A stretch of DNA of 50,657 nt. Origin: Fimbriimonas sp. (lineage in GTDB: Bacteria; Armatimonadota; Fimbriimonadia; Fimbriimonadales; Fimbriimonadaceae). The position numbers were made by a program, and so were the translations under genes. Location: assembly GCA_031292555.1 (NCBI GenBank), contig JARLGV010000016.1:1-50657 (forward strand). The letters run 5' to 3'. Position 1 is the stretch's first letter. Each line of letters starts with the position of its first letter. The notes beneath the pieces were generated by a model. It was not told the DNA's origin. It was given only the letters and a program-made list of their open reading frames with translations, and did not search any database. Positions 1 through 50,657 of the stretch are shown piece after piece.

Positions 1-325
1 GGAAGGTTTTGGCCTCGGGCTCTGGTGACAACACCGTCAAGCTGTGGGATGCGGCCAGCGGTCGTCTGATCCGGACGCTGGAGGGCCATCAGGACTGGGT
101 CCGTTCCTGCGCGTATTCGCCGGACGGGAAGGTTTTGGCCTCGGGCTCCGATGACAAGACGGTCAAGCTGTGGGATGCGGCCAGCGGTCGTCTGATCCGG
201 ACGCTGGAGGGCCATCAGAGCAGGGTCACCTCCTGCGCGTTTTCGCCGGACGGGAAGGTTTTGGCCTCGGGCTCCAATGACAAGACGGTCAAGCTGTGGG
301 ATGCGGCCAGCGGTCGTCTGACGCG
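1..325 (+). repeat. 126-bp tandem repeat encoding WD40 blades
   Basis: The motif GGAAGGTTTTGGCCTCGGGC recurs at positions 1, 127 and 253, an exact 126-bp period (42 codons). The copies are almost identical at the DNA level, including third codon positions, which points to recent tandem duplication or gene conversion rather than old protein repeats. Confidence 0.9.
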
Positions 326-488
326 GACGATCCTGCCATACGGTGCAGACCAGTGGGCTTCGATCGACGAGCAGACCGGCCAGGTCACCGCGATGGGCGA
401 ACAAGCCTGGCGCGCCGTCCACTACGTGATTCACGACCAAGCCACGGGTCGCGCCATCCCCGTCCCGCCGCAGCATTTCTTGACTTGA
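3..488 (+). CDS. WD40-repeat protein, C-terminal fragment
   Basis: The reading frame is open at the left edge of the window, so only the last 161 codons are seen. Three WD40 units of 42 residues follow one another, each with the pattern DGKVLASGS.D.TVKLWDAASGRL.RTLEGH, which is the usual beta-propeller blade with its terminal WD. After the last blade come about 55 residues (starting TILPYGADQW) that are not WD40 and end in PPQHFLT. Such proteins are scaffolds; WD40 propellers of this very regular type are often fused to kinases, caspases or NTPases in bacteria, but the N-terminal part that would tell is outside the window. It converges on the GH43 gene. Confidence 0.85.
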   Translation, partial: KVLASGSGDNTVKLWDAASGRLIRTLEGHQDWVRSCAYSPDGKVLASGSDDKTVKLWDAASGRLIRTLEGHQSRVTSCAFSPDGKVLASGSNDKTVKLWDAASGRLTRTILPYGADQWASIDEQTGQVTAMGEQAWRAVHYVIHDQATGRAIPVPPQHFLT

Positions 489-549
489 GGCTCCCTCCTG
501 GCTTTCAGAGAAATCGGCCCAGGTTAGCGCAGCCATCGCTCGATTCGAA

Positions 550-2064
550 CTACCCGCTTCCCGAGTAGTCGACGGACTGGAGGTCCAAGGATGAGTCGCC
601 GTCCGGCGCATAGGCGTATGCGCCCAGCATCACGCCGGTAAAGCCTCCACCAACTTCCGTCGACAAGTACTTCGATTCGATCGAACCCAGCGTAACGCTC
701 GATGTTCCGTCGTCATAGGCGAATTCATAGTGTTCGTCCCTTGTTCTCACGACCAGTTTTCCCGCGTTCTTGTGAACCGGGACCCGCTTCGTGACGACCG
801 AAAGCGGCCCGATGGTGAGCCTCAAGCAGACATTCTCACCCTGGAAGAATAGCTCCGCTCGGTGACGCTCGTTCTGAAAGACGCTCAGTCCGGCCTCGCC
901 ATCGGCAGCGGTGCTCGCCGTGCAATTGACGACAAACTCCGAATCGAACCAACATTGCGGGCAGCCAATCCACGTGGGGCTGTCGATGTCGGCCAGAGAA
1001 ACGTGCGTGCCCTTCAGCCTCAAGAAGTCCTCGTGAGGTTCATACGATTGCGGACGGGGGTTTCGGAGATAGCTCCAATCCACTGGAACGCCACCCGATC
1101 CAAAGACGATGTATTGCGGTTGCACCGCACTCCTTTGGACCGGCAAGTCCAGTGCGAGCGGCACCCTTCCGCTGTCCCCCAGCACGGGCCACCCATCGTC
1201 GCCCCACTTCACCGGAACCAAAAAAGTCTCCCGCCCCAGGCAATGGGTTTCGGGGTAACCCTTGGGTCGGATACCGAGGCATACGGCCCACCAGTTGCCC
1301 TTCCCATCGTCGAAGAAGTCGGCATGCCCGATGGCTTGAAACGGCGAAACGAGGCTCCGGTGGGTCAGGATCGGATTGTGAGGGCAAGGCTGGAACGGCC
1401 CCATCGGCTTGGCGCTTCGGGCGAGAGTCTGCATGTGCCCGAACTCGGTTCCGCCTTCGGCAACCGTCAGGTAGTACATACCGTTGCGCTTGAAGAGGTG
1501 CGGCCCTTCCGGATACCTACCGCCCGTTCCGGTCCAGATCGGTTGGAGTTCGGAGAGGAGTTTGCCGGTCGAAGGGTCAATCACCGCTTGACGAATGCTC
1601 GCTCCGTTCACCGTGAGGTAACAAGTGCCGTCGTCGTCCCAGAACAGCGATGGATCGATCGAATCGACATGGATCCACACCGGCTCGGACCACGGCCCTC
1701 GGATATCGGTCGCCGTAACGAGGAAGTTCCCTCCTCCGGCCACGTTCGTTGTGATCATGTAGAACTTACCGGCGTGGTATCGCAACGTCGGCGCGTAGAT
1801 GCCGCAAGCGATCGGAATCTTGACGAGCGGCAGTTGACTCGGTCGGGTGAGGCAATGCCCGATCAACTCCCAATCGGATAGGTTGCGCGAATGCCGGATC
1901 GGCACGCCCGGAAAGTAGGCAAATGAGCTGTTGACGAGATAGAAGTCGTCGTTGACTCGGCAGACGCTCGGGTCGGGAGAGAACCCCCGAACAATCGGAT
2001 TTTGGAGATTGCTCATGGTCGTAGTCAGGTGCAGAAGCAGGAAGAGCGAAAGCGTTGCGATCAT
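550..2064 (-). CDS. Glycoside hydrolase family 43 (beta-xylosidase / arabinofuranosidase type)
   Basis: A 504-residue enzyme of the five-bladed GH43 propeller family, which removes xylose or arabinose from xylan-type chains. The three catalytic acids are visible: D31 in GFSPDPS (base), D138 in DSIDPSLF (pKa modulator) and E186 in RYPEGPHLF (acid). The C-terminal ~190 residues fit the beta-sandwich found in large GH43 xylosidases. The first 17 residues (MIATLSLFLLLHLTTTM) form a short hydrophobic leader, so it is probably exported; an internal start at M17 would make a cytoplasmic protein. It is divergent from the response-regulator operon. Substrate within the family cannot be set from sequence alone. 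Confidence 0.9.
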   Translation of the reverse strand: MIATLSLFLLLHLTTTMSNLQNPIVRGFSPDPSVCRVNDDFYLVNSSFAYFPGVPIRHSRNLSDWELIGHCLTRPSQLPLVKIPIACGIYAPTLRYHAGKFYMITTNVAGGGNFLVTATDIRGPWSEPVWIHVDSIDPSLFWDDDGTCYLTVNGASIRQAVIDPSTGKLLSELQPIWTGTGGRYPEGPHLFKRNGMYYLTVAEGGTEFGHMQTLARSAKPMGPFQPCPHNPILTHRSLVSPFQAIGHADFFDDGKGNWWAVCLGIRPKGYPETHCLGRETFLVPVKWGDDGWPVLGDSGRVPLALDLPVQRSAVQPQYIVFGSGGVPVDWSYLRNPRPQSYEPHEDFLRLKGTHVSLADIDSPTWIGCPQCWFDSEFVVNCTASTAADGEAGLSVFQNERHRAELFFQGENVCLRLTIGPLSVVTKRVPVHKNAGKLVVRTRDEHYEFAYDDGTSSVTLGSIESKYLSTEVGGGFTGVMLGAYAYAPDGDSSLDLQSVDYSGSG

Positions 2065-2371
2065 CGTGGCTCAACTCATTCTGAACCAAAAATCGGCGGG
2101 TTCTGAGGCATGCATCGCACCGTCTGGCCTCGCATCACTGGTCATCTCGTTCGATATCTAGCTCTCGTTCGAGATCGAAGGGTCAAGTCAGAGAGCCCTG
2201 AACGCATCGCATGGATTGTGCGTACCGTGCGAGAGCCACTTTCGGCTTCCGGCGAATCCTCTGGGCCAGTGCCCCCGCCGCAAGATGCGGCGGCACTTTC
2301 GCGGCCGAGGTTCAGTCGCGAAGCACGATCATCTTTGCATCATCATTGTCGGATAAGATGCCATCAGGTCG
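2065..2371. other. Divergent intergenic region, no gene seen
   Basis: This 307-bp stretch separates the GH43 gene (minus) from the response-regulator gene (plus) and must hold both promoters. I see a directly repeated CTCGTTCGA near 2146 and 2164 but no convincing promoter or operator. Short open frames here lack family features. Confidence 0.4.
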
Positions 2372-3049
2372 ATGAAGATACTGATCGTCGAGGATGATCC
2401 TGAGATTGCGATGGCAGTTCGCGAAGGGCTGGACGACGCGGGCTACACCACGCAGGTCGTACGGGACGGCGAGCGAGCCCTGCGCGTCGCAGAGTCAGGC
2501 GCGTTCTCGCTGATCGTTCTGGACCTGATGCTTCCTTCGATGGACGGACTGGAGATCTGCCGCAAACTGCGGCGAGCACGCCAAACTGTGCCGATCCTCA
2601 TGGTGACCGCACGCGACACCGTTCCCGAACGGGTAACCGGGCTGGAGGCGGGAGCAGACGACTACCTGGTGAAGCCGTTCTCGTTCGACGAGTTGTTGGC
2701 GCGAATTCGCGCGTTGCTTCGCCGGGAAAACACCGTAAAAGCGAGTCTTATCGAGATCGCCGATTTGATCGTCGACACGCAGGCGAAAACCGCCGTGCGG
2801 GATGGCCGGGAGATACCACTAACCGGACGGGAATACACGCTGCTGGAGGCGCTCGCCGCCCATACCGGCCAGATACTGTCGCGCGACGCGATCCAAGAAC
2901 GAGTCTGGTCGGACGATATCAGCGTCTCGAACACTGTCGACGTCTGCGTTAAGAACCTCCGCCGGAAGGTCGACGACCCATTTGAACAGAAGCTGATCCA
3001 CACCGTTTACGGCTTAGGCTACGTTCTTCGCGAGGAACCGCCCCGTTGA
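2372..3049 (+). CDS. OmpR-family response regulator
   Basis: A 225-residue two-domain regulator. The receiver domain (1-118) has the acidic pair E7-D8-D9, phosphoacceptor D51 in VLDLMLP, T79 and K101 in the LVKPF motif. The DNA-binding part (about 130-222) is an OmpR/PhoB winged helix with the expected LTGREYTLLEALA and VCVKNLRRKVDD helices and the final TVYGLGYVL hairpin. Its TGA overlaps the TTG start of the histidine kinase by four bases, so the two are translationally coupled partners. The efflux genes downstream in the same direction are the likely targets (inference). Confidence 0.95.
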   Translation: MKILIVEDDPEIAMAVREGLDDAGYTTQVVRDGERALRVAESGAFSLIVLDLMLPSMDGLEICRKLRRARQTVPILMVTARDTVPERVTGLEAGADDYLVKPFSFDELLARIRALLRRENTVKASLIEIADLIVDTQAKTAVRDGREIPLTGREYTLLEALAAHTGQILSRDAIQERVWSDDISVSNTVDVCVKNLRRKVDDPFEQKLIHTVYGLGYVLREEPPR

Positions 3050-4455
3050 TTCGCACGCGTCTGGCCGCGTGGAACATGGCGGTGCTTACTGCCGTGCTCA
3101 TCACCGTCGGCGGAATCGCTTTTGTTTCCACTCGGGCCAGCCTTTACGGCGCGGTCGACGCAGAGCTGAATCGCCGCGGGGACTTCCTGTTGGCGAACTT
3201 CCGGAATCTGCCGGACAAGCCACCAAAAGGAGCCCGCCTGCCCGACCAAGGGATGCCTGGAGTCGACCCTGCCCAATTCCGGCGGATAGAATTCGAATAC
3301 TACATCACCCGTCCTAGGTTCCAGTTCTCGTGGGACAGAGCCACGCCCGCCGATAATCTGCCCTGGAGCGCCGCGGCGGCGGCTCGCTCCCTTGGAGGCA
3401 GCCGAGAGCTCCTTGACTCTAGGATTGAGGGGCGAAGGGTACGAGTGTTGTCTCTACCACTCGTCCAGCGCGGCAAAATCGTGGGATCAGCCCAGCTAGC
3501 AGCCAGTCTTGAGAACGCCGACGCGGGCGCCGCGACCTTGGGACGCGTCCTGATACTGATGCTGCCGGTCGCTCTGGTACTCACCGGAGCCTGCGGCGTC
3601 TGGCTCACGCGGCGAGCCCTGCGACCGGTCGCCGACTTCGCGGAAGCGGCCGGCCGGATCGAGGCCACCAACCTATCCGACCGCATGCCGTCGGCCGGGC
3701 GGGACGAGTTTGCCCACCTTGGGTCCGTGTTCAATTCGATGCTGGACCGTCTCGAGGGCTCGTTCCGAGATCTGGAGGAGGCGAACGCAGTTCAGCGAAG
3801 GTTTGTCGCGGACGCTTCGCACGAGCTCAAAACTCCTTTGACTGCGATCAGGATGCGGCTTGACATTGCTGCCCAGAAGGTTCAGACGCCAGAGAAGTAT
3901 GCAGAGCACCTTGCGTCCTTGAGCCGGTCGACGGACCGGATGTCCGCAATCGTAAGCGACCTGCTCCTCCTTGCCCGAGCCGACGACGGACGTCTGGTAA
4001 CCGCAAAGCGCACCGTTCCCCTTGAGTCGCTTGCCGAAGAGGCCGTATCGATCGTCGAGGACGCACGCGGCCGCCATATCGAAGTGGAGATCGAGCGCGG
4101 CCTGACCCTTATCGCCGACGAGGCAGGACTCTCCCGCGCGATCACGAACCTCCTCGACAACGCCTGTCGGCATACGCCAGACCACGGCACGGTGGCCCTG
4201 AAGGCTCGGAGAGAAGCCAGTCGAGTACTGATCCAGGTCGTCGACACCGGCACTGGGATCGCCACAAGGGACCTGCCCCACATCTTCGATCGATTCTATC
4301 GCGCCGGATCGGCTCGCGAGCGCGACACCGGCGGCACCGGCCTCGGCCTTGCCGTCGTGCAGTCCATCGTCACCGCCCACCAAGGGTTGGTGAGCATCGA
4401 GAGCGAGGTGGGCCACGGTACGACCGTGACCATCGACCTGCCCGGCAACCACTAG
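3046..4455 (+). CDS. Membrane sensor histidine kinase
   Basis: A 469-residue kinase starting at TTG within the overlap TTGA shared with the regulator's stop. TM1 spans about 9-28, an extracytoplasmic loop 30-165, TM2 166-187, then HAMP, and a HisKA domain with phosphoacceptor H259 in DASHELKTPL. The ATPase domain shows the N box (NLLDNACRHTP), G1 (DTGTGI) and G2 (GGTGLGLAVV). It should phosphorylate the OmpR-type regulator just upstream. The signal is unknown; placement ahead of a MacAB/TolC-type pump suggests an envelope stress or a toxic compound, as in other kinase-pump operons (inference). Confidence 0.95.
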   Translation: MIRTRLAAWNMAVLTAVLITVGGIAFVSTRASLYGAVDAELNRRGDFLLANFRNLPDKPPKGARLPDQGMPGVDPAQFRRIEFEYYITRPRFQFSWDRATPADNLPWSAAAAARSLGGSRELLDSRIEGRRVRVLSLPLVQRGKIVGSAQLAASLENADAGAATLGRVLILMLPVALVLTGACGVWLTRRALRPVADFAEAAGRIEATNLSDRMPSAGRDEFAHLGSVFNSMLDRLEGSFRDLEEANAVQRRFVADASHELKTPLTAIRMRLDIAAQKVQTPEKYAEHLASLSRSTDRMSAIVSDLLLLARADDGRLVTAKRTVPLESLAEEAVSIVEDARGRHIEVEIERGLTLIADEAGLSRAITNLLDNACRHTPDHGTVALKARREASRVLIQVVDTGTGIATRDLPHIFDRFYRAGSARERDTGGTGLGLAVVQSIVTAHQGLVSIESEVGHGTTVTIDLPGNH

Positions 4456-4517
4456 CGTTTCCTCATTTTTGGCTCATTCGTGAACCTCACACTTGCGGGT
4501 GAAGGAGGAAACGAAGC

Positions 4518-5843
4518 TTGAAAGTGAGAAGAAACCAACTAACCGTCTTGGCATTCGGTATGGCGTATGCAGTCGGTGCGGTGGCGCAAAACCCGCCGGC
4601 AAACGTTCGCCGCATCACCCTGAAAGAGGCTGTCGCCACTGCGCTCAAGCAGCAGCCTGACCTCTCAGTAGCACGAGCCCAGGCACTCGCCGCCGACCAG
4701 CAGCATCGGCAGACGCTAGCGGCCTACTTGCCGTCACTGACGTTTGGCTGGACGACAAGCGATACCTATGCCTCGAGCCCCCAAACTGCGGGCACCGGAG
4801 GATCGGTCGCGAATTCCACATCCTATGCCGACCTGACTATCTCGTACACGGTCCTCGACTCTGGCAAGCGGCTTGCAACCGAGCAATCGGCAAAGGCGGT
4901 CAGTCGAGCGGCAGGGTTTGCCCTGGAAAGCCAAAGGCAGATCGTTATCGCGAATGCGACGACTTACTATTACGAACTACTCAGGCGAATTGCCCTTGTC
5001 GCCGTGCAAAGGGCGAGCGTCGAGCACGCCCAATCGACCTTGGATCTGACCCAAGCACAGGTTCAGCAAGGAACCCAGGCGACCAAGGATGTCTACCAGA
5101 TCCGCGCCGATCTGGAAACCGCCAAAGTCGAGTTGCTCAACGCCCAAAACAACCTGGCAGTCGCGCAGGCTCAACTCAAACAAGCGCTGGGAATGACTGA
5201 CGACGCAGACCTCGATCCGGTCGATATCCGAACCGACGAAAGGGTGTCTGCCGAAGCCAACGATAGTCTCGATGCGCTCCTCAATATCGCATTCAAGTCG
5301 CGGCCAGACGTGCTTCAGGCGCAGCAAAACTTGGAGCGGGAGAAGGCAAACGTCCGGCTTTCCAGGGCAAGCAATGGAATGACGCTTTCGTTGACCGCCG
5401 GTTTGTCGTCCGTCATGGTTGAGAACCAGAGCAATGAGCGGACGGTGAACCTCACCGCGTCCTTCCCGTTGTTCGACGGCGGCGCCAGCAGGGCGGCGAT
5501 CAGGCAAGCGGAGGCCATCGCCGATCAGTACGCCGCCCAACTCGCGTCTACCAAATTAGCGGCGAAGGTTGACGTCGAAACCGCGTTTCGAACCCTTCAA
5601 ACGGCTCGTGCCTCGGTTCCGGCCGCGCTGACCGCCCAACAAGCCGCTCAAGTGAGCTTCGATGCCGCCTCCGAAGCAAGAAAGGAAGGCGTGGGCACAG
5701 TGGTGGACGTTATCACCGCCCAAAGTCAACTTGTACAAGCGCAAACCAATTACGTGCAAGCTCTGTACACGCTCTATACCGCCGATGTGGCGCTGGAACG
5801 CGCCATCGGCCACGCCGACGCCATCCTCGGAGGTATGTCATGA
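4518..5843 (+). CDS. TolC-family outer-membrane efflux protein
   Basis: A 441-residue protein with an N-terminal signal peptide (to about residue 23) and two halves rich in Ala, Gln and Leu that match the TolC/OEP alpha-helical barrel repeats; the motifs RITLKEAVATAL near the N terminus and RPDVLQAQQNLE in the middle are typical. The start is TTG at 4518, chosen because GAAGGAGG at 4501-4508 is a strong ribosome site at normal spacing. The protein should form the outer-membrane exit duct for the pump encoded next; its stop overlaps the adaptor start by four bases (ATGA). Confidence 0.93.
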   Translation: MKVRRNQLTVLAFGMAYAVGAVAQNPPANVRRITLKEAVATALKQQPDLSVARAQALAADQQHRQTLAAYLPSLTFGWTTSDTYASSPQTAGTGGSVANSTSYADLTISYTVLDSGKRLATEQSAKAVSRAAGFALESQRQIVIANATTYYYELLRRIALVAVQRASVEHAQSTLDLTQAQVQQGTQATKDVYQIRADLETAKVELLNAQNNLAVAQAQLKQALGMTDDADLDPVDIRTDERVSAEANDSLDALLNIAFKSRPDVLQAQQNLEREKANVRLSRASNGMTLSLTAGLSSVMVENQSNERTVNLTASFPLFDGGASRAAIRQAEAIADQYAAQLASTKLAAKVDVETAFRTLQTARASVPAALTAQQAAQVSFDAASEARKEGVGTVVDVITAQSQLVQAQTNYVQALYTLYTADVALERAIGHADAILGGMS

Positions 5844-7639
5844 GGCCCGTTCCGATTGCTCTTACTCTCGTCGTTGCCGGACTCTGCACTGTCGGATTCC
5901 TCAAGTTGACTGCGCCGAAAGCCAAGGCCAAGACCCAGTTCACACTCTCGACGGCCGTCATGGGAGCGGTTCGAAAGACCGTCTCGGCCACCGGCACCCT
6001 TGAACCTTGGAGCACCGTTGACGTGAAGTCCAAGGCCGGAGGACGAGTCGATCTATTGGCTGTCGACGTTGGGTCGCGCGTCAAGAAGGGAGACATCATC
6101 GCCCGAATCGACCCGACGGACTCGCTCCTGACGTACAACCAGGCCAGGGCAAGCACCCAATCTGCCGAGGCAAAGGAGGTCCAAAGCACCGAGACGTACG
6201 GAATGACCGTGTCGCAGGACTCGATTGCGGTCCAACAGGCCCGCGCCAATCTCGACGCATCCAAGTCGTCTCTGGCGCAGGCGAGGGCACGACTCGACAC
6301 CGCTCAGAGCGAAAACGAGGCGCAGCCCGCGTTAACGCAAGCCGCGATCGGCCAGGCAAAGGCCGGCTTTGACGCGGCTACTCAGGCAAGAAACAAACTG
6401 ACCGCGACCCAAACGCAGGACAGGGCGGCCGCACAGTCCGCGTACGACCAAGCCATCGCGAACGACAAGAACGCCCAAGTGAACCTGGTCCGCCAACGCA
6501 CCTTGCTCGCCAAAGGGTTCGTTTCGCAATCAACCGTGGACTCGGCCGACGCAAATGCAGGCGTCACGAAAGCGACCGTCAACGCCTCGGAATCGAAGCT
6601 CAACACCCTCGATGCACAGCAAAGGGCGGAACGAGATTCCGCAGACGCCAATGTCGCTCAAGCGCTCGCGGGATACCGCTCGGCGCAGGCGAATTCGATC
6701 GCGATTGCGACCAAGCAGCATAGCTTGGCTGAGTACCGGGGGGCGTACCTCCAGGCGGTGGCAGCCGTCGATACAGCTCAGGCTCAGTTGGCAAACGCGA
6801 TCGCCTCCCAACGCAACGGCCCGATCCGCAAGCAGGACATCGCCAGTTCCGCTGCCGATGTCGCCAGCGCGAGAGCGTTGCTTGCCAATGCCAAGGCGAC
6901 CCTCGACCAGACGGTCGTGACGGCGCCGAGCGAAGGCGTGGTGCTCACGAAGTATGTGGAGCAGGGCACTATCATTACCTCCGGGCTCTCGCTGAACTCG
7001 ACGGGAACCTCAATCGTGACCGTCGGCGACGTGTCGCGGATGTACGTCGACGTCCCGGTGGACGAGACGGATATTGCGGCGATCCACCTAGGCGAGAAGG
7101 TTGACATCGCCTTCGACGCCTTCTCGGACCGAAACTTCAAGGGAACCGTAACCAAAGTGAACCCGCAAGGAGTGGTGGAATCGAACGTGACGACCGTTCA
7201 CGTACGCGTGGAAGTGGACAACCACGAACCGGGCTTCTCGGACTTGAAGCCGCAGATGAATGCCACATGCGAGTTCATCGAGAAGGAGGCAACCAACGTT
7301 GTGACAGTGCCCAGCGAGGCCATTCGGTCCGGCGACGGCGGTTCGTATGTGGAGATCGGGCATGGCGGAACTCCGGTCGGCGCCTCATCAAGCCAACCCG
7401 CTCCCCCGGCCGGTTCGGGGCCACCTGCGACCGGCGGCGGCAAATTCGTGGATATCAAGCTCGAACATAGGCCGATCAAGGTGGGAATCGTCGGTAGCGA
7501 AACGACCTCGGTCGTAGCCGGTCTGAGTGCGGGAGAGATCGTGGTGGTTAGTTCAAGCACTCCAGCCGCTGAGGACGACGCCCCTAAGGCCGCCTTTGCA
7601 ACGGGCCCGGGCGGACCGCCCCCAGGAGGAAAGAAATGA
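5840..7639 (+). CDS. MacA/HlyD-type periplasmic adaptor (RND/ABC efflux)
   Basis: A 599-residue membrane-fusion protein. A membrane anchor lies at about residues 5-22; the first lipoyl half (GTLEPWSTVDVKSKAGGRV) is followed by an unusually long alanine/glutamine-rich coiled-coil hairpin (about 90-345) and the second lipoyl half (TVVTAPSEGVVLTKYVEQGT), then beta-barrel and membrane-proximal domains. At about 600 residues it is clearly longer than MacA-type adaptors (near 370-400), due to the extended hairpin and a Pro/Gly-rich insert and tail (around 515-535 and 585-599). It links the TolC-like duct to the permease; both neighbours overlap it by ATGA. Confidence 0.92.
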   Translation: MRPVPIALTLVVAGLCTVGFLKLTAPKAKAKTQFTLSTAVMGAVRKTVSATGTLEPWSTVDVKSKAGGRVDLLAVDVGSRVKKGDIIARIDPTDSLLTYNQARASTQSAEAKEVQSTETYGMTVSQDSIAVQQARANLDASKSSLAQARARLDTAQSENEAQPALTQAAIGQAKAGFDAATQARNKLTATQTQDRAAAQSAYDQAIANDKNAQVNLVRQRTLLAKGFVSQSTVDSADANAGVTKATVNASESKLNTLDAQQRAERDSADANVAQALAGYRSAQANSIAIATKQHSLAEYRGAYLQAVAAVDTAQAQLANAIASQRNGPIRKQDIASSAADVASARALLANAKATLDQTVVTAPSEGVVLTKYVEQGTIITSGLSLNSTGTSIVTVGDVSRMYVDVPVDETDIAAIHLGEKVDIAFDAFSDRNFKGTVTKVNPQGVVESNVTTVHVRVEVDNHEPGFSDLKPQMNATCEFIEKEATNVVTVPSEAIRSGDGGSYVEIGHGGTPVGASSSQPAPPAGSGPPATGGGKFVDIKLEHRPIKVGIVGSETTSVVAGLSAGEIVVVSSSTPAAEDDAPKAAFATGPGGPPPGGKK

Positions 7640-8952
7640 GCGCAACGACTTCGACCGCAAGAACCGACAACGCACTCAAGACTACAACTCAAGACTCGGC
7701 CAACCGGAGCGCCTTGCAGCCTCCGGCAGTCTGGGACCTCGTTGCCATCGGCGTGAGCGTCATGATGGCGATGCGCGGAGTCAACGCCAACAAGTTGCGC
7801 GCGTTTCTGACGACCCTGGGCATCGTGATCGGAGTCGGGGCCGTCATCGTCGCCATCGGCATTGGCGAAGGATCCAAGCAAGCGGTGGCGGCCAGTCTGA
7901 AGAACCTTGGAACCAATACCCTCACCGTTATGCCCGGCCAGCAGAAAAACGGAGCCATCTCGATGGGCTTTGGAACCAAGAGCACCCTCAAGCTGACCGA
8001 CGCAGAAGCGATTCTGAAACGGTGCAAAGACGTGTTGAACGTATCGCCTCAGGTGAGTCAAGGCGCCCAAGTGAAGGCTGGGGACAAGAACGACAACGTG
8101 ACCGTCAACGGCGTGGGAGTGAATTACCCGACGATCGAGAACCACATCGTAGAGCACGGCCGGTTCTTTACCGAAGACGAAAACCGGAAGCGCCGGCGGG
8201 TTGCTGTGCTTGGCGCCACCACCGCATCGGACATTTTCGGCGGCGCCGATCCGATTAACCGGACCATCCGGGTTGCCGGCCAGAGCTTCCAGGTCATTGG
8301 AGTGCTCAAGAAGAAGGGCGGCGTGGGGCCGAGGAATCCCGACACGGGCGTATATGTCCCGTTGATGACGGCGATGAAGCGCCTATTCGGGCTGGAATAC
8401 GTTCAGACCATCACTTGCCAGGCCCGAACCTCGGCGGTGATGGACGATGCCCAAAACGAGATCACCGCCCTTCTCCGGCAAAGGCACCGACTCCTAACAT
8501 CCACCAACGACTTTATCCTATTCAACCAAGCGGACCTTATGGAAGCCCAAAGCCAGCAGCAAGGGACATTTACAACGCTGATCACGTGCCTGGCGATCGT
8601 GTCGCTGGGCGTCGGCGGCATTGGGATCATGAACATCATGCTCGTCTCGGTGACCGAACGGACGCGGGAGATCGGCGTCCGCAAGGCGATCGGCGCGCGT
8701 CGGCGAGACGTACTGGCGCAGTTCGTCGTGGAGGCCCTGTTCCTGTCGTCACTCGGAGGAATTCTGGGCGTAGCCGGAGGCTACGCAGGAGCAGCCATCG
8801 TGGCAAAGACCAACGGATGGTCGGTAAGCATCGCGCCAGGAACCGTTATCTTGGCGTTCGGGTTCAGCGCCGTGGTCGGAGTCTTCTTCGGCTTCTATCC
8901 GGCATTCAAGGCATCCAGGCTGCGGCCTATCGAGGCATTGCGATATGAATAA
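7636..8952 (+). CDS. MacB/FtsX-type ABC transporter permease
   Basis: A 438-residue permease of the MacB class without its own ATPase domain. After a soluble N-terminal tail, TM1 lies near residues 48-73 (LRAFLTTLGIVIGVGAVIVA), a large extracytoplasmic MacB core domain follows (about 75-300), and three TM helices close the protein inside an FtsX domain with the diagnostic TERTREIGVRKAIGARRRD loop. It acts as a mechanotransmission permease together with the ATPase encoded immediately after it, whose start overlaps its last codons by eight bases. Confidence 0.94.
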   Translation: MSATTSTARTDNALKTTTQDSANRSALQPPAVWDLVAIGVSVMMAMRGVNANKLRAFLTTLGIVIGVGAVIVAIGIGEGSKQAVAASLKNLGTNTLTVMPGQQKNGAISMGFGTKSTLKLTDAEAILKRCKDVLNVSPQVSQGAQVKAGDKNDNVTVNGVGVNYPTIENHIVEHGRFFTEDENRKRRRVAVLGATTASDIFGGADPINRTIRVAGQSFQVIGVLKKKGGVGPRNPDTGVYVPLMTAMKRLFGLEYVQTITCQARTSAVMDDAQNEITALLRQRHRLLTSTNDFILFNQADLMEAQSQQQGTFTTLITCLAIVSLGVGGIGIMNIMLVSVTERTREIGVRKAIGARRRDVLAQFVVEALFLSSLGGILGVAGGYAGAAIVAKTNGWSVSIAPGTVILAFGFSAVVGVFFGFYPAFKASRLRPIEALRYE

Positions 8953-9688
8953 TGAGCTGATTCGAGTGAGAGGTCTTGGAAAGACCTATTCGTCGGGAAC
9001 GAATCGAGTGGTGGCGTTACAGGACGTGGACCTGACGGTAAACCATGGCGACCTCGTAGCGATCATGGGACCATCGGGGTCTGGCAAGTCGACGTTCATG
9101 AATGTGATCGGATGCCTGGACACGCCATCGGAGGGTTCCTACCAGTTGGACGGCCTAGAGGTCAGCGACCTGACCGACGACGAACTGGCGATGCTGCGGT
9201 GCACGAGAATCGGGTTTGTCTTTCAAAACTTCAACCTGATCCCACGCACCAGCGCACTAGCGAACATCGAGATGCCCAGGTTCTACAACTTCCGGGGACT
9301 GAAGGGGCGGCTCCAAGCCGCGCGCCGGCGCCTGGAAGAGGTCGGCCTCGGCGATCGGAGCCATCATACGCCAAGCGAGATGTCCGGCGGCCAGCAACAG
9401 AGGGTGGCGATCGCCCGCGCTCTCGTGAACGACCCCGCGCTCATCCTCGCTGACGAGCCCACCGGTGCGCTCGACTCGCGAACGTCCGAGGAGATCATGG
9501 CGATATTCCAACAATTGAACCGTGATGGTCGAACCGTCGTGCTGGTCACCCACGAACCGGATGTCGCCGAGCACTGCCGCCGAATCGTCCGGTTCAAAGA
9601 CGGCCACATCGTTTCAGATGAACCCGTAAAGCAGCCGATCGACGCTCGAGAGGTTCTCGGGGGCGCCCGCGTCGCCCAAATTGCATGA
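8945..9688 (+). CDS. MacB/LolD-type ABC transporter ATPase
   Basis: A 247-residue ABC ATPase with Walker A GPSGSGKST (K48), Q loop VFQNFNL, signature MSGGQQQRVA (146-155), Walker B LILADEPTGALD (catalytic E171) and H loop VTHE. The order and motifs place it in the MacB/LolD group that powers type VII ABC systems. It overlaps the permease gene and ends the operon. Together with the adaptor and TolC-like protein it should form a tripartite system exporting a small molecule, peptide or lipid from the periplasm. Confidence 0.95.
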   Translation: MNNELIRVRGLGKTYSSGTNRVVALQDVDLTVNHGDLVAIMGPSGSGKSTFMNVIGCLDTPSEGSYQLDGLEVSDLTDDELAMLRCTRIGFVFQNFNLIPRTSALANIEMPRFYNFRGLKGRLQAARRRLEEVGLGDRSHHTPSEMSGGQQQRVAIARALVNDPALILADEPTGALDSRTSEEIMAIFQQLNRDGRTVVLVTHEPDVAEHCRRIVRFKDGHIVSDEPVKQPIDAREVLGGARVAQIA

Positions 9689-9910
9689 AGGGTCAGTTGA
9701 GTTCGCGTACTTCGGCGACGGCCAGGACACTTAAGGGACTATGGGGTGGGCGCCATCGAGCAATCTAAATGCATGGACGGCCTCATCCCGGGTTGCCTGC
9801 GATTGAACGAGTTCGCGTGGGAGATGGAACTCCGCCTTACTGGGAACGGAGCCTTCCTGACTCGCATGTCTGCAGTGCACATGTCGAGAGTCTTGGTTTG
9901 CGAGCCATTG

Positions 9911-9926
9911 TGCCTGCCGCCAGGCA
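9911..9926. terminator. Short hairpin between convergent genes, weak terminator candidate
   Basis: TGCCTG and CAGGCA form a perfect 6-bp stem with loop CCGC between the end of the efflux operon and the convergent nucleoside hydrolase. No T-run follows on either strand, so a terminator role is only suggested by position. The rest of 9689-9977 holds no gene I can support. Confidence 0.3.
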
Positions 9927-9977
9927 GGGAAGTAAGTTGAGATCCGAGGAAGCGAGTCTAGGCGAACATGCTCCGCC

Positions 9978-11000
9978 CTACTCCTTCCGCAGACCCGCCG
10001 CCCCCCGCTCGTCGCCGGTCAAGCGTCGCACCAAGAACTCCTGATAGGCCTTCATGTCCTTCCAGGCGGTGGCTACCGACATGGGCTTGGCGTCCGGGTC
10101 GATGACGGTGAGTCCGGTGTCCGTCACTCGAATCTTCAAGCGCTCCATCTCACACAAGTTGTGCTGGATCGCGAGGTACACGGCTACGGTGTCGAAGAGG
10201 GTCGTGGACTGGTGCTCCGCGTCCGCATTGCCTTGCTTGGCCCAGATGCGGTAGTTATCGAGGACCGTTTCGGCGACCGGGTCGTGGCTGTTCACGAAGC
10301 GCTGGTAAAGCTCGCCCCCGAGCGACACGATCCCACAGGTGTCCAACGGCGTGATCGTCACCGACTTCCATGGCGCCGAAAACACTCGCTGAGCCGCCTT
10401 GACATCGGCTTTGACGTTCCACTCCTCCGAGATCGCCTTGCTCCCGCCATAGCCAAGGCGAACGCTCCCGGCCATGCTGACCAGATTTACCCGGCGAGCG
10501 ATTCCAGACTCCCTCTCAAGGGCGGCGGCGAGATTGGGCATCGGTGCGAGGCAAATCACGGTCACCGGGCCGCGCGAATGCATAACCGTGTCGATGAGCG
10601 CCTGAATGCCGTCTTGGTAAACGTGGCCCGGGTATTGCTCCAGGCGATAGTCCTTCACCCAACCGGCAATCTGTCCCTCTCCTTCCACGCTGGTTTTCAA
10701 CCCAACACCGACCCCCACGTCGGTTCGTCCGCATTTCTCCAGGAACTTCGCCAACAGCTTCGCCCGATATTCGGTCCGGCCATAGTCCCCCACCACCAAT
10801 TTCAAGTCGAGTTCGGGCGACTTCAGCAGCAGCCCCAGCGCCCACGAGTCGTCGATGTCGTCTCCGATGTCCGTATCGAGAATGACGGGAATTCTCCTGC
10901 TCGCGGCAGACGGCGCCGCGACCGCCCGACCCACCAGGCACACAACCATGAGCGCAGTTAAGAGCCGCGAAACAGTAACGCAAGGGCAAGTGATCTTCAT
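9978..11000 (-). CDS. Secreted inosine-uridine-type nucleoside hydrolase
   Basis: The protein hydrolyses N-glycosidic bonds of ribonucleosides. The family fingerprint DTDIGDDIDD (calcium-binding aspartates) sits at residues 42-51 counted from the chosen start. I use the internal ATG at 11000 because it begins a standard signal peptide (MKITCPCVTV..LLTALMVVCLVGRAVA); the longer frame from 11060 would bury it. Length of 340 is usual for the family. It is divergent from a LacI regulator, with a probable operator/promoter between them, so it may be part of that regulon. Confidence 0.85.
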   Translation of the reverse strand: MKITCPCVTVSRLLTALMVVCLVGRAVAAPSAASRRIPVILDTDIGDDIDDSWALGLLLKSPELDLKLVVGDYGRTEYRAKLLAKFLEKCGRTDVGVGVGLKTSVEGEGQIAGWVKDYRLEQYPGHVYQDGIQALIDTVMHSRGPVTVICLAPMPNLAAALERESGIARRVNLVSMAGSVRLGYGGSKAISEEWNVKADVKAAQRVFSAPWKSVTITPLDTCGIVSLGGELYQRFVNSHDPVAETVLDNYRIWAKQGNADAEHQSTTLFDTVAVYLAIQHNLCEMERLKIRVTDTGLTVIDPDAKPMSVATAWKDMKAYQEFLVRRLTGDERGAAGLRKE

Positions 11001-11131
11001 ATCGGAACGGCCTGAGCGTATCCTACTCGGCACGTTGCATGTACAGGATGGAACAGCCAAATTCGTATCCAGAACCGGATGCGCCGAAATACCGGCAATC
11101 GATCGATCGCTACCGACGGGACCGAAAACCG

Positions 11132-11162
11132 TTGACTTTCGCTTTAATGTAACGATACATTA
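11132..11162 (+). promoter_or_regulatory. LacI-family operator overlapping a sigma70-like promoter
   Basis: TAATGTA (11145-11151) and TACATTA (11156-11162) form a perfect inverted repeat around ACGA, with the central CG typical of LacI-family operators. A TTGACT box at 11132-11137 and TACATT at 11156-11161, 18 bp apart, make a plausible -35/-10 pair reading toward the LacI gene at 11192. The operator covers the -10 box, so binding should block transcription: autoregulation is the simplest reading. Confidence 0.65.
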
Positions 11163-11191
11163 ATCTATAGCGATGGTGATTCGATAGACCC

Positions 11192-12229
11192 ATGAGCACG
11201 ACCTTGCGCGATGTGGCGAACGCGGCCGGTGTCTCCGTGATGTCGGCTTGCGCGGTCTTGACCGGCGGCGGACGCAATGTCAAGGTGAGCGAGGAGAAGG
11301 CCAAGCTCATTCGTGAGAAGGCGCAGGAGCTACGTTACGAACCCAACCTGGCAGGGCGCAGTTTGCGGACCCGCAAGACCGACACCATCGGCGTCGTCTT
11401 CCAGCATCTGACGACGTTTGGCGAGGAGCCCTACTACTACCAGCAACTCCTCGACGGGATCATGGCCGCGCTCTTTCCTCGCGGATACACGCTTGCGCTG
11501 TCGCCCCAGCTCATCAAGGGCGAGGGCACGATCCAGGTTTCCAACGGCCGATTCGATGGCGTCCTATGGTGCTGCCCGGACTTGGTCGAAACCTCCATCG
11601 AATCCGCCAAGAGTCTACGGCTGCCCGTCGTGATGATCCATGCGCCAAAGGAGGTCACGGCAGGACTGCCGACCTTTGCGGCGGACAATGAGCGGGCGAT
11701 GGAGAGGATCGTCAACCACCTCGTCGGCTTGGGCCACGAGCGCATCGGCTTTGTCGTGAAACCTCACGTGGCGAGGACCTCAGAAGGGAAAGCGAGGATC
11801 AATGGGTTCCTAAAAGCCGCGGAGAGTTTGCACGTCAAGGGTGAGGTTCTCTTGTGGGAATATGCGGTCGAAGAGTTGTCCAACTATGTACCAGACGCTG
11901 CACCCCACACGGCGTTGGCGGCGTACAACGACGTTCACGCCGGACACATCCTGTCGCGGGCAAAGGATCTGGCCATCCGCGTGCCCGAGGATCTGTCCGT
12001 CGTAGGATTCGATTCGTCGAACTTCTGCGAGCGGACCCAGCCTCGCCTTACCTCCGTTCATCAACCCATCGAGCGCATGGCGCGCGAGGCAACCGAATGC
12101 CTGCTACGACTCATTGACGCCGGCCGGGAGAACCTCTCGGAGACTCGGCTCGACACGAAACTATACGACTGCCAGCTCGACATCCGGGAATCGACAGCCG
12201 CACCCAGTCCTCACCGGAGGGGAACTTAA
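11192..12229 (+). CDS. LacI-family transcriptional regulator
   Basis: A 345-residue repressor: N-terminal LacI helix-turn-helix (TTLRDVANAAGVSVMSACAV, with hinge helix LAGRSLRTRKT) and a periplasmic-binding-protein-like sugar domain (from about residue 62, IGVVFQH, to the conserved LSVVGFDSS and PRLTSVHQPIERMA motifs). It stands one base ahead of the secreted-protein gene at 12231 and is divergent from the nucleoside hydrolase; the inverted repeat at 11145-11162 is its likely operator. The ligand is unknown, probably a sugar or nucleoside. Confidence 0.93.
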   Translation: MSTTLRDVANAAGVSVMSACAVLTGGGRNVKVSEEKAKLIREKAQELRYEPNLAGRSLRTRKTDTIGVVFQHLTTFGEEPYYYQQLLDGIMAALFPRGYTLALSPQLIKGEGTIQVSNGRFDGVLWCCPDLVETSIESAKSLRLPVVMIHAPKEVTAGLPTFAADNERAMERIVNHLVGLGHERIGFVVKPHVARTSEGKARINGFLKAAESLHVKGEVLLWEYAVEELSNYVPDAAPHTALAAYNDVHAGHILSRAKDLAIRVPEDLSVVGFDSSNFCERTQPRLTSVHQPIERMAREATECLLRLIDAGRENLSETRLDTKLYDCQLDIRESTAAPSPHRRGT

Positions 12230-12230
12230 A

Positions 12231-12857
12231 ATGGAACACATACTACTGGCACTAATTCTTCTGGGCTCGCCGTCCCAGTCCGCGACCACCCAAGCAACCC
12301 ATTTGGGAACCGCCTCCAAACGCGTGGTGGTGTGGGACGGCGAAACCCACGACAAGGGTGGAAGCTGGGTGAACCCGACCACTTCGACTTTCCTCAGGAC
12401 GCACAGCGACGCCCATAGCGGGAACACTTCCCTTGAACTGAAGTTCCACGACAAGCAGATCTGGATCGGCTGTGGGTTCGATTGGTTCGAATGGAAGACC
12501 GGACGCACGCTCGGCACCGATACGAGCAAGATGACGAATCTGAACTTCTGGATCAAGTCAACCGGCTTGACCGAGGACCTTCAGGTCCAACTGCTCTGCA
12601 ATGGCGACGTGGTCGACACGCCCGAGCATCACGCACCGAAAATGAGCATCGCGAAATACTGCCCTGTCTTCCGCGACGGAAAGTGGCACGAGGTCGTGAT
12701 CCCCCTTCGCGATATGGACTATCCCAAGGGCTACGATCCCAAGGTAGTGACCATGATCGACTTCGGATTCAACGCCGAAGGAGAGGCGAACGGATCAATC
12801 CTCCTCGACGACATCGGATTCGACAACCGGCAGGTGGGTAACAAGAGCTCGAAGTAA
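12231..12857 (+). CDS. Secreted carbohydrate-binding-like beta-sandwich protein
   Basis: A 208-residue protein. I choose ATG 12231, one base after the LacI stop, because GGAGGGGAA lies just upstream and the frame opens with a signal peptide (MEHILLALILLGSPSQS). The mature part resembles the galactose-binding-like beta-sandwiches of CBM11-type modules: an N-terminal KRVVVWDGE strand, SGNTSLELKF, TNLNFWIKS, KWHEVVIPLRDM and the closing ILLDDIGFDN. It has no catalytic domain, so it may bind a polysaccharide at the cell surface; its partner is not evident. Function is inferred from fold pattern only. Confidence 0.65.
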   Translation: MEHILLALILLGSPSQSATTQATHLGTASKRVVVWDGETHDKGGSWVNPTTSTFLRTHSDAHSGNTSLELKFHDKQIWIGCGFDWFEWKTGRTLGTDTSKMTNLNFWIKSTGLTEDLQVQLLCNGDVVDTPEHHAPKMSIAKYCPVFRDGKWHEVVIPLRDMDYPKGYDPKVVTMIDFGFNAEGEANGSILLDDIGFDNRQVGNKSSK

Positions 12858-12882
12858 AGCGTGTGCAAGTCTCCGCCACTCG

Positions 12883-12902
12883 AGTTCTCAGGATTGAGAA
12901 CT
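12883..12902. terminator. Hairpin between convergent genes, terminator candidate
   Basis: AGTTCTCA and TGAGAACT form a perfect 8-bp stem with loop GGAT, 25 bp after the stop of the secreted-protein gene and before the convergent gene ending at 12920. The following bases on the plus strand (GATTGCATTT) have only a weak T-run, so intrinsic termination is plausible, not certain. Confidence 0.45.
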
Positions 12903-12919
12903 GATTGCATTTCAAGGTC

Positions 12920-13507
12920 CTAGGCCGATTCGAATCTTGGGTCGTCGCGTTCGTAATCTTGTCCCGGCACAAGATCGAAACGCATGTACTCGTCAGAGTC
13001 GGCGATCGATCGTTCCTCGTCGTCGAACTCGTAGTTATAGTTGTGCTCGTGGGGGAAGTCGATCCTGACTTCCCCCTCCGAGTAGCCCAGGCTATCGAGC
13101 AAGCCGCAGAACTCTTCCAGGTCCCCGTATAGGTAGATCGTTTCGTGCCGGTCGTAGACGATCAACGAGTTGTCGCCGCACTTGATCCAAAGGTGGTGAC
13201 GCCCGTCGCCCTCCAAGTACGCCCGGTATGTCTCAAGATAGGCGACGAGGGCCACCCGGTCGAGCCATTCCTTCAGCTGGTAACGCCCAGGTTGCGTCCT
13301 TCGAGGGACAACCAACACATACAGGATGCCGAACGGCCCGGAGCTCTGATCGGTTAGCTTGAGAATCAAATCGATCCCGCTATCGGCGATGGCCGCTACA
13401 ACCGAGTCCCGGTTCTTTAGCCGGACACGCTCGTAAACTGGCTTCCAGCGGTGAGGCACTGGAGCAGGATCGGCGTCACGGGATATTTCACAAAACTTCG
13501 GGCGCAT
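12920..13507 (-). CDS. Hypothetical acidic protein, 195 residues
   Basis: I do not recognise the family. The protein is soluble, with a mixed alpha/beta N-terminal part (VVAAIADSGIDLILKLTD..FGILYVLVVP), a HHLWIKCGDNSLIVYDRHETIYLYGDLEEF beta-rich centre and an acidic tail rich in Asp, Glu and Tyr. No signal peptide or membrane segment is seen. The pattern recalls small immunity-type or cytosolic proteins, but this is only an impression. Coding is supported by protein-like composition and by a frame that is open between two convergent, independent transcription units. About 270 bp upstream (13508-13774) hold nothing I can assign. Confidence 0.6.
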   Translation of the reverse strand: MRPKFCEISRDADPAPVPHRWKPVYERVRLKNRDSVVAAIADSGIDLILKLTDQSSGPFGILYVLVVPRRTQPGRYQLKEWLDRVALVAYLETYRAYLEGDGRHHLWIKCGDNSLIVYDRHETIYLYGDLEEFCGLLDSLGYSEGEVRIDFPHEHNYNYEFDDEERSIADSDEYMRFDLVPGQDYERDDPRFESA

Positions 13508-13774
13508 GGTTCAGCCTCGGCATCGAACAACCATACCTCCAATGCTTGGACAGGATCCTTCGGCGCTTGCCAAAGGCTTACGGCATACCTGCTGGAATGC
13601 TGGCTACCAAAAGCGAGAATCGCTGCATTTCAGGGGAATGGCGCTACGATAACAAGTCGTACGTGACCTGCCGTTTTGCCAGAGACGGCTTGCGTACCAG
13701 ACGTCTGTTCCAATCGGCCCATGCGACTGGGCGAACATCCTCGGGCATCATCAGAGGGATCAGAAAACGCACGC

Positions 13775-14344
13775 TCATCGACCGTTCGCTGACCGTCCTC
13801 CTAGGCCAATAATGACGCTCATAATAACCGCTCCCAAGATCGTCGACGGAATCTGGATGACAAGTATCGGCTGCATTTGCGGGTCCATATACCCGTTGTT
13901 CATCAAGTCCAGAACCACGAAAAGGCCCCGGGTCAAGCCGGCTTGGAGCACGAAGAAGATGATCGAGAGAGCGATGTCGGCCCGTCTACAGACGGCAACC
14001 AACACGGCGGCGCCGACCAGCGACCCGATTGGGAACGACCAATACCACAACGGCCAAAGGAACGCCGCACGGTCAAAAAGACCGGCACATTCCATGGCAA
14101 AAGCAACCACAACCATGGTCAGAAACGATGCCACTGCCGCCACCAAGGCAACCGCTTTCCGAACCTTCGTGGTCACGTAGAAGGCACCGAGCCCAATGAG
14201 ATCTGCGCCATGCCTGTCTATCTTGACACCGTTGACATTGCACCCAACGAATGGTCGCTGCCCTTTGCAGGCCGGCGCCATGGAGGCAAGGGGCTCGAAC
14301 ACGACCTCCCTCAAGCGCAAAGACCGCCGAAGGCTCGCCGCCAA
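13775..14344 (-). CDS. Hypothetical four-helix membrane protein
   Basis: The frame encodes up to 189 residues with four hydrophobic segments at about 64-86, 95-118, 124-146 and 161-182, joined by short charged loops. The first ~55 residues look unlike a natural N terminus (basic, no hydrophobic run), so the real start is probably an internal non-ATG codon nearer to residue 50. No family is recognised. It is divergent from the esterase gene at 14407. Confidence 0.55.
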   Translation of the reverse strand: MAASLRRSLRLREVVFEPLASMAPACKGQRPFVGCNVNGVKIDRHGADLIGLGAFYVTTKVRKAVALVAAVASFLTMVVVAFAMECAGLFDRAAFLWPLWYWSFPIGSLVGAAVLVAVCRRADIALSIIFFVLQAGLTRGLFVVLDLMNNGYMDPQMQPILVIQIPSTILGAVIMSVIIGLGGRSANGR

Positions 14345-14406
14345 CTCGCCCTAATTGGTGCTGCCTCATCCGGTCTCGGGAACGAATCACGGCCCTATGA
14401 CCGGTA

Positions 14407-15168
14407 ATGTGCTCTATGTTCGGACTGATCGCCGTCCTTGCTCACGTCGAGCCAACCGTCATCGATCCTAAGATAGATGGAGTCGCTCGGGAGGCCCTGG
14501 TCGCCGCCCCTTCTGCGAAAACAGCCGAACCGCCGCCAGTGGTCTTCATGTTCCACGGCCACGGCGGCTCCGCCAGGCGATGCGTCAGCCGCTTCCACGT
14601 CGAAAAGCAGTGGCCCGAGGCGGTCGTGGTCTACCCGGACGGTCTGCCGATCGATCAACTCGCGCCGGGGCTTCCGGTCACCCGCGGGCAAGGCTGGGCG
14701 CTGGCATGCACGGAAGCCAACCGTGACGTCAAGTTCTATGACGCTTTGCGCCGGCGGATCCTGCGCGATTACCACGCCGACCCCAAGCGCGTGTACGCGA
14801 TAGGTTTCTCGAACGGTGGCATGTTCGTGTACACCCTTTGGACCCTTCGTGCCAAGGAGTTTGCCGGTTTCTGCCCATCGGGAGCAGCTCTGGCATCTCC
14901 CGACATGAAGCTCACTGTTCCCTTGCCGTGTTTTGCCACACTAAGCCGAAACGATCCCAACGTCCCGTCGACGTACCAGCAGCAAGGCTTCGACGCGATC
15001 CGCGCCGTCGATCACAGCAACATAGAGGGTGCACCCTACGGCGAGCATGGAACCGCCTTCGGCGGCGCCCGACCCGTGGTCCTATGGACTTACGACGGCG
15101 GACACGAGTTCCCCTTCGAAGCCTTCCCAAGCCTGATAAAGTTCTTCAAGTCGGCCAAGCCGGACTGA
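14407..15168 (+). CDS. Secreted alpha/beta-hydrolase, LpqC/PHB-depolymerase-like esterase
   Basis: A 253-residue hydrolase with a short hydrophobic leader. The oxyanion region VVFMFHGHGGS, the nucleophile elbow GFSNGG (S136), an acidic residue at D183 (LSRNDP) and H233 (YDGGHEFP) make a full catalytic set. The family covers feruloyl/acetyl esterases and polyhydroxybutyrate depolymerases; given the many xylan- and mannan-type enzymes nearby, esterase action on plant polymers is the likelier role (inference). It converges on the DUF4272 gene with only 17 bp between stops. Confidence 0.82.
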   Translation: MCSMFGLIAVLAHVEPTVIDPKIDGVAREALVAAPSAKTAEPPPVVFMFHGHGGSARRCVSRFHVEKQWPEAVVVYPDGLPIDQLAPGLPVTRGQGWALACTEANRDVKFYDALRRRILRDYHADPKRVYAIGFSNGGMFVYTLWTLRAKEFAGFCPSGAALASPDMKLTVPLPCFATLSRNDPNVPSTYQQQGFDAIRAVDHSNIEGAPYGEHGTAFGGARPVVLWTYDGGHEFPFEAFPSLIKFFKSAKPD

Positions 15169-15185
15169 AACCCTCGTTGACAGCG

Positions 15186-15980
15186 TCAGGTGCCGGTCGG
15201 CGTAAGTTCCCAGCGGTTGTTCTCGGCATAGCCGCAGACCCAGTTAAGGGCGAGGTGGCGCTCGATCGTGATCGAACGAACATCACGCCATTCCGCATCC
15301 GTGAGGTCACGGTACGCCTTTCCGCGCGCGGCGAAATCCTCGTGGATCGTCGGCTTCGACGGGGTCTCCTCACCGAGTTTGCGGGCCACTAACCGGACGA
15401 TCCCGTCGAGCGAATCGTAGGGCTGGTCACTGAACATCGGATGGTCGGCAGTGAAGGTTCCGCTCGCGATCAGTTCGCGCGTGCGGCTCCGCCAGTGCCA
15501 TAGCTCCGCTTCCTCTCGGGCAGCGTCTATCGCCGATGCCGAACGTAGCTTGCCATCTGAGAAGATCTTCGCGACATCGAACGACGGCGTCCGCAAGATT
15601 GCGTCATTCGCGCGCGTGTCATATGGCGGAATCGATTCGATCATGCCGAGACACCACATCAAAGCTTGGGCTGACTCGATCCTCCAGAACGCATCGGTGA
15701 GCTGCCGCTCGGTCACCTTTTCGACCGGCGTAACCATGAACTCACGTTCGTCAAGCGACAGGTCTCCCCAGAGAGGTTCTTCACGCATGGGATCCCACCG
15801 CTTATCGAAATACCCCTGCGCCACGCCGAGGATCTCCAGGAACTCCGCCGCCGGTTTGCTCGTCCTCAGCCCTTCGACGACATCCGCCGGCGGCACGAAG
15901 TAACCAGCGGCGTAAACGGACTGCAGGATGACGAGACGGCGAACAACCTGCTCAGTACTCGGACGAACGCGATCAGCCAT
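15186..15980 (-). CDS. DUF4272 domain protein
   Basis: A 264-residue soluble protein with the DUF4272 pattern: an N-terminal RRLVILQSVYAAGYF region and the central AFWRIESAQALMWCLGMIESIPPYD block followed by a helix with WHWRSRTREL. The family is widespread and its role is unknown. No signal peptide is present. The 85-bp repeat array lies just upstream of its start. Confidence 0.7.
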   Translation of the reverse strand: MADRVRPSTEQVVRRLVILQSVYAAGYFVPPADVVEGLRTSKPAAEFLEILGVAQGYFDKRWDPMREEPLWGDLSLDEREFMVTPVEKVTERQLTDAFWRIESAQALMWCLGMIESIPPYDTRANDAILRTPSFDVAKIFSDGKLRSASAIDAAREEAELWHWRSRTRELIASGTFTADHPMFSDQPYDSLDGIVRLVARKLGEETPSKPTIHEDFAARGKAYRDLTDAEWRDVRSITIERHLALNWVCGYAENNRWELTPTGT

Positions 15981-16084
15981 GGGTGCCTGTGTTTGTACCC
16001 GGAGAGGTGCGTCTGGTCCATCCGATACGTAGTGGCTCGATCAAATCCGTTCGTGCTCAACAGCCTGTACGCCCCCGCATTCCG

Positions 16085-16412
16085 GACCCCGAAGCGGGTC
16101 CTGTGCCCGGCGTACGCCCAGGGTTTCGGTTCCGTGCCGCTACCCTGGGTTCCGATGCCCACGGCCTCATCGAGGACCCCGAAGCGGGTCCCGCACCTTA
16201 GCCGAGGGTTGCGGTTCCGTGCCGTTACCCTGGGTTCCGATGCCCACGGCCGCATCGAGGACCCCGAAGCGGGTCCTGTGCCATAGCCCAGGGTTTCGGT
16301 TCCGTGCCGTTACCCTGGGTTCCGATGCCCACGGCCGCATCGAGGACCCCGAAGCGGGTCCTGTACCATAGCCCAGGGTTTCGGTTCCGTGCCGTTACCC
16401 TGGGTTCCGATG
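16085..16412. repeat. ~85-bp tandem repeat, two hairpins per unit
   Basis: The segment GACCCCGAAGCGGGTC begins at 16085, 16175, 16260 and 16345, giving a period of 85 (first interval 90). Each unit holds a small hairpin (GGACCC/GGGTCC around CGAAGC) and a larger one (CCCAGGGT at 16117, 16287 and 16372 pairing with ACCCTGGG at 16142, 16312 and 16397); the second copy has a changed left arm. Open frames across it in several phases are by-products of the repeat. The array fills the gap between the DUF4272 gene and the end of the GH51 gene (15981-16505). Confidence 0.88.
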
Positions 16413-16505
16413 CCATTTCCTCGATCATTTCGTAACGCCTTTCGAACTCCTCCCGCCTGTTCGAAAGACGGGGCCCACTTCCGATGGCCGCATTCCGGAA
16501 GGAAC

Positions 16506-18602
16506 TCACCGCACGGGCAATTCGTAGATGCTCACGCTCCATTTGGGCAGCGAGACGTGCTCCGGAGTGGAATCGATCGGAGATGACATGACCTTCACCT
16601 CCTCGTGCCCCAAGGTGGTGATGGCGTCGAGAGAGTTCGGGGCAAGTCTCCAAAGGGTGCCCTTGCCGGTCAGCCCGGCCTTGGCGATCCTCAGATCAAT
16701 CTTCTGCTCGGAATCTGTCGGATTCAATACCGCCACGCAAAGGGTCCTCCGATCGGCGGTCCATGCGGCGACGACGTCCAGTGGGAATGTATCGCTACCC
16801 GCGTTCACGGCAGGCTGCTCACCACCAGGAGGATCGGTGGGATTGGGTTGGGGGGAGTTGCCGGCGACCGTCACCGGGATCGTGCCGAAGTGGTCACGAT
16901 AGAGCTTGAACATGATCCCGACAGGGTTCAGGACCGCTTGACCTTGGTCCGCGCTGTAGGTCGCGGTTGCGAACGTCAAACAGGCCATCTGATAGAGGCT
17001 GGAGTGACGGAACATCTCTTGAAACGCCCATGCGTAAGCGGGAACCACGCGATAGGAGTTTGGCGGACCTCCTGCATACGCCCACTCGTCAAGACAGATC
17101 GGTACAGGATGCGTTTTCAGAGCGGGAATCAGCTGCTCGTATGCCTCATACTCCTCGACCTTGATCTTGATGTGGTTGGCTGGGCGGCGCATCCACTCTA
17201 CCAGTGGCTCACCCGGCTCGTTCGAGATCTGCCTGGCTTGGGCAAGGCTGAAGTGGGTCGAGCCGTAGTTGTAGAAATGCTCGCTGATCAGGTCCAGGCT
17301 ATCCAAACAGTGGGCAAACAAACCACCGGTCCAGTCAGCCGGACCGAGCGGCTTGGGAATCAGCGAGTCGCCCAAGTTCAGAGCCTCTTTCGAGCCGGTC
17401 ATGGTATCGGCCATCGCGCCGCTCCCGATCAGCTTGATCGTCGGATCCACGCTGCGCATCGCTTCAGCAAAGTCGTTATGCTTGGCCTCGAACTGGGCCA
17501 GCTTCATCGCGCCGAACTGATAGCTGTAGCCCCAGGCCTCGTTTCCGATGCCCCAGAACTTCACGCCATAGGGGTCCCGATGACCGTTTTGCGCTCGAAG
17601 CCTGCCCATTGAGGTGCCGGGATCGCCGTTGCAATACTCCACATAGTCCCGCGCCGACCATGCGTCGCCGAAGCCCGCGTTCACCGTGATGTACGGCTCG
17701 ACGCCCACGAGCCGACAGAACTTCATGAACTCGTCAGTTCCAACATCATTTGACTGGATCGCGTGCCAGACGGGGTCGAAACTGGGCGGCCGCCGGTCAA
17801 TGTCCCCGATCGCATTCCTCCACTCGTGAGCGGAAACGAAGTTCCCTCCGGGGAATCGGTACAGCCCGGATCGAAGCTGCTTGAGAACGCCGATCACTTC
17901 GGGCCGGAATCCGTCCACATTATCGGCGGGCATCAGAGAAACTGCGCTGATCTCGAACTCCCCTGTTCCCTTTGCCACGATCTGGAGGCGCGCGCTATCC
18001 GTGCCGACAGGCGCGATGAATCGAAACGCTTTCTTCGTCCACTTGTCGCGAAGGCCAGAGAGCCGAACGGTTTGGCGGCCGGTCCCCCAGAGCAGCGAGA
18101 CCTGAACCTGCGCCTTGGGAGTTCCGCGAAGAACGGCACGGCCGACGTACGCGTAGCCCCGCACGAGGCTGAGACCGGCCTGTTCGATTCCTCGCGGCTC
18201 GGATCCACCCAGTGAAACTCGCGGCGCGTGCTTTCCTGCGTAGGGGTGTTCGGCATCCATACCGACGCAGGATGCCGGTCCCACGACCGTCCAAGGGCGG
18301 AGCCGTGTCCGGCCGAAAGATGGACGACCTGTCTGCACTGACGTCGACGTCGGGATGGAATTGTAGAACTTCCGGTCGTCCAGCATCTCGGCCCAGATAC
18401 TGCCGGTGATCAGATTCCCGATGTGCTCCAGAAACATGCCGTAGATGTAGGGGGAGATCGGCGCCGCGGTATGGTCTGCATCGATCGTGGCCACAATTTG
18501 CCCAGCAAGATGACCCACGGCCGGGCTGCCGGTTCCGATCCCGGCCGACGCGATGGGTCTCGCACTATTCACCAAAAACGCAAAGGCGAGCGGCAGAATC
18601 AT
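16506..18602 (-). CDS. Secreted alpha-L-arabinofuranosidase, GH51
   Basis: A 698-residue exo-enzyme that releases arabinose from arabinoxylan or arabinan. After a signal peptide (about 1-20), the family opening SPYIYGMFLEHIGN is present; a carbohydrate-binding-like insert occupies about 100-225; the (beta/alpha)8 barrel carries acid/base E355 (GIGNEAWGY) and nucleophile E506 (CLDEWAYAG); the C-terminal beta domain ends in SVSIYELP. It is the third gene of the minus operon: its ATG overlaps the GH3 stop by four bases. The C-terminal end abuts the hairpin repeat array. Confidence 0.95.
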   Translation of the reverse strand: MILPLAFAFLVNSARPIASAGIGTGSPAVGHLAGQIVATIDADHTAAPISPYIYGMFLEHIGNLITGSIWAEMLDDRKFYNSIPTSTSVQTGRPSFGRTRLRPWTVVGPASCVGMDAEHPYAGKHAPRVSLGGSEPRGIEQAGLSLVRGYAYVGRAVLRGTPKAQVQVSLLWGTGRQTVRLSGLRDKWTKKAFRFIAPVGTDSARLQIVAKGTGEFEISAVSLMPADNVDGFRPEVIGVLKQLRSGLYRFPGGNFVSAHEWRNAIGDIDRRPPSFDPVWHAIQSNDVGTDEFMKFCRLVGVEPYITVNAGFGDAWSARDYVEYCNGDPGTSMGRLRAQNGHRDPYGVKFWGIGNEAWGYSYQFGAMKLAQFEAKHNDFAEAMRSVDPTIKLIGSGAMADTMTGSKEALNLGDSLIPKPLGPADWTGGLFAHCLDSLDLISEHFYNYGSTHFSLAQARQISNEPGEPLVEWMRRPANHIKIKVEEYEAYEQLIPALKTHPVPICLDEWAYAGGPPNSYRVVPAYAWAFQEMFRHSSLYQMACLTFATATYSADQGQAVLNPVGIMFKLYRDHFGTIPVTVAGNSPQPNPTDPPGGEQPAVNAGSDTFPLDVVAAWTADRRTLCVAVLNPTDSEQKIDLRIAKAGLTGKGTLWRLAPNSLDAITTLGHEEVKVMSSPIDSTPEHVSLPKWSVSIYELPVR

Positions 18603-21156
18603 TGGCCCGCCTTGAGAGTGAGGCGGACGGAGCTAGCGACCTTTCCCGAATAGGGACCGATCTCAAACGTGTACGTATCGGGCCGGACCTCGTATCGATG
18701 CGCAGTCTCGTTCCAACTGCGCAACGCCCAATTTGTCACCGGGACGCTGACTTCCTTGGTCTCGCTCGGGCCAAGTTTGACACGCGTGAAACCGACGAGT
18801 TTTCGGACGGGATCGGTGCCGTCCGGGTGGCCATAGCGAGCATAGACTTCGACGACTTCCTCTCCGGTGGCCGGGCTCAGGTTCGCCACCGAAACCTTCA
18901 CCGAATATCCGTCCGAGCCGGATTCGAGCGTCGCCTTGCCGTAATTGAACCGGGCGTAGCTCAGTCCATAGCCAAACGGATACAGAGGGCGCCCCCTAAA
19001 GTAACGATAGGTGCGCCCGGCGAGGTGGTAGTCGTCGAACGGCGGCAGGTCGCGTTCCGACCGATAGAACGTCACCGGGAGTCTTCCGGAGGGGTTTGAG
19101 TCTCCGACGAGGGCATTCGCCACCGCGTTTCCACCCTGTTCGCCCGAATACCACTGAAGCAAGATGCCATTGGCCAACTTGGGATCGAAGCTAAGTGCGC
19201 TCCCGCCGGTCAACACAACGACGACCGGCTTGCCGGTGGCGGCTACCCTGCGCCAAAGCTCCATTTGGGGCTTCGGGAGCATGATGCTGGTACGGTCCCC
19301 ACCCGCAAAGCCCTCGTATCGCACCGGCATCTCCTCGCCCTCCAATTGGGGGGTAATGCCAAGAGTCAGGATGACAAGATCCGAGCGGCGAGCAAGCTCT
19401 TCAGCCGGAGAGTAGTCGTATGGGGTCTGGACGGGGCTGCTGCCCAGTTGGATCGCAGCCGCTCCCTGACCGTGCGAATACTCAAGGCTGACCTCGACCG
19501 GAACACCCTTCTTGAACGAACATTCGACGCGGAAAGTACCGCTCTTACGGTTGTCCCAGCGGTCGATCAACGTCTTTTCCCCTAGGCGGAGCCGCACGCC
19601 TCCATCGGTGGCGACGCCCATCGAAACCGTCTCGTCGCTTGGCCAAACCAGCACGCCGGACCACCGAACGGAGCAGTGCTCATTCGGTAGACCCTTCATC
19701 GGCTGAGCCGCCGACCAGTGCAAGTTCAGGAATCGGTCGGTCCGCGTACCAACCGGCTTGCCGTCCAGGTTCGGGTTATCGAAGATCTCGGCACGCAGAC
19801 CAGAAGTCTGTTGGAATCTGTCCGTAAAGGTCGAACGGAAGGGCAAGAACCCTAAGCCGTTTCCAAAGTTGAAGAGCCGACTACCTTCAAGATATTCGAC
19901 CGAAGTTCCCTGAGCTTCCAGCTTACGTTTGATGCCGTCCAAAAGCGTAACCGGGCGCTTGGGCGTGCCGTTGTAGTTGCCGGTTAGTACTCGTTCGTCC
20001 TTCGCAACCGGTCCCATGACCGCAACATGCGCGTATTTCTTGGCGCCCAGAGGCAAGATGCCGTCGTTTTTGAGAAGGACGAGGCTCTCTTCAGCGGCTT
20101 TGAGGGCCAATCGTTCATGCTCGGGCGTGTCGATGACGTCCGGCGTGATCGCATTGTATGCGCATAGACTGGCCGAGTCGAACATCCCAAGCCGAAATCG
20201 AAGCGTGAACAGCCGGGTTGCGGCACGATCAATGTCAGCCTCGGTGATCAGGCCCCGGGCAAGGGCGGGCTTAAGCGCCCGGTAGGTAGTACCGCTGCAC
20301 TCGTCGTTGCCGGCTTTGATTGCCATCGCGCTTGCTTCCGCTTGATCCGCAACCGCGTGGTGCCCCGAGAAGATATCGCCAACCGAATCGACGTCGCTAA
20401 CAACCGCGCCGTTGAATCCCCACTCGCCCCGCAACAGGGTGGTGAGCAACCACGGATTGCCAGTATCCGGCACGCCGTTGAAACCGCTGTACGCGCTCAT
20501 GACGCTCGCGGCGTGCCCCTCGCGGACGCACGCCTCAAACTGCGGCAGATAGAACTCGCGGAGTTCCTTTTCGGTCACTTTGGCATCGAATCCGTGCCGG
20601 AGGGGTTCGGGGCCGCTATGCACGGCAAAGTGCTTGGGTGTAGAGACTGCTCGCAGATACTTTGGGTCGTCTCCTTGGATTCCGGTGACGAACGCGACCC
20701 CCATGCGGCTGGTGAGGAATGGGTCCTCGCCGTACGTCTCTTGTCCTCGACCCCAACGCGGATCGCGGAAGAGGTTCACGTTGGGTGACCAGAGGGTGAT
20801 GCCCTTGAAGATCGAGCGATCGTTGCGGGACAGGGCGAGCGCGTATTTCCCACGGGCCTCCGTGCTCGTGACGGTGGCGACCGAGTGCATCAATTCGGGA
20901 TCCCATGTGGAGGCAAGCGCGATCGCCTGCGGGAAGACGGTGGCGTAGCCATCGTTGGCGATGCCGTGGAGAGCTTCGCTCCAATAGTGGTACTTGGGAA
21001 CGCCGAGGCGCGGGATGGCGGGGGCGTCCATCATGCACTGCGCAATCTTCTCGTCGACCGTCATCCGGGAGACAAGGTCTTTGGCACGTTCGACGGCGGG
21101 GAAGGACGGGTCCTGATAGGGGACGATCTGGAGGGCCAGAGCGAGGAGGAGGGTCA

Positions 21157-21157
<1 letters not shown>
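18599..21157 (-). CDS. GH3 beta-glycosidase (xylosidase/glucosidase type) with PA14 insert
   Basis: The start at 21157 is chosen because ATG there shares its first base with the TGA of the esterase gene and opens a signal-like leader (MTLLLALALQ); the longer frame would overlap that gene by 45 bases more. Of 852 residues, the first domain carries the GH3 motifs RDPRWGRGQETYGEDPFLT, TPKHFAVHSGPEP and the nucleophile D255 in VVSDVDSV. A PA14 domain (from about LRAEIFDNPNLDG) is inserted in the second domain and a fibronectin-III-like domain ends the chain. It should release xylose or glucose from oligosaccharides made by the operon's partner enzymes. Confidence 0.94.
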
Positions 21158-23265
<2,108 letters not shown>

Positions 23266-23285
23266 TCATTCATACTGAGGGTGAG

Positions 23286-24305
23286 ATGCATGTTCGCCCG
23301 ACAATCCGCGACGTGGCCGCCAAGGCGGGGGTCACGGACATGACGGTATCTCGCGTCGTCAATCGATCGGGGCCGGTTTCGGATGCGGTCCGAGCGCGCG
23401 TCGAACGAGCGATCGAGGAACTTGGCTATGTGCCGAGCCGAATCGCGCGAGGCCTAAGGTCCCGTCGAACTCACACTCTGGCGCTTATCGTCTCAGACAT
23501 CACCAACCCATTCTTCACGACGTTGGCGCGAGGCGTGGAGGATGCGGCAAGCGACCGCGAACATCTCGTGATGGTCTGCAACACCGACGAATCGGAGGAG
23601 GAGGAGATCCGCTACCTGGAGATGCTCTCTGGGCAGAACGTGGACGGTGTGCTCCTGGTTCCGGCCAAGGGCGCCGAGCAGGCCCGGGCACTTGCCAAGC
23701 GTCGCCAACTCCCGCTCGTCATTTTGGAACGTCGAATACCGGAAAGCGAGCACAGCATCGTTCACTGCGACACCAGGGCGGGAGCCCGTAGCATGATGCA
23801 GTACTTACTCGGCCTGGGCCATCGGGAGATCGCGATCTTGGCCAGCCCCATCGGCATAGCGACTTCGGACGACCGCGTACAAGGCGCCCTGGAGGCGCTG
23901 GAAGGCTCCGACGCAAACGCAACCGTGTTTCACGAACTCCTAAGCCGCGATACAGCCGCCAAGGGAGTTGAACGGTGTTTGGGGATGGTCCCCCGGCCCA
24001 CCGCAATCTTCGCTCTGAACAACCTTCTCACTATTGGTGCGCTTCGGGCGTTGCGCATGCATGGCGCTCGCGTGCCGGAAGACATTTCGCTTGGGGGGTT
24101 CGACGATCTGCCCGAACCCTTGCTTGAGCGGCCGTTTCTGACCGTGGTTGCCCAGCCGGCGTACGAGATGGGACGTGCTGGAGTCGAACTCCTTATCGCC
24201 GAGATATCGAAACCGACGTCAGCCCCAACAGAGATAGTGCTTCCACTCGAACTGGTCATCCGCGGTTCGATCGGACCGCCTCCGAACTCTGCCCCGGAGG
24301 GCTAG
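23286..24305 (+). CDS. LacI-family regulator of the arabinoxylan operon
   Basis: A 339-residue repressor. I use ATG 23286, since the LacI helix-turn-helix (PTIRDVAAKAGVTDMTVSRVV) begins right after it; the upstream extension has no match. The hinge (RIARGLRSRRT) and sugar-binding domain (LIVSDITNPFFTTLARG, ISLGGFDDLP) are complete. It is transcribed away from the esterase-GH3-GH51 operon across an 80-bp gap with a candidate operator, so it most likely represses those genes until xylan- or arabinan-derived sugars appear (inference). Confidence 0.92.
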   Translation: MHVRPTIRDVAAKAGVTDMTVSRVVNRSGPVSDAVRARVERAIEELGYVPSRIARGLRSRRTHTLALIVSDITNPFFTTLARGVEDAASDREHLVMVCNTDESEEEEIRYLEMLSGQNVDGVLLVPAKGAEQARALAKRRQLPLVILERRIPESEHSIVHCDTRAGARSMMQYLLGLGHREIAILASPIGIATSDDRVQGALEALEGSDANATVFHELLSRDTAAKGVERCLGMVPRPTAIFALNNLLTIGALRALRMHGARVPEDISLGGFDDLPEPLLERPFLTVVAQPAYEMGRAGVELLIAEISKPTSAPTEIVLPLELVIRGSIGPPPNSAPEG

Positions 24306-24744
24306 TGGCGTGTCAACCGACTGGTCCACACCCGGCTGGACATTTCGAAGGTTCCGTCGACGACCGTTTCCTTTAGCACTGCCGACAAAGCTCTGAACTG
24401 GTCCTCGGTCCTCCACGTACCCTTGCCAGTGGCTCACATGTTCGATGGACTTGGGGCCGAGCCACTCTTGCGCGAGGATATGTCGTATATGACCTATAGA
24501 TCTCACTCTGCGCGATTTCGTTGGCTCGTCGGGATTTGCTCGCCGGCGGTGAGTTCGAGGGTTGTGCGGATCTCGAATGTACATGCCGGTACGGCCGAAA
24601 CGAGCCAATGCGGGCCGTCGATCGTACCGCGATGGACTCCTGCGCAGATGGTAGCCGACAGGTAAATCCACGTAGAGCGCTTCCCCGCCGCCCGTGGAAG
24701 GCAGCGAACGCAAGATCTCCCTCCGGGCTTCACTTGGCCGAGCG
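24306..24744. other. 439-bp stretch of gene debris
   Basis: No intact gene is supported. On the minus strand a run ending in TSRLTRH at the stop 24302-24304 (from about 24440) looks protein-like but has no start. A damaged copy of the 3' end of a UROD-like gene lies at 24502-24578, and the adjoining GTATATGACCTATAG (24485-24499) resembles the 9-bp repeat that follows the intact gene at 32538. Confidence 0.55.
24502..24578 (-). pseudogene. Fragment of a UROD-like gene (copy of the 3' end of 32566-33852)
   Basis: GCCGGCGGTGAGTTCGAGGG and the adjoining GTTGTGCGGA at about 24542-24570 recur at about 32692-32720 in the intact gene, and GCGATTTCG.TGGCTCGTCGGG at about 24512-24532 recurs at 32607-32627. 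The roughly 70 bp that separate these two blocks in the intact gene are missing here, which also shifts the frame: the first block reads EIRTTLELTAG, the second reads KSRRANEIAQSE, matching ELRTTLELTAG and KARRATEIAQRE. This is a decayed 3' fragment, not a working gene. Confidence 0.75.
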
Positions 24745-26058
24745 TCAAACCCGATATTCGAGCAACCCTAGCTCTTTCCAGAATGGTGTGAAATCGAAAT
24801 CCACTTGCCGGAATTCCTTTGGAGCATGGGCGTGCGAGTTTTCGATAAGCTTCAGCCAATTGGCAACCTTTTCCCGACCGGCCTTGGATCGAACGAGTTC
24901 TCGCGGGGATGCTCCCAGCATCGGTACGACCTCGTCGATCGTTCGCATAAACTTCTCGAACATCGTCTTGTGCAAGTGCGCGGCGAGCGCTTGACGCTGC
25001 ACCGGATCGAGCGTCTCCATTAGGTCCGGTCCGGGCGGGGGAGCCACCTTCGAGGCTTGTTCAAGCGAGGTCTCCAACTTGATCGGGGTACCGATCAAGT
25101 TGCCCAATAGTCCCGAGAGCCGCTCTGTCAATCGGGTGCCGCGATTGACAGAGTTGGTTTCGGCCAGTAGTCGGTCACCCTCGATTCGAAGCATCCCGTG
25201 AACGATCGACTCATCCTTTATGTCGATCAGCCACGACCATGAGAGGTCGCCGGAGACCGAGAAGTCCGTGGACTCCCCAAGGACGGTCGCAATTTCGGCG
25301 GCAGATGCCTTCATCGGGAAAGCGAGCGATATCATCTCGATCTCATCGCCGTCCTTGTTCACGAGTTGCGGTCGCTCGTCCGGACGAGGTGTGGCCGCGA
25401 CAAGCCATGAGGCGAGAGCGTACCAACTCAAGGAATGGGCGGCTTCGTCACGAACTTCGGCCAGACGGTGCTCGTTTTCACGGTCACGTTGGGGCAGTTT
25501 TCGGGTCAGAGCTTTGATTTGGCGACCGATCTCGGAGGTAAGGAATGGCCATGATTCCCGGGGAAGGATCATCGTCCCGCCTGAGATCTGAGTGACGCCT
25601 TTGACCGTAACTACGCGCGTCAAGAGGATGTCCCATTTGGTCAGGTTCTCGGATGCGGATCGCTCCGTGACCTGAACAGGACTGCCGTCGCGGATCGTGT
25701 CTCTTAGCACGATGTGGGAGCCGGCAACCGACTCGAGGACCTCGTAGAGAGACGGTGTCGATCGCCAGATTTCGCGGAGGTAGGCAAGCTGGCCCTGACT
25801 AAGATCGATGTAGCCGCTCTGGCGGAATTTCTTCAGGATTTCTCCGGTTGGGTCGGATGCAAGGTAACTCTCCAGGAACACCGTGGTTAGGGACCCAAGG
25901 TAATCCTTGTCCAGTCGCTGCAGGCTATCCACAAAGGACCTCTTCGTCAAGTCATCAAAGAAGTCGGAGAATTCGCCCTCATAGTCAAGGTAGCCGTCCA
26001 GCCACTCTGATCCGTGAATCCACTCGCCAAACGCCACCAGAGCATCGCCATTAGACAT
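24745..26058 (-). CDS. Hypothetical protein, 437 residues, DUF2384-like tail
   Basis: I do not recognise the whole protein. It is soluble and without a signal peptide. Residues about 95-180 and 225-310 look like mixed alpha/beta domains (ISGGTMILPRESWPFL, FSVSGDLSWSWLIDI). The last ~60 residues, with MLGASPRELVRSKAGREKVANWLKLIEN, resemble the C-terminal toxin-binding domain of Xre/MbcA/ParS antitoxins and of SEC-C-associated proteins, where a 'G.tPrel.rt..Gr..v..wL..iE' pattern recurs. No toxin partner is next to it. The C-terminal similarity is my reading of the motif and needs a profile search. Confidence 0.6.
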   Translation of the reverse strand: MSNGDALVAFGEWIHGSEWLDGYLDYEGEFSDFFDDLTKRSFVDSLQRLDKDYLGSLTTVFLESYLASDPTGEILKKFRQSGYIDLSQGQLAYLREIWRSTPSLYEVLESVAGSHIVLRDTIRDGSPVQVTERSASENLTKWDILLTRVVTVKGVTQISGGTMILPRESWPFLTSEIGRQIKALTRKLPQRDRENEHRLAEVRDEAAHSLSWYALASWLVAATPRPDERPQLVNKDGDEIEMISLAFPMKASAAEIATVLGESTDFSVSGDLSWSWLIDIKDESIVHGMLRIEGDRLLAETNSVNRGTRLTERLSGLLGNLIGTPIKLETSLEQASKVAPPPGPDLMETLDPVQRQALAAHLHKTMFEKFMRTIDEVVPMLGASPRELVRSKAGREKVANWLKLIENSHAHAPKEFRQVDFDFTPFWKELGLLEYRV

Positions 26059-26084
26059 AGTATTTCCAGATTATGGGCCAGTCG

Positions 26085-26366
26085 TCAGCGCATAGGCCAC
26101 GAGTGACTACTCTCGCGGCGCCCGAATTCCATCGGTATTGGAATGGCAACGTCCGATTCCCAAGAGTCGTGTTTGACGACGAGCTCAGGTTGCGCCGAGA
26201 AGGCCACTTGATTAGTTCCACTGTCGACCGAACCGAATGCACTGATACGAGCAAGACAAGCTCCTTGCCGACGCCATCAGTCCCGGTCGAAGTCGATGAG
26301 TCTTGGCGGAGGCGCACCAGGGCCAGAATAAGCGTTGACCCAGCACGAGAGGGCGTACCAGGTCAT
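26085..26366 (-). pseudogene. Possible broken small gene with in-frame TGA
   Basis: Read on the minus strand just after the DUF1398 gene, an ATG at 26366 opens MTWYALSCWVNAYSGPGAP..LIDFDRD, meets TGA, and the same frame then continues as protein-like sequence (SAFGSVDSGTNQVAFS..VAIPIPMEFG) to a stop at 26085-26087. Codon choice on both sides of the TGA looks coding. Either a degraded gene or two unrelated open runs; the family is not recognised. The 26059-26378 gap contains nothing else I can support. Confidence 0.3.
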
Positions 26367-26378
26367 CTCCTCAGCCAG

Positions 26379-26762
26379 CTATAGATCAACGATCGAATAC
26401 GCCTCGACGTAGCATTCGCCGCGAGCCCCATAGTAGGAGACGGTTCGGTTTTGGAAGTTGACGTCATAGCTAACAACACCGGCCCGCCAGCTTGCGGCAA
26501 GAAACTCAGGGAAGGTGGTGAGTCCGGCCTGATCGGCTCTCAGTGCCCCAATCAAGGCGGCCTCGTCATACGGCGGAATGTCGGCAAAACCGGAGACCAA
26601 GGGTTGGCCCTGCATCGCAACGTCTCCCTGCTGAGTGACAAAGAGACTCTCGCAGGCAGGTAGATGCCACAGGTCTCGCGTTACTCCGGCTTGCCGTAGG
26701 CATTCAGCAGAGTAAAGGCTCGTACTGGTAAGCCCCAAGACTGAGTCATCGGACTGCTCCAA
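26379..26762 (-). CDS. DUF1398 family protein
   Basis: A 127-residue protein whose C-terminal part follows the DUF1398 (YbcV-like) pattern: IPPYDEAALIGALRADQAGLTTFPEFLAASWRAGVVSYDVNF followed by NRTVSYYGARGECYVEAYSI. Family function is unknown. The N-terminal 20 residues fit less well, and an overlapping frame (26681-26914) is also protein-like, so the true start or a small frameshift near 26690 is unsettled. Confidence 0.65.
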   Translation of the reverse strand: MEQSDDSVLGLTSTSLYSAECLRQAGVTRDLWHLPACESLFVTQQGDVAMQGQPLVSGFADIPPYDEAALIGALRADQAGLTTFPEFLAASWRAGVVSYDVNFQNRTVSYYGARGECYVEAYSIVDL

Positions 26763-26970
26763 AGGAGCCCGATGCGAACATTAGCGACGCCTTCAATGGT
26801 CACATCGAATGAGTGAAACGGGAGCAATCCCTGTCGCGCTGTGCTTCCGGTAACCTCACAAATGTCGGGCCACCGCCCTTCAACCGGGGAAGAACTGCGT
26901 TTGCCGGTCAGCACTCGATTCCCGCAGCCGCGAGAAGAACCGTCAGGGCGCCTCAGTCATATGCAAGGGC

Positions 26971-28845
26971 ATGGATACATCCGAAAGATATCTGAATCTG
27001 ATTGAAGAAGCAGAGGTTGCTCTCGCATCCGGCCGTCTTGATGAGGCCCAGCAACTCGCCAAAGACGCGGCCCTTCTCTATCCTGCGGGTCTCGAGGCGC
27101 TTGTTGTTCTGGGAGTGATTTCGGTTCGGAAAAACGAGTGCGAGGCTGCGTTGCAGTTCCTTCTGAGAGCAGCGGATATGGATCCGCAATGCATGGAACC
27201 TCCCCACTGGCTTTCGGTTGCCTATCGGCGACTAGGGTGGGCTTCAGAAGCCACTGCTCAAGCGAGACGCTCCACCGAGCTTTCTGGCGGCAACCCGAAC
27301 TCGTGGAACCAACTAGGACTCTGTCTTTTGGATCTGGGCGAAAGCACAGAGGCAGCAAGTTGCTTTCAACGGGCTATTGACCTTGCGCCTCGCATCGCGC
27401 CCTTCTGGGAGAACCTGGGGAAGGCCCTCCTAGTGCAACTGGATGCTGCTCCGGCAGCGGCAGCATTTAGGGAGGTCTTGGCAATTGATCCTCGACGCCT
27501 GAATGCGCTCTTGCTGTTGGGTGAGGCCCTTCTACAGGTCCGGGACTTTGGCGCAACCATTGTCTGCGCCCACCGCATACTATTAATGGACCCCAATTCG
27601 TCCGCCGCGAACCATTTGTTAGCTCGCGCATATCTGGACGACCAGTGGCCTGCAAAGGCAATCGAACATGCCAAGCGAGCACTGGACATTGAACCGGAAA
27701 ACGCTTCCCTGATGGCCCATCTTGGTTTTTCACTACACGCGGTGGGCCGGGTCGACGAAGCAATCGCGCAGGTACGTCGATCCCTGGTCGTTGAGCCGCG
27801 ACAAGGTTACGCGTACTTCCTGTTGGTTCAGCACGGAGCAGATGATGGGGAGCGAGGAAGGCTGATTTGCCAGATGGAAGACGTCTGTCGTGATGAGACT
27901 CTGGGCTTGGAGCAGCAATCGATGCTTCAGTATGCAATTGGCAGGGCCGAGGAGGACACAGGGGATTTCGAAAGTGCGATGTACCACTATGATGAGGCCA
28001 ACAGACTTGCTCGAAAGCGAAGCTACGGAGATCGCCCATTCGTTCGAGAATCCTATGCGATGCGTCTCGAAACCATCCGCGACAGATTCAACCAGAGGTT
28101 ACTGTCCGAACATTCACACGTTGGCGTACCGAATGATCAGCCCGTCTTCGTAATCGGTTCCATTCGATCGGGGACGACGCTAGTCGAACAAATCCTCTCG
28201 TGCCATTCCTGCGTCGGGGCCGCTGGTGAGCAGAGCTTCTGGCTCGACTTCCAAGAGCGGGGCCTGAATCGCCAGTTTTCCGACACGTTTCTTTCCGAAA
28301 TCGAGCCCGCCTCCCGGGCGTATTTGGAGCTATTACGCAGATTCGGGGCGGCTAAAGCCAGGGTAATCGACAAGATGCCGACCAATTACCAAGCTCTTGG
28401 ACTCATCCGCCTCGCATTACCAGATGCGAAATTCATCCATATTCATCGTCACCCGGTGGACACCTGCCTGTCAATCTGGGCAACACCAAATGCCATCAGG
28501 ACCGATTGGGCGAACGTGAAGGAGAACGTCGTGTTCGCGTATAGGGAATACCTACACATGATGGAGCATTGGCGCAACGCCATTCCGCGAGACAAGTTGC
28601 TGGAGATCGAGTATGAGGATCTCGTCTCCGAACCAGAGCGGATGACAAGGAACTTGGTCTCGTTTTGCGGTCTCGAGTGGGAGAGCACATGCTTGAGACC
28701 TGAAGAGAATCAGCGGGCGATCTTGACCCCAAGCTTATGGCAGGCCCGTCGGCCAGTGTATGCGACCTCGACGAAAAGGTGGCGAAAGTTCGAGCACCGC
28801 CTTGGACCATTCGGTGAATTCCTTACGGCAGATGAACTGAAGTAG
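26971..28845 (+). CDS. TPR-sulfotransferase fusion protein
   Basis: A 624-residue protein. Residues 1-300 form tetratricopeptide repeats (for example SWNQLGLCLLDLGESTEAAS and LMAHLGFSLHAVGRVDEAIA). The C-terminal part (about 388-624) is a PAPS-dependent sulfotransferase: the 5'-phosphosulfate loop is IGSIRSGTTL (395-404) and the 3'-phosphate region is HIHRHPVDTCLS (490-501), with the ending TSTKRWRKFEHRLGPF. It transfers sulfate to a hydroxyl or amine acceptor; the acceptor is unknown. It stands alone. The DNA is somewhat AT-richer than the sugar operons. Confidence 0.9.
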   Translation: MDTSERYLNLIEEAEVALASGRLDEAQQLAKDAALLYPAGLEALVVLGVISVRKNECEAALQFLLRAADMDPQCMEPPHWLSVAYRRLGWASEATAQARRSTELSGGNPNSWNQLGLCLLDLGESTEAASCFQRAIDLAPRIAPFWENLGKALLVQLDAAPAAAAFREVLAIDPRRLNALLLLGEALLQVRDFGATIVCAHRILLMDPNSSAANHLLARAYLDDQWPAKAIEHAKRALDIEPENASLMAHLGFSLHAVGRVDEAIAQVRRSLVVEPRQGYAYFLLVQHGADDGERGRLICQMEDVCRDETLGLEQQSMLQYAIGRAEEDTGDFESAMYHYDEANRLARKRSYGDRPFVRESYAMRLETIRDRFNQRLLSEHSHVGVPNDQPVFVIGSIRSGTTLVEQILSCHSCVGAAGEQSFWLDFQERGLNRQFSDTFLSEIEPASRAYLELLRRFGAAKARVIDKMPTNYQALGLIRLALPDAKFIHIHRHPVDTCLSIWATPNAIRTDWANVKENVVFAYREYLHMMEHWRNAIPRDKLLEIEYEDLVSEPERMTRNLVSFCGLEWESTCLRPEENQRAILTPSLWQARRPVYATSTKRWRKFEHRLGPFGEFLTADELK

Positions 28846-28897
28846 ATCCTTCACCGGGCCAAGAACGTACGCCCTGAAACACGTGTGCAAAGCGCAC

Positions 28898-29326
28898 TCA
28901 AGACTTCTTGTAAATGGTCGGTGGCGCCTTGGTAACGAAGGTCGGGCGGAGTTCTAGAATCTGGCCTTGACTACTAAGCTTCATTAGGAGCCTGTGCCTC
29001 GTGCCGCTTTCACCCCATTCAACTGAGAACATGATCGCCTCTGCCGTAGCCGACCAACGACCGGATAGATCCGCTACTCGTCTGGCAGACGTTGATCGTC
29101 CAGTCTGTTCCATTCGGTCAATGTGAAGTTTGAACTTCCCATCACCGCTAAAGGTGTAGGTTTCGCCCTGACTCTTCCACGTCCCGATTAACCTCGCATC
29201 AACCTTGCCCTTGGCAAGATCGATGACGGCTGGAACCGGCTCTGGTACCGTCGGCTCAGCATTCTCTCCGCAGCCGATTATGCAGGCAACGGAGAGAATT
29301 ACTGACAGCAGGTGCTTAACCTCCAC
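28898..29326 (-). CDS. Small lipoprotein, about 142 residues
   Basis: A lipoprotein signal (LLSVILSVACIIGC) identifies a lipid-modified Cys soon after the start. I choose GTG 29326, directly ahead of the signal peptide; the longer frame from 29395 adds a basic stretch with no signal character. The mature part (VDARLIGTWKSQGETYTFSGDGKFKLHI..LSGRWSATAEAIMF) looks like a small lipocalin-like 'GTW' beta-barrel domain often seen in secreted proteins. It overlaps the stop of the upstream small lipoprotein gene by about 11 bases, so the two are coupled. Confidence 0.65.
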   Translation of the reverse strand: MEVKHLLSVILSVACIIGCGENAEPTVPEPVPAVIDLAKGKVDARLIGTWKSQGETYTFSGDGKFKLHIDRMEQTGRSTSARRVADLSGRWSATAEAIMFSVEWGESGTRHRLLMKLSSQGQILELRPTFVTKAPPTIYKKS

Positions 29327-29573
29327 GTGGCATTTGCCCTGTCTGGCGTCGTTGCCGATTGGCCTCAGCGGCTTTCTGAAGGGCATCTTGGTCATTCTGG
29401 ATTCGCGTCCGTTGCTCCGGGGGTAGTTTATCCAACTGCTCCTTGCTCAACACGGGAACTCCGCTCGCGCCTTTGCCGGCGGGAGCATTTGCGGTGGGAG
29501 TATCGCCACTACCAAAGCAGCCAGCTGCGACATAGGCGGCCAGGATCAGAGTTAGCCTCAGGATTGGCTTCAT
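29316..29573 (-). CDS. Small lipoprotein after prepilin-like gene
   Basis: An 85-residue lipoprotein. ATG 29573 is chosen because it starts the signal peptide (MKPILRLTLILAAYVAAGC) and lies four bases after the prepilin stop. The mature part is Ala/Gly/Pro-rich, then a charged helix (LDKLPPEQRTRIQNDQDALQKAAEANRQRRQ) and the end MPRGG. No family is recognised. The same arrangement of prepilin-like gene followed by a small lipoprotein occurs at 37133-38008 / 36898-37083. Confidence 0.75.
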   Translation of the reverse strand: MKPILRLTLILAAYVAAGCFGSGDTPTANAPAGKGASGVPVLSKEQLDKLPPEQRTRIQNDQDALQKAAEANRQRRQTGQMPRGG

Positions 29574-29577
29574 TGAA

Positions 29578-30465
29578 CTACTGATAGTTGGTCTCATTTC
29601 CGCACTTACTTCCAGGGCTGAAGACGGTTGCTATGTCCGTGGATCCTTGGTAGTCGTGACCGATCTCTGGCAACACCAAGTACTGGCAAAGGATCGGAGT
29701 GCCCTTCTTTACCGACTTACAGTGACCGTCCGCAAAGGCGAAGTTGGCGGTGCCGTTGTATCGGTACCTCGGGGTGACGTTGTCATACCAGCCGTTGTTT
29801 GCCCATGTTGCGTCCGCATCGCCGCCTGGGAAGTCCGGATTTCCGTTGGCATCGTTGTAAGCCCAAGTCGAGTCGACAATGCCGTTGCCCGAGGGGTCTC
29901 CCGTATATTTGCCTTTCACGTTGTCGAGGACGATTCCTTGAGTAGTTAAGAGCATTGTTTGCGCAGGGTGACGGAGGATCGTTTGCGAGTAGGTCGCGAT
30001 CTTGCCAGAACCTGAAACCCAGTTCCATCCCCAGAGGTCGGGAACCTGGATAAGCGTGCCGTGTGCCTCATACCCTCGACCGTATTGAGGCGCCGCCGGT
30101 GTTGCATAGATTCCACCCCACTCATAGGCCGTGCCACTTGCACGCCCTGCATCGGTTCCCGAGCCTTGGCCATTTTTGATGTAAGGATAGGTGGTCTCGC
30201 GCCACGTCATGAACTGAGCGTCAGCACACCATCCTGATGCGCCCGGCTGGACGCAAGTTCCGCCCATCGTGAAATGGTCGTCATAGTCGGCAGGATACAT
30301 GAGCAGCGCGAGCGATAGGTTCTTGAGATTGGATACGTCGTTCGCCTTTTTGGCTGCCATTTTGGCCTGGGCGAACACTGGAAACAGGATTGCCGCTAAG
30401 ATCGCAATGATAGCGATGACGACAAGTAGCTCAATAAGCGTGAATGCATGGGTTTTGCGGTTCAT
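29578..30465 (-). CDS. Prepilin-like secreted protein, H-X9-DG type
   Basis: A 295-residue protein starting [16 protein letters not shown], a type IV pilin N-terminal cleavage/methylation signal (cleavage before F8, with E12 of the mature +5 position) and one hydrophobic helix. The remainder is a beta-rich secreted domain ending with [15 protein letters not shown], the H-X9-DG processing-associated motif. GGAGGAAT about ten bases upstream of the ATG is a strong ribosome site. The family is strongly expanded in Planctomycetes and Armatimonadota; members are thought to be pseudopilins, substrates or surface proteins of type II-like systems. It follows a LacI gene by 46 bp and precedes two lipoprotein genes. 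Confidence 0.9.
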
Positions 30466-30511
30466 TTGAAGGATTCCTCCGTTGGATTACCTCTAGGGTT
30501 TGTTGTACGAA

Positions 30512-31522
30512 TTAAGTCGTGTTGCCTCTTTGAAAGGCGATTGGGAGGACGGTGGACATTGGTGCCCCCTTTCCTGCGATGAGGTCAATCAGGATCTCAA
30601 CCGCCTTTGACGATGCCTCGCTCCAAGGTGCCTTGATCGTCGTCAGTTGGTATTTCGGCAAATGCGGATAGGCAAGGCCGTTGAATCCGACGACGGCAAC
30701 TTGTCCTGGTATCTCGACGCCAATGGCATCCAGCGTGCCGCACACTTGTTCTGCAACGTCGTCGGTCCAAGCCGCAACCGCCGTGGCGCGGTCATCGCCT
30801 TCGGTTAGCAGCCGGATATCGTCATAGTCCAGTCCGGCGCCATCATAGAACGTCTCCAGCCGCTCGGTAACTCGGATTCCAAGCAAGTTGGCTGTCCGTT
30901 TGAAACTCTCCATCCGCTCCACCGACGATGCCGGCGGGTACGGTGTCTGCTTTGTCAGGACGTGACGGTGCCCCCTTGCGCCGAGATGCTTTGCGAGGAG
31001 GGCTCCTCCCGCCCGATCGTCGACCGAGACGCATGGAAGATCGGAGATCTTGTCTGCCACAGCCACGGCAGGAATCCTCAGTTCGCCGATGAGGGGAAGG
31101 ATCGGGTCGTTGTTGCCGGGATGGACGATAAGTCCGTCGAGAGACCGAGAGGAGAGAAGTTCGAGTAGGTAGTGCTCTCCTGATCCCGAAGTGTGGATCA
31201 TGGAATTGAGGCCGAATCTCTGGGCCGCGTCAAAGACCCCTCCGAGAAACTCGGCGTAGAATCCGTTTCGCGAGTCGAGGACGGATCTTCCGGAGTAGAT
31301 GCCTATGACATTTGTGCGACCGGTGACGAGGGCGCGGGCAATCATGCTTGGCCGGTAGCCCAGTTTTTCGGCGGCTTCTAGAACTCGCCGCTTAGTCGAA
31401 TCTGACACCCGCGTCCCTGACTTTGCCCCGTTCATTACAACTGAGGCAGCAGATTCACTGACACCCGAGAGGCGCGCCACGTCTTTCAATGTCACGTGGG
31501 TTTGCTTATCCCAGATATGCAT
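30512..31522 (-). CDS. LacI-family transcriptional regulator
   Basis: A 336-residue repressor. I prefer ATG 31522 (MHIWDKQTHVTLKDVA) because the helix-turn-helix (VTLKDVARLSGVSESAASVV) starts soon after; the frame extends to 31561. The sugar-binding domain has the usual motifs (IGIYSGRSV, LDGLIVHPGN, VAVVGFNGLAYP). It is co-directional with the prepilin-like gene 46 bp downstream, so it may be co-transcribed with it rather than control a glycosidase next door. A palindrome at 31568-31581 just upstream may be its own operator. Confidence 0.9.
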   Translation of the reverse strand: MHIWDKQTHVTLKDVARLSGVSESAASVVMNGAKSGTRVSDSTKRRVLEAAEKLGYRPSMIARALVTGRTNVIGIYSGRSVLDSRNGFYAEFLGGVFDAAQRFGLNSMIHTSGSGEHYLLELLSSRSLDGLIVHPGNNDPILPLIGELRIPAVAVADKISDLPCVSVDDRAGGALLAKHLGARGHRHVLTKQTPYPPASSVERMESFKRTANLLGIRVTERLETFYDGAGLDYDDIRLLTEGDDRATAVAAWTDDVAEQVCGTLDAIGVEIPGQVAVVGFNGLAYPHLPKYQLTTIKAPWSEASSKAVEILIDLIAGKGAPMSTVLPIAFQRGNTT

Positions 31523-31567
31523 CCGTACGTTGTCAGGCACAAACGAAGCGTACATGAACAATCGCTA

Positions 31568-31581
31568 ATTCACGAGTGAAT
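31568..31581. promoter_or_regulatory. Palindrome upstream of LacI gene, operator candidate
   Basis: ATTCAC-GA-GTGAAT has perfect 6-bp arms and lies 46 bp upstream of the chosen LacI start. Its centre is GA, not the CG typical of LacI sites, which lowers confidence. The AT-rich sequence beyond it (31582-31620) would suit a promoter. Confidence 0.4.
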
Positions 31582-31810
31582 AATGCTTAATTCATAATCC
31601 TATCCTATTAGTTATCATTGCAAAAAGATTCATGCCTGGCTCAGTATGGGGGATGACGGCCCACCATAGGCGCCACAAAGGGGGCGCCCACGTTCGCTTG
31701 ACTTCCGGAGTGTGAATACGCGCTTTATCCTCTGATCTTGCCTCCTGCATCCTGGTGGTTCATTCCAGGAATCGCCTTAGGAGTCGCGCCACCTCCGGCC
31801 GATGGAAGTC

Positions 31811-32383
31811 TTAGCACAAGTTCTTGAGTTCTTGAACCCACACTGCCCAACAAGAACCTCTCGTTCCAAAGGCGGCATTATCGATCCGCTTCAATTCACC
31901 CTTCAGGTTTTGGATATGTCGATTGGTATTGCGCTCAAACTCGGCAGGGGCGATGCGAAGGAACTCCCGTGCGGCCAATAAAGACTCAACCCATTGATGG
32001 AGGCTTGAGTTCAGAATCAGTCCCGACGGGTTCTTTTGATCCACGAGCCAAATCGCTCCATCCTTCGGTCGAATGGACACATAGCTCTGGATGCCAAAGA
32101 ATGGCCGATAGTCGACATAGGCCAACAGTCGAAGAGAGGAAGCTGGATACAGCGATAGGATCGACCGGCCTCCGGTTACGGATTCCGCTGGACCCGGTAC
32201 TGGGACATAGGGTAGCGGCTTGATCTGGTCCGTCAACCCGGGTATCTCCGCGCCGGCTGGCAGCCCGATTAGTGCGAGGAATTCTGCATCGGAATCCCTT
32301 AGCTCGACGGCGGTAAGCAAGTCCACCGGCACTCGAATTAACTCGCTACGCCCCCAGGTATCGGCGAATGTATCCCCGCTCAC
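31811..32383 (-). CDS. SUKH-4-like immunity protein
   Basis: A 190-residue soluble protein with the SUKH (SMI1/KNR4) pattern: an N-terminal LIRVPVDLLTAVELRDSDAEFLALIGLP segment, GAIWLVDQKNPSGLILNSSLHQWVESL in the middle and a helical tail. SUKH-4 proteins neutralise contact-dependent or secreted nuclease-type toxins. No toxin gene lies beside it, so it is an orphan immunity gene here. The 31582-31810 region upstream has no gene. Confidence 0.7.
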   Translation of the reverse strand: MSGDTFADTWGRSELIRVPVDLLTAVELRDSDAEFLALIGLPAGAEIPGLTDQIKPLPYVPVPGPAESVTGGRSILSLYPASSLRLLAYVDYRPFFGIQSYVSIRPKDGAIWLVDQKNPSGLILNSSLHQWVESLLAAREFLRIAPAEFERNTNRHIQNLKGELKRIDNAAFGTRGSCWAVWVQELKNLC

Positions 32384-32537
32384 TCAAATCTCCTACGACT
32401 TTCCTACCAAGTATGAGTGCCCCCACGGAGTTCGGCCTCTTCCGTCGCACGCAGACGCAAGAAACGCGCGTGCACTTCCCGAACAGGGAGAGGATTCCTG
32501 CATCGTCTCTCGAAGCGACCCCCGAAACGGCGAGCGT

Positions 32538-32573
32538 CCTATATGTCTTATAGGGCCTATATTCCCTATCCCA
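32538..32573. repeat. 9-bp periodic CCTATA-type repeat at a gene end
   Basis: Four consecutive 9-mers, CCTATATGT, CTTATAGGG, CCTATATTC and CCTATCCCA, overlap the stop codon of the UROD-like gene (32566-32568). Similar sequence (GTATATGACCTATAG) follows the decayed copy of that gene at 24485-24499, so the repeat travels with this gene end. The rest of 32384-32537 holds nothing I can assign. Confidence 0.65.
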
Positions 32574-33852
32574 GCGGGCCATAGAAGCCGTCGATCTCCC
32601 TCTGGGCGATTTCGGTGGCTCGTCGGGCTTTGGCAAGATTGCCGTGCATCGTATACACGTCGCGCACCACGAACTCCAGGGGGATTAGCTTGCCGGCGGT
32701 GAGTTCGAGGGTTGTGCGGAGCTCGGACGCCCACGCCTCTTCGTCGAGGACCACATCCACCCCCAACAAGTTCGGGTTAGGCTTGCGGGAGTAGACGATT
32801 CCCTTTCCCGCGAGCGCCTCGGCCATATAGGCTTGATCGGCCCATCGCGATATGGAGATCGCTTTGAGGTTCGGAATGTGCTGGAGCGATGCCTCCCAGA
32901 ATGGGTCAGCCGGCTCGCAGCAACCCCAATACACAAGGCCGAACATCTCGGCGAGGTCTCGATAGTACGGGAACACGAACTCGTGGAATAGCTTCGGCGA
33001 GACGCCAACCGTCTCCTGAGAGTCCATCACGCCCCACATGTCGGACAGCCGGACCTTTCCCGGTTCGACCTCGCCTTTCGGCAGCAAGGTAGTGAAGTTG
33101 AAGCACGTGCCGCACGTGCATTGGTTACCGTTGTTGAGTTCGAGCAGCCCCTCGCGCTCCGCCCAACCCGACATCGAAATCGCGTTGTCTCTCAAGTAAG
33201 CCATAAGCGCATGGAGGGTGTCCGGGCAATCGTACATGGCTATGAAGAAGGTCTCCATGCTCATCAGGCGCACCACTCGCTGCGTCAAGCTGTTGGCGCC
33301 GTACGTTCCCGATCGGATGGCGACCGGCATGATGTCGCCGAAAGTCTCTTCGAGAAACGCTTTCTCGGCGGCAGTTCCCTCGCGATCCACACTGAAGGTC
33401 GACGGCTTCACAACGTGGTCGAAACCGTCGGAAAGGTCGGTGATCGGGCAATCGACGTGGTATCCGGTCACGATGCCGTCGAAGTCCTTCTCATACGTGA
33501 CCGGTATCTCGATTCCGAATTCGTCGCACCAAACGTGCCAGCCCATATCGATCACCGAGGGACAGACGTGGTCGTCACCCAGCACCTCGTGGTGACGGAT
33601 GTTTCGAAGGAAGGCGGATTCAAGAGCTCGGCCGTATGGCGTTTCGCAGCGAAACAGCGACGCCGGCATGAAGTCGCGGTCGAAAGTCCAAGACTCGATG
33701 ACGAACGGTGGCCGCGCACCGGGAACCGCATCGTTCATTTCGGTCCACATCCGCTCTCGCTGCCGCATGACCGGCATGGCGGAGATCTCAGCTTGCCTGT
33801 GTGCCAGGCCGCGCAAGTAACCGCGGTCCTCGGCGGGTAATTCGTATTTCAT
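32566..33852 (-). CDS. Uroporphyrinogen-decarboxylase-like protein
   Basis: A 428-residue protein of the UROD superfamily, of the long type found in sugar-utilisation loci rather than in haem synthesis. Typical features are the R/D-rich N terminus, FGIEIPVTYEKD, the Cys-rich NGNQCTCGTCFNF and VYWGCCEPADPFW segments and ISISRWADQAYMAEAL. The paired cysteines recall the zinc site of corrinoid methyltransferases of this superfamily; demethylation of a methylated sugar or a related C1 transfer is possible but unproven. It follows the GH26 gene by 25 bp on the same strand, so the two are probably one transcript. A 3' fragment of a paralogue lies at 24502. Confidence 0.85.
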   Translation of the reverse strand: MKYELPAEDRGYLRGLAHRQAEISAMPVMRQRERMWTEMNDAVPGARPPFVIESWTFDRDFMPASLFRCETPYGRALESAFLRNIRHHEVLGDDHVCPSVIDMGWHVWCDEFGIEIPVTYEKDFDGIVTGYHVDCPITDLSDGFDHVVKPSTFSVDREGTAAEKAFLEETFGDIMPVAIRSGTYGANSLTQRVVRLMSMETFFIAMYDCPDTLHALMAYLRDNAISMSGWAEREGLLELNNGNQCTCGTCFNFTTLLPKGEVEPGKVRLSDMWGVMDSQETVGVSPKLFHEFVFPYYRDLAEMFGLVYWGCCEPADPFWEASLQHIPNLKAISISRWADQAYMAEALAGKGIVYSRKPNPNLLGVDVVLDEEAWASELRTTLELTAGKLIPLEFVVRDVYTMHGNLAKARRATEIAQREIDGFYGPLG

Positions 33853-33877
33853 TTGCTTCTCTGAACGCTAACGGGAT

Positions 33878-34840
33878 TCATCTGGAGGTGAGGGTCAGTG
33901 GGTCCTTCATGGCGGCAACCACGTCGGTGACGCTGTTCTTGTTCCAATCGCGCCTAGCCCACGTCACCCAGTAGGCCCACGGTGCTCCATCTGCGAAGCA
34001 TTGCTGAGCGCTGGGCGGGTTCATGGTTTCGGCGATGGCAACCAACTTCTTTCCACCCGTAAGCCGGACGAGGTCGTCGTAGTCTCGCTTGCCTTGCAGG
34101 TAGTCCGTGGCAACGACATCCACGAGGTCGTTGCCGGGATACCAGTCGTCTGGATTGCCTTTGTTCTGGCTGGCCGGATAGACGTTCCACACCCAGGCGA
34201 TATTGTGAAGGCGATGGACGCCGGTCATGCGATGAAAGATGAGCTTGTAGAGTTCGACGCACGCCTTCGGTCCCTTCGATCCCCACCAGAACCATCCGCC
34301 CTGCGCCTCATGGAGCGGGCGAAATAGAACGGGCACATTTGCATCTCGCAGCTTTTGGATTTGGGCGGCAATGTCATCGATGTCCGCGAGCATGGCGGCA
34401 TAGTCGGACGACTTCCGATTGGCCAAAACTGACGCGAGGTCGAACGTCGTGCTATTCGTGTAGAACCCCTTGTTTCGATCCTTTGCGCCCGTCGGCGAGG
34501 ACCAGTGCCATTGGTAAGCGACGATCCCGTTTCTCTTCCGCGACCAATCGATCGCGACGCTGGTATTCGAGGTGTCGCCACCCATCGATTTCGGCGTGGA
34601 CATGAAGTCGAGAGCCAAGATCACGGGCGCTTTCCCGGTTTGCCTCTCCACCCATTCGGCGTCCCCGAGATCGGTTTGGCCGCTGAACATATGATGCCCC
34701 GACTCATTTCGCAGCCGCACCAGTAGTTCCCGAACGCAGCGATCCGCATGCCGGTCAGCGGGGAGCCAAGTCGGAGGCAGGTTGGCCTGACACGTCGAAA
34801 GTGGTAGGAGCAAGAGGGTAGTGGTGATGGTCTTCATCAA
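33878..34840 (-). CDS. Secreted GH26 beta-mannanase
   Basis: A 320-residue enzyme with a signal peptide (MMKTITTTLLLLPLSTCQA; the Cys is a possible but poor lipobox). The GH26 motifs are all present: HHMFSGQ at the N terminus, acid/base E178 in FRPLHEAQGGWFWWG and nucleophile E271 in VAIAETMNPP. It should cut internal beta-1,4-mannosidic bonds of mannan or glucomannan. It leads a two-gene unit with the UROD-like gene; a mannitol dehydrogenase gene lies upstream on the same strand after 263 bp without a gene. Confidence 0.93.
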   Translation of the reverse strand: MMKTITTTLLLLPLSTCQANLPPTWLPADRHADRCVRELLVRLRNESGHHMFSGQTDLGDAEWVERQTGKAPVILALDFMSTPKSMGGDTSNTSVAIDWSRKRNGIVAYQWHWSSPTGAKDRNKGFYTNSTTFDLASVLANRKSSDYAAMLADIDDIAAQIQKLRDANVPVLFRPLHEAQGGWFWWGSKGPKACVELYKLIFHRMTGVHRLHNIAWVWNVYPASQNKGNPDDWYPGNDLVDVVATDYLQGKRDYDDLVRLTGGKKLVAIAETMNPPSAQQCFADGAPWAYWVTWARRDWNKNSVTDVVAAMKDPLTLTSR

Positions 34841-35103
34841 GTTGTATTCCGGACCACGCGAGACTCAAGGCGAAGGCGTTTTCTTTGGCAAGGCAAGGCT
34901 ACACGAGGCGAACTGCACTCGCGCCAAAGCCTTCCATTTCGACGGGATCGCCGACCCTGGGTTCGTCCATACCCCTGTTTCCGCTATATCGACCTTCGTC
35001 GGCATCGGGGCTCTGGTCGTTACTTCAATTCAAAAGTCTGGTGGACGATTGTAGTGAGAGTAGTTGTAGGCGACTCATCTGGCTATGCCGACTTTCGAGC
35101 CGG

Positions 35104-36567
35104 CTAGCTTACGCTTGCCAAATAGCGTCGCAGCGTCTTTCTAGCTCCCATGTCATAGAGGCTTTGGAGCGCCTTATTGACCTGATTAATGAACTCCTTG
35201 GAGGTACCAAGTGAGCCGAAGACCTCCTCCATCGCAAAGAGCTTGTCAGCCTTGTGTCCCCCGGCAATTGCCGCGCCCCGTAGTGTCTCGGCACGTGGAT
35301 CGTCAAGCGAGATCTCATAGCCTTTTTCGTCAGTGCCATTGAGGAACCGGCACCAACTCGCAACCGCGAGAGCCAGGAAATGAGTCTGGCCGGCTCGCGC
35401 CAACTGCTCTTCTGCGGTCGGAAATATAAACTTTGGCAGTTTGTTCGAGCCATCCATGCAGATACGCGCCACCTGATCCCCGATATTTGGATTTGCGAAT
35501 CGTTCGATAAGGGTCGCCTTGTACTGCTCCAGGTCCACTCCCGGTACGGGCATCAAAATGGGGGTTACCTCTTCATCCATGAGTCGCTGAATGTAGGTCT
35601 GAAACTCCATGTCCGCCATCACCTCATGAATATAGGTAAAGCCGGCAAGGTACCCAAGGTAAGCCATCGCTGAATGGCTGCCGTTAAGAAGTCGAATCTT
35701 CATCGCTTCATACGGATGCACGTTGTGGGTCATCTGTGCGCCAACTCTCTCCCACGAGGGACGACCGTTGCAGAAATTATCCTCGACGACCCACTGGCGG
35801 AACGGTTCACACACGACTGGCCATGCGTCGTCGATTCCGAACTCAGTTCGAACCATCTCGCGATCGGCGTCGGTGGTAGCCGGCGTTATGCGATCGACCA
35901 TGCAGTTTGGAAACGCGACGTTCTGCGAGATCCATTCGGCCAAACCAGGGTTACAGAGCTCGGCAAAGGAGAGGAACATCTTTCGCGCCACATCTCCGTT
36001 GTGCTGAATATTGTCGCAAGAAAGAAGCGTGAAGGCCGGCGTGCCGGCATCGCGACGCCTCCGTAACGCCTCAGTGACATACCCGAATACAGTTCGCGGA
36101 GTATGCGGATTAGCAAGATCGACTTGCACGTCGGCGTTTGCGCCATCAAATTCCCCGGTCGATTGATTGAGGCAGTAGCCTCCTTCGGTAATCGTCAAAG
36201 ACACGATTCGGATTTCGGAGGAAGATAGCTTGGCAAGCACCTTCTCAGGATTCTCCAGCGCTAGAAGAAAACTTGTAATGGAGCCGACGACCCGCGCTTC
36301 GTTCTTGCCGGCACTCTTTTCGACGAGGGTATAGAGATAGTCCTGGCTTTCAAGCGCCTCCTTCATCCTCTGGTCGTGAGGAAGTAGCCCCACGCCACAG
36401 ATGGCCCAGTTTTTCTCGTCGGTTGTGCTGAAAACATCGTCGGTGTACACCGCCTCGTGGGCGCGATGGAACCCGCCGACGCCAATGTGCACGATCCCTT
36501 CCGTGAGGGACGAACGATCGTAGGACGGTGTACGGAGTCCTTTGCTCGGCGCTTGCCACCCAGCCAT
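35104..36567 (-). CDS. Mannitol dehydrogenase family oxidoreductase (mannitol 2-dehydrogenase type)
   Basis: A 487-residue NAD(P)-dependent polyol dehydrogenase. The Rossmann fingerprint IVHIGVGGFHRAH is near the N terminus, followed by WAICGVGLL and VSLTITEGGY, and the catalytic region KIRLLNGSHSAMAYLG in the C-terminal helical domain. Length and motifs fit mannitol 2-dehydrogenase (mannitol to fructose) better than fructuronate reductase, but both belong to the family. Position beside a mannanase suggests use of mannose- or mannitol-derived sugars (inference). Confidence 0.88.
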   Translation of the reverse strand: MAGWQAPSKGLRTPSYDRSSLTEGIVHIGVGGFHRAHEAVYTDDVFSTTDEKNWAICGVGLLPHDQRMKEALESQDYLYTLVEKSAGKNEARVVGSITSFLLALENPEKVLAKLSSSEIRIVSLTITEGGYCLNQSTGEFDGANADVQVDLANPHTPRTVFGYVTEALRRRRDAGTPAFTLLSCDNIQHNGDVARKMFLSFAELCNPGLAEWISQNVAFPNCMVDRITPATTDADREMVRTEFGIDDAWPVVCEPFRQWVVEDNFCNGRPSWERVGAQMTHNVHPYEAMKIRLLNGSHSAMAYLGYLAGFTYIHEVMADMEFQTYIQRLMDEEVTPILMPVPGVDLEQYKATLIERFANPNIGDQVARICMDGSNKLPKFIFPTAEEQLARAGQTHFLALAVASWCRFLNGTDEKGYEISLDDPRAETLRGAAIAGGHKADKLFAMEEVFGSLGTSKEFINQVNKALQSLYDMGARKTLRRYLASVS

Positions 36568-36846
36568 TTGGCGCCAGTATAGCCCCGTGGCTCAGTATCT
36601 GCGTTTACACCGCCCAGGTCGACTGCCTTGGCAGCCTGCCATGATCGTCACATGCCAGGCTTTGAGCAAAAAGAGAAGGCCTTCTACGTTCATCGAAGCC
36701 GGTGAACGGACCATCTCGGCCCCAATCCCGAGAGCCTGGGAGGTTCCCAGCAAATCGTGAGCGTATTCCGGACTCGCTCGGGTATTCGATTCTCACAGTC
36801 GATACCGAGTGCCACTCTTCGCGGCACGTTCCCTTGGCCGTATGGC

Positions 36847-36881
36847 AAAAACGCCGACCCCTCCGATGGAAGGGCCGGCGT
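36847..36881 (-). terminator. Rho-independent terminator of the pilin-lipoprotein unit
   Basis: On the minus strand a 14-bp stem (36851-36864 with 36868-36881, two G-T pairs) and a 3-base loop are followed by TTTTT (36847-36851 region). It lies 17 bp after the stop of the small lipoprotein gene and should end the transcript that began at the prepilin-like gene. No gene is supported in the remaining 36568-36846. Confidence 0.85.
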
Positions 36882-36897
36882 CGATCGTTCGAGACGC

Positions 36898-37083
36898 CTA
36901 CTTATCTCCAGACGCTATGTTGGGATTGTTCGGATGACCGTGGGCCTTATCGATCTTCGTCTGCCATTCGGGAACTTGTCCCTTCGGCAGGGGGGAGTTG
37001 TCGGGCCCCGCGCCACAACCGGCTAAGGAAGCGGCTAGAGGAAGCAGTAGGAGAATGGATAGCAGTTCGAAGGATTTCTTCAT
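36898..37083 (-). CDS. Small lipoprotein after prepilin-like gene
   Basis: A 61-residue lipoprotein; ATG 37083 starts a full lipoprotein signal (MKKSFELLSILLLLPLAASLAGC). The mature part is only about 40 residues, Pro/Asn/Lys-rich (NSPLPKGQVPEWQTKIDKAHGHPNNPN), with no recognised fold. It lies 49 bp after the prepilin-like gene and directly before a strong terminator, as the second gene of a two-gene unit that parallels 29316-30465. Confidence 0.75.
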   Translation of the reverse strand: MKKSFELLSILLLLPLAASLAGCGAGPDNSPLPKGQVPEWQTKIDKAHGHPNNPNIASGDK

Positions 37084-37132
37084 AGATAAGTAAAGGCGGC
37101 CTTCGAGATTCGAGAGCCGCCCATCACACAAT

Positions 37133-38008
37133 TTAGCCGGTGAAGGAGCAGTCCCCCGAGTTGCCTCCATTGGCGGTGGCCTGGGCGCCGGTTGCGCACG
37201 GGGTAATGATGTTATCGTTCACCCACTTAGCCGCATCCTTGCAAATGTAGGTAGGATTTGCGGAGTCGAAATTGCTGGCTTGTCCCGCGGTGTTTTGGAT
37301 CACGGCATTGGGATCAGAGCAGTAAGAACCATAGTAGGCGGGATTGGCAGGAATGATGAAGTGCTCCCAAGCCTCATTCCAGACTCCGCCTCGCATCTTG
37401 ATCGACTTGGCATGGCCATCGATGAATCCGTAGTTGAACATGCCGCCGTATCGGAGCGAACTGTTGGAAGTTCCGTAGAACGTGTCGCCGGCAAAACCGA
37501 TCGCGATGGTGGCGCGGGGCGTGTCGTACGTGTCGCCAAACACGAACGTGTTGGCCGGTTCGACCACGGCGGTGCCGCTGACACCGAGGTTGTTGCTGTG
37601 ACTGCCATTGGTTGGTGGTACCAAAAGGCCGCCAAGGTTCCAAGCATATGGGCCCCAGTTGTATCCATAGGCCGAGAGTTCATACATGCCGGCAGCGTTG
37701 CGGGCGGCATTGGTGTCCTTGTCGGTCCTCTCGCTGCTCAAGAGGATCCCAATGGTCTTGAAGTAAGGGAGGATCGGTCCCCACCAGTCGAGAGAAGTGG
37801 AGGGCTCTTGCTCCGTCGTATCGTCGTTGTCGGTCATATACATGTTCATGGCAAGCGACAACTGCTTGGTGTTGCTGAGGGAAACCGTCTTCTTCGCGGC
37901 AAGCTTGGCTTGCGCAAAGACGGGGAAAAGAATCGCAGCAAGAATTGCAATAATTGCAATAACAACGAGTAGTTCGATAAGCGTGAAGGCAGTTTTTGAT
38001 CGATACAT
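37133..38008 (-). CDS. Prepilin-like secreted protein, H-X9-DG type
   Basis: A 291-residue protein with a type IV pilin-like leader [16 protein letters not shown] and the beta-rich H-X9-DG type C-terminal domain (YGFIDGHAKSIKMRG). I start it at ATG 38008, preceded by a GGAG site (CTGGAGAT) at good spacing; the frame upstream to 38044 lacks pilin character. It shares leader and overall layout with the protein at 29578. Upstream lie a probable TTGAC-type promoter (about 38028-38070) and a perfect palindrome (38080-38097). Confidence 0.9.
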   Translation of the reverse strand: MYRSKTAFTLIELLVVIAIIAILAAILFPVFAQAKLAAKKTVSLSNTKQLSLAMNMYMTDNDDTTEQEPSTSLDWWGPILPYFKTIGILLSSERTDKDTNAARNAAGMYELSAYGYNWGPYAWNLGGLLVPPTNGSHSNNLGVSGTAVVEPANTFVFGDTYDTPRATIAIGFAGDTFYGTSNSSLRYGGMFNYGFIDGHAKSIKMRGGVWNEAWEHFIIPANPAYYGSYCSDPNAVIQNTAGQASNFDSANPTYICKDAAKWVNDNIITPCATGAQATANGGNSGDCSFTG

Positions 38009-38079
38009 AGAATCTCCAGATTTGGACACGGGAGATTTATCCATAGAGATGTCAAGAGAACGTCAACGATTTGTTAAGA

Positions 38080-38097
38080 TAATGATATATATCATTA
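38080..38097. promoter_or_regulatory. Perfect 18-bp palindrome upstream of prepilin-like gene
   Basis: TAATGATATATATCATTA is a perfect palindrome about 72 bp upstream of the prepilin-like start and just upstream of TTGAC-type boxes on the minus strand (around 38051-38066). Position suits a dimeric activator or repressor. Its flanking arms TAAT/ATTA resemble those of the LacI site at 11145-11162, but the centre lacks CG. Confidence 0.5.
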
Positions 38098-38107
38098 ATA
38101 CTGAAAG

Positions 38108-38150
38108 AGGTCGGAATTCGCCTGTTTCCCTCGGGTCGCGATTCCGACCT
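38108..38150. other. Long-stem hairpin in a gene-free region
   Basis: AGGTCGGAAT (38108-38117) pairs perfectly with ATTCCGACCT (38141-38150); on the plus strand TTCTTGTGTT follows. It looks like an intrinsic terminator, but no plus-strand gene ends here, so it could end an unseen transcript or belong to a dispersed repeat. The rest of 38151-38607 holds no gene I can support. Confidence 0.45.
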
Positions 38151-38607
38151 TCTTGTGTTCCGATGCTTCCTTTCATCGACCAAGAAATGAAGCATGTCAA
38201 AATCGTTTCGAAACCAAGGAAGCCAGGAAGCCCGTGCCAGTTCGGCCCCTTGGTCGGTTCCGATTATGCCTGGCGTCGCGCTGCGGGCACTTCAATCTTC
38301 CGCCTCTTCGGGGCGTCCGGGCGGACGGCCGCGCAGGTTTCAAAACGCGTCCTTGTCGCAGCGGCGCCAGCCTCACATTTGATGGGATATGGATGGTTAA
38401 TTCGACCCGGGCGAGCCGGACGGCATTTTCGCGTCGAGCGCACGAACGTGATAAGTTTGGGTGGCCTACTTCCTTGGGGCCAGCCCTGACTTACTATAAT
38501 ATCAAAGCCTTTCTTCGTTTTTGTTTCAATAGATTGGGCAGCCTCAGTGAGTATTAAAATTGAAATGGACACTGTGAATCGTTTGAGTGCGAGTATAGGA
38601 GGACAGA

Positions 38608-39219
38608 ATGGAAAAACAGGAGAATTCGATTTTGCAGGACCTGCCTGAAGAGATCAGCGGCGAGCGTTTGCTGCTGCGCCCCTATCGGGCAGGAGATGGG
38701 AAGGCACTCCTGGAAGCCGTCGAAGAGAGTCGGGAGAAACTCCAACCCTGGAGACCCTACGAACATAGCCAGGTTCCTCCCAACGAAGACGAAACGGAGG
38801 CTTATGTGTGTAACGAGCTGACGAAGTGGATGCAGAGAGAATATCTCTCGATGAGCATCTGGGAGAAGGAGACAGGCCAATATCTGGGAGGAGTAGGACT
38901 GTACGGCATCCGTTGGGACGTGCCTTCATTCCAGATTGGTTACTGGCTGCGATCATCCGCGGAGGGGAAAGGCTACATGACCGAAGCCGCCCGACTCCTC
39001 TGTGACTTTTCGTTTCAGACGCTCAAAGCAAAACGCGTCGAAATCCGATGCGACACGCGCAATGTGCGCAGTGCCGGCGTCCCTCGCCGACTGGGATTTG
39101 TTCAGGAAGAAACACTGCTAAGCGCATCGCTCACTCCTCAGGGAGAACCCATCGGTGACTTCGTCTTCTCGATGACTCTGGATAGATACATTGCGAGTAA
39201 CGCTGCAGCCCTCGACTAG
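38608..39219 (+). CDS. GNAT acetyltransferase, RimJ/RimL type
   Basis: A 203-residue N-acetyltransferase. The RimJ/RimL pattern is clear: GERLLLRPYRAGDGKALLEAV, YLGGVGLYGIRWDVPSFQIGYWL, the acetyl-CoA loop after RSSAEGKGYMTEAARLL, and RCDTRNVRSAGVPRRLGFVQEE. TAGGAGGA about eight bases upstream of the ATG is a strong ribosome site. Such enzymes acetylate ribosomal-protein N termini, antibiotics or small amines; the substrate is not evident. Confidence 0.9.
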   Translation: MEKQENSILQDLPEEISGERLLLRPYRAGDGKALLEAVEESREKLQPWRPYEHSQVPPNEDETEAYVCNELTKWMQREYLSMSIWEKETGQYLGGVGLYGIRWDVPSFQIGYWLRSSAEGKGYMTEAARLLCDFSFQTLKAKRVEIRCDTRNVRSAGVPRRLGFVQEETLLSASLTPQGEPIGDFVFSMTLDRYIASNAAALD

Positions 39220-39325
39220 GACTGAAACTCGTGGGTTTCACTTCGCTAATATTTGCGCCAGATAAATCGCAAAGTGACACGCGCTATTTTCAAGCTACAG
39301 TTACTAGAGTGTCGCGGCTCGCGAT

Positions 39326-39470
39326 CTAGCGCCCGAAGTATTGGATGTCGCTGACGTTCTCCATCCAGTCGACGCTCTTTCGTTCGAACTATCCAGCGAT
39401 CACAATGTGTGTCGTCGAAGTTGTCGCAGTGGCTCCGTGCCAATGTTCCTCACCGGGTTTTGCCGCCGCC
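39326..39470 (-). pseudogene. Remnant of a cupin (cupin/CMD-type) gene with in-frame TAG
   Basis: On the minus strand PGEEHWHGATATTSTTHIVIAG (39456 downward) is the end of a cupin barrel, followed by TAG (39389-39391) and then, in the same frame, ERKSVDWMENVSDIQYFGR to a stop at 39326-39328, which is the usual C terminus of this protein type. The upstream part is scrambled and has no cupin match, so the gene is truncated and carries a nonsense codon. The rest of 39220-39884 has no gene I can support; a short plus frame near 39674-39830 is protein-like but unrecognised. Confidence 0.7.
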
Positions 39471-39884
39471 TCTTGTCGTGTAAACAGCTTGGCCAAGAGG
39501 TTCTCGCCAGTGTTGTCGAGGTCGCCGACTTGCTCGCCGGTGAGGTCGAAGAGGATCGGTGCCGGGAAGGCCCGAGCCCCTACGCGATGCACCGGGTGGG
39601 AGAGGCGCTCCGTCCGCGCCTCACCGACGATACACGACGGCGGAAATGACCGGGCATCAAGGAATCGTCCTTGGCTGCTCGAATTCGCGTCGACGACGCG
39701 CTAGCCGATTCCATCGGCATCTCACGGGGCTCGCTGAAGAAGATCCGCACCAAGGTACCTCCGCAAGGAGAGGAGCGAAGCGATATCCTGCTATTCAGGT
39801 CCACAGAGAAAGGAAAGCGATGTTACAATATGCGAAAGCAAGTTGCATGCGGGGCACTGCGGCGCGTGCACCGAAGGATCGACA

Positions 39885-40691
39885 ATGGATAGCAGTCCAA
39901 TTCCACCCGACGACTCAGCAGAACCGCCCACTACAGGCAAAGAGTCAGAGTCTGAGAATCAAGATGCGACATCTGGACCAGCCAGCGTCGCAAAGGCAAC
40001 TGGAGCAGAGCAACGCAAAAAGAAGAGGGGCCGGACCGCGAACGCAACTGGAGCCAAACCGCCCCATAGCCAAGATGACGCCAATCCGGGAGCTCGTCTC
40101 GTCCAGGTGCTGGGGCGGAAACTGGTAGTCATCCTGTCCGTGGGATCGGTAATTCTCGCGGTGGCCCTATGCCTGCTCTTGGGTCTGTTTCCATCCATTC
40201 AAGCGGCAGAAGCCTCAAGGTTTTTTCTCCTGTTACTGATCAGCTTTTTGTTTGGGGTCTTTGCATTCACGCTATATCCGAGCAATTACAGATTGGACTT
40301 AAGCCGAGGCTATCAAATTCCGATTGTTCTTGTTGGCCCCGCGGCGCTTTGGATTGGCCTTTTCATCTTTTTCCTGAACATCTTCCCGAAGGATAAACGC
40401 ATCGGAGTCGTTTTTAAGCCGGACGCCAATTCGCGCCCGATCCGGTCGGGTTCGACCTTGTTACTAGGATGGGATCAACAACCCCCTGCCTATTACATGA
40501 TTCAGAATCCGAAGATTGGTGACGTACTCTCTTCAGGATTGATCGATGGCTTTTACATACAATTCGACCCAAGTGTCAAAGCCTACACCCTCAATATCGG
40601 CATCGGAGCATCGGCCACCAATATTGACACCAGGTGCAAGATAGTCTTTAGGGCTGGTGCAACCAGCTATAGCATTGAAGGAACCAATTGA
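39885..40691 (+). CDS. Hypothetical three-helix membrane protein
   Basis: A 268-residue protein starting at ATG 39885 (AAGGA upstream). A charged, Ser/Pro-rich cytoplasmic tail of about 75 residues (with KKKRGR) leads into three membrane helices at about 80-102, 113-131 and 146-167, and a C-terminal beta-rich domain of ~95 residues (IGVVFKPDANSRPIRSGSTLLLGWDQQPPAYYM..) that should lie outside if the tail is inside. No family is recognised. The next gene starts two bases after its stop, so the two are a unit. Confidence 0.7.
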   Translation: MDSSPIPPDDSAEPPTTGKESESENQDATSGPASVAKATGAEQRKKKRGRTANATGAKPPHSQDDANPGARLVQVLGRKLVVILSVGSVILAVALCLLLGLFPSIQAAEASRFFLLLLISFLFGVFAFTLYPSNYRLDLSRGYQIPIVLVGPAALWIGLFIFFLNIFPKDKRIGVVFKPDANSRPIRSGSTLLLGWDQQPPAYYMIQNPKIGDVLSSGLIDGFYIQFDPSVKAYTLNIGIGASATNIDTRCKIVFRAGATSYSIEGTN

Positions 40692-40692
40692 C

Positions 40693-42453
40693 ATGAAGCG
40701 TTCAGAAATGGCTTGCCTTGCGATCCTGTTAGCCGTTCCAATTACGGCGCAGGATCAAACTCGAATGGACCTAACTAAGCACGGAAGGGTCATAACTGGG
40801 CAGGTACTAGAACGAATCAAGCAGGCGTGCTCAGACTACACATGGTCAGTACAGCACAACCAGCCAAGGCCAAAGGGCTCGCTAAAACTAACCGACGACG
40901 TGAGGGAGAAGTTGGCAAACGGTCAGCTATGGGCGATCTTGGTGCCTGATCACAAGATTGGCGGCGAGAACTTGGTATCTGCCGTTGGCGCGTCATCGGC
41001 ACCGGCCGATTTCACGGTGCTAGACGATGAGTACCAACTCTTGCAGGCGTATGCAAGCGTCGTGACTGATCATGCATCGGCGACCCATGCGAGCTACAAG
41101 AAGCATAAGGCTGCGGGCGACAACGCAGCGGCGAAACAAGATATCGTTGCTTTTGAACAGACTGTCGGGTCATCGCAAGCCGATCCCACGACTAACGGAC
41201 TAGTTGGCTCGATTCTCTCGGATGTCGACAAGGCGGATCTCGCTGGCTACTCAATGGATTGCGTTAACCAGTTCCGGTCTGACCTGCTTAAGTCGTACAC
41301 GTCAGCGGGAATAGATTTATCTGCGGTCAAGACTCCTCGCCAGCTAAACTCCTTTGCGGACGTAAGCCCGATGGGTTCGGAGCTACTTAGCACGGATCTG
41401 TCCAGGTGGTTTGGCTCGTCTTCAGAGATAACAAAGGTAGCCCCCGGCAAAGATGGCTCGTCGGTATATGGCATTTGGAACGGCACCTCCCTGATGTTGG
41501 TGCCCTACAGCGGAGGAACCAGCGCGGGGGAGCCATCGGCCAGCCAGCTTGAGCAATACGTCAAAGGTAAATTTGGAGTGACGGATCTGAGTTCGAATAC
41601 CGATCTGACACGCTTTCAATGGCCCGGCCTGGAGTCGTATTCGTCGATCAGCCCGCTGTTTACTGGCGACGGTACTAGCCCATCATTCTATCCTCACAGG
41701 TTCGATTGGGGTGGACTGTCAACGATTACAGCGCATGCCCCTCAGTTATACGTTCCGCCTGGCAACGAATATGTTAGCAAGTGGTATGGCGCCCAGTCGT
41801 ACCCAGGCACCTTGAACAATCTGTGGGGCAACGGCTACGTCAACTCGCCGTTTTATACTGCCGCAGGGGTCCCCGAACCGGTAGTGTCATTCAGCCGCGG
41901 TTGGACCGAGAAGTCGACATATCCTCAAGGCGAGTCTGTCGCAGCGCTTGCGGTTAGCATCCTTTACACGGGTCCCACACCAAGCTTGGAGTCTGTTTCG
42001 CGACTTGCCTTCGGCGTTTCATCCGACACGGGAGGGCCCCCTGCTCAGGATTGGACACCCGCTTCGCTGTCGCCTCATTCGCTAGATACGGGACAGACAA
42101 TGGATATTGTCGTGGGTATCTATGCAGGAGCCGCCAATGCTACTGCTCTCATCGGTGATTCAACGGCTCTTCAGACTGCCCTAAAGTCCGGCTGGAGCAT
42201 CATCGGCAAACTACCGATTGGACATGACAATGGCAGCTTAAGCGACGCGATCAATAAGTACCTTGCCTCCACGGATGGGTTTCTGGGATCTATCTGTGTG
42301 AGTGTGGAGCGAAATGAGTTCACTGGATACAACTGCAAACTCACACCCTTCAGCAACGCCAATGTAGTAAAGCCGAAGGCGGGGAGCGGATCCTGGTACC
42401 GCTTTACGACCCCGTCCGGGGCGTCTCATTGGGTTCAAATCACGGTGCCATAA
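40693..42453 (+). CDS. Hypothetical secreted protein, 586 residues
   Basis: ATG 40693, one base after the upstream stop, starts a signal peptide (MKRSEMACLAILLAVPITAQ). The mature protein has no recognised domain: an N-terminal helical part (about 20-190), then a Ser/Gly/Tyr/Trp-rich beta-type region (YGIWNGTSLMLVPYSGGTSAG, QLYVPPGNEYVSKWYGAQSYPG) and an end SGSWYRFTTPSGASHWVQITVP. It resembles no enzyme I know; a surface or secreted structural/adhesion role is a guess. Coupled to the membrane protein upstream. Confidence 0.65.
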   Translation: MKRSEMACLAILLAVPITAQDQTRMDLTKHGRVITGQVLERIKQACSDYTWSVQHNQPRPKGSLKLTDDVREKLANGQLWAILVPDHKIGGENLVSAVGASSAPADFTVLDDEYQLLQAYASVVTDHASATHASYKKHKAAGDNAAAKQDIVAFEQTVGSSQADPTTNGLVGSILSDVDKADLAGYSMDCVNQFRSDLLKSYTSAGIDLSAVKTPRQLNSFADVSPMGSELLSTDLSRWFGSSSEITKVAPGKDGSSVYGIWNGTSLMLVPYSGGTSAGEPSASQLEQYVKGKFGVTDLSSNTDLTRFQWPGLESYSSISPLFTGDGTSPSFYPHRFDWGGLSTITAHAPQLYVPPGNEYVSKWYGAQSYPGTLNNLWGNGYVNSPFYTAAGVPEPVVSFSRGWTEKSTYPQGESVAALAVSILYTGPTPSLESVSRLAFGVSSDTGGPPAQDWTPASLSPHSLDTGQTMDIVVGIYAGAANATALIGDSTALQTALKSGWSIIGKLPIGHDNGSLSDAINKYLASTDGFLGSICVSVERNEFTGYNCKLTPFSNANVVKPKAGSGSWYRFTTPSGASHWVQITVP

Positions 42454-42490
42454 GGTGTAACCAATGTGTCCGGAATGGACCCTTCAAACT

Positions 42491-42535
42491 TGGCGGCCTC
42501 GGAGGGACTCGAACCCCCGACGCCCTCCTTAGGAC
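42491..42535 (-). tRNA. 3' half of tRNA-Arg(CCT): attachment-site scar
   Basis: On the minus strand the sequence matches canonical tRNA numbering from position 32 to 76: T33, anticodon CCT (34-36), A37 A38, stem GGAGG (39-43), variable GCGTC, T arm GGGGG-TTCGAGT-CCCTC, acceptor strand CGAGGCC, G73 and encoded CCA (42491-42493). Positions 1-31 are absent; the bases beyond 42536 do not complete the anticodon stem. Such 3' halves are left where an integrase inserts an element into the anticodon-to-CCA part of a tRNA gene. By geometry the element lies at higher coordinates and the intact tRNA at its far end, outside the window. Confidence 0.88.
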
Positions 42536-42704
42536 AGTCGGGGATTTAGGTTCAAATTGGGGCGGATTTGGCGGCCGTGGTGTAGTCCGTGTGGTAGTTC
42601 TTAATCGATCCTACTCTGTTTGGGACGGCCGTGCTGGCATGAAACTAATTGAAAGCACTCGACTCTGGAGCACAAATGCCGTGCGAGCGAACCCTAAGCC
42701 TGGA

Positions 42705-42732
42705 TTGATCGCAAACCAGACTCTAATATAAT
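42705..42732 (+). promoter_or_regulatory. Sigma70-like promoter for the TIR gene, leaderless
   Basis: TTGATC (42705-42710) and a consensus TATAAT (42727-42732) are 16 bp apart. The GTG start at 42739 lies six bases after the -10 box, where transcription should begin, so the mRNA would be leaderless. Confidence 0.7.
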
Positions 42733-42738
42733 GCGGTT

Positions 42739-45267
42739 GTGCGAAAAGCGTTTCTCAGCCACTCGACTATCGACAAGGAATATGTTCGGGTTATTGCAAA
42801 CCGCCTTGGTCGAAGCAAGCTCGTTTTTGATGAGAAGACATTTGCTCCGGGAGTCGACTTCCGCGAATCAATACTGAGCGGCCTTGATGAGACAGCTTTG
42901 TTTGTTTTCTTTGCATCTAGCGCTTCACTTGCATCAACTTGGTGTACTTATGAGTTCAATGAAGCCCAAATTCGAATTATCAAGCAAAAGATCGCAAAGC
43001 ACTTAGTAATCATCATCGATCGAATTATTACCCCTGCTGACTTGCCCGCGTGGATGCAACAAGCAAAGATAGTAGTCCAGCCTAGACCTGCACAGGCCGC
43101 AAGAGACGTGCTTCACGGTCTGCTTTCCGCCCTGGACCTCTCTTCAGCACGACCATTCGTTGGTCGTTCGCAGGCAACGCAGCACTTGGTTAATCAATTT
43201 GCCGAAGTGAGTCCGCCGCACATCCTGGTCTTCTCCGGCTTAGATGGCATCGGACGCAGATCGATCCTCGAAAACTTCGCGCCTCAGAACCTTGGGCTCC
43301 CAGCTGGTCCAGCCGCCATTCTCGGCGAATCAGCCAGTTTGCAAGATTTGTACCTTTGGTTGTTAAGCGAGACGGGCGATGTGGAATCGCGGAAGGACAT
43401 GGCAGCCCAAATCGCAGCTTTCGCAAAACTATCCGCTGGAAATCAGGTAACTGAATGTGCGCAGCGAATTGCGATCTTGTGCGACGACGGCAACCTACCA
43501 ATGATCATTGATCAAGGAAGCATGCTTGCCGATGACGGAACTTACCTTAAAGAGTATAGCGACTTCCTGAAAGCATTCAATTCGATTCCTGGAGATCGAT
43601 ATCTTGCGCTCATACACCGTCGGGCTCCGTATTTAACGCCACTATCACTTGCGACTGATGTGTACTCCGAACGCGTGCCTCCGCTGGATAAAAATGAGTC
43701 CCGACTATTGGTTATTCAACTCTTGAAAAGGGTTGGCGCAAATGCGAGCAACGAACAGTTAAGTGAGCTTGTTGAAGCGGTCGACGGGTTCCCTCCGGCA
43801 GCATATTTTCTTGCATCCTCCGTGGAGCATTACGGCCTTTCGGCCGTAATCTCCGACAAGTCGCTCCTAAGTGACTTCAAAGCGCGAAGCTTTTCAAATT
43901 TTTTAAAATCCATACCTCTTACAAGTGACCACTGGCTACTGTTGAGGTACCTATCTGGCGAGATTGCAGCTCCATTGTCGAGCCTAGCAATTGCTTGCAA
44001 CCTTGGCCAAGAAGTGCTGGCACCGACGTTACGTTATTTGGTGGACCACAGTCTCATCGTGGTCTTGGATGACCGTTACATGATTGCCGCACCAATTCGC
44101 GACGCAGTCGGACGTGTGGGCGGCTTCCTTGGCCAACAGGACTATCTGGCCATTGCGGACAGGTTGACTGGAGCATTTTGGCAGCCTGACTCCGTAGCGC
44201 CCGTTATAGAGGTTGTAGACGCTACCCTCCATGCGATTGCTCGAGGTACCGGGCAGCTTGATAGCTTTCGGGACCTAGTCCGCCCGTCCTTACTCCACAG
44301 ATTCTCAGTCGAAGCTTACCGGAAGAAGGAGTGGCAGCTTGCCCTCCAATATGGACAACGTGCTCAGGAGATGGGTCTGACTCGTCCAGACCTAGCAGCC
44401 GTTGTGTTTAAATCACTTGTTCAACTTCAAAAGTGGGACGAGGCAGCGCATTTGTTGGAGCAGATAAAGAATAGGGGTGACCGTCAGGCTCCATATTTAT
44501 TGGCATTTATGCTTCGAAAGCAGCATCGTCATGTTGAAGCTGCCAAGGCCTTGCGCGATGCCATCGAATCCGGTGATACAAGCTTTTCCACATACCGCGA
44601 TTATGCCGACAGTCTATATCGTTCAGGAGATTTGAAACAGGCTCTCAACTATATTCAGAAAGTTCGGGATCGTGACCCTGAGAATGTTTGGGTTCTGGAT
44701 CTTTATATTTCAATTTCGATGGATCTCGGGCGGCACGATGTCACAGAAGCGTTGCTCCGTGACATGGAGCGTTATGATTTGGATAAGAGGTTCATCCACC
44801 ACCGCCGCGCGACTTATTACGCAAGTCAAAGGAACTTTGACCTTGCTTTAAGTGAGGCAGAAGCAGCTTGTAATGCTGGCACGGCTCAATTAGCTGCGTT
44901 TGCGACTAAGGCAGACGTTCTTGTCGAACTCGGACGTTTTGCTGAAGCTCGTAACGTTCTTGAAGAAATCCATCAGCATTTTGGTTCGCAAGCAAGGGAC
45001 GTACAGCAGGGGTTAAGATGTAAGCTACTTCTCCGTGAAGGTAATTGGGCAGCAGCTAAGAGCGCCTGGGACCGAATGGAGGACCGATCCAATAGAACTG
45101 CTCAGGCTCTACTACTTCGAATCTATGAAGCAAAATCTAAGGACAATTCTCTATCGCTGACTGCCCGTGAAGACGCGCGGAAATCTGCTGATCAATTAGC
45201 GGCCGGCCTACCAGGCGGAATTGATCCTTTGGTCGTGCCACCTGACTCAATGAATGCACCAGAGTAG
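42739..45267 (+). CDS. TIR-STAND-TPR protein, probable antiphage sensor
   Basis: An 842-residue protein. Residues 3-130 are a TIR domain (KAFLSHSTIDKEYV; STWCTYEFNEA with the likely NADase glutamate E72). A STAND/NB-ARC-like ATPase follows (about 138-400): P-loop GLDGIGRRS (167-175) in which the usual lysine is R173, Walker B LPMIID (D258), and an NB-ARC-like GFPPAAYFLA. Then a winged-helix-like part and TPR-like helical repeats (about 510-800). Such TIR-STAND proteins sense phage and deplete NAD+. GTG 42739 is the only sensible start since the TIR strand begins at residue 3. Defence function is inference; the degenerate P-loop is notable. Confidence 0.85.
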   Translation: MRKAFLSHSTIDKEYVRVIANRLGRSKLVFDEKTFAPGVDFRESILSGLDETALFVFFASSASLASTWCTYEFNEAQIRIIKQKIAKHLVIIIDRIITPADLPAWMQQAKIVVQPRPAQAARDVLHGLLSALDLSSARPFVGRSQATQHLVNQFAEVSPPHILVFSGLDGIGRRSILENFAPQNLGLPAGPAAILGESASLQDLYLWLLSETGDVESRKDMAAQIAAFAKLSAGNQVTECAQRIAILCDDGNLPMIIDQGSMLADDGTYLKEYSDFLKAFNSIPGDRYLALIHRRAPYLTPLSLATDVYSERVPPLDKNESRLLVIQLLKRVGANASNEQLSELVEAVDGFPPAAYFLASSVEHYGLSAVISDKSLLSDFKARSFSNFLKSIPLTSDHWLLLRYLSGEIAAPLSSLAIACNLGQEVLAPTLRYLVDHSLIVVLDDRYMIAAPIRDAVGRVGGFLGQQDYLAIADRLTGAFWQPDSVAPVIEVVDATLHAIARGTGQLDSFRDLVRPSLLHRFSVEAYRKKEWQLALQYGQRAQEMGLTRPDLAAVVFKSLVQLQKWDEAAHLLEQIKNRGDRQAPYLLAFMLRKQHRHVEAAKALRDAIESGDTSFSTYRDYADSLYRSGDLKQALNYIQKVRDRDPENVWVLDLYISISMDLGRHDVTEALLRDMERYDLDKRFIHHRRATYYASQRNFDLALSEAEAACNAGTAQLAAFATKADVLVELGRFAEARNVLEEIHQHFGSQARDVQQGLRCKLLLREGNWAAAKSAWDRMEDRSNRTAQALLLRIYEAKSKDNSLSLTAREDARKSADQLAAGLPGGIDPLVVPPDSMNAPE

Positions 45268-45324
45268 ATTCTCATGATACAGAAGCGTCCCTCAAAAGGA
45301 ACTCGCGAAATCGATCATTATCGT

Positions 45325-45379
45325 CGCCATGTTGTACGTATTGTACGCGTGAAGCGCGTACAATACGTACAACATGGCG
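45325..45379. promoter_or_regulatory. Perfect 25-bp inverted repeat spanning the AbiEi start: operator and start-codon hairpin
   Basis: Bases 45325-45349 and 45355-45379 are exact reverse complements around loop TGAAG. Each arm itself holds two copies of the heptamer TTGTACG / CGTACAA, giving four boxes. The ATG of the AbiEi gene (45374) is inside the right arm, and TACAAT at 45359-45364 could be its -10 box. AbiEi antitoxins are known to repress their own promoters by binding inverted repeats, so this is very probably the operator. Confidence 0.85.
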
Positions 45380-46180
45380 AGGTCCTTTCGCAGATTCTTA
45401 GCTGATCACCCAGTCTTCACTTCCGAGGACTATCAGCGTGCGGAGCCGACGGCTTCGCATAGAGCTATTCAAGATCGGATAGGCCGCGCGATTAAACGCG
45501 GCGAAGTGATCCGTGTTCAAAACGATCTGTTCGCCTCGGTGCCTCCTGCTTGCGAGGCGCATCAATTCATGCCCGATCGATTTCACATCATGGCCGCGCT
45601 GCGTCCAGATGCTGTGTTCTGCGGACACACCGCGCTAGAGCAGTTAGGGGTCGCGTACTCAATGTGGAATGAATGCTGGGCGTACACGAGTGGTAGACGA
45701 GAGGTGTTCACGTTCCAAAGGATGCGCTATCGACCTGCAGCACCTCCTCCAATTCTCGTAAAGCAAGGGCTTCACTCACTTGGGCTCGTAAGGCACGATC
45801 GGGTGGGCGTGATCATCACCTCGCTCGGACCCGAACGTGCTCTCGTCGAGGGATTTCGTAACCTGAACCAATATGGAGGGCTCGGAGAGTTTCTCGAGTC
45901 GGTGGACGCGCTTCAGCGAATCAACGCGAACCTTCTGCTGAGACTTCTGGAAGCTTATGGCGAGGGCAGGCTGTACTCTGCCAGTGGTTGGTTCTTAGAA
46001 TCGGGCTGGACGATGATAGAGCCAAATGCGGAACTGATAACTTCCCTATTTGACCGTCGATCGAAAGGTCCGGTCTATCTGGATCGGTCAATGGGCGAAG
46101 TTAAGAAGAACCGTCGCTGGAACCTCTTGATTCCTGAGCGCCTGCTGCATTGGCGCGACGGCTCTGATTACGAGTATTAG
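45374..46180 (+). CDS. AbiEi-type antitoxin / autoregulator
   Basis: A 268-residue protein: an N-terminal winged helix-turn-helix (residues ~1-55, with FTSEDYQRA..AIQDRIGRAIKRGEVIRVQNDLFA) followed by the AbiEi C-terminal domain (ALRPDAVFCGHTALEQLGVAYSMW, RVGVIITSLGPERALVEGF). AbiEi represses the operon and neutralises the AbiEii nucleotidyltransferase toxin in type IV systems. No AbiEii gene follows; instead there is a regulator remnant, so this copy is either an orphan or works with something else. The start codon lies in a 25-bp inverted repeat. Confidence 0.8.
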   Translation: MARSFRRFLADHPVFTSEDYQRAEPTASHRAIQDRIGRAIKRGEVIRVQNDLFASVPPACEAHQFMPDRFHIMAALRPDAVFCGHTALEQLGVAYSMWNECWAYTSGRREVFTFQRMRYRPAAPPPILVKQGLHSLGLVRHDRVGVIITSLGPERALVEGFRNLNQYGGLGEFLESVDALQRINANLLLRLLEAYGEGRLYSASGWFLESGWTMIEPNAELITSLFDRRSKGPVYLDRSMGEVKKNRRWNLLIPERLLHWRDGSDYEY

Positions 46181-46182
46181 GA

Positions 46183-46512
46183 GCCATCGTTGATTCCGTT
46201 GCGACTCGGTTCCAAGTCTCGGGTCCTTGCCCTCTGCAGAGCGCGTCTACGCGATGTTTTGCTGCCTTCGACGAGGATGCTCGAGAAATCACGTTTGAGC
46301 GACTGCATCCGACTTTCCCGTCACTAGCCCGAGGGGACCCACTTCTTTACGAATTACTCTGCCTTGTCGACGCACTTCGCGGGAATGGTGTAGCACGAGA
46401 ACGCGGGCTAACGGCAAAAGAGTTTCGTTCCAGGTTCCATCGTTCATGCGACCCTCCAAGCGCAAAAGCAAGTATACTGCCGTCAGGGCTCCGGCTCGTG
46501 AGCAGGCACTGA
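46183..46512 (+). pseudogene. Remnant of a predicted HTH-family regulator
   Basis: A frame directly after the AbiEi stop runs 110 codons without any ATG, GTG or TTG near its beginning. Its text (ITFERLHPTFPSLARGDPLLYELLCLVDALRGNG, then ARERGLTAKEFRSRF) resembles the C-terminal tail of a family of predicted transcriptional regulators ('...LYELL.LVDALR.GRARER...'), from memory. The N-terminal DNA-binding part is missing, so it is called a remnant. The 285 bp after it (46513-46797) contain nothing I can assign apart from the promoter of the next gene, which I cannot place. Confidence 0.5.
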
Positions 46513-46797
46513 GCTTTGCTCGTTCAACGAGCCTTTTCGGCCGCGGTGATAGCAGGTCGACAAACTCCACTATTAGCGAGTCGTCTCAGTAATTGATATT
46601 TCCGAGCACAGATCCGGACAAAAAGCCTTTCTACTTTACAGAGCGTCTTCTATGTGACCGACCCCTGCTATCGCAACTCACAGTTTAGATATGCACAATT
46701 CAAGCCCAGCGCTAATTCCCGTTAATACCGCTCATGACCAATAGAGTTCCGTCCACCTAGATGGTCATATGCAAATCTGCCCTTTCTTCAGACCAAA

Positions 46798-47868
46798 ATG
46801 ACGAATCGAAAACTTCAGGTATTTATCTCATCGCCGTACCGCGACCTAATCCCGGAAAGGCAGGCAATAGTTGAAGCAGTTCTTTCTGCTGGACACATTC
46901 CAACCGGCATGGAGCTATTTGTCGCGGGTAGTGATAGCCCCCTTGAACTCATAAAAAAATGGATCAGTTCCTCAGATGTTTTTCTCTTGTTGCTAGGAGG
47001 CAGATATGGAAGCTTAGAACCGACAAGTGGCAAGTCTTACACTCAACTTGAATACGAACATGCCCTACAACTCGGAAAGCCATTTTTTTCGTTAGTGATG
47101 GACGAAGAGCTGCTCTTAACTAAGGCTAGGTCTGATCCCTCTGCATTTCTAGAACTCGAACATCGTACGCCATACCTGGCTTTCAAAGAACTTGTATGCA
47201 CACGCCACGTCCGCTTCTTTAAGAATCTTGATGACCTCAAATACCGCACAGTGGGCGCTTTAAGAGAGATTAATTCAAGTCCGAATCTCGTGGGCTGGAT
47301 TAGAGAGGATACCGCCGACTCAAAAACGCAATTACGATCCACTCTAGGTAGATCATTTGAAGTCGGAAGTGGCTTGCTTCGAGACATCGAGGAGCATCAC
47401 AACTATTCAATCGTAATGAAAAGCGTCATTGATGAGCCCGGTGGATGCCTGAGAATTGGATCTCCCTTCTTGCGCTACTGGTTTGATGTGCATGACGACA
47501 ATCGAATGGCGCGGCTCCTTAGAGGCACAAAGAACTTTAGAGTTAGCGTTCTTTTTTTTAGTAATAAAGGGTTGCCAGACTACGATGCCAAACACTCAAC
47601 CCTTATTCGAAAACAGCTAGAGAGAACCGTTGAGACATTCCCGGACCGCTTTGAATTCAAGCACCTTTTGCGTTGCAGTGATCTGAGCTACATTGTTTAC
47701 GAATTTCACAGTGAACAAAAAGTGAAACAATCGAGATGTCTAGTTGGCTACCAGAACACTCGCTATATCGATAGACCATTTATTGAGTTTGTTTCTAACC
47801 CCGATTCTTTATCTCCGTTCGTCCAATCGATTCTTTGGGGACATGATCAGGCATTCGAAGTTAGATAG
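46798..47868 (+). CDS. DUF4062 domain protein with unknown C-terminal domain
   Basis: A 356-residue protein. The N-terminal ~110 residues are DUF4062, a TIR/SIR-related Rossmann-like fold: LQVFISSPYRDLIPERQAIVEAVL, GHIPTGMELF, SSDVFLLLLGGRYGS and SGKSYTQLEYEHAL. The C-terminal half (about 185-356; YSIVMKSVIDEPGGCLRIGSPFLRYWF, VSVLFFSNKGLPDYD, FIEFVSNP) is not recognised but looks like a separate alpha/beta sensor or catalytic domain. DUF4062 occurs in NLR-like and other defence proteins. It is 21 bp ahead of the radical SAM gene on the same strand, suggesting a joint function. Its DNA is AT-rich for this window. Confidence 0.85.
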   Translation: MTNRKLQVFISSPYRDLIPERQAIVEAVLSAGHIPTGMELFVAGSDSPLELIKKWISSSDVFLLLLGGRYGSLEPTSGKSYTQLEYEHALQLGKPFFSLVMDEELLLTKARSDPSAFLELEHRTPYLAFKELVCTRHVRFFKNLDDLKYRTVGALREINSSPNLVGWIREDTADSKTQLRSTLGRSFEVGSGLLRDIEEHHNYSIVMKSVIDEPGGCLRIGSPFLRYWFDVHDDNRMARLLRGTKNFRVSVLFFSNKGLPDYDAKHSTLIRKQLERTVETFPDRFEFKHLLRCSDLSYIVYEFHSEQKVKQSRCLVGYQNTRYIDRPFIEFVSNPDSLSPFVQSILWGHDQAFEVR

Positions 47869-47889
47869 TAGGCCCTTTTTGAAATACCA

Positions 47890-49062
47890 ATGAATATTCT
47901 GCTCGTAGAATTGTGCGGTAATCGACCGGAGTTCAATGAACCTCTTGGATTAGGATGCCTGTCGTCTGCATTAACGCGCGATAAGCGATTAGTGATTACA
48001 GATATGTCTTTTCACTGGAACTTAGAGCACGGCCCATACCCTCCAAGCGACAAGATAAGGGAAGCTCATATCATAGGGGTGTCGATACAGATTCGAGCTT
48101 TTCCGAATTTTCGTGAGCTGTACGAGCACATCCGTAAGATCAACTCGAAAGCTCTGATTGTTGTAGGAAATGTCGTTCCAACATTTGGCTATGAGCAGAT
48201 CTTGCAGGAGTTTCCCGAAGTTGTCTGCGTACGGAGCGAAGGAGAGCTCGCCATCTGTGAACTTGCCTTCATTCATCAAAGCAGGCAGATAGCTCCGAAC
48301 GCACTGCACCAGGTCGCAGGTATAGCTTTTCAGAACGGCGATAGCGCTCAGGTAAATCCGATCAAACTGTCAAACCTGAAGGAGTATTCACATCCCGACC
48401 GTCCATTTCTCTCGTTCATTCGCGAGAAAGGCGGGATTGCTCGGATTGAGGGAAGTCGTGGTTGCCATTGGGGTCGCTGCGAGTTCTGTTCCGTCGCAGA
48501 GCGGTTTGGTTTCTCTAATTGGCGACAGTTTGAAGTAGCGCACATAGTAGAGGAACTGCGTATTCTAAGTAGCAATGGCATTCGGAGCCCATACTTCACA
48601 GACGAGGACTTTTTCGGGCGAAACTACGAGAGAGCCATTTCGCTAGCGCATGCCATCATCGCAGCCAAGAAACTTGGAGAGATTCATGCAGACATGAACT
48701 TTTTCATTTCATCGCTTGCAGCCGACATTAAAGATGATCGAGGTTACGAAGCCGTTCGCCACCTTAGAGCTGCGGGATTGCGCGAAGTATTCGTCGGGAT
48801 AGAGTCTGGCGTAAAGGATCAACTCAAACGATTCCAAAAGAAAGCCACTGCAGACACGAATACACTTGCACTGGAGAGACTTTCTGCAATCGGCTTGCAG
48901 GTTGATATCGGGTATATCATGTTCGATCCCTTTACGAAGTTCGAAGATTTGTCAATTCATATTGATTATCTTCGAAAGCTTACACTTGACGGGTGCCATT
49001 CTCGTGTGATTAAGGGACTAAGGATTCAACCTGGTCTGCCCCCCGTAAATGAAGACGCGTAA
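47890..49062 (+). CDS. B12-binding radical SAM protein, 3' end replaced by an IS element
   Basis: The 390-residue frame has a cobalamin-binding-like N-terminal domain (1-~130; NILLVELCGNRPEFNEPLGLGCLSSAL, IIGVSIQIRAF) and a radical SAM barrel. The cluster motif is GCHWGRCEFC (C192, C197, C200), a CX4CX2C spacing rather than CX3CX2C. FTDEDFFG and REVFVGIESG are typical of B12-radical SAM proteins. Residues 382-390 and the TAA stop are encoded by the left end of the IS3 element that begins at 49032, so the original C terminus is lost; most relatives are longer. Substrate unknown; the linked DUF4062 gene suggests a defence or modification role (inference). Confidence 0.85.
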   Translation: MNILLVELCGNRPEFNEPLGLGCLSSALTRDKRLVITDMSFHWNLEHGPYPPSDKIREAHIIGVSIQIRAFPNFRELYEHIRKINSKALIVVGNVVPTFGYEQILQEFPEVVCVRSEGELAICELAFIHQSRQIAPNALHQVAGIAFQNGDSAQVNPIKLSNLKEYSHPDRPFLSFIREKGGIARIEGSRGCHWGRCEFCSVAERFGFSNWRQFEVAHIVEELRILSSNGIRSPYFTDEDFFGRNYERAISLAHAIIAAKKLGEIHADMNFFISSLAADIKDDRGYEAVRHLRAAGLREVFVGIESGVKDQLKRFQKKATADTNTLALERLSAIGLQVDIGYIMFDPFTKFEDLSIHIDYLRKLTLDGCHSRVIKGLRIQPGLPPVNEDA

Positions 49063-49100
49063 ATTAGAGTTCTCCCCGATAATCTAAATCGAGGAGCACT

Positions 49101-49403
49101 GTGAAGAAATCGAGATTTACTGAAGAGCAGATCGTTCGGATATTGAACGAGGTGAGTGCCGGCAAGTCGGTTCGCGAGGTGTGCGCAGCACACGGCGTGA
49201 GCGATGCGACCTTTTACACTTGGAAGCGTAAGTACGCTGGCATGGAGACCCAGGATGTCGGCCGCTTGCGGGAGCTTGAGAAAGAGAACGACGACCTGAA
49301 GCGGCTTTTGGCCGAGCGGGACTTAGAGGTGTCCGCGGTAAGGAAGCTGTTCCGAAAAAACGGATGGTCGCTCCCCAGCGAGCTGCGGGAGCGAAGTTTC
49401 TGA
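49101..49403 (+). CDS. IS3-family transposase OrfA
   Basis: A 100-residue DNA-binding subunit with an HTH_8-type helix-turn-helix (RFTEEQIVRILNEVSAGKSV..VCAAHGVSDATFYTWKRKY) and a leucine-zipper-like tail (LRELEKENDDLKRLLAERDLE). It starts at GTG 49101 after an AGGAG site. Its gene overlaps OrfB in the -1 frame, so an OrfAB fusion transposase can be made by frameshifting at 49355-49361. Confidence 0.93.
   Translation: MKKSRFTEEQIVRILNEVSAGKSVREVCAAHGVSDATFYTWKRKYAGMETQDVGRLRELEKENDDLKRLLAERDLEVSAVRKLFRKNGWSLPSELRERSF
49355..49361 (+). other. Programmed -1 frameshift site A_AAA_AAC
   Basis: Six A and one C in the OrfA frame read CGA AAA AAC, the classic X_XXY_YYZ slippery heptamer. A -1 shift here continues directly into CGG ATG, the OrfB frame, giving the OrfAB transposase usual for IS3 elements. 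Confidence 0.8.
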
Positions 49404-50233
49404 TGTCGGAGGGATTGAGCGTTCGACGGGCTTGTTGGATTGCCTGCGTTTCGACGGCCGAGCCGTACCGTGAGCCGGCGCCGGACAAGGACGCAGAACT
49501 GCGAGACAAGCTGCGATCGACTTGGCGCCCGAACATGGGCTACCGGATGGCGCACGCGCTTGTCAGGGATGCATTCGCTCCTCTGAACGTCAAGCGCGTC
49601 CATCGGATCTGGAAGGAGGAAAAGCTGGGGCGTATGAAGCGCTACCGCAAGAAGCGCACTGGTCAGAGCGTACCGGTGAAGGCCGAATACCCAAACCATG
49701 TGTGGTGTGTCGATTTCTGTTTCGACACCTGCATGAACGGAACGAAACTCAAGATCCTAGCGATCAAGGACGAGTTCACCAGGGAGTGTTTGGCTCTGGA
49801 GGTCGGCACACGCCTTAGGTCCCGCGATGTGCAGCGTGTGCTCAGGGACTGCTTTGAGATCTACGGTGCCCCGGAGTTCCTTCGCTCGGACAACGGTAGC
49901 GAGTTCATTGCACGGACGCTCGCGGTGTTCCTCAGCCAGTCGGGAACACGGACGCATTTCATCAAGCCAGGCAGTCCCTGGCAAAACGGATTCATCGAGA
50001 GCTTCAACTCGCGCCTGAGAGCCGAATGTCTCGACGTCGAGGTGTTCTACAACCTGGCCGACGCTCAAATGAAACTGGCGATCTATCGCCGGTACTACAA
50101 TGAGGAACGGCCCCATTCGTCACTTGGCTATCGCCCCCCGGCGGTCGCCGCGCGATTGTTGGACTCCGGTCGGGCTACGCCCTCCCTACATCCAACAATC
50201 TCCATGACCCAATCATCGGAGAACTCTAGTTAA
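49364..50233 (+). CDS. IS3-family transposase OrfB (DDE integrase domain)
   Basis: A 289-residue catalytic subunit with an HTH_21 segment (RSTWRPNMGYRMAHALVRD) and a retroviral-type integrase core. The DDE triad is visible as D in VWCVDFCFDTC, D in FLRSDNGSEF and E in NGFIESFNSRLRAE, and the family ending YNEERPHSSLGYRPP is present. All catalytic residues are intact, so the element may still be active. It is made mainly as an OrfAB fusion. Confidence 0.94.
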   Translation: MVAPQRAAGAKFLMSEGLSVRRACWIACVSTAEPYREPAPDKDAELRDKLRSTWRPNMGYRMAHALVRDAFAPLNVKRVHRIWKEEKLGRMKRYRKKRTGQSVPVKAEYPNHVWCVDFCFDTCMNGTKLKILAIKDEFTRECLALEVGTRLRSRDVQRVLRDCFEIYGAPEFLRSDNGSEFIARTLAVFLSQSGTRTHFIKPGSPWQNGFIESFNSRLRAECLDVEVFYNLADAQMKLAIYRRYYNEERPHSSLGYRPPAVAARLLDSGRATPSLHPTISMTQSSENSS

Positions 50234-50428
50234 GATGTCTTCACGAAAGGGGGCAGACCAGGGTCCCGCCCTCCATCCGATTACCACCATCATGCCATAC
50301 CCGATCAGGTTTCCCAGTGAGCAGATAGTAGCAGCTATCCGTTTCTTATTCATTTGATTCCCATTTGGGTAGTTCAGCAGTCCAAGTGGATGGGTGGGGG
50401 CTTGGGCACATTTTCCATGCAGGCTCTT

Positions 50429-50638
50429 TCACATGCTATTTGATGTTGGCCTTTCTCTCTTCGCATCATAGATCGAGAAGTCTACGAATTTCATGAACCC
50501 TGTCAGCGTAAACTCAAGGCTAATATGCGGCTCTGATACATGCGCCGACTGCTTTACTCTCAATTCATTCCCGTCCGATTCAAAGTGAAGTCGTCGCTTG
50601 GTCAGCGCTGCAAGGATGTCTGTCCGATTAAGATTCAT
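50429..50638 (-). CDS. Hypothetical small protein, 69 residues
   Basis: A short minus-strand frame (MNLNRTDILAALTKRRLHFE..) with an alternating, beta-rich middle (LEFTLTGFMKFVDFSIYDA) and a basic tail. No family is recognised and no good ribosome site is seen. It may be a real small cytosolic protein in the island, but length and lack of context keep confidence low. The 168 bp between it and the IS hold nothing I can assign. Confidence 0.35.
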   Translation of the reverse strand: MNLNRTDILAALTKRRLHFESDGNELRVKQSAHVSEPHISLEFTLTGFMKFVDFSIYDAKRERPTSNSM

Positions 50639-50657
50639 TTTGTCTGGAGACCAAAAA

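Follow-up and report, generated by a model that had tools for sequence, protein, structure and literature searches.

A displaced tRNA-Arg(CCT) 3' half at the edge of a probable defence-gene island and a tRNA insertion hotspot in Fimbriimonadaceae

We found that a displaced 3' half of tRNA-Arg(CCT) in a contig of Fimbriimonas sp. very probably records site-specific integration into this tRNA gene, with the scar and the intact tRNA-Arg(CCT) on another contig (C117) as the two ends, at a family-wide insertion hotspot. The window, which means here the whole stretch of 50,657 nucleotides that was analyzed, is the entire contig C65 of a 6.46 Mb genome in 140 contigs (G000). One edge of a defence-gene island is thereby fixed and its docking site identified. 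Moreover, a shared insertion hotspot is revealed in a phylum that has received little study; many cargo segments at this hotspot are recombinase-less, and at least one of them has moved between genera.

The tRNA-Arg(CCT) fragment and its surroundings

The features around the fragment are listed in Table 1. A preliminary description of this DNA had read the 45 bases as tRNA nt 32 to CCA without a 5' half, and this reading proved exact in position, on the minus strand. ARAGORN found no tRNA over the window, and hence no 5' half beside the fragment, and Rfam likewise gave no tRNA over the window at gathering thresholds. A tolerant 45-base pattern, searched in all 6.46 Mb, matched only the window fragment and the intact tRNA on C117, and its reversed control gave zero matches; therefore, a chance origin of the match is excluded. 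The C117 gene (113-188, minus strand) is the single intact tRNA-Arg(CCT) in the genome. An intact copy with an identical 3' half had been anticipated to the right of the window: the gene is indeed present in the right orientation, but it is identical at 44 of 45 bases only and lies on a different contig.

Table 1. Features on both sides of the tRNA-Arg(CCT) fragment, in window coordinates
Feature	Coordinates	Strand	Sequence
Flanking gene nearest the scar, outside the island; 598 aa, without a Pfam match	40657..42453	+	
Scar/tRNA similarity extending about 10 bases past CCA, common to C117 with a 2-base gap	42483..42490	-	CCAAG..TTTGAAGG
Displaced 3' half of tRNA-Arg(CCT), nt 32-76, CCA encoded; attachment-site scar	42491..42535	-	GTCCTAAGGAGGGCGTCGGGGGTTCGAGTCCCTCCGAGGCCGCCA (reverse complement)
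Element-side attachment arm, non-tRNA stretch, 70 bases	42536..42605	-	
Motif, exact	42547..42555	-	TTGAACCTA
Tandem 12-bp repeat, like integrase arm-type sites	42576..42598	-	ACTACCACACGG ACTACACCACG
TIR-TPR protein, 842 aa (TIR_2; PADLOC TIR-NLR over residues 1-178), defence-like	42739..45267	+	
AbiEi-like protein, 268 aa	45374..46180	+	
DUF4062 protein, 356 aa	46798..47868	+	
B12-binding radical SAM protein	47890..49062	+	
IS3-family insertion sequence; ORFs 49101-49403 and 49364-50233	49031..50262	+	ends CCTGGTCTGCCCCC / GGGGGCAGACCAGG

When an element integrates into the 3' half of a minus-strand tRNA gene, the island lies between the fragment on the left and the intact gene on the right. 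The order in C65 is flank, fragment and presumed island, with the contig stopping 8.1 kb past the scar; C117 includes 112 bp of the island side next to its tRNA, which is oriented as required if the island lies rightward of the scar. Since each contig breaks off within the presumed island, the island's interior, size and integrase are missing rather than shown absent. When the ends of C65 and C117 were matched against the assembly, no other contig shared either of them, which ruled out joining the two contigs in this way. No tyrosine recombinase was found on C65, which covers 8.1 kb of the presumed island. The integrases on contigs C100, C35 and C31 of the same genome were rejected as the enzyme of the island because no tRNA-Arg site or arm is nearby, and the hotspot integrase family (A1) was rejected because it is absent from this genome. 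A search by synteny gave no clean empty site in relatives, since gene order around the site is not conserved within the genus.

The preliminary description also held that gene content and base composition change exactly at the fragment. Gene content does switch there, from metabolic and prepilin-like genes on the left to defence-like genes and an insertion sequence on the right. No AbiEii partner was recognized by eye in the 0.6 kb after the AbiEi-like gene, and the radical SAM gene is probably truncated, as its reading frame ends inside the IS3 element. The claim on composition needs qualification. The GC content is 60.7% at 1-24 kb, 56.7% at 24-36 kb, 54.6% at 36-42.5 kb and 49.6% at 42.5-49 kb. 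Within 24-49 kb the best change point is 42,590 (3-lnL interval 40,110-42,890); when the whole window is considered, the downward drift of GC from 24 kb onwards shifts it to 37,821. Thus, GC does change at the scar, on top of a gradual fall.

Further examination of the DNA beside the scar revealed conserved stretches outside the tRNA. G061, which belongs to a different genus, has a scar and flank that align with the scar and arm of the window (42487-42598) at 81% identity over 113 bases. The TTGAACCTA motif, with at most one mismatch, adjoins 27 of 47 scars, compared to 1.35% of random 61-bp windows. A copy of the 12-bp repeat also lies in G016, about 100 bp beyond the 3' end of the intact tRNA-Arg; 2-mismatch matches to the repeat elsewhere are at background level. 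Judging from these sequences, the motif and the repeat probably represent arm and core sites of an integrase. On the other side, GGTGTAACCAATGTGTCCGGAATGGACC lies immediately outside the scar (42454-42482) and is possibly an insertion-sequence end; G002, G017, G061 and G106 have similar sequences directly 3' of tRNA-Arg or of scars.

The genome contains one clear scar and a decayed one. The latter is a second tRNA-Arg(CCT) 3' half on C135 (78963-79013, minus strand, nt 26-76, 78% identity), with no intact tRNA within 10 kb. It has the TTAGCTTCAAATTGG arm as in G004, and its T-arm resembles that of the intact tRNA of G004.

tRNA-Arg(CCT) as an insertion site in Fimbriimonadaceae

The same tRNA-Arg(CCT) 3' half recurs behind the intact tRNA in relatives, often in tandem, with several 3' repeats behind one gene and spaced 0.6-52 kb behind it, single-contig genomes included. 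A total of 37 segments bounded by the tRNA or a scar (0.6-52 kb) were mapped in 23 genomes; the hotspot records within the family include chromosome CP021423.1. Dozens of scars from other genera break at nt 27-32, as in the window. That tRNA-Arg(CCT) is an insertion hotspot of Fimbriimonadaceae (Armatimonadota) is thus well supported, and no prior description of such a hotspot in this family or phylum was found in the open-access literature. In G004, the intact tRNA-Arg (L041:2297-2372) differs in the T-arm and the 3' strand of the acceptor from the four scars behind it (3701-13551), as if its 3' half had been exchanged for that of an incoming element.

Of 85 family genomes, 10 encode a tyrosine integrase (377-388 aa) about 114 bp from the CCA of an intact tRNA-Arg. 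Its invariant residues R221, H325, R328 and Y363 are taken to be the putative catalytic positions. Tyrosine recombinases were detected in four of the 37 segments (in G026, G101, G102 and G106), which are the first elements behind tRNA-Arg; these four segments also encode a large serine recombinase. The remaining 33 contain neither PF00589 nor PF00239 and carry cargo only. Such cargo includes two gene pairs with a PIN-domain member and an AbiE pair in G004, and the Kdp potassium system in G104. Elsewhere, copper/cation efflux genes and a module for nitrate transport were recognized by eye in the sequences. In eight recombinase-less segments, both ends retain an exact GGTCTCTC or AGTCTCTC arm motif. 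It is worth noting that two related types of conserved arms go with two subtypes of the tRNA-Arg integrase, so that trans-mobilization can be assayed; the movement of integrase-less islands thereby becomes a directly testable question.

One recombinase-less cassette, for copper/cation efflux, is shared by G011 and G106, which belong to different genera, and its homology spans the whole length between the attachment sites. CusA is 96.4% identical between the two, whereas RpoB is 71.1% identical, which shows that the cassette moved between genera. CusB (83.5%) and CusC (69.3%) are less alike than CusA, and the cassette itself is therefore a mosaic. The hydrolase cassettes of G001 and G096 and the copper cassettes of G015 and G018 have no clear excess of identity over RpoB and thus do not prove transfer. 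In G015, a truncated remnant of a tyrosine recombinase (L050:7063-7250) lies directly behind a scar, outside the copper cassette.

Integration and other explanations

The scar itself is an ordinary integration scar. Very probably, a mobile element took the half of tRNA-Arg(CCT) from the anticodon loop to CCA as its attachment site and integrated there site-specifically. The tRNA would thereby have been made whole again on C117, with the displaced original 3' half staying behind as the scar at the opposite end. The DNA from 42536 to the contig end would then be island, and the DNA to the left would be outer flank or an older layer. Across the family, several elements pile up behind one tRNA, some of them bringing a dedicated tyrosine integrase and many keeping only attachment sites and cargo. 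We infer that a tyrosine recombinase carried out the integration in the window and that C65 and C117 are continuous through one or more elements; recombinase-less cassettes would be mobilized in trans. Integration is favoured by the scar and the correctly oriented intact tRNA, the arm shared with G061, the TTGAACCTA motif and repeats, and the GC change point at 42,590, as well as by the spaced 3' halves in relatives and the integrase beside the tRNA in the 10 family genomes. The island-edge reading of the preliminary description therefore stands as regards the tRNA, its orientation, the arms and the hotspot, but neither an integrase nor the far end is seen here, as the contigs break on both sides. 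The absence of family A1, the lack of an empty site and the GC drift to the left of the scar also count against integration.

The decay of a tRNA gene or a stray duplication, with no site-specific integration, would account for the missing 5' half and the one base that differs from the intact copy. This is barely credible, given that the break falls at the same positions as in the scars of other genera and that conserved non-tRNA arms adjoin the scars. An origin of C65 and C117 in separate organisms or strains of a mixed assembly or bin is also very improbable: contigs often end beside tRNA-Arg sites and the contamination estimate is 2.64%, but the scar lies 8 kb inside its contig without any tRNA 5' half, and single-contig genomes have such arrays too. 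A reading in which the fragment is the inner boundary of two tandem elements, with an older island rather than the original chromosome on the left, fits the GC of 24-42 kb (55-57%), which is already below that of 1-24 kb, the layered elements common at this tRNA in relatives, and the second, decayed scar on C135. We consider it rather unlikely, as the window has no further scar and the genes on the left read as ordinary metabolic and prepilin-type ones. Another reading, which we regard as a tentative possibility, is that tRNA-Arg(CCT) serves as an integron-like capture platform, at which small recombinase-less cassettes bounded by attachment sites (carrying toxin-antitoxin, defence, and copper and potassium transport genes) would be inserted and exchanged across genera by an integrase provided in trans from other elements at the same tRNA, the window island being one layer.

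Relation to known systems and other elements

An integron consists of an IntI integrase and folded attC sites that are recombined as single strands; the hotspot differs in that its sites are halves of a tRNA gene flanked by arms, which is the arrangement of phage-type integrases. The hallmark genes of tycheposons include a deep-branching tyrosine recombinase. As described in a study of other islands, the tycheposons of Prochlorococcus are tRNA-bounded, cargo-carrying elements with a tyrosine recombinase, and the hotspot elements resemble them at the level of this description (PMC10872708). In the Islander tRNA/tmRNA islands of tyrosine integrases, a regenerated tRNA lies at one end and a displaced fragment from the anticodon loop to CCA at the other (PMC4383910). 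The intact tRNA and displaced 3' fragment observed here correspond to this arrangement, with the difference that the integrase and second end of the window island are beyond the contig breaks. The window thus has the anatomy by which tRNA-targeted islands are defined, apart from an integrase and an empty site, neither of which was seen.

Tandem islands offer a closer comparison for the hotspot in relatives. The ssrA islands of Dehalococcoides lie several in tandem behind one RNA gene, each bounded by a 3' repeat, and 15 of 31 are without an integration module and have been proposed to be cis-mobilizable (PMC3146451). Tandem members behind one RNA gene and recombinase-less members are common to both systems; Dehalococcoides uses tmRNA and a serine recombinase, whereas Fimbriimonadaceae use tRNA-Arg(CCT) and, where a recombinase adjoins the tRNA, a tyrosine recombinase. 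In the additive flexible genomic islands at tRNA-Lys of Methylophilaceae, the repeated last bases of the tRNA delimit successive cargo blocks (PMC10872708). The repeats bounding cargo are likewise tRNA ends in Fimbriimonadaceae, but they are about 45-50 bp of tRNA-Arg(CCT) rather than 20 bp of tRNA-Lys. The hotspot is of the same kind as these two systems.

Among the viral contigs searched for hotspot elements, the only hit was IMGVR_UViG_3300023174_000336, which carries an intact tRNA-Arg(CCT) of its own that shares much of this 3' half (L162:3347-3422). No relatives of the integrase were found among these contigs, and residence of the hotspot elements on viral contigs was rejected on this ground. 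Remoter relatives of the integrase were observed at other loci in G003, G018, G019, G076 and others, and the family therefore probably has further target sites. G003 contains seven integrase-family matches, and G076 has three that are about 11 kb apart on one contig.
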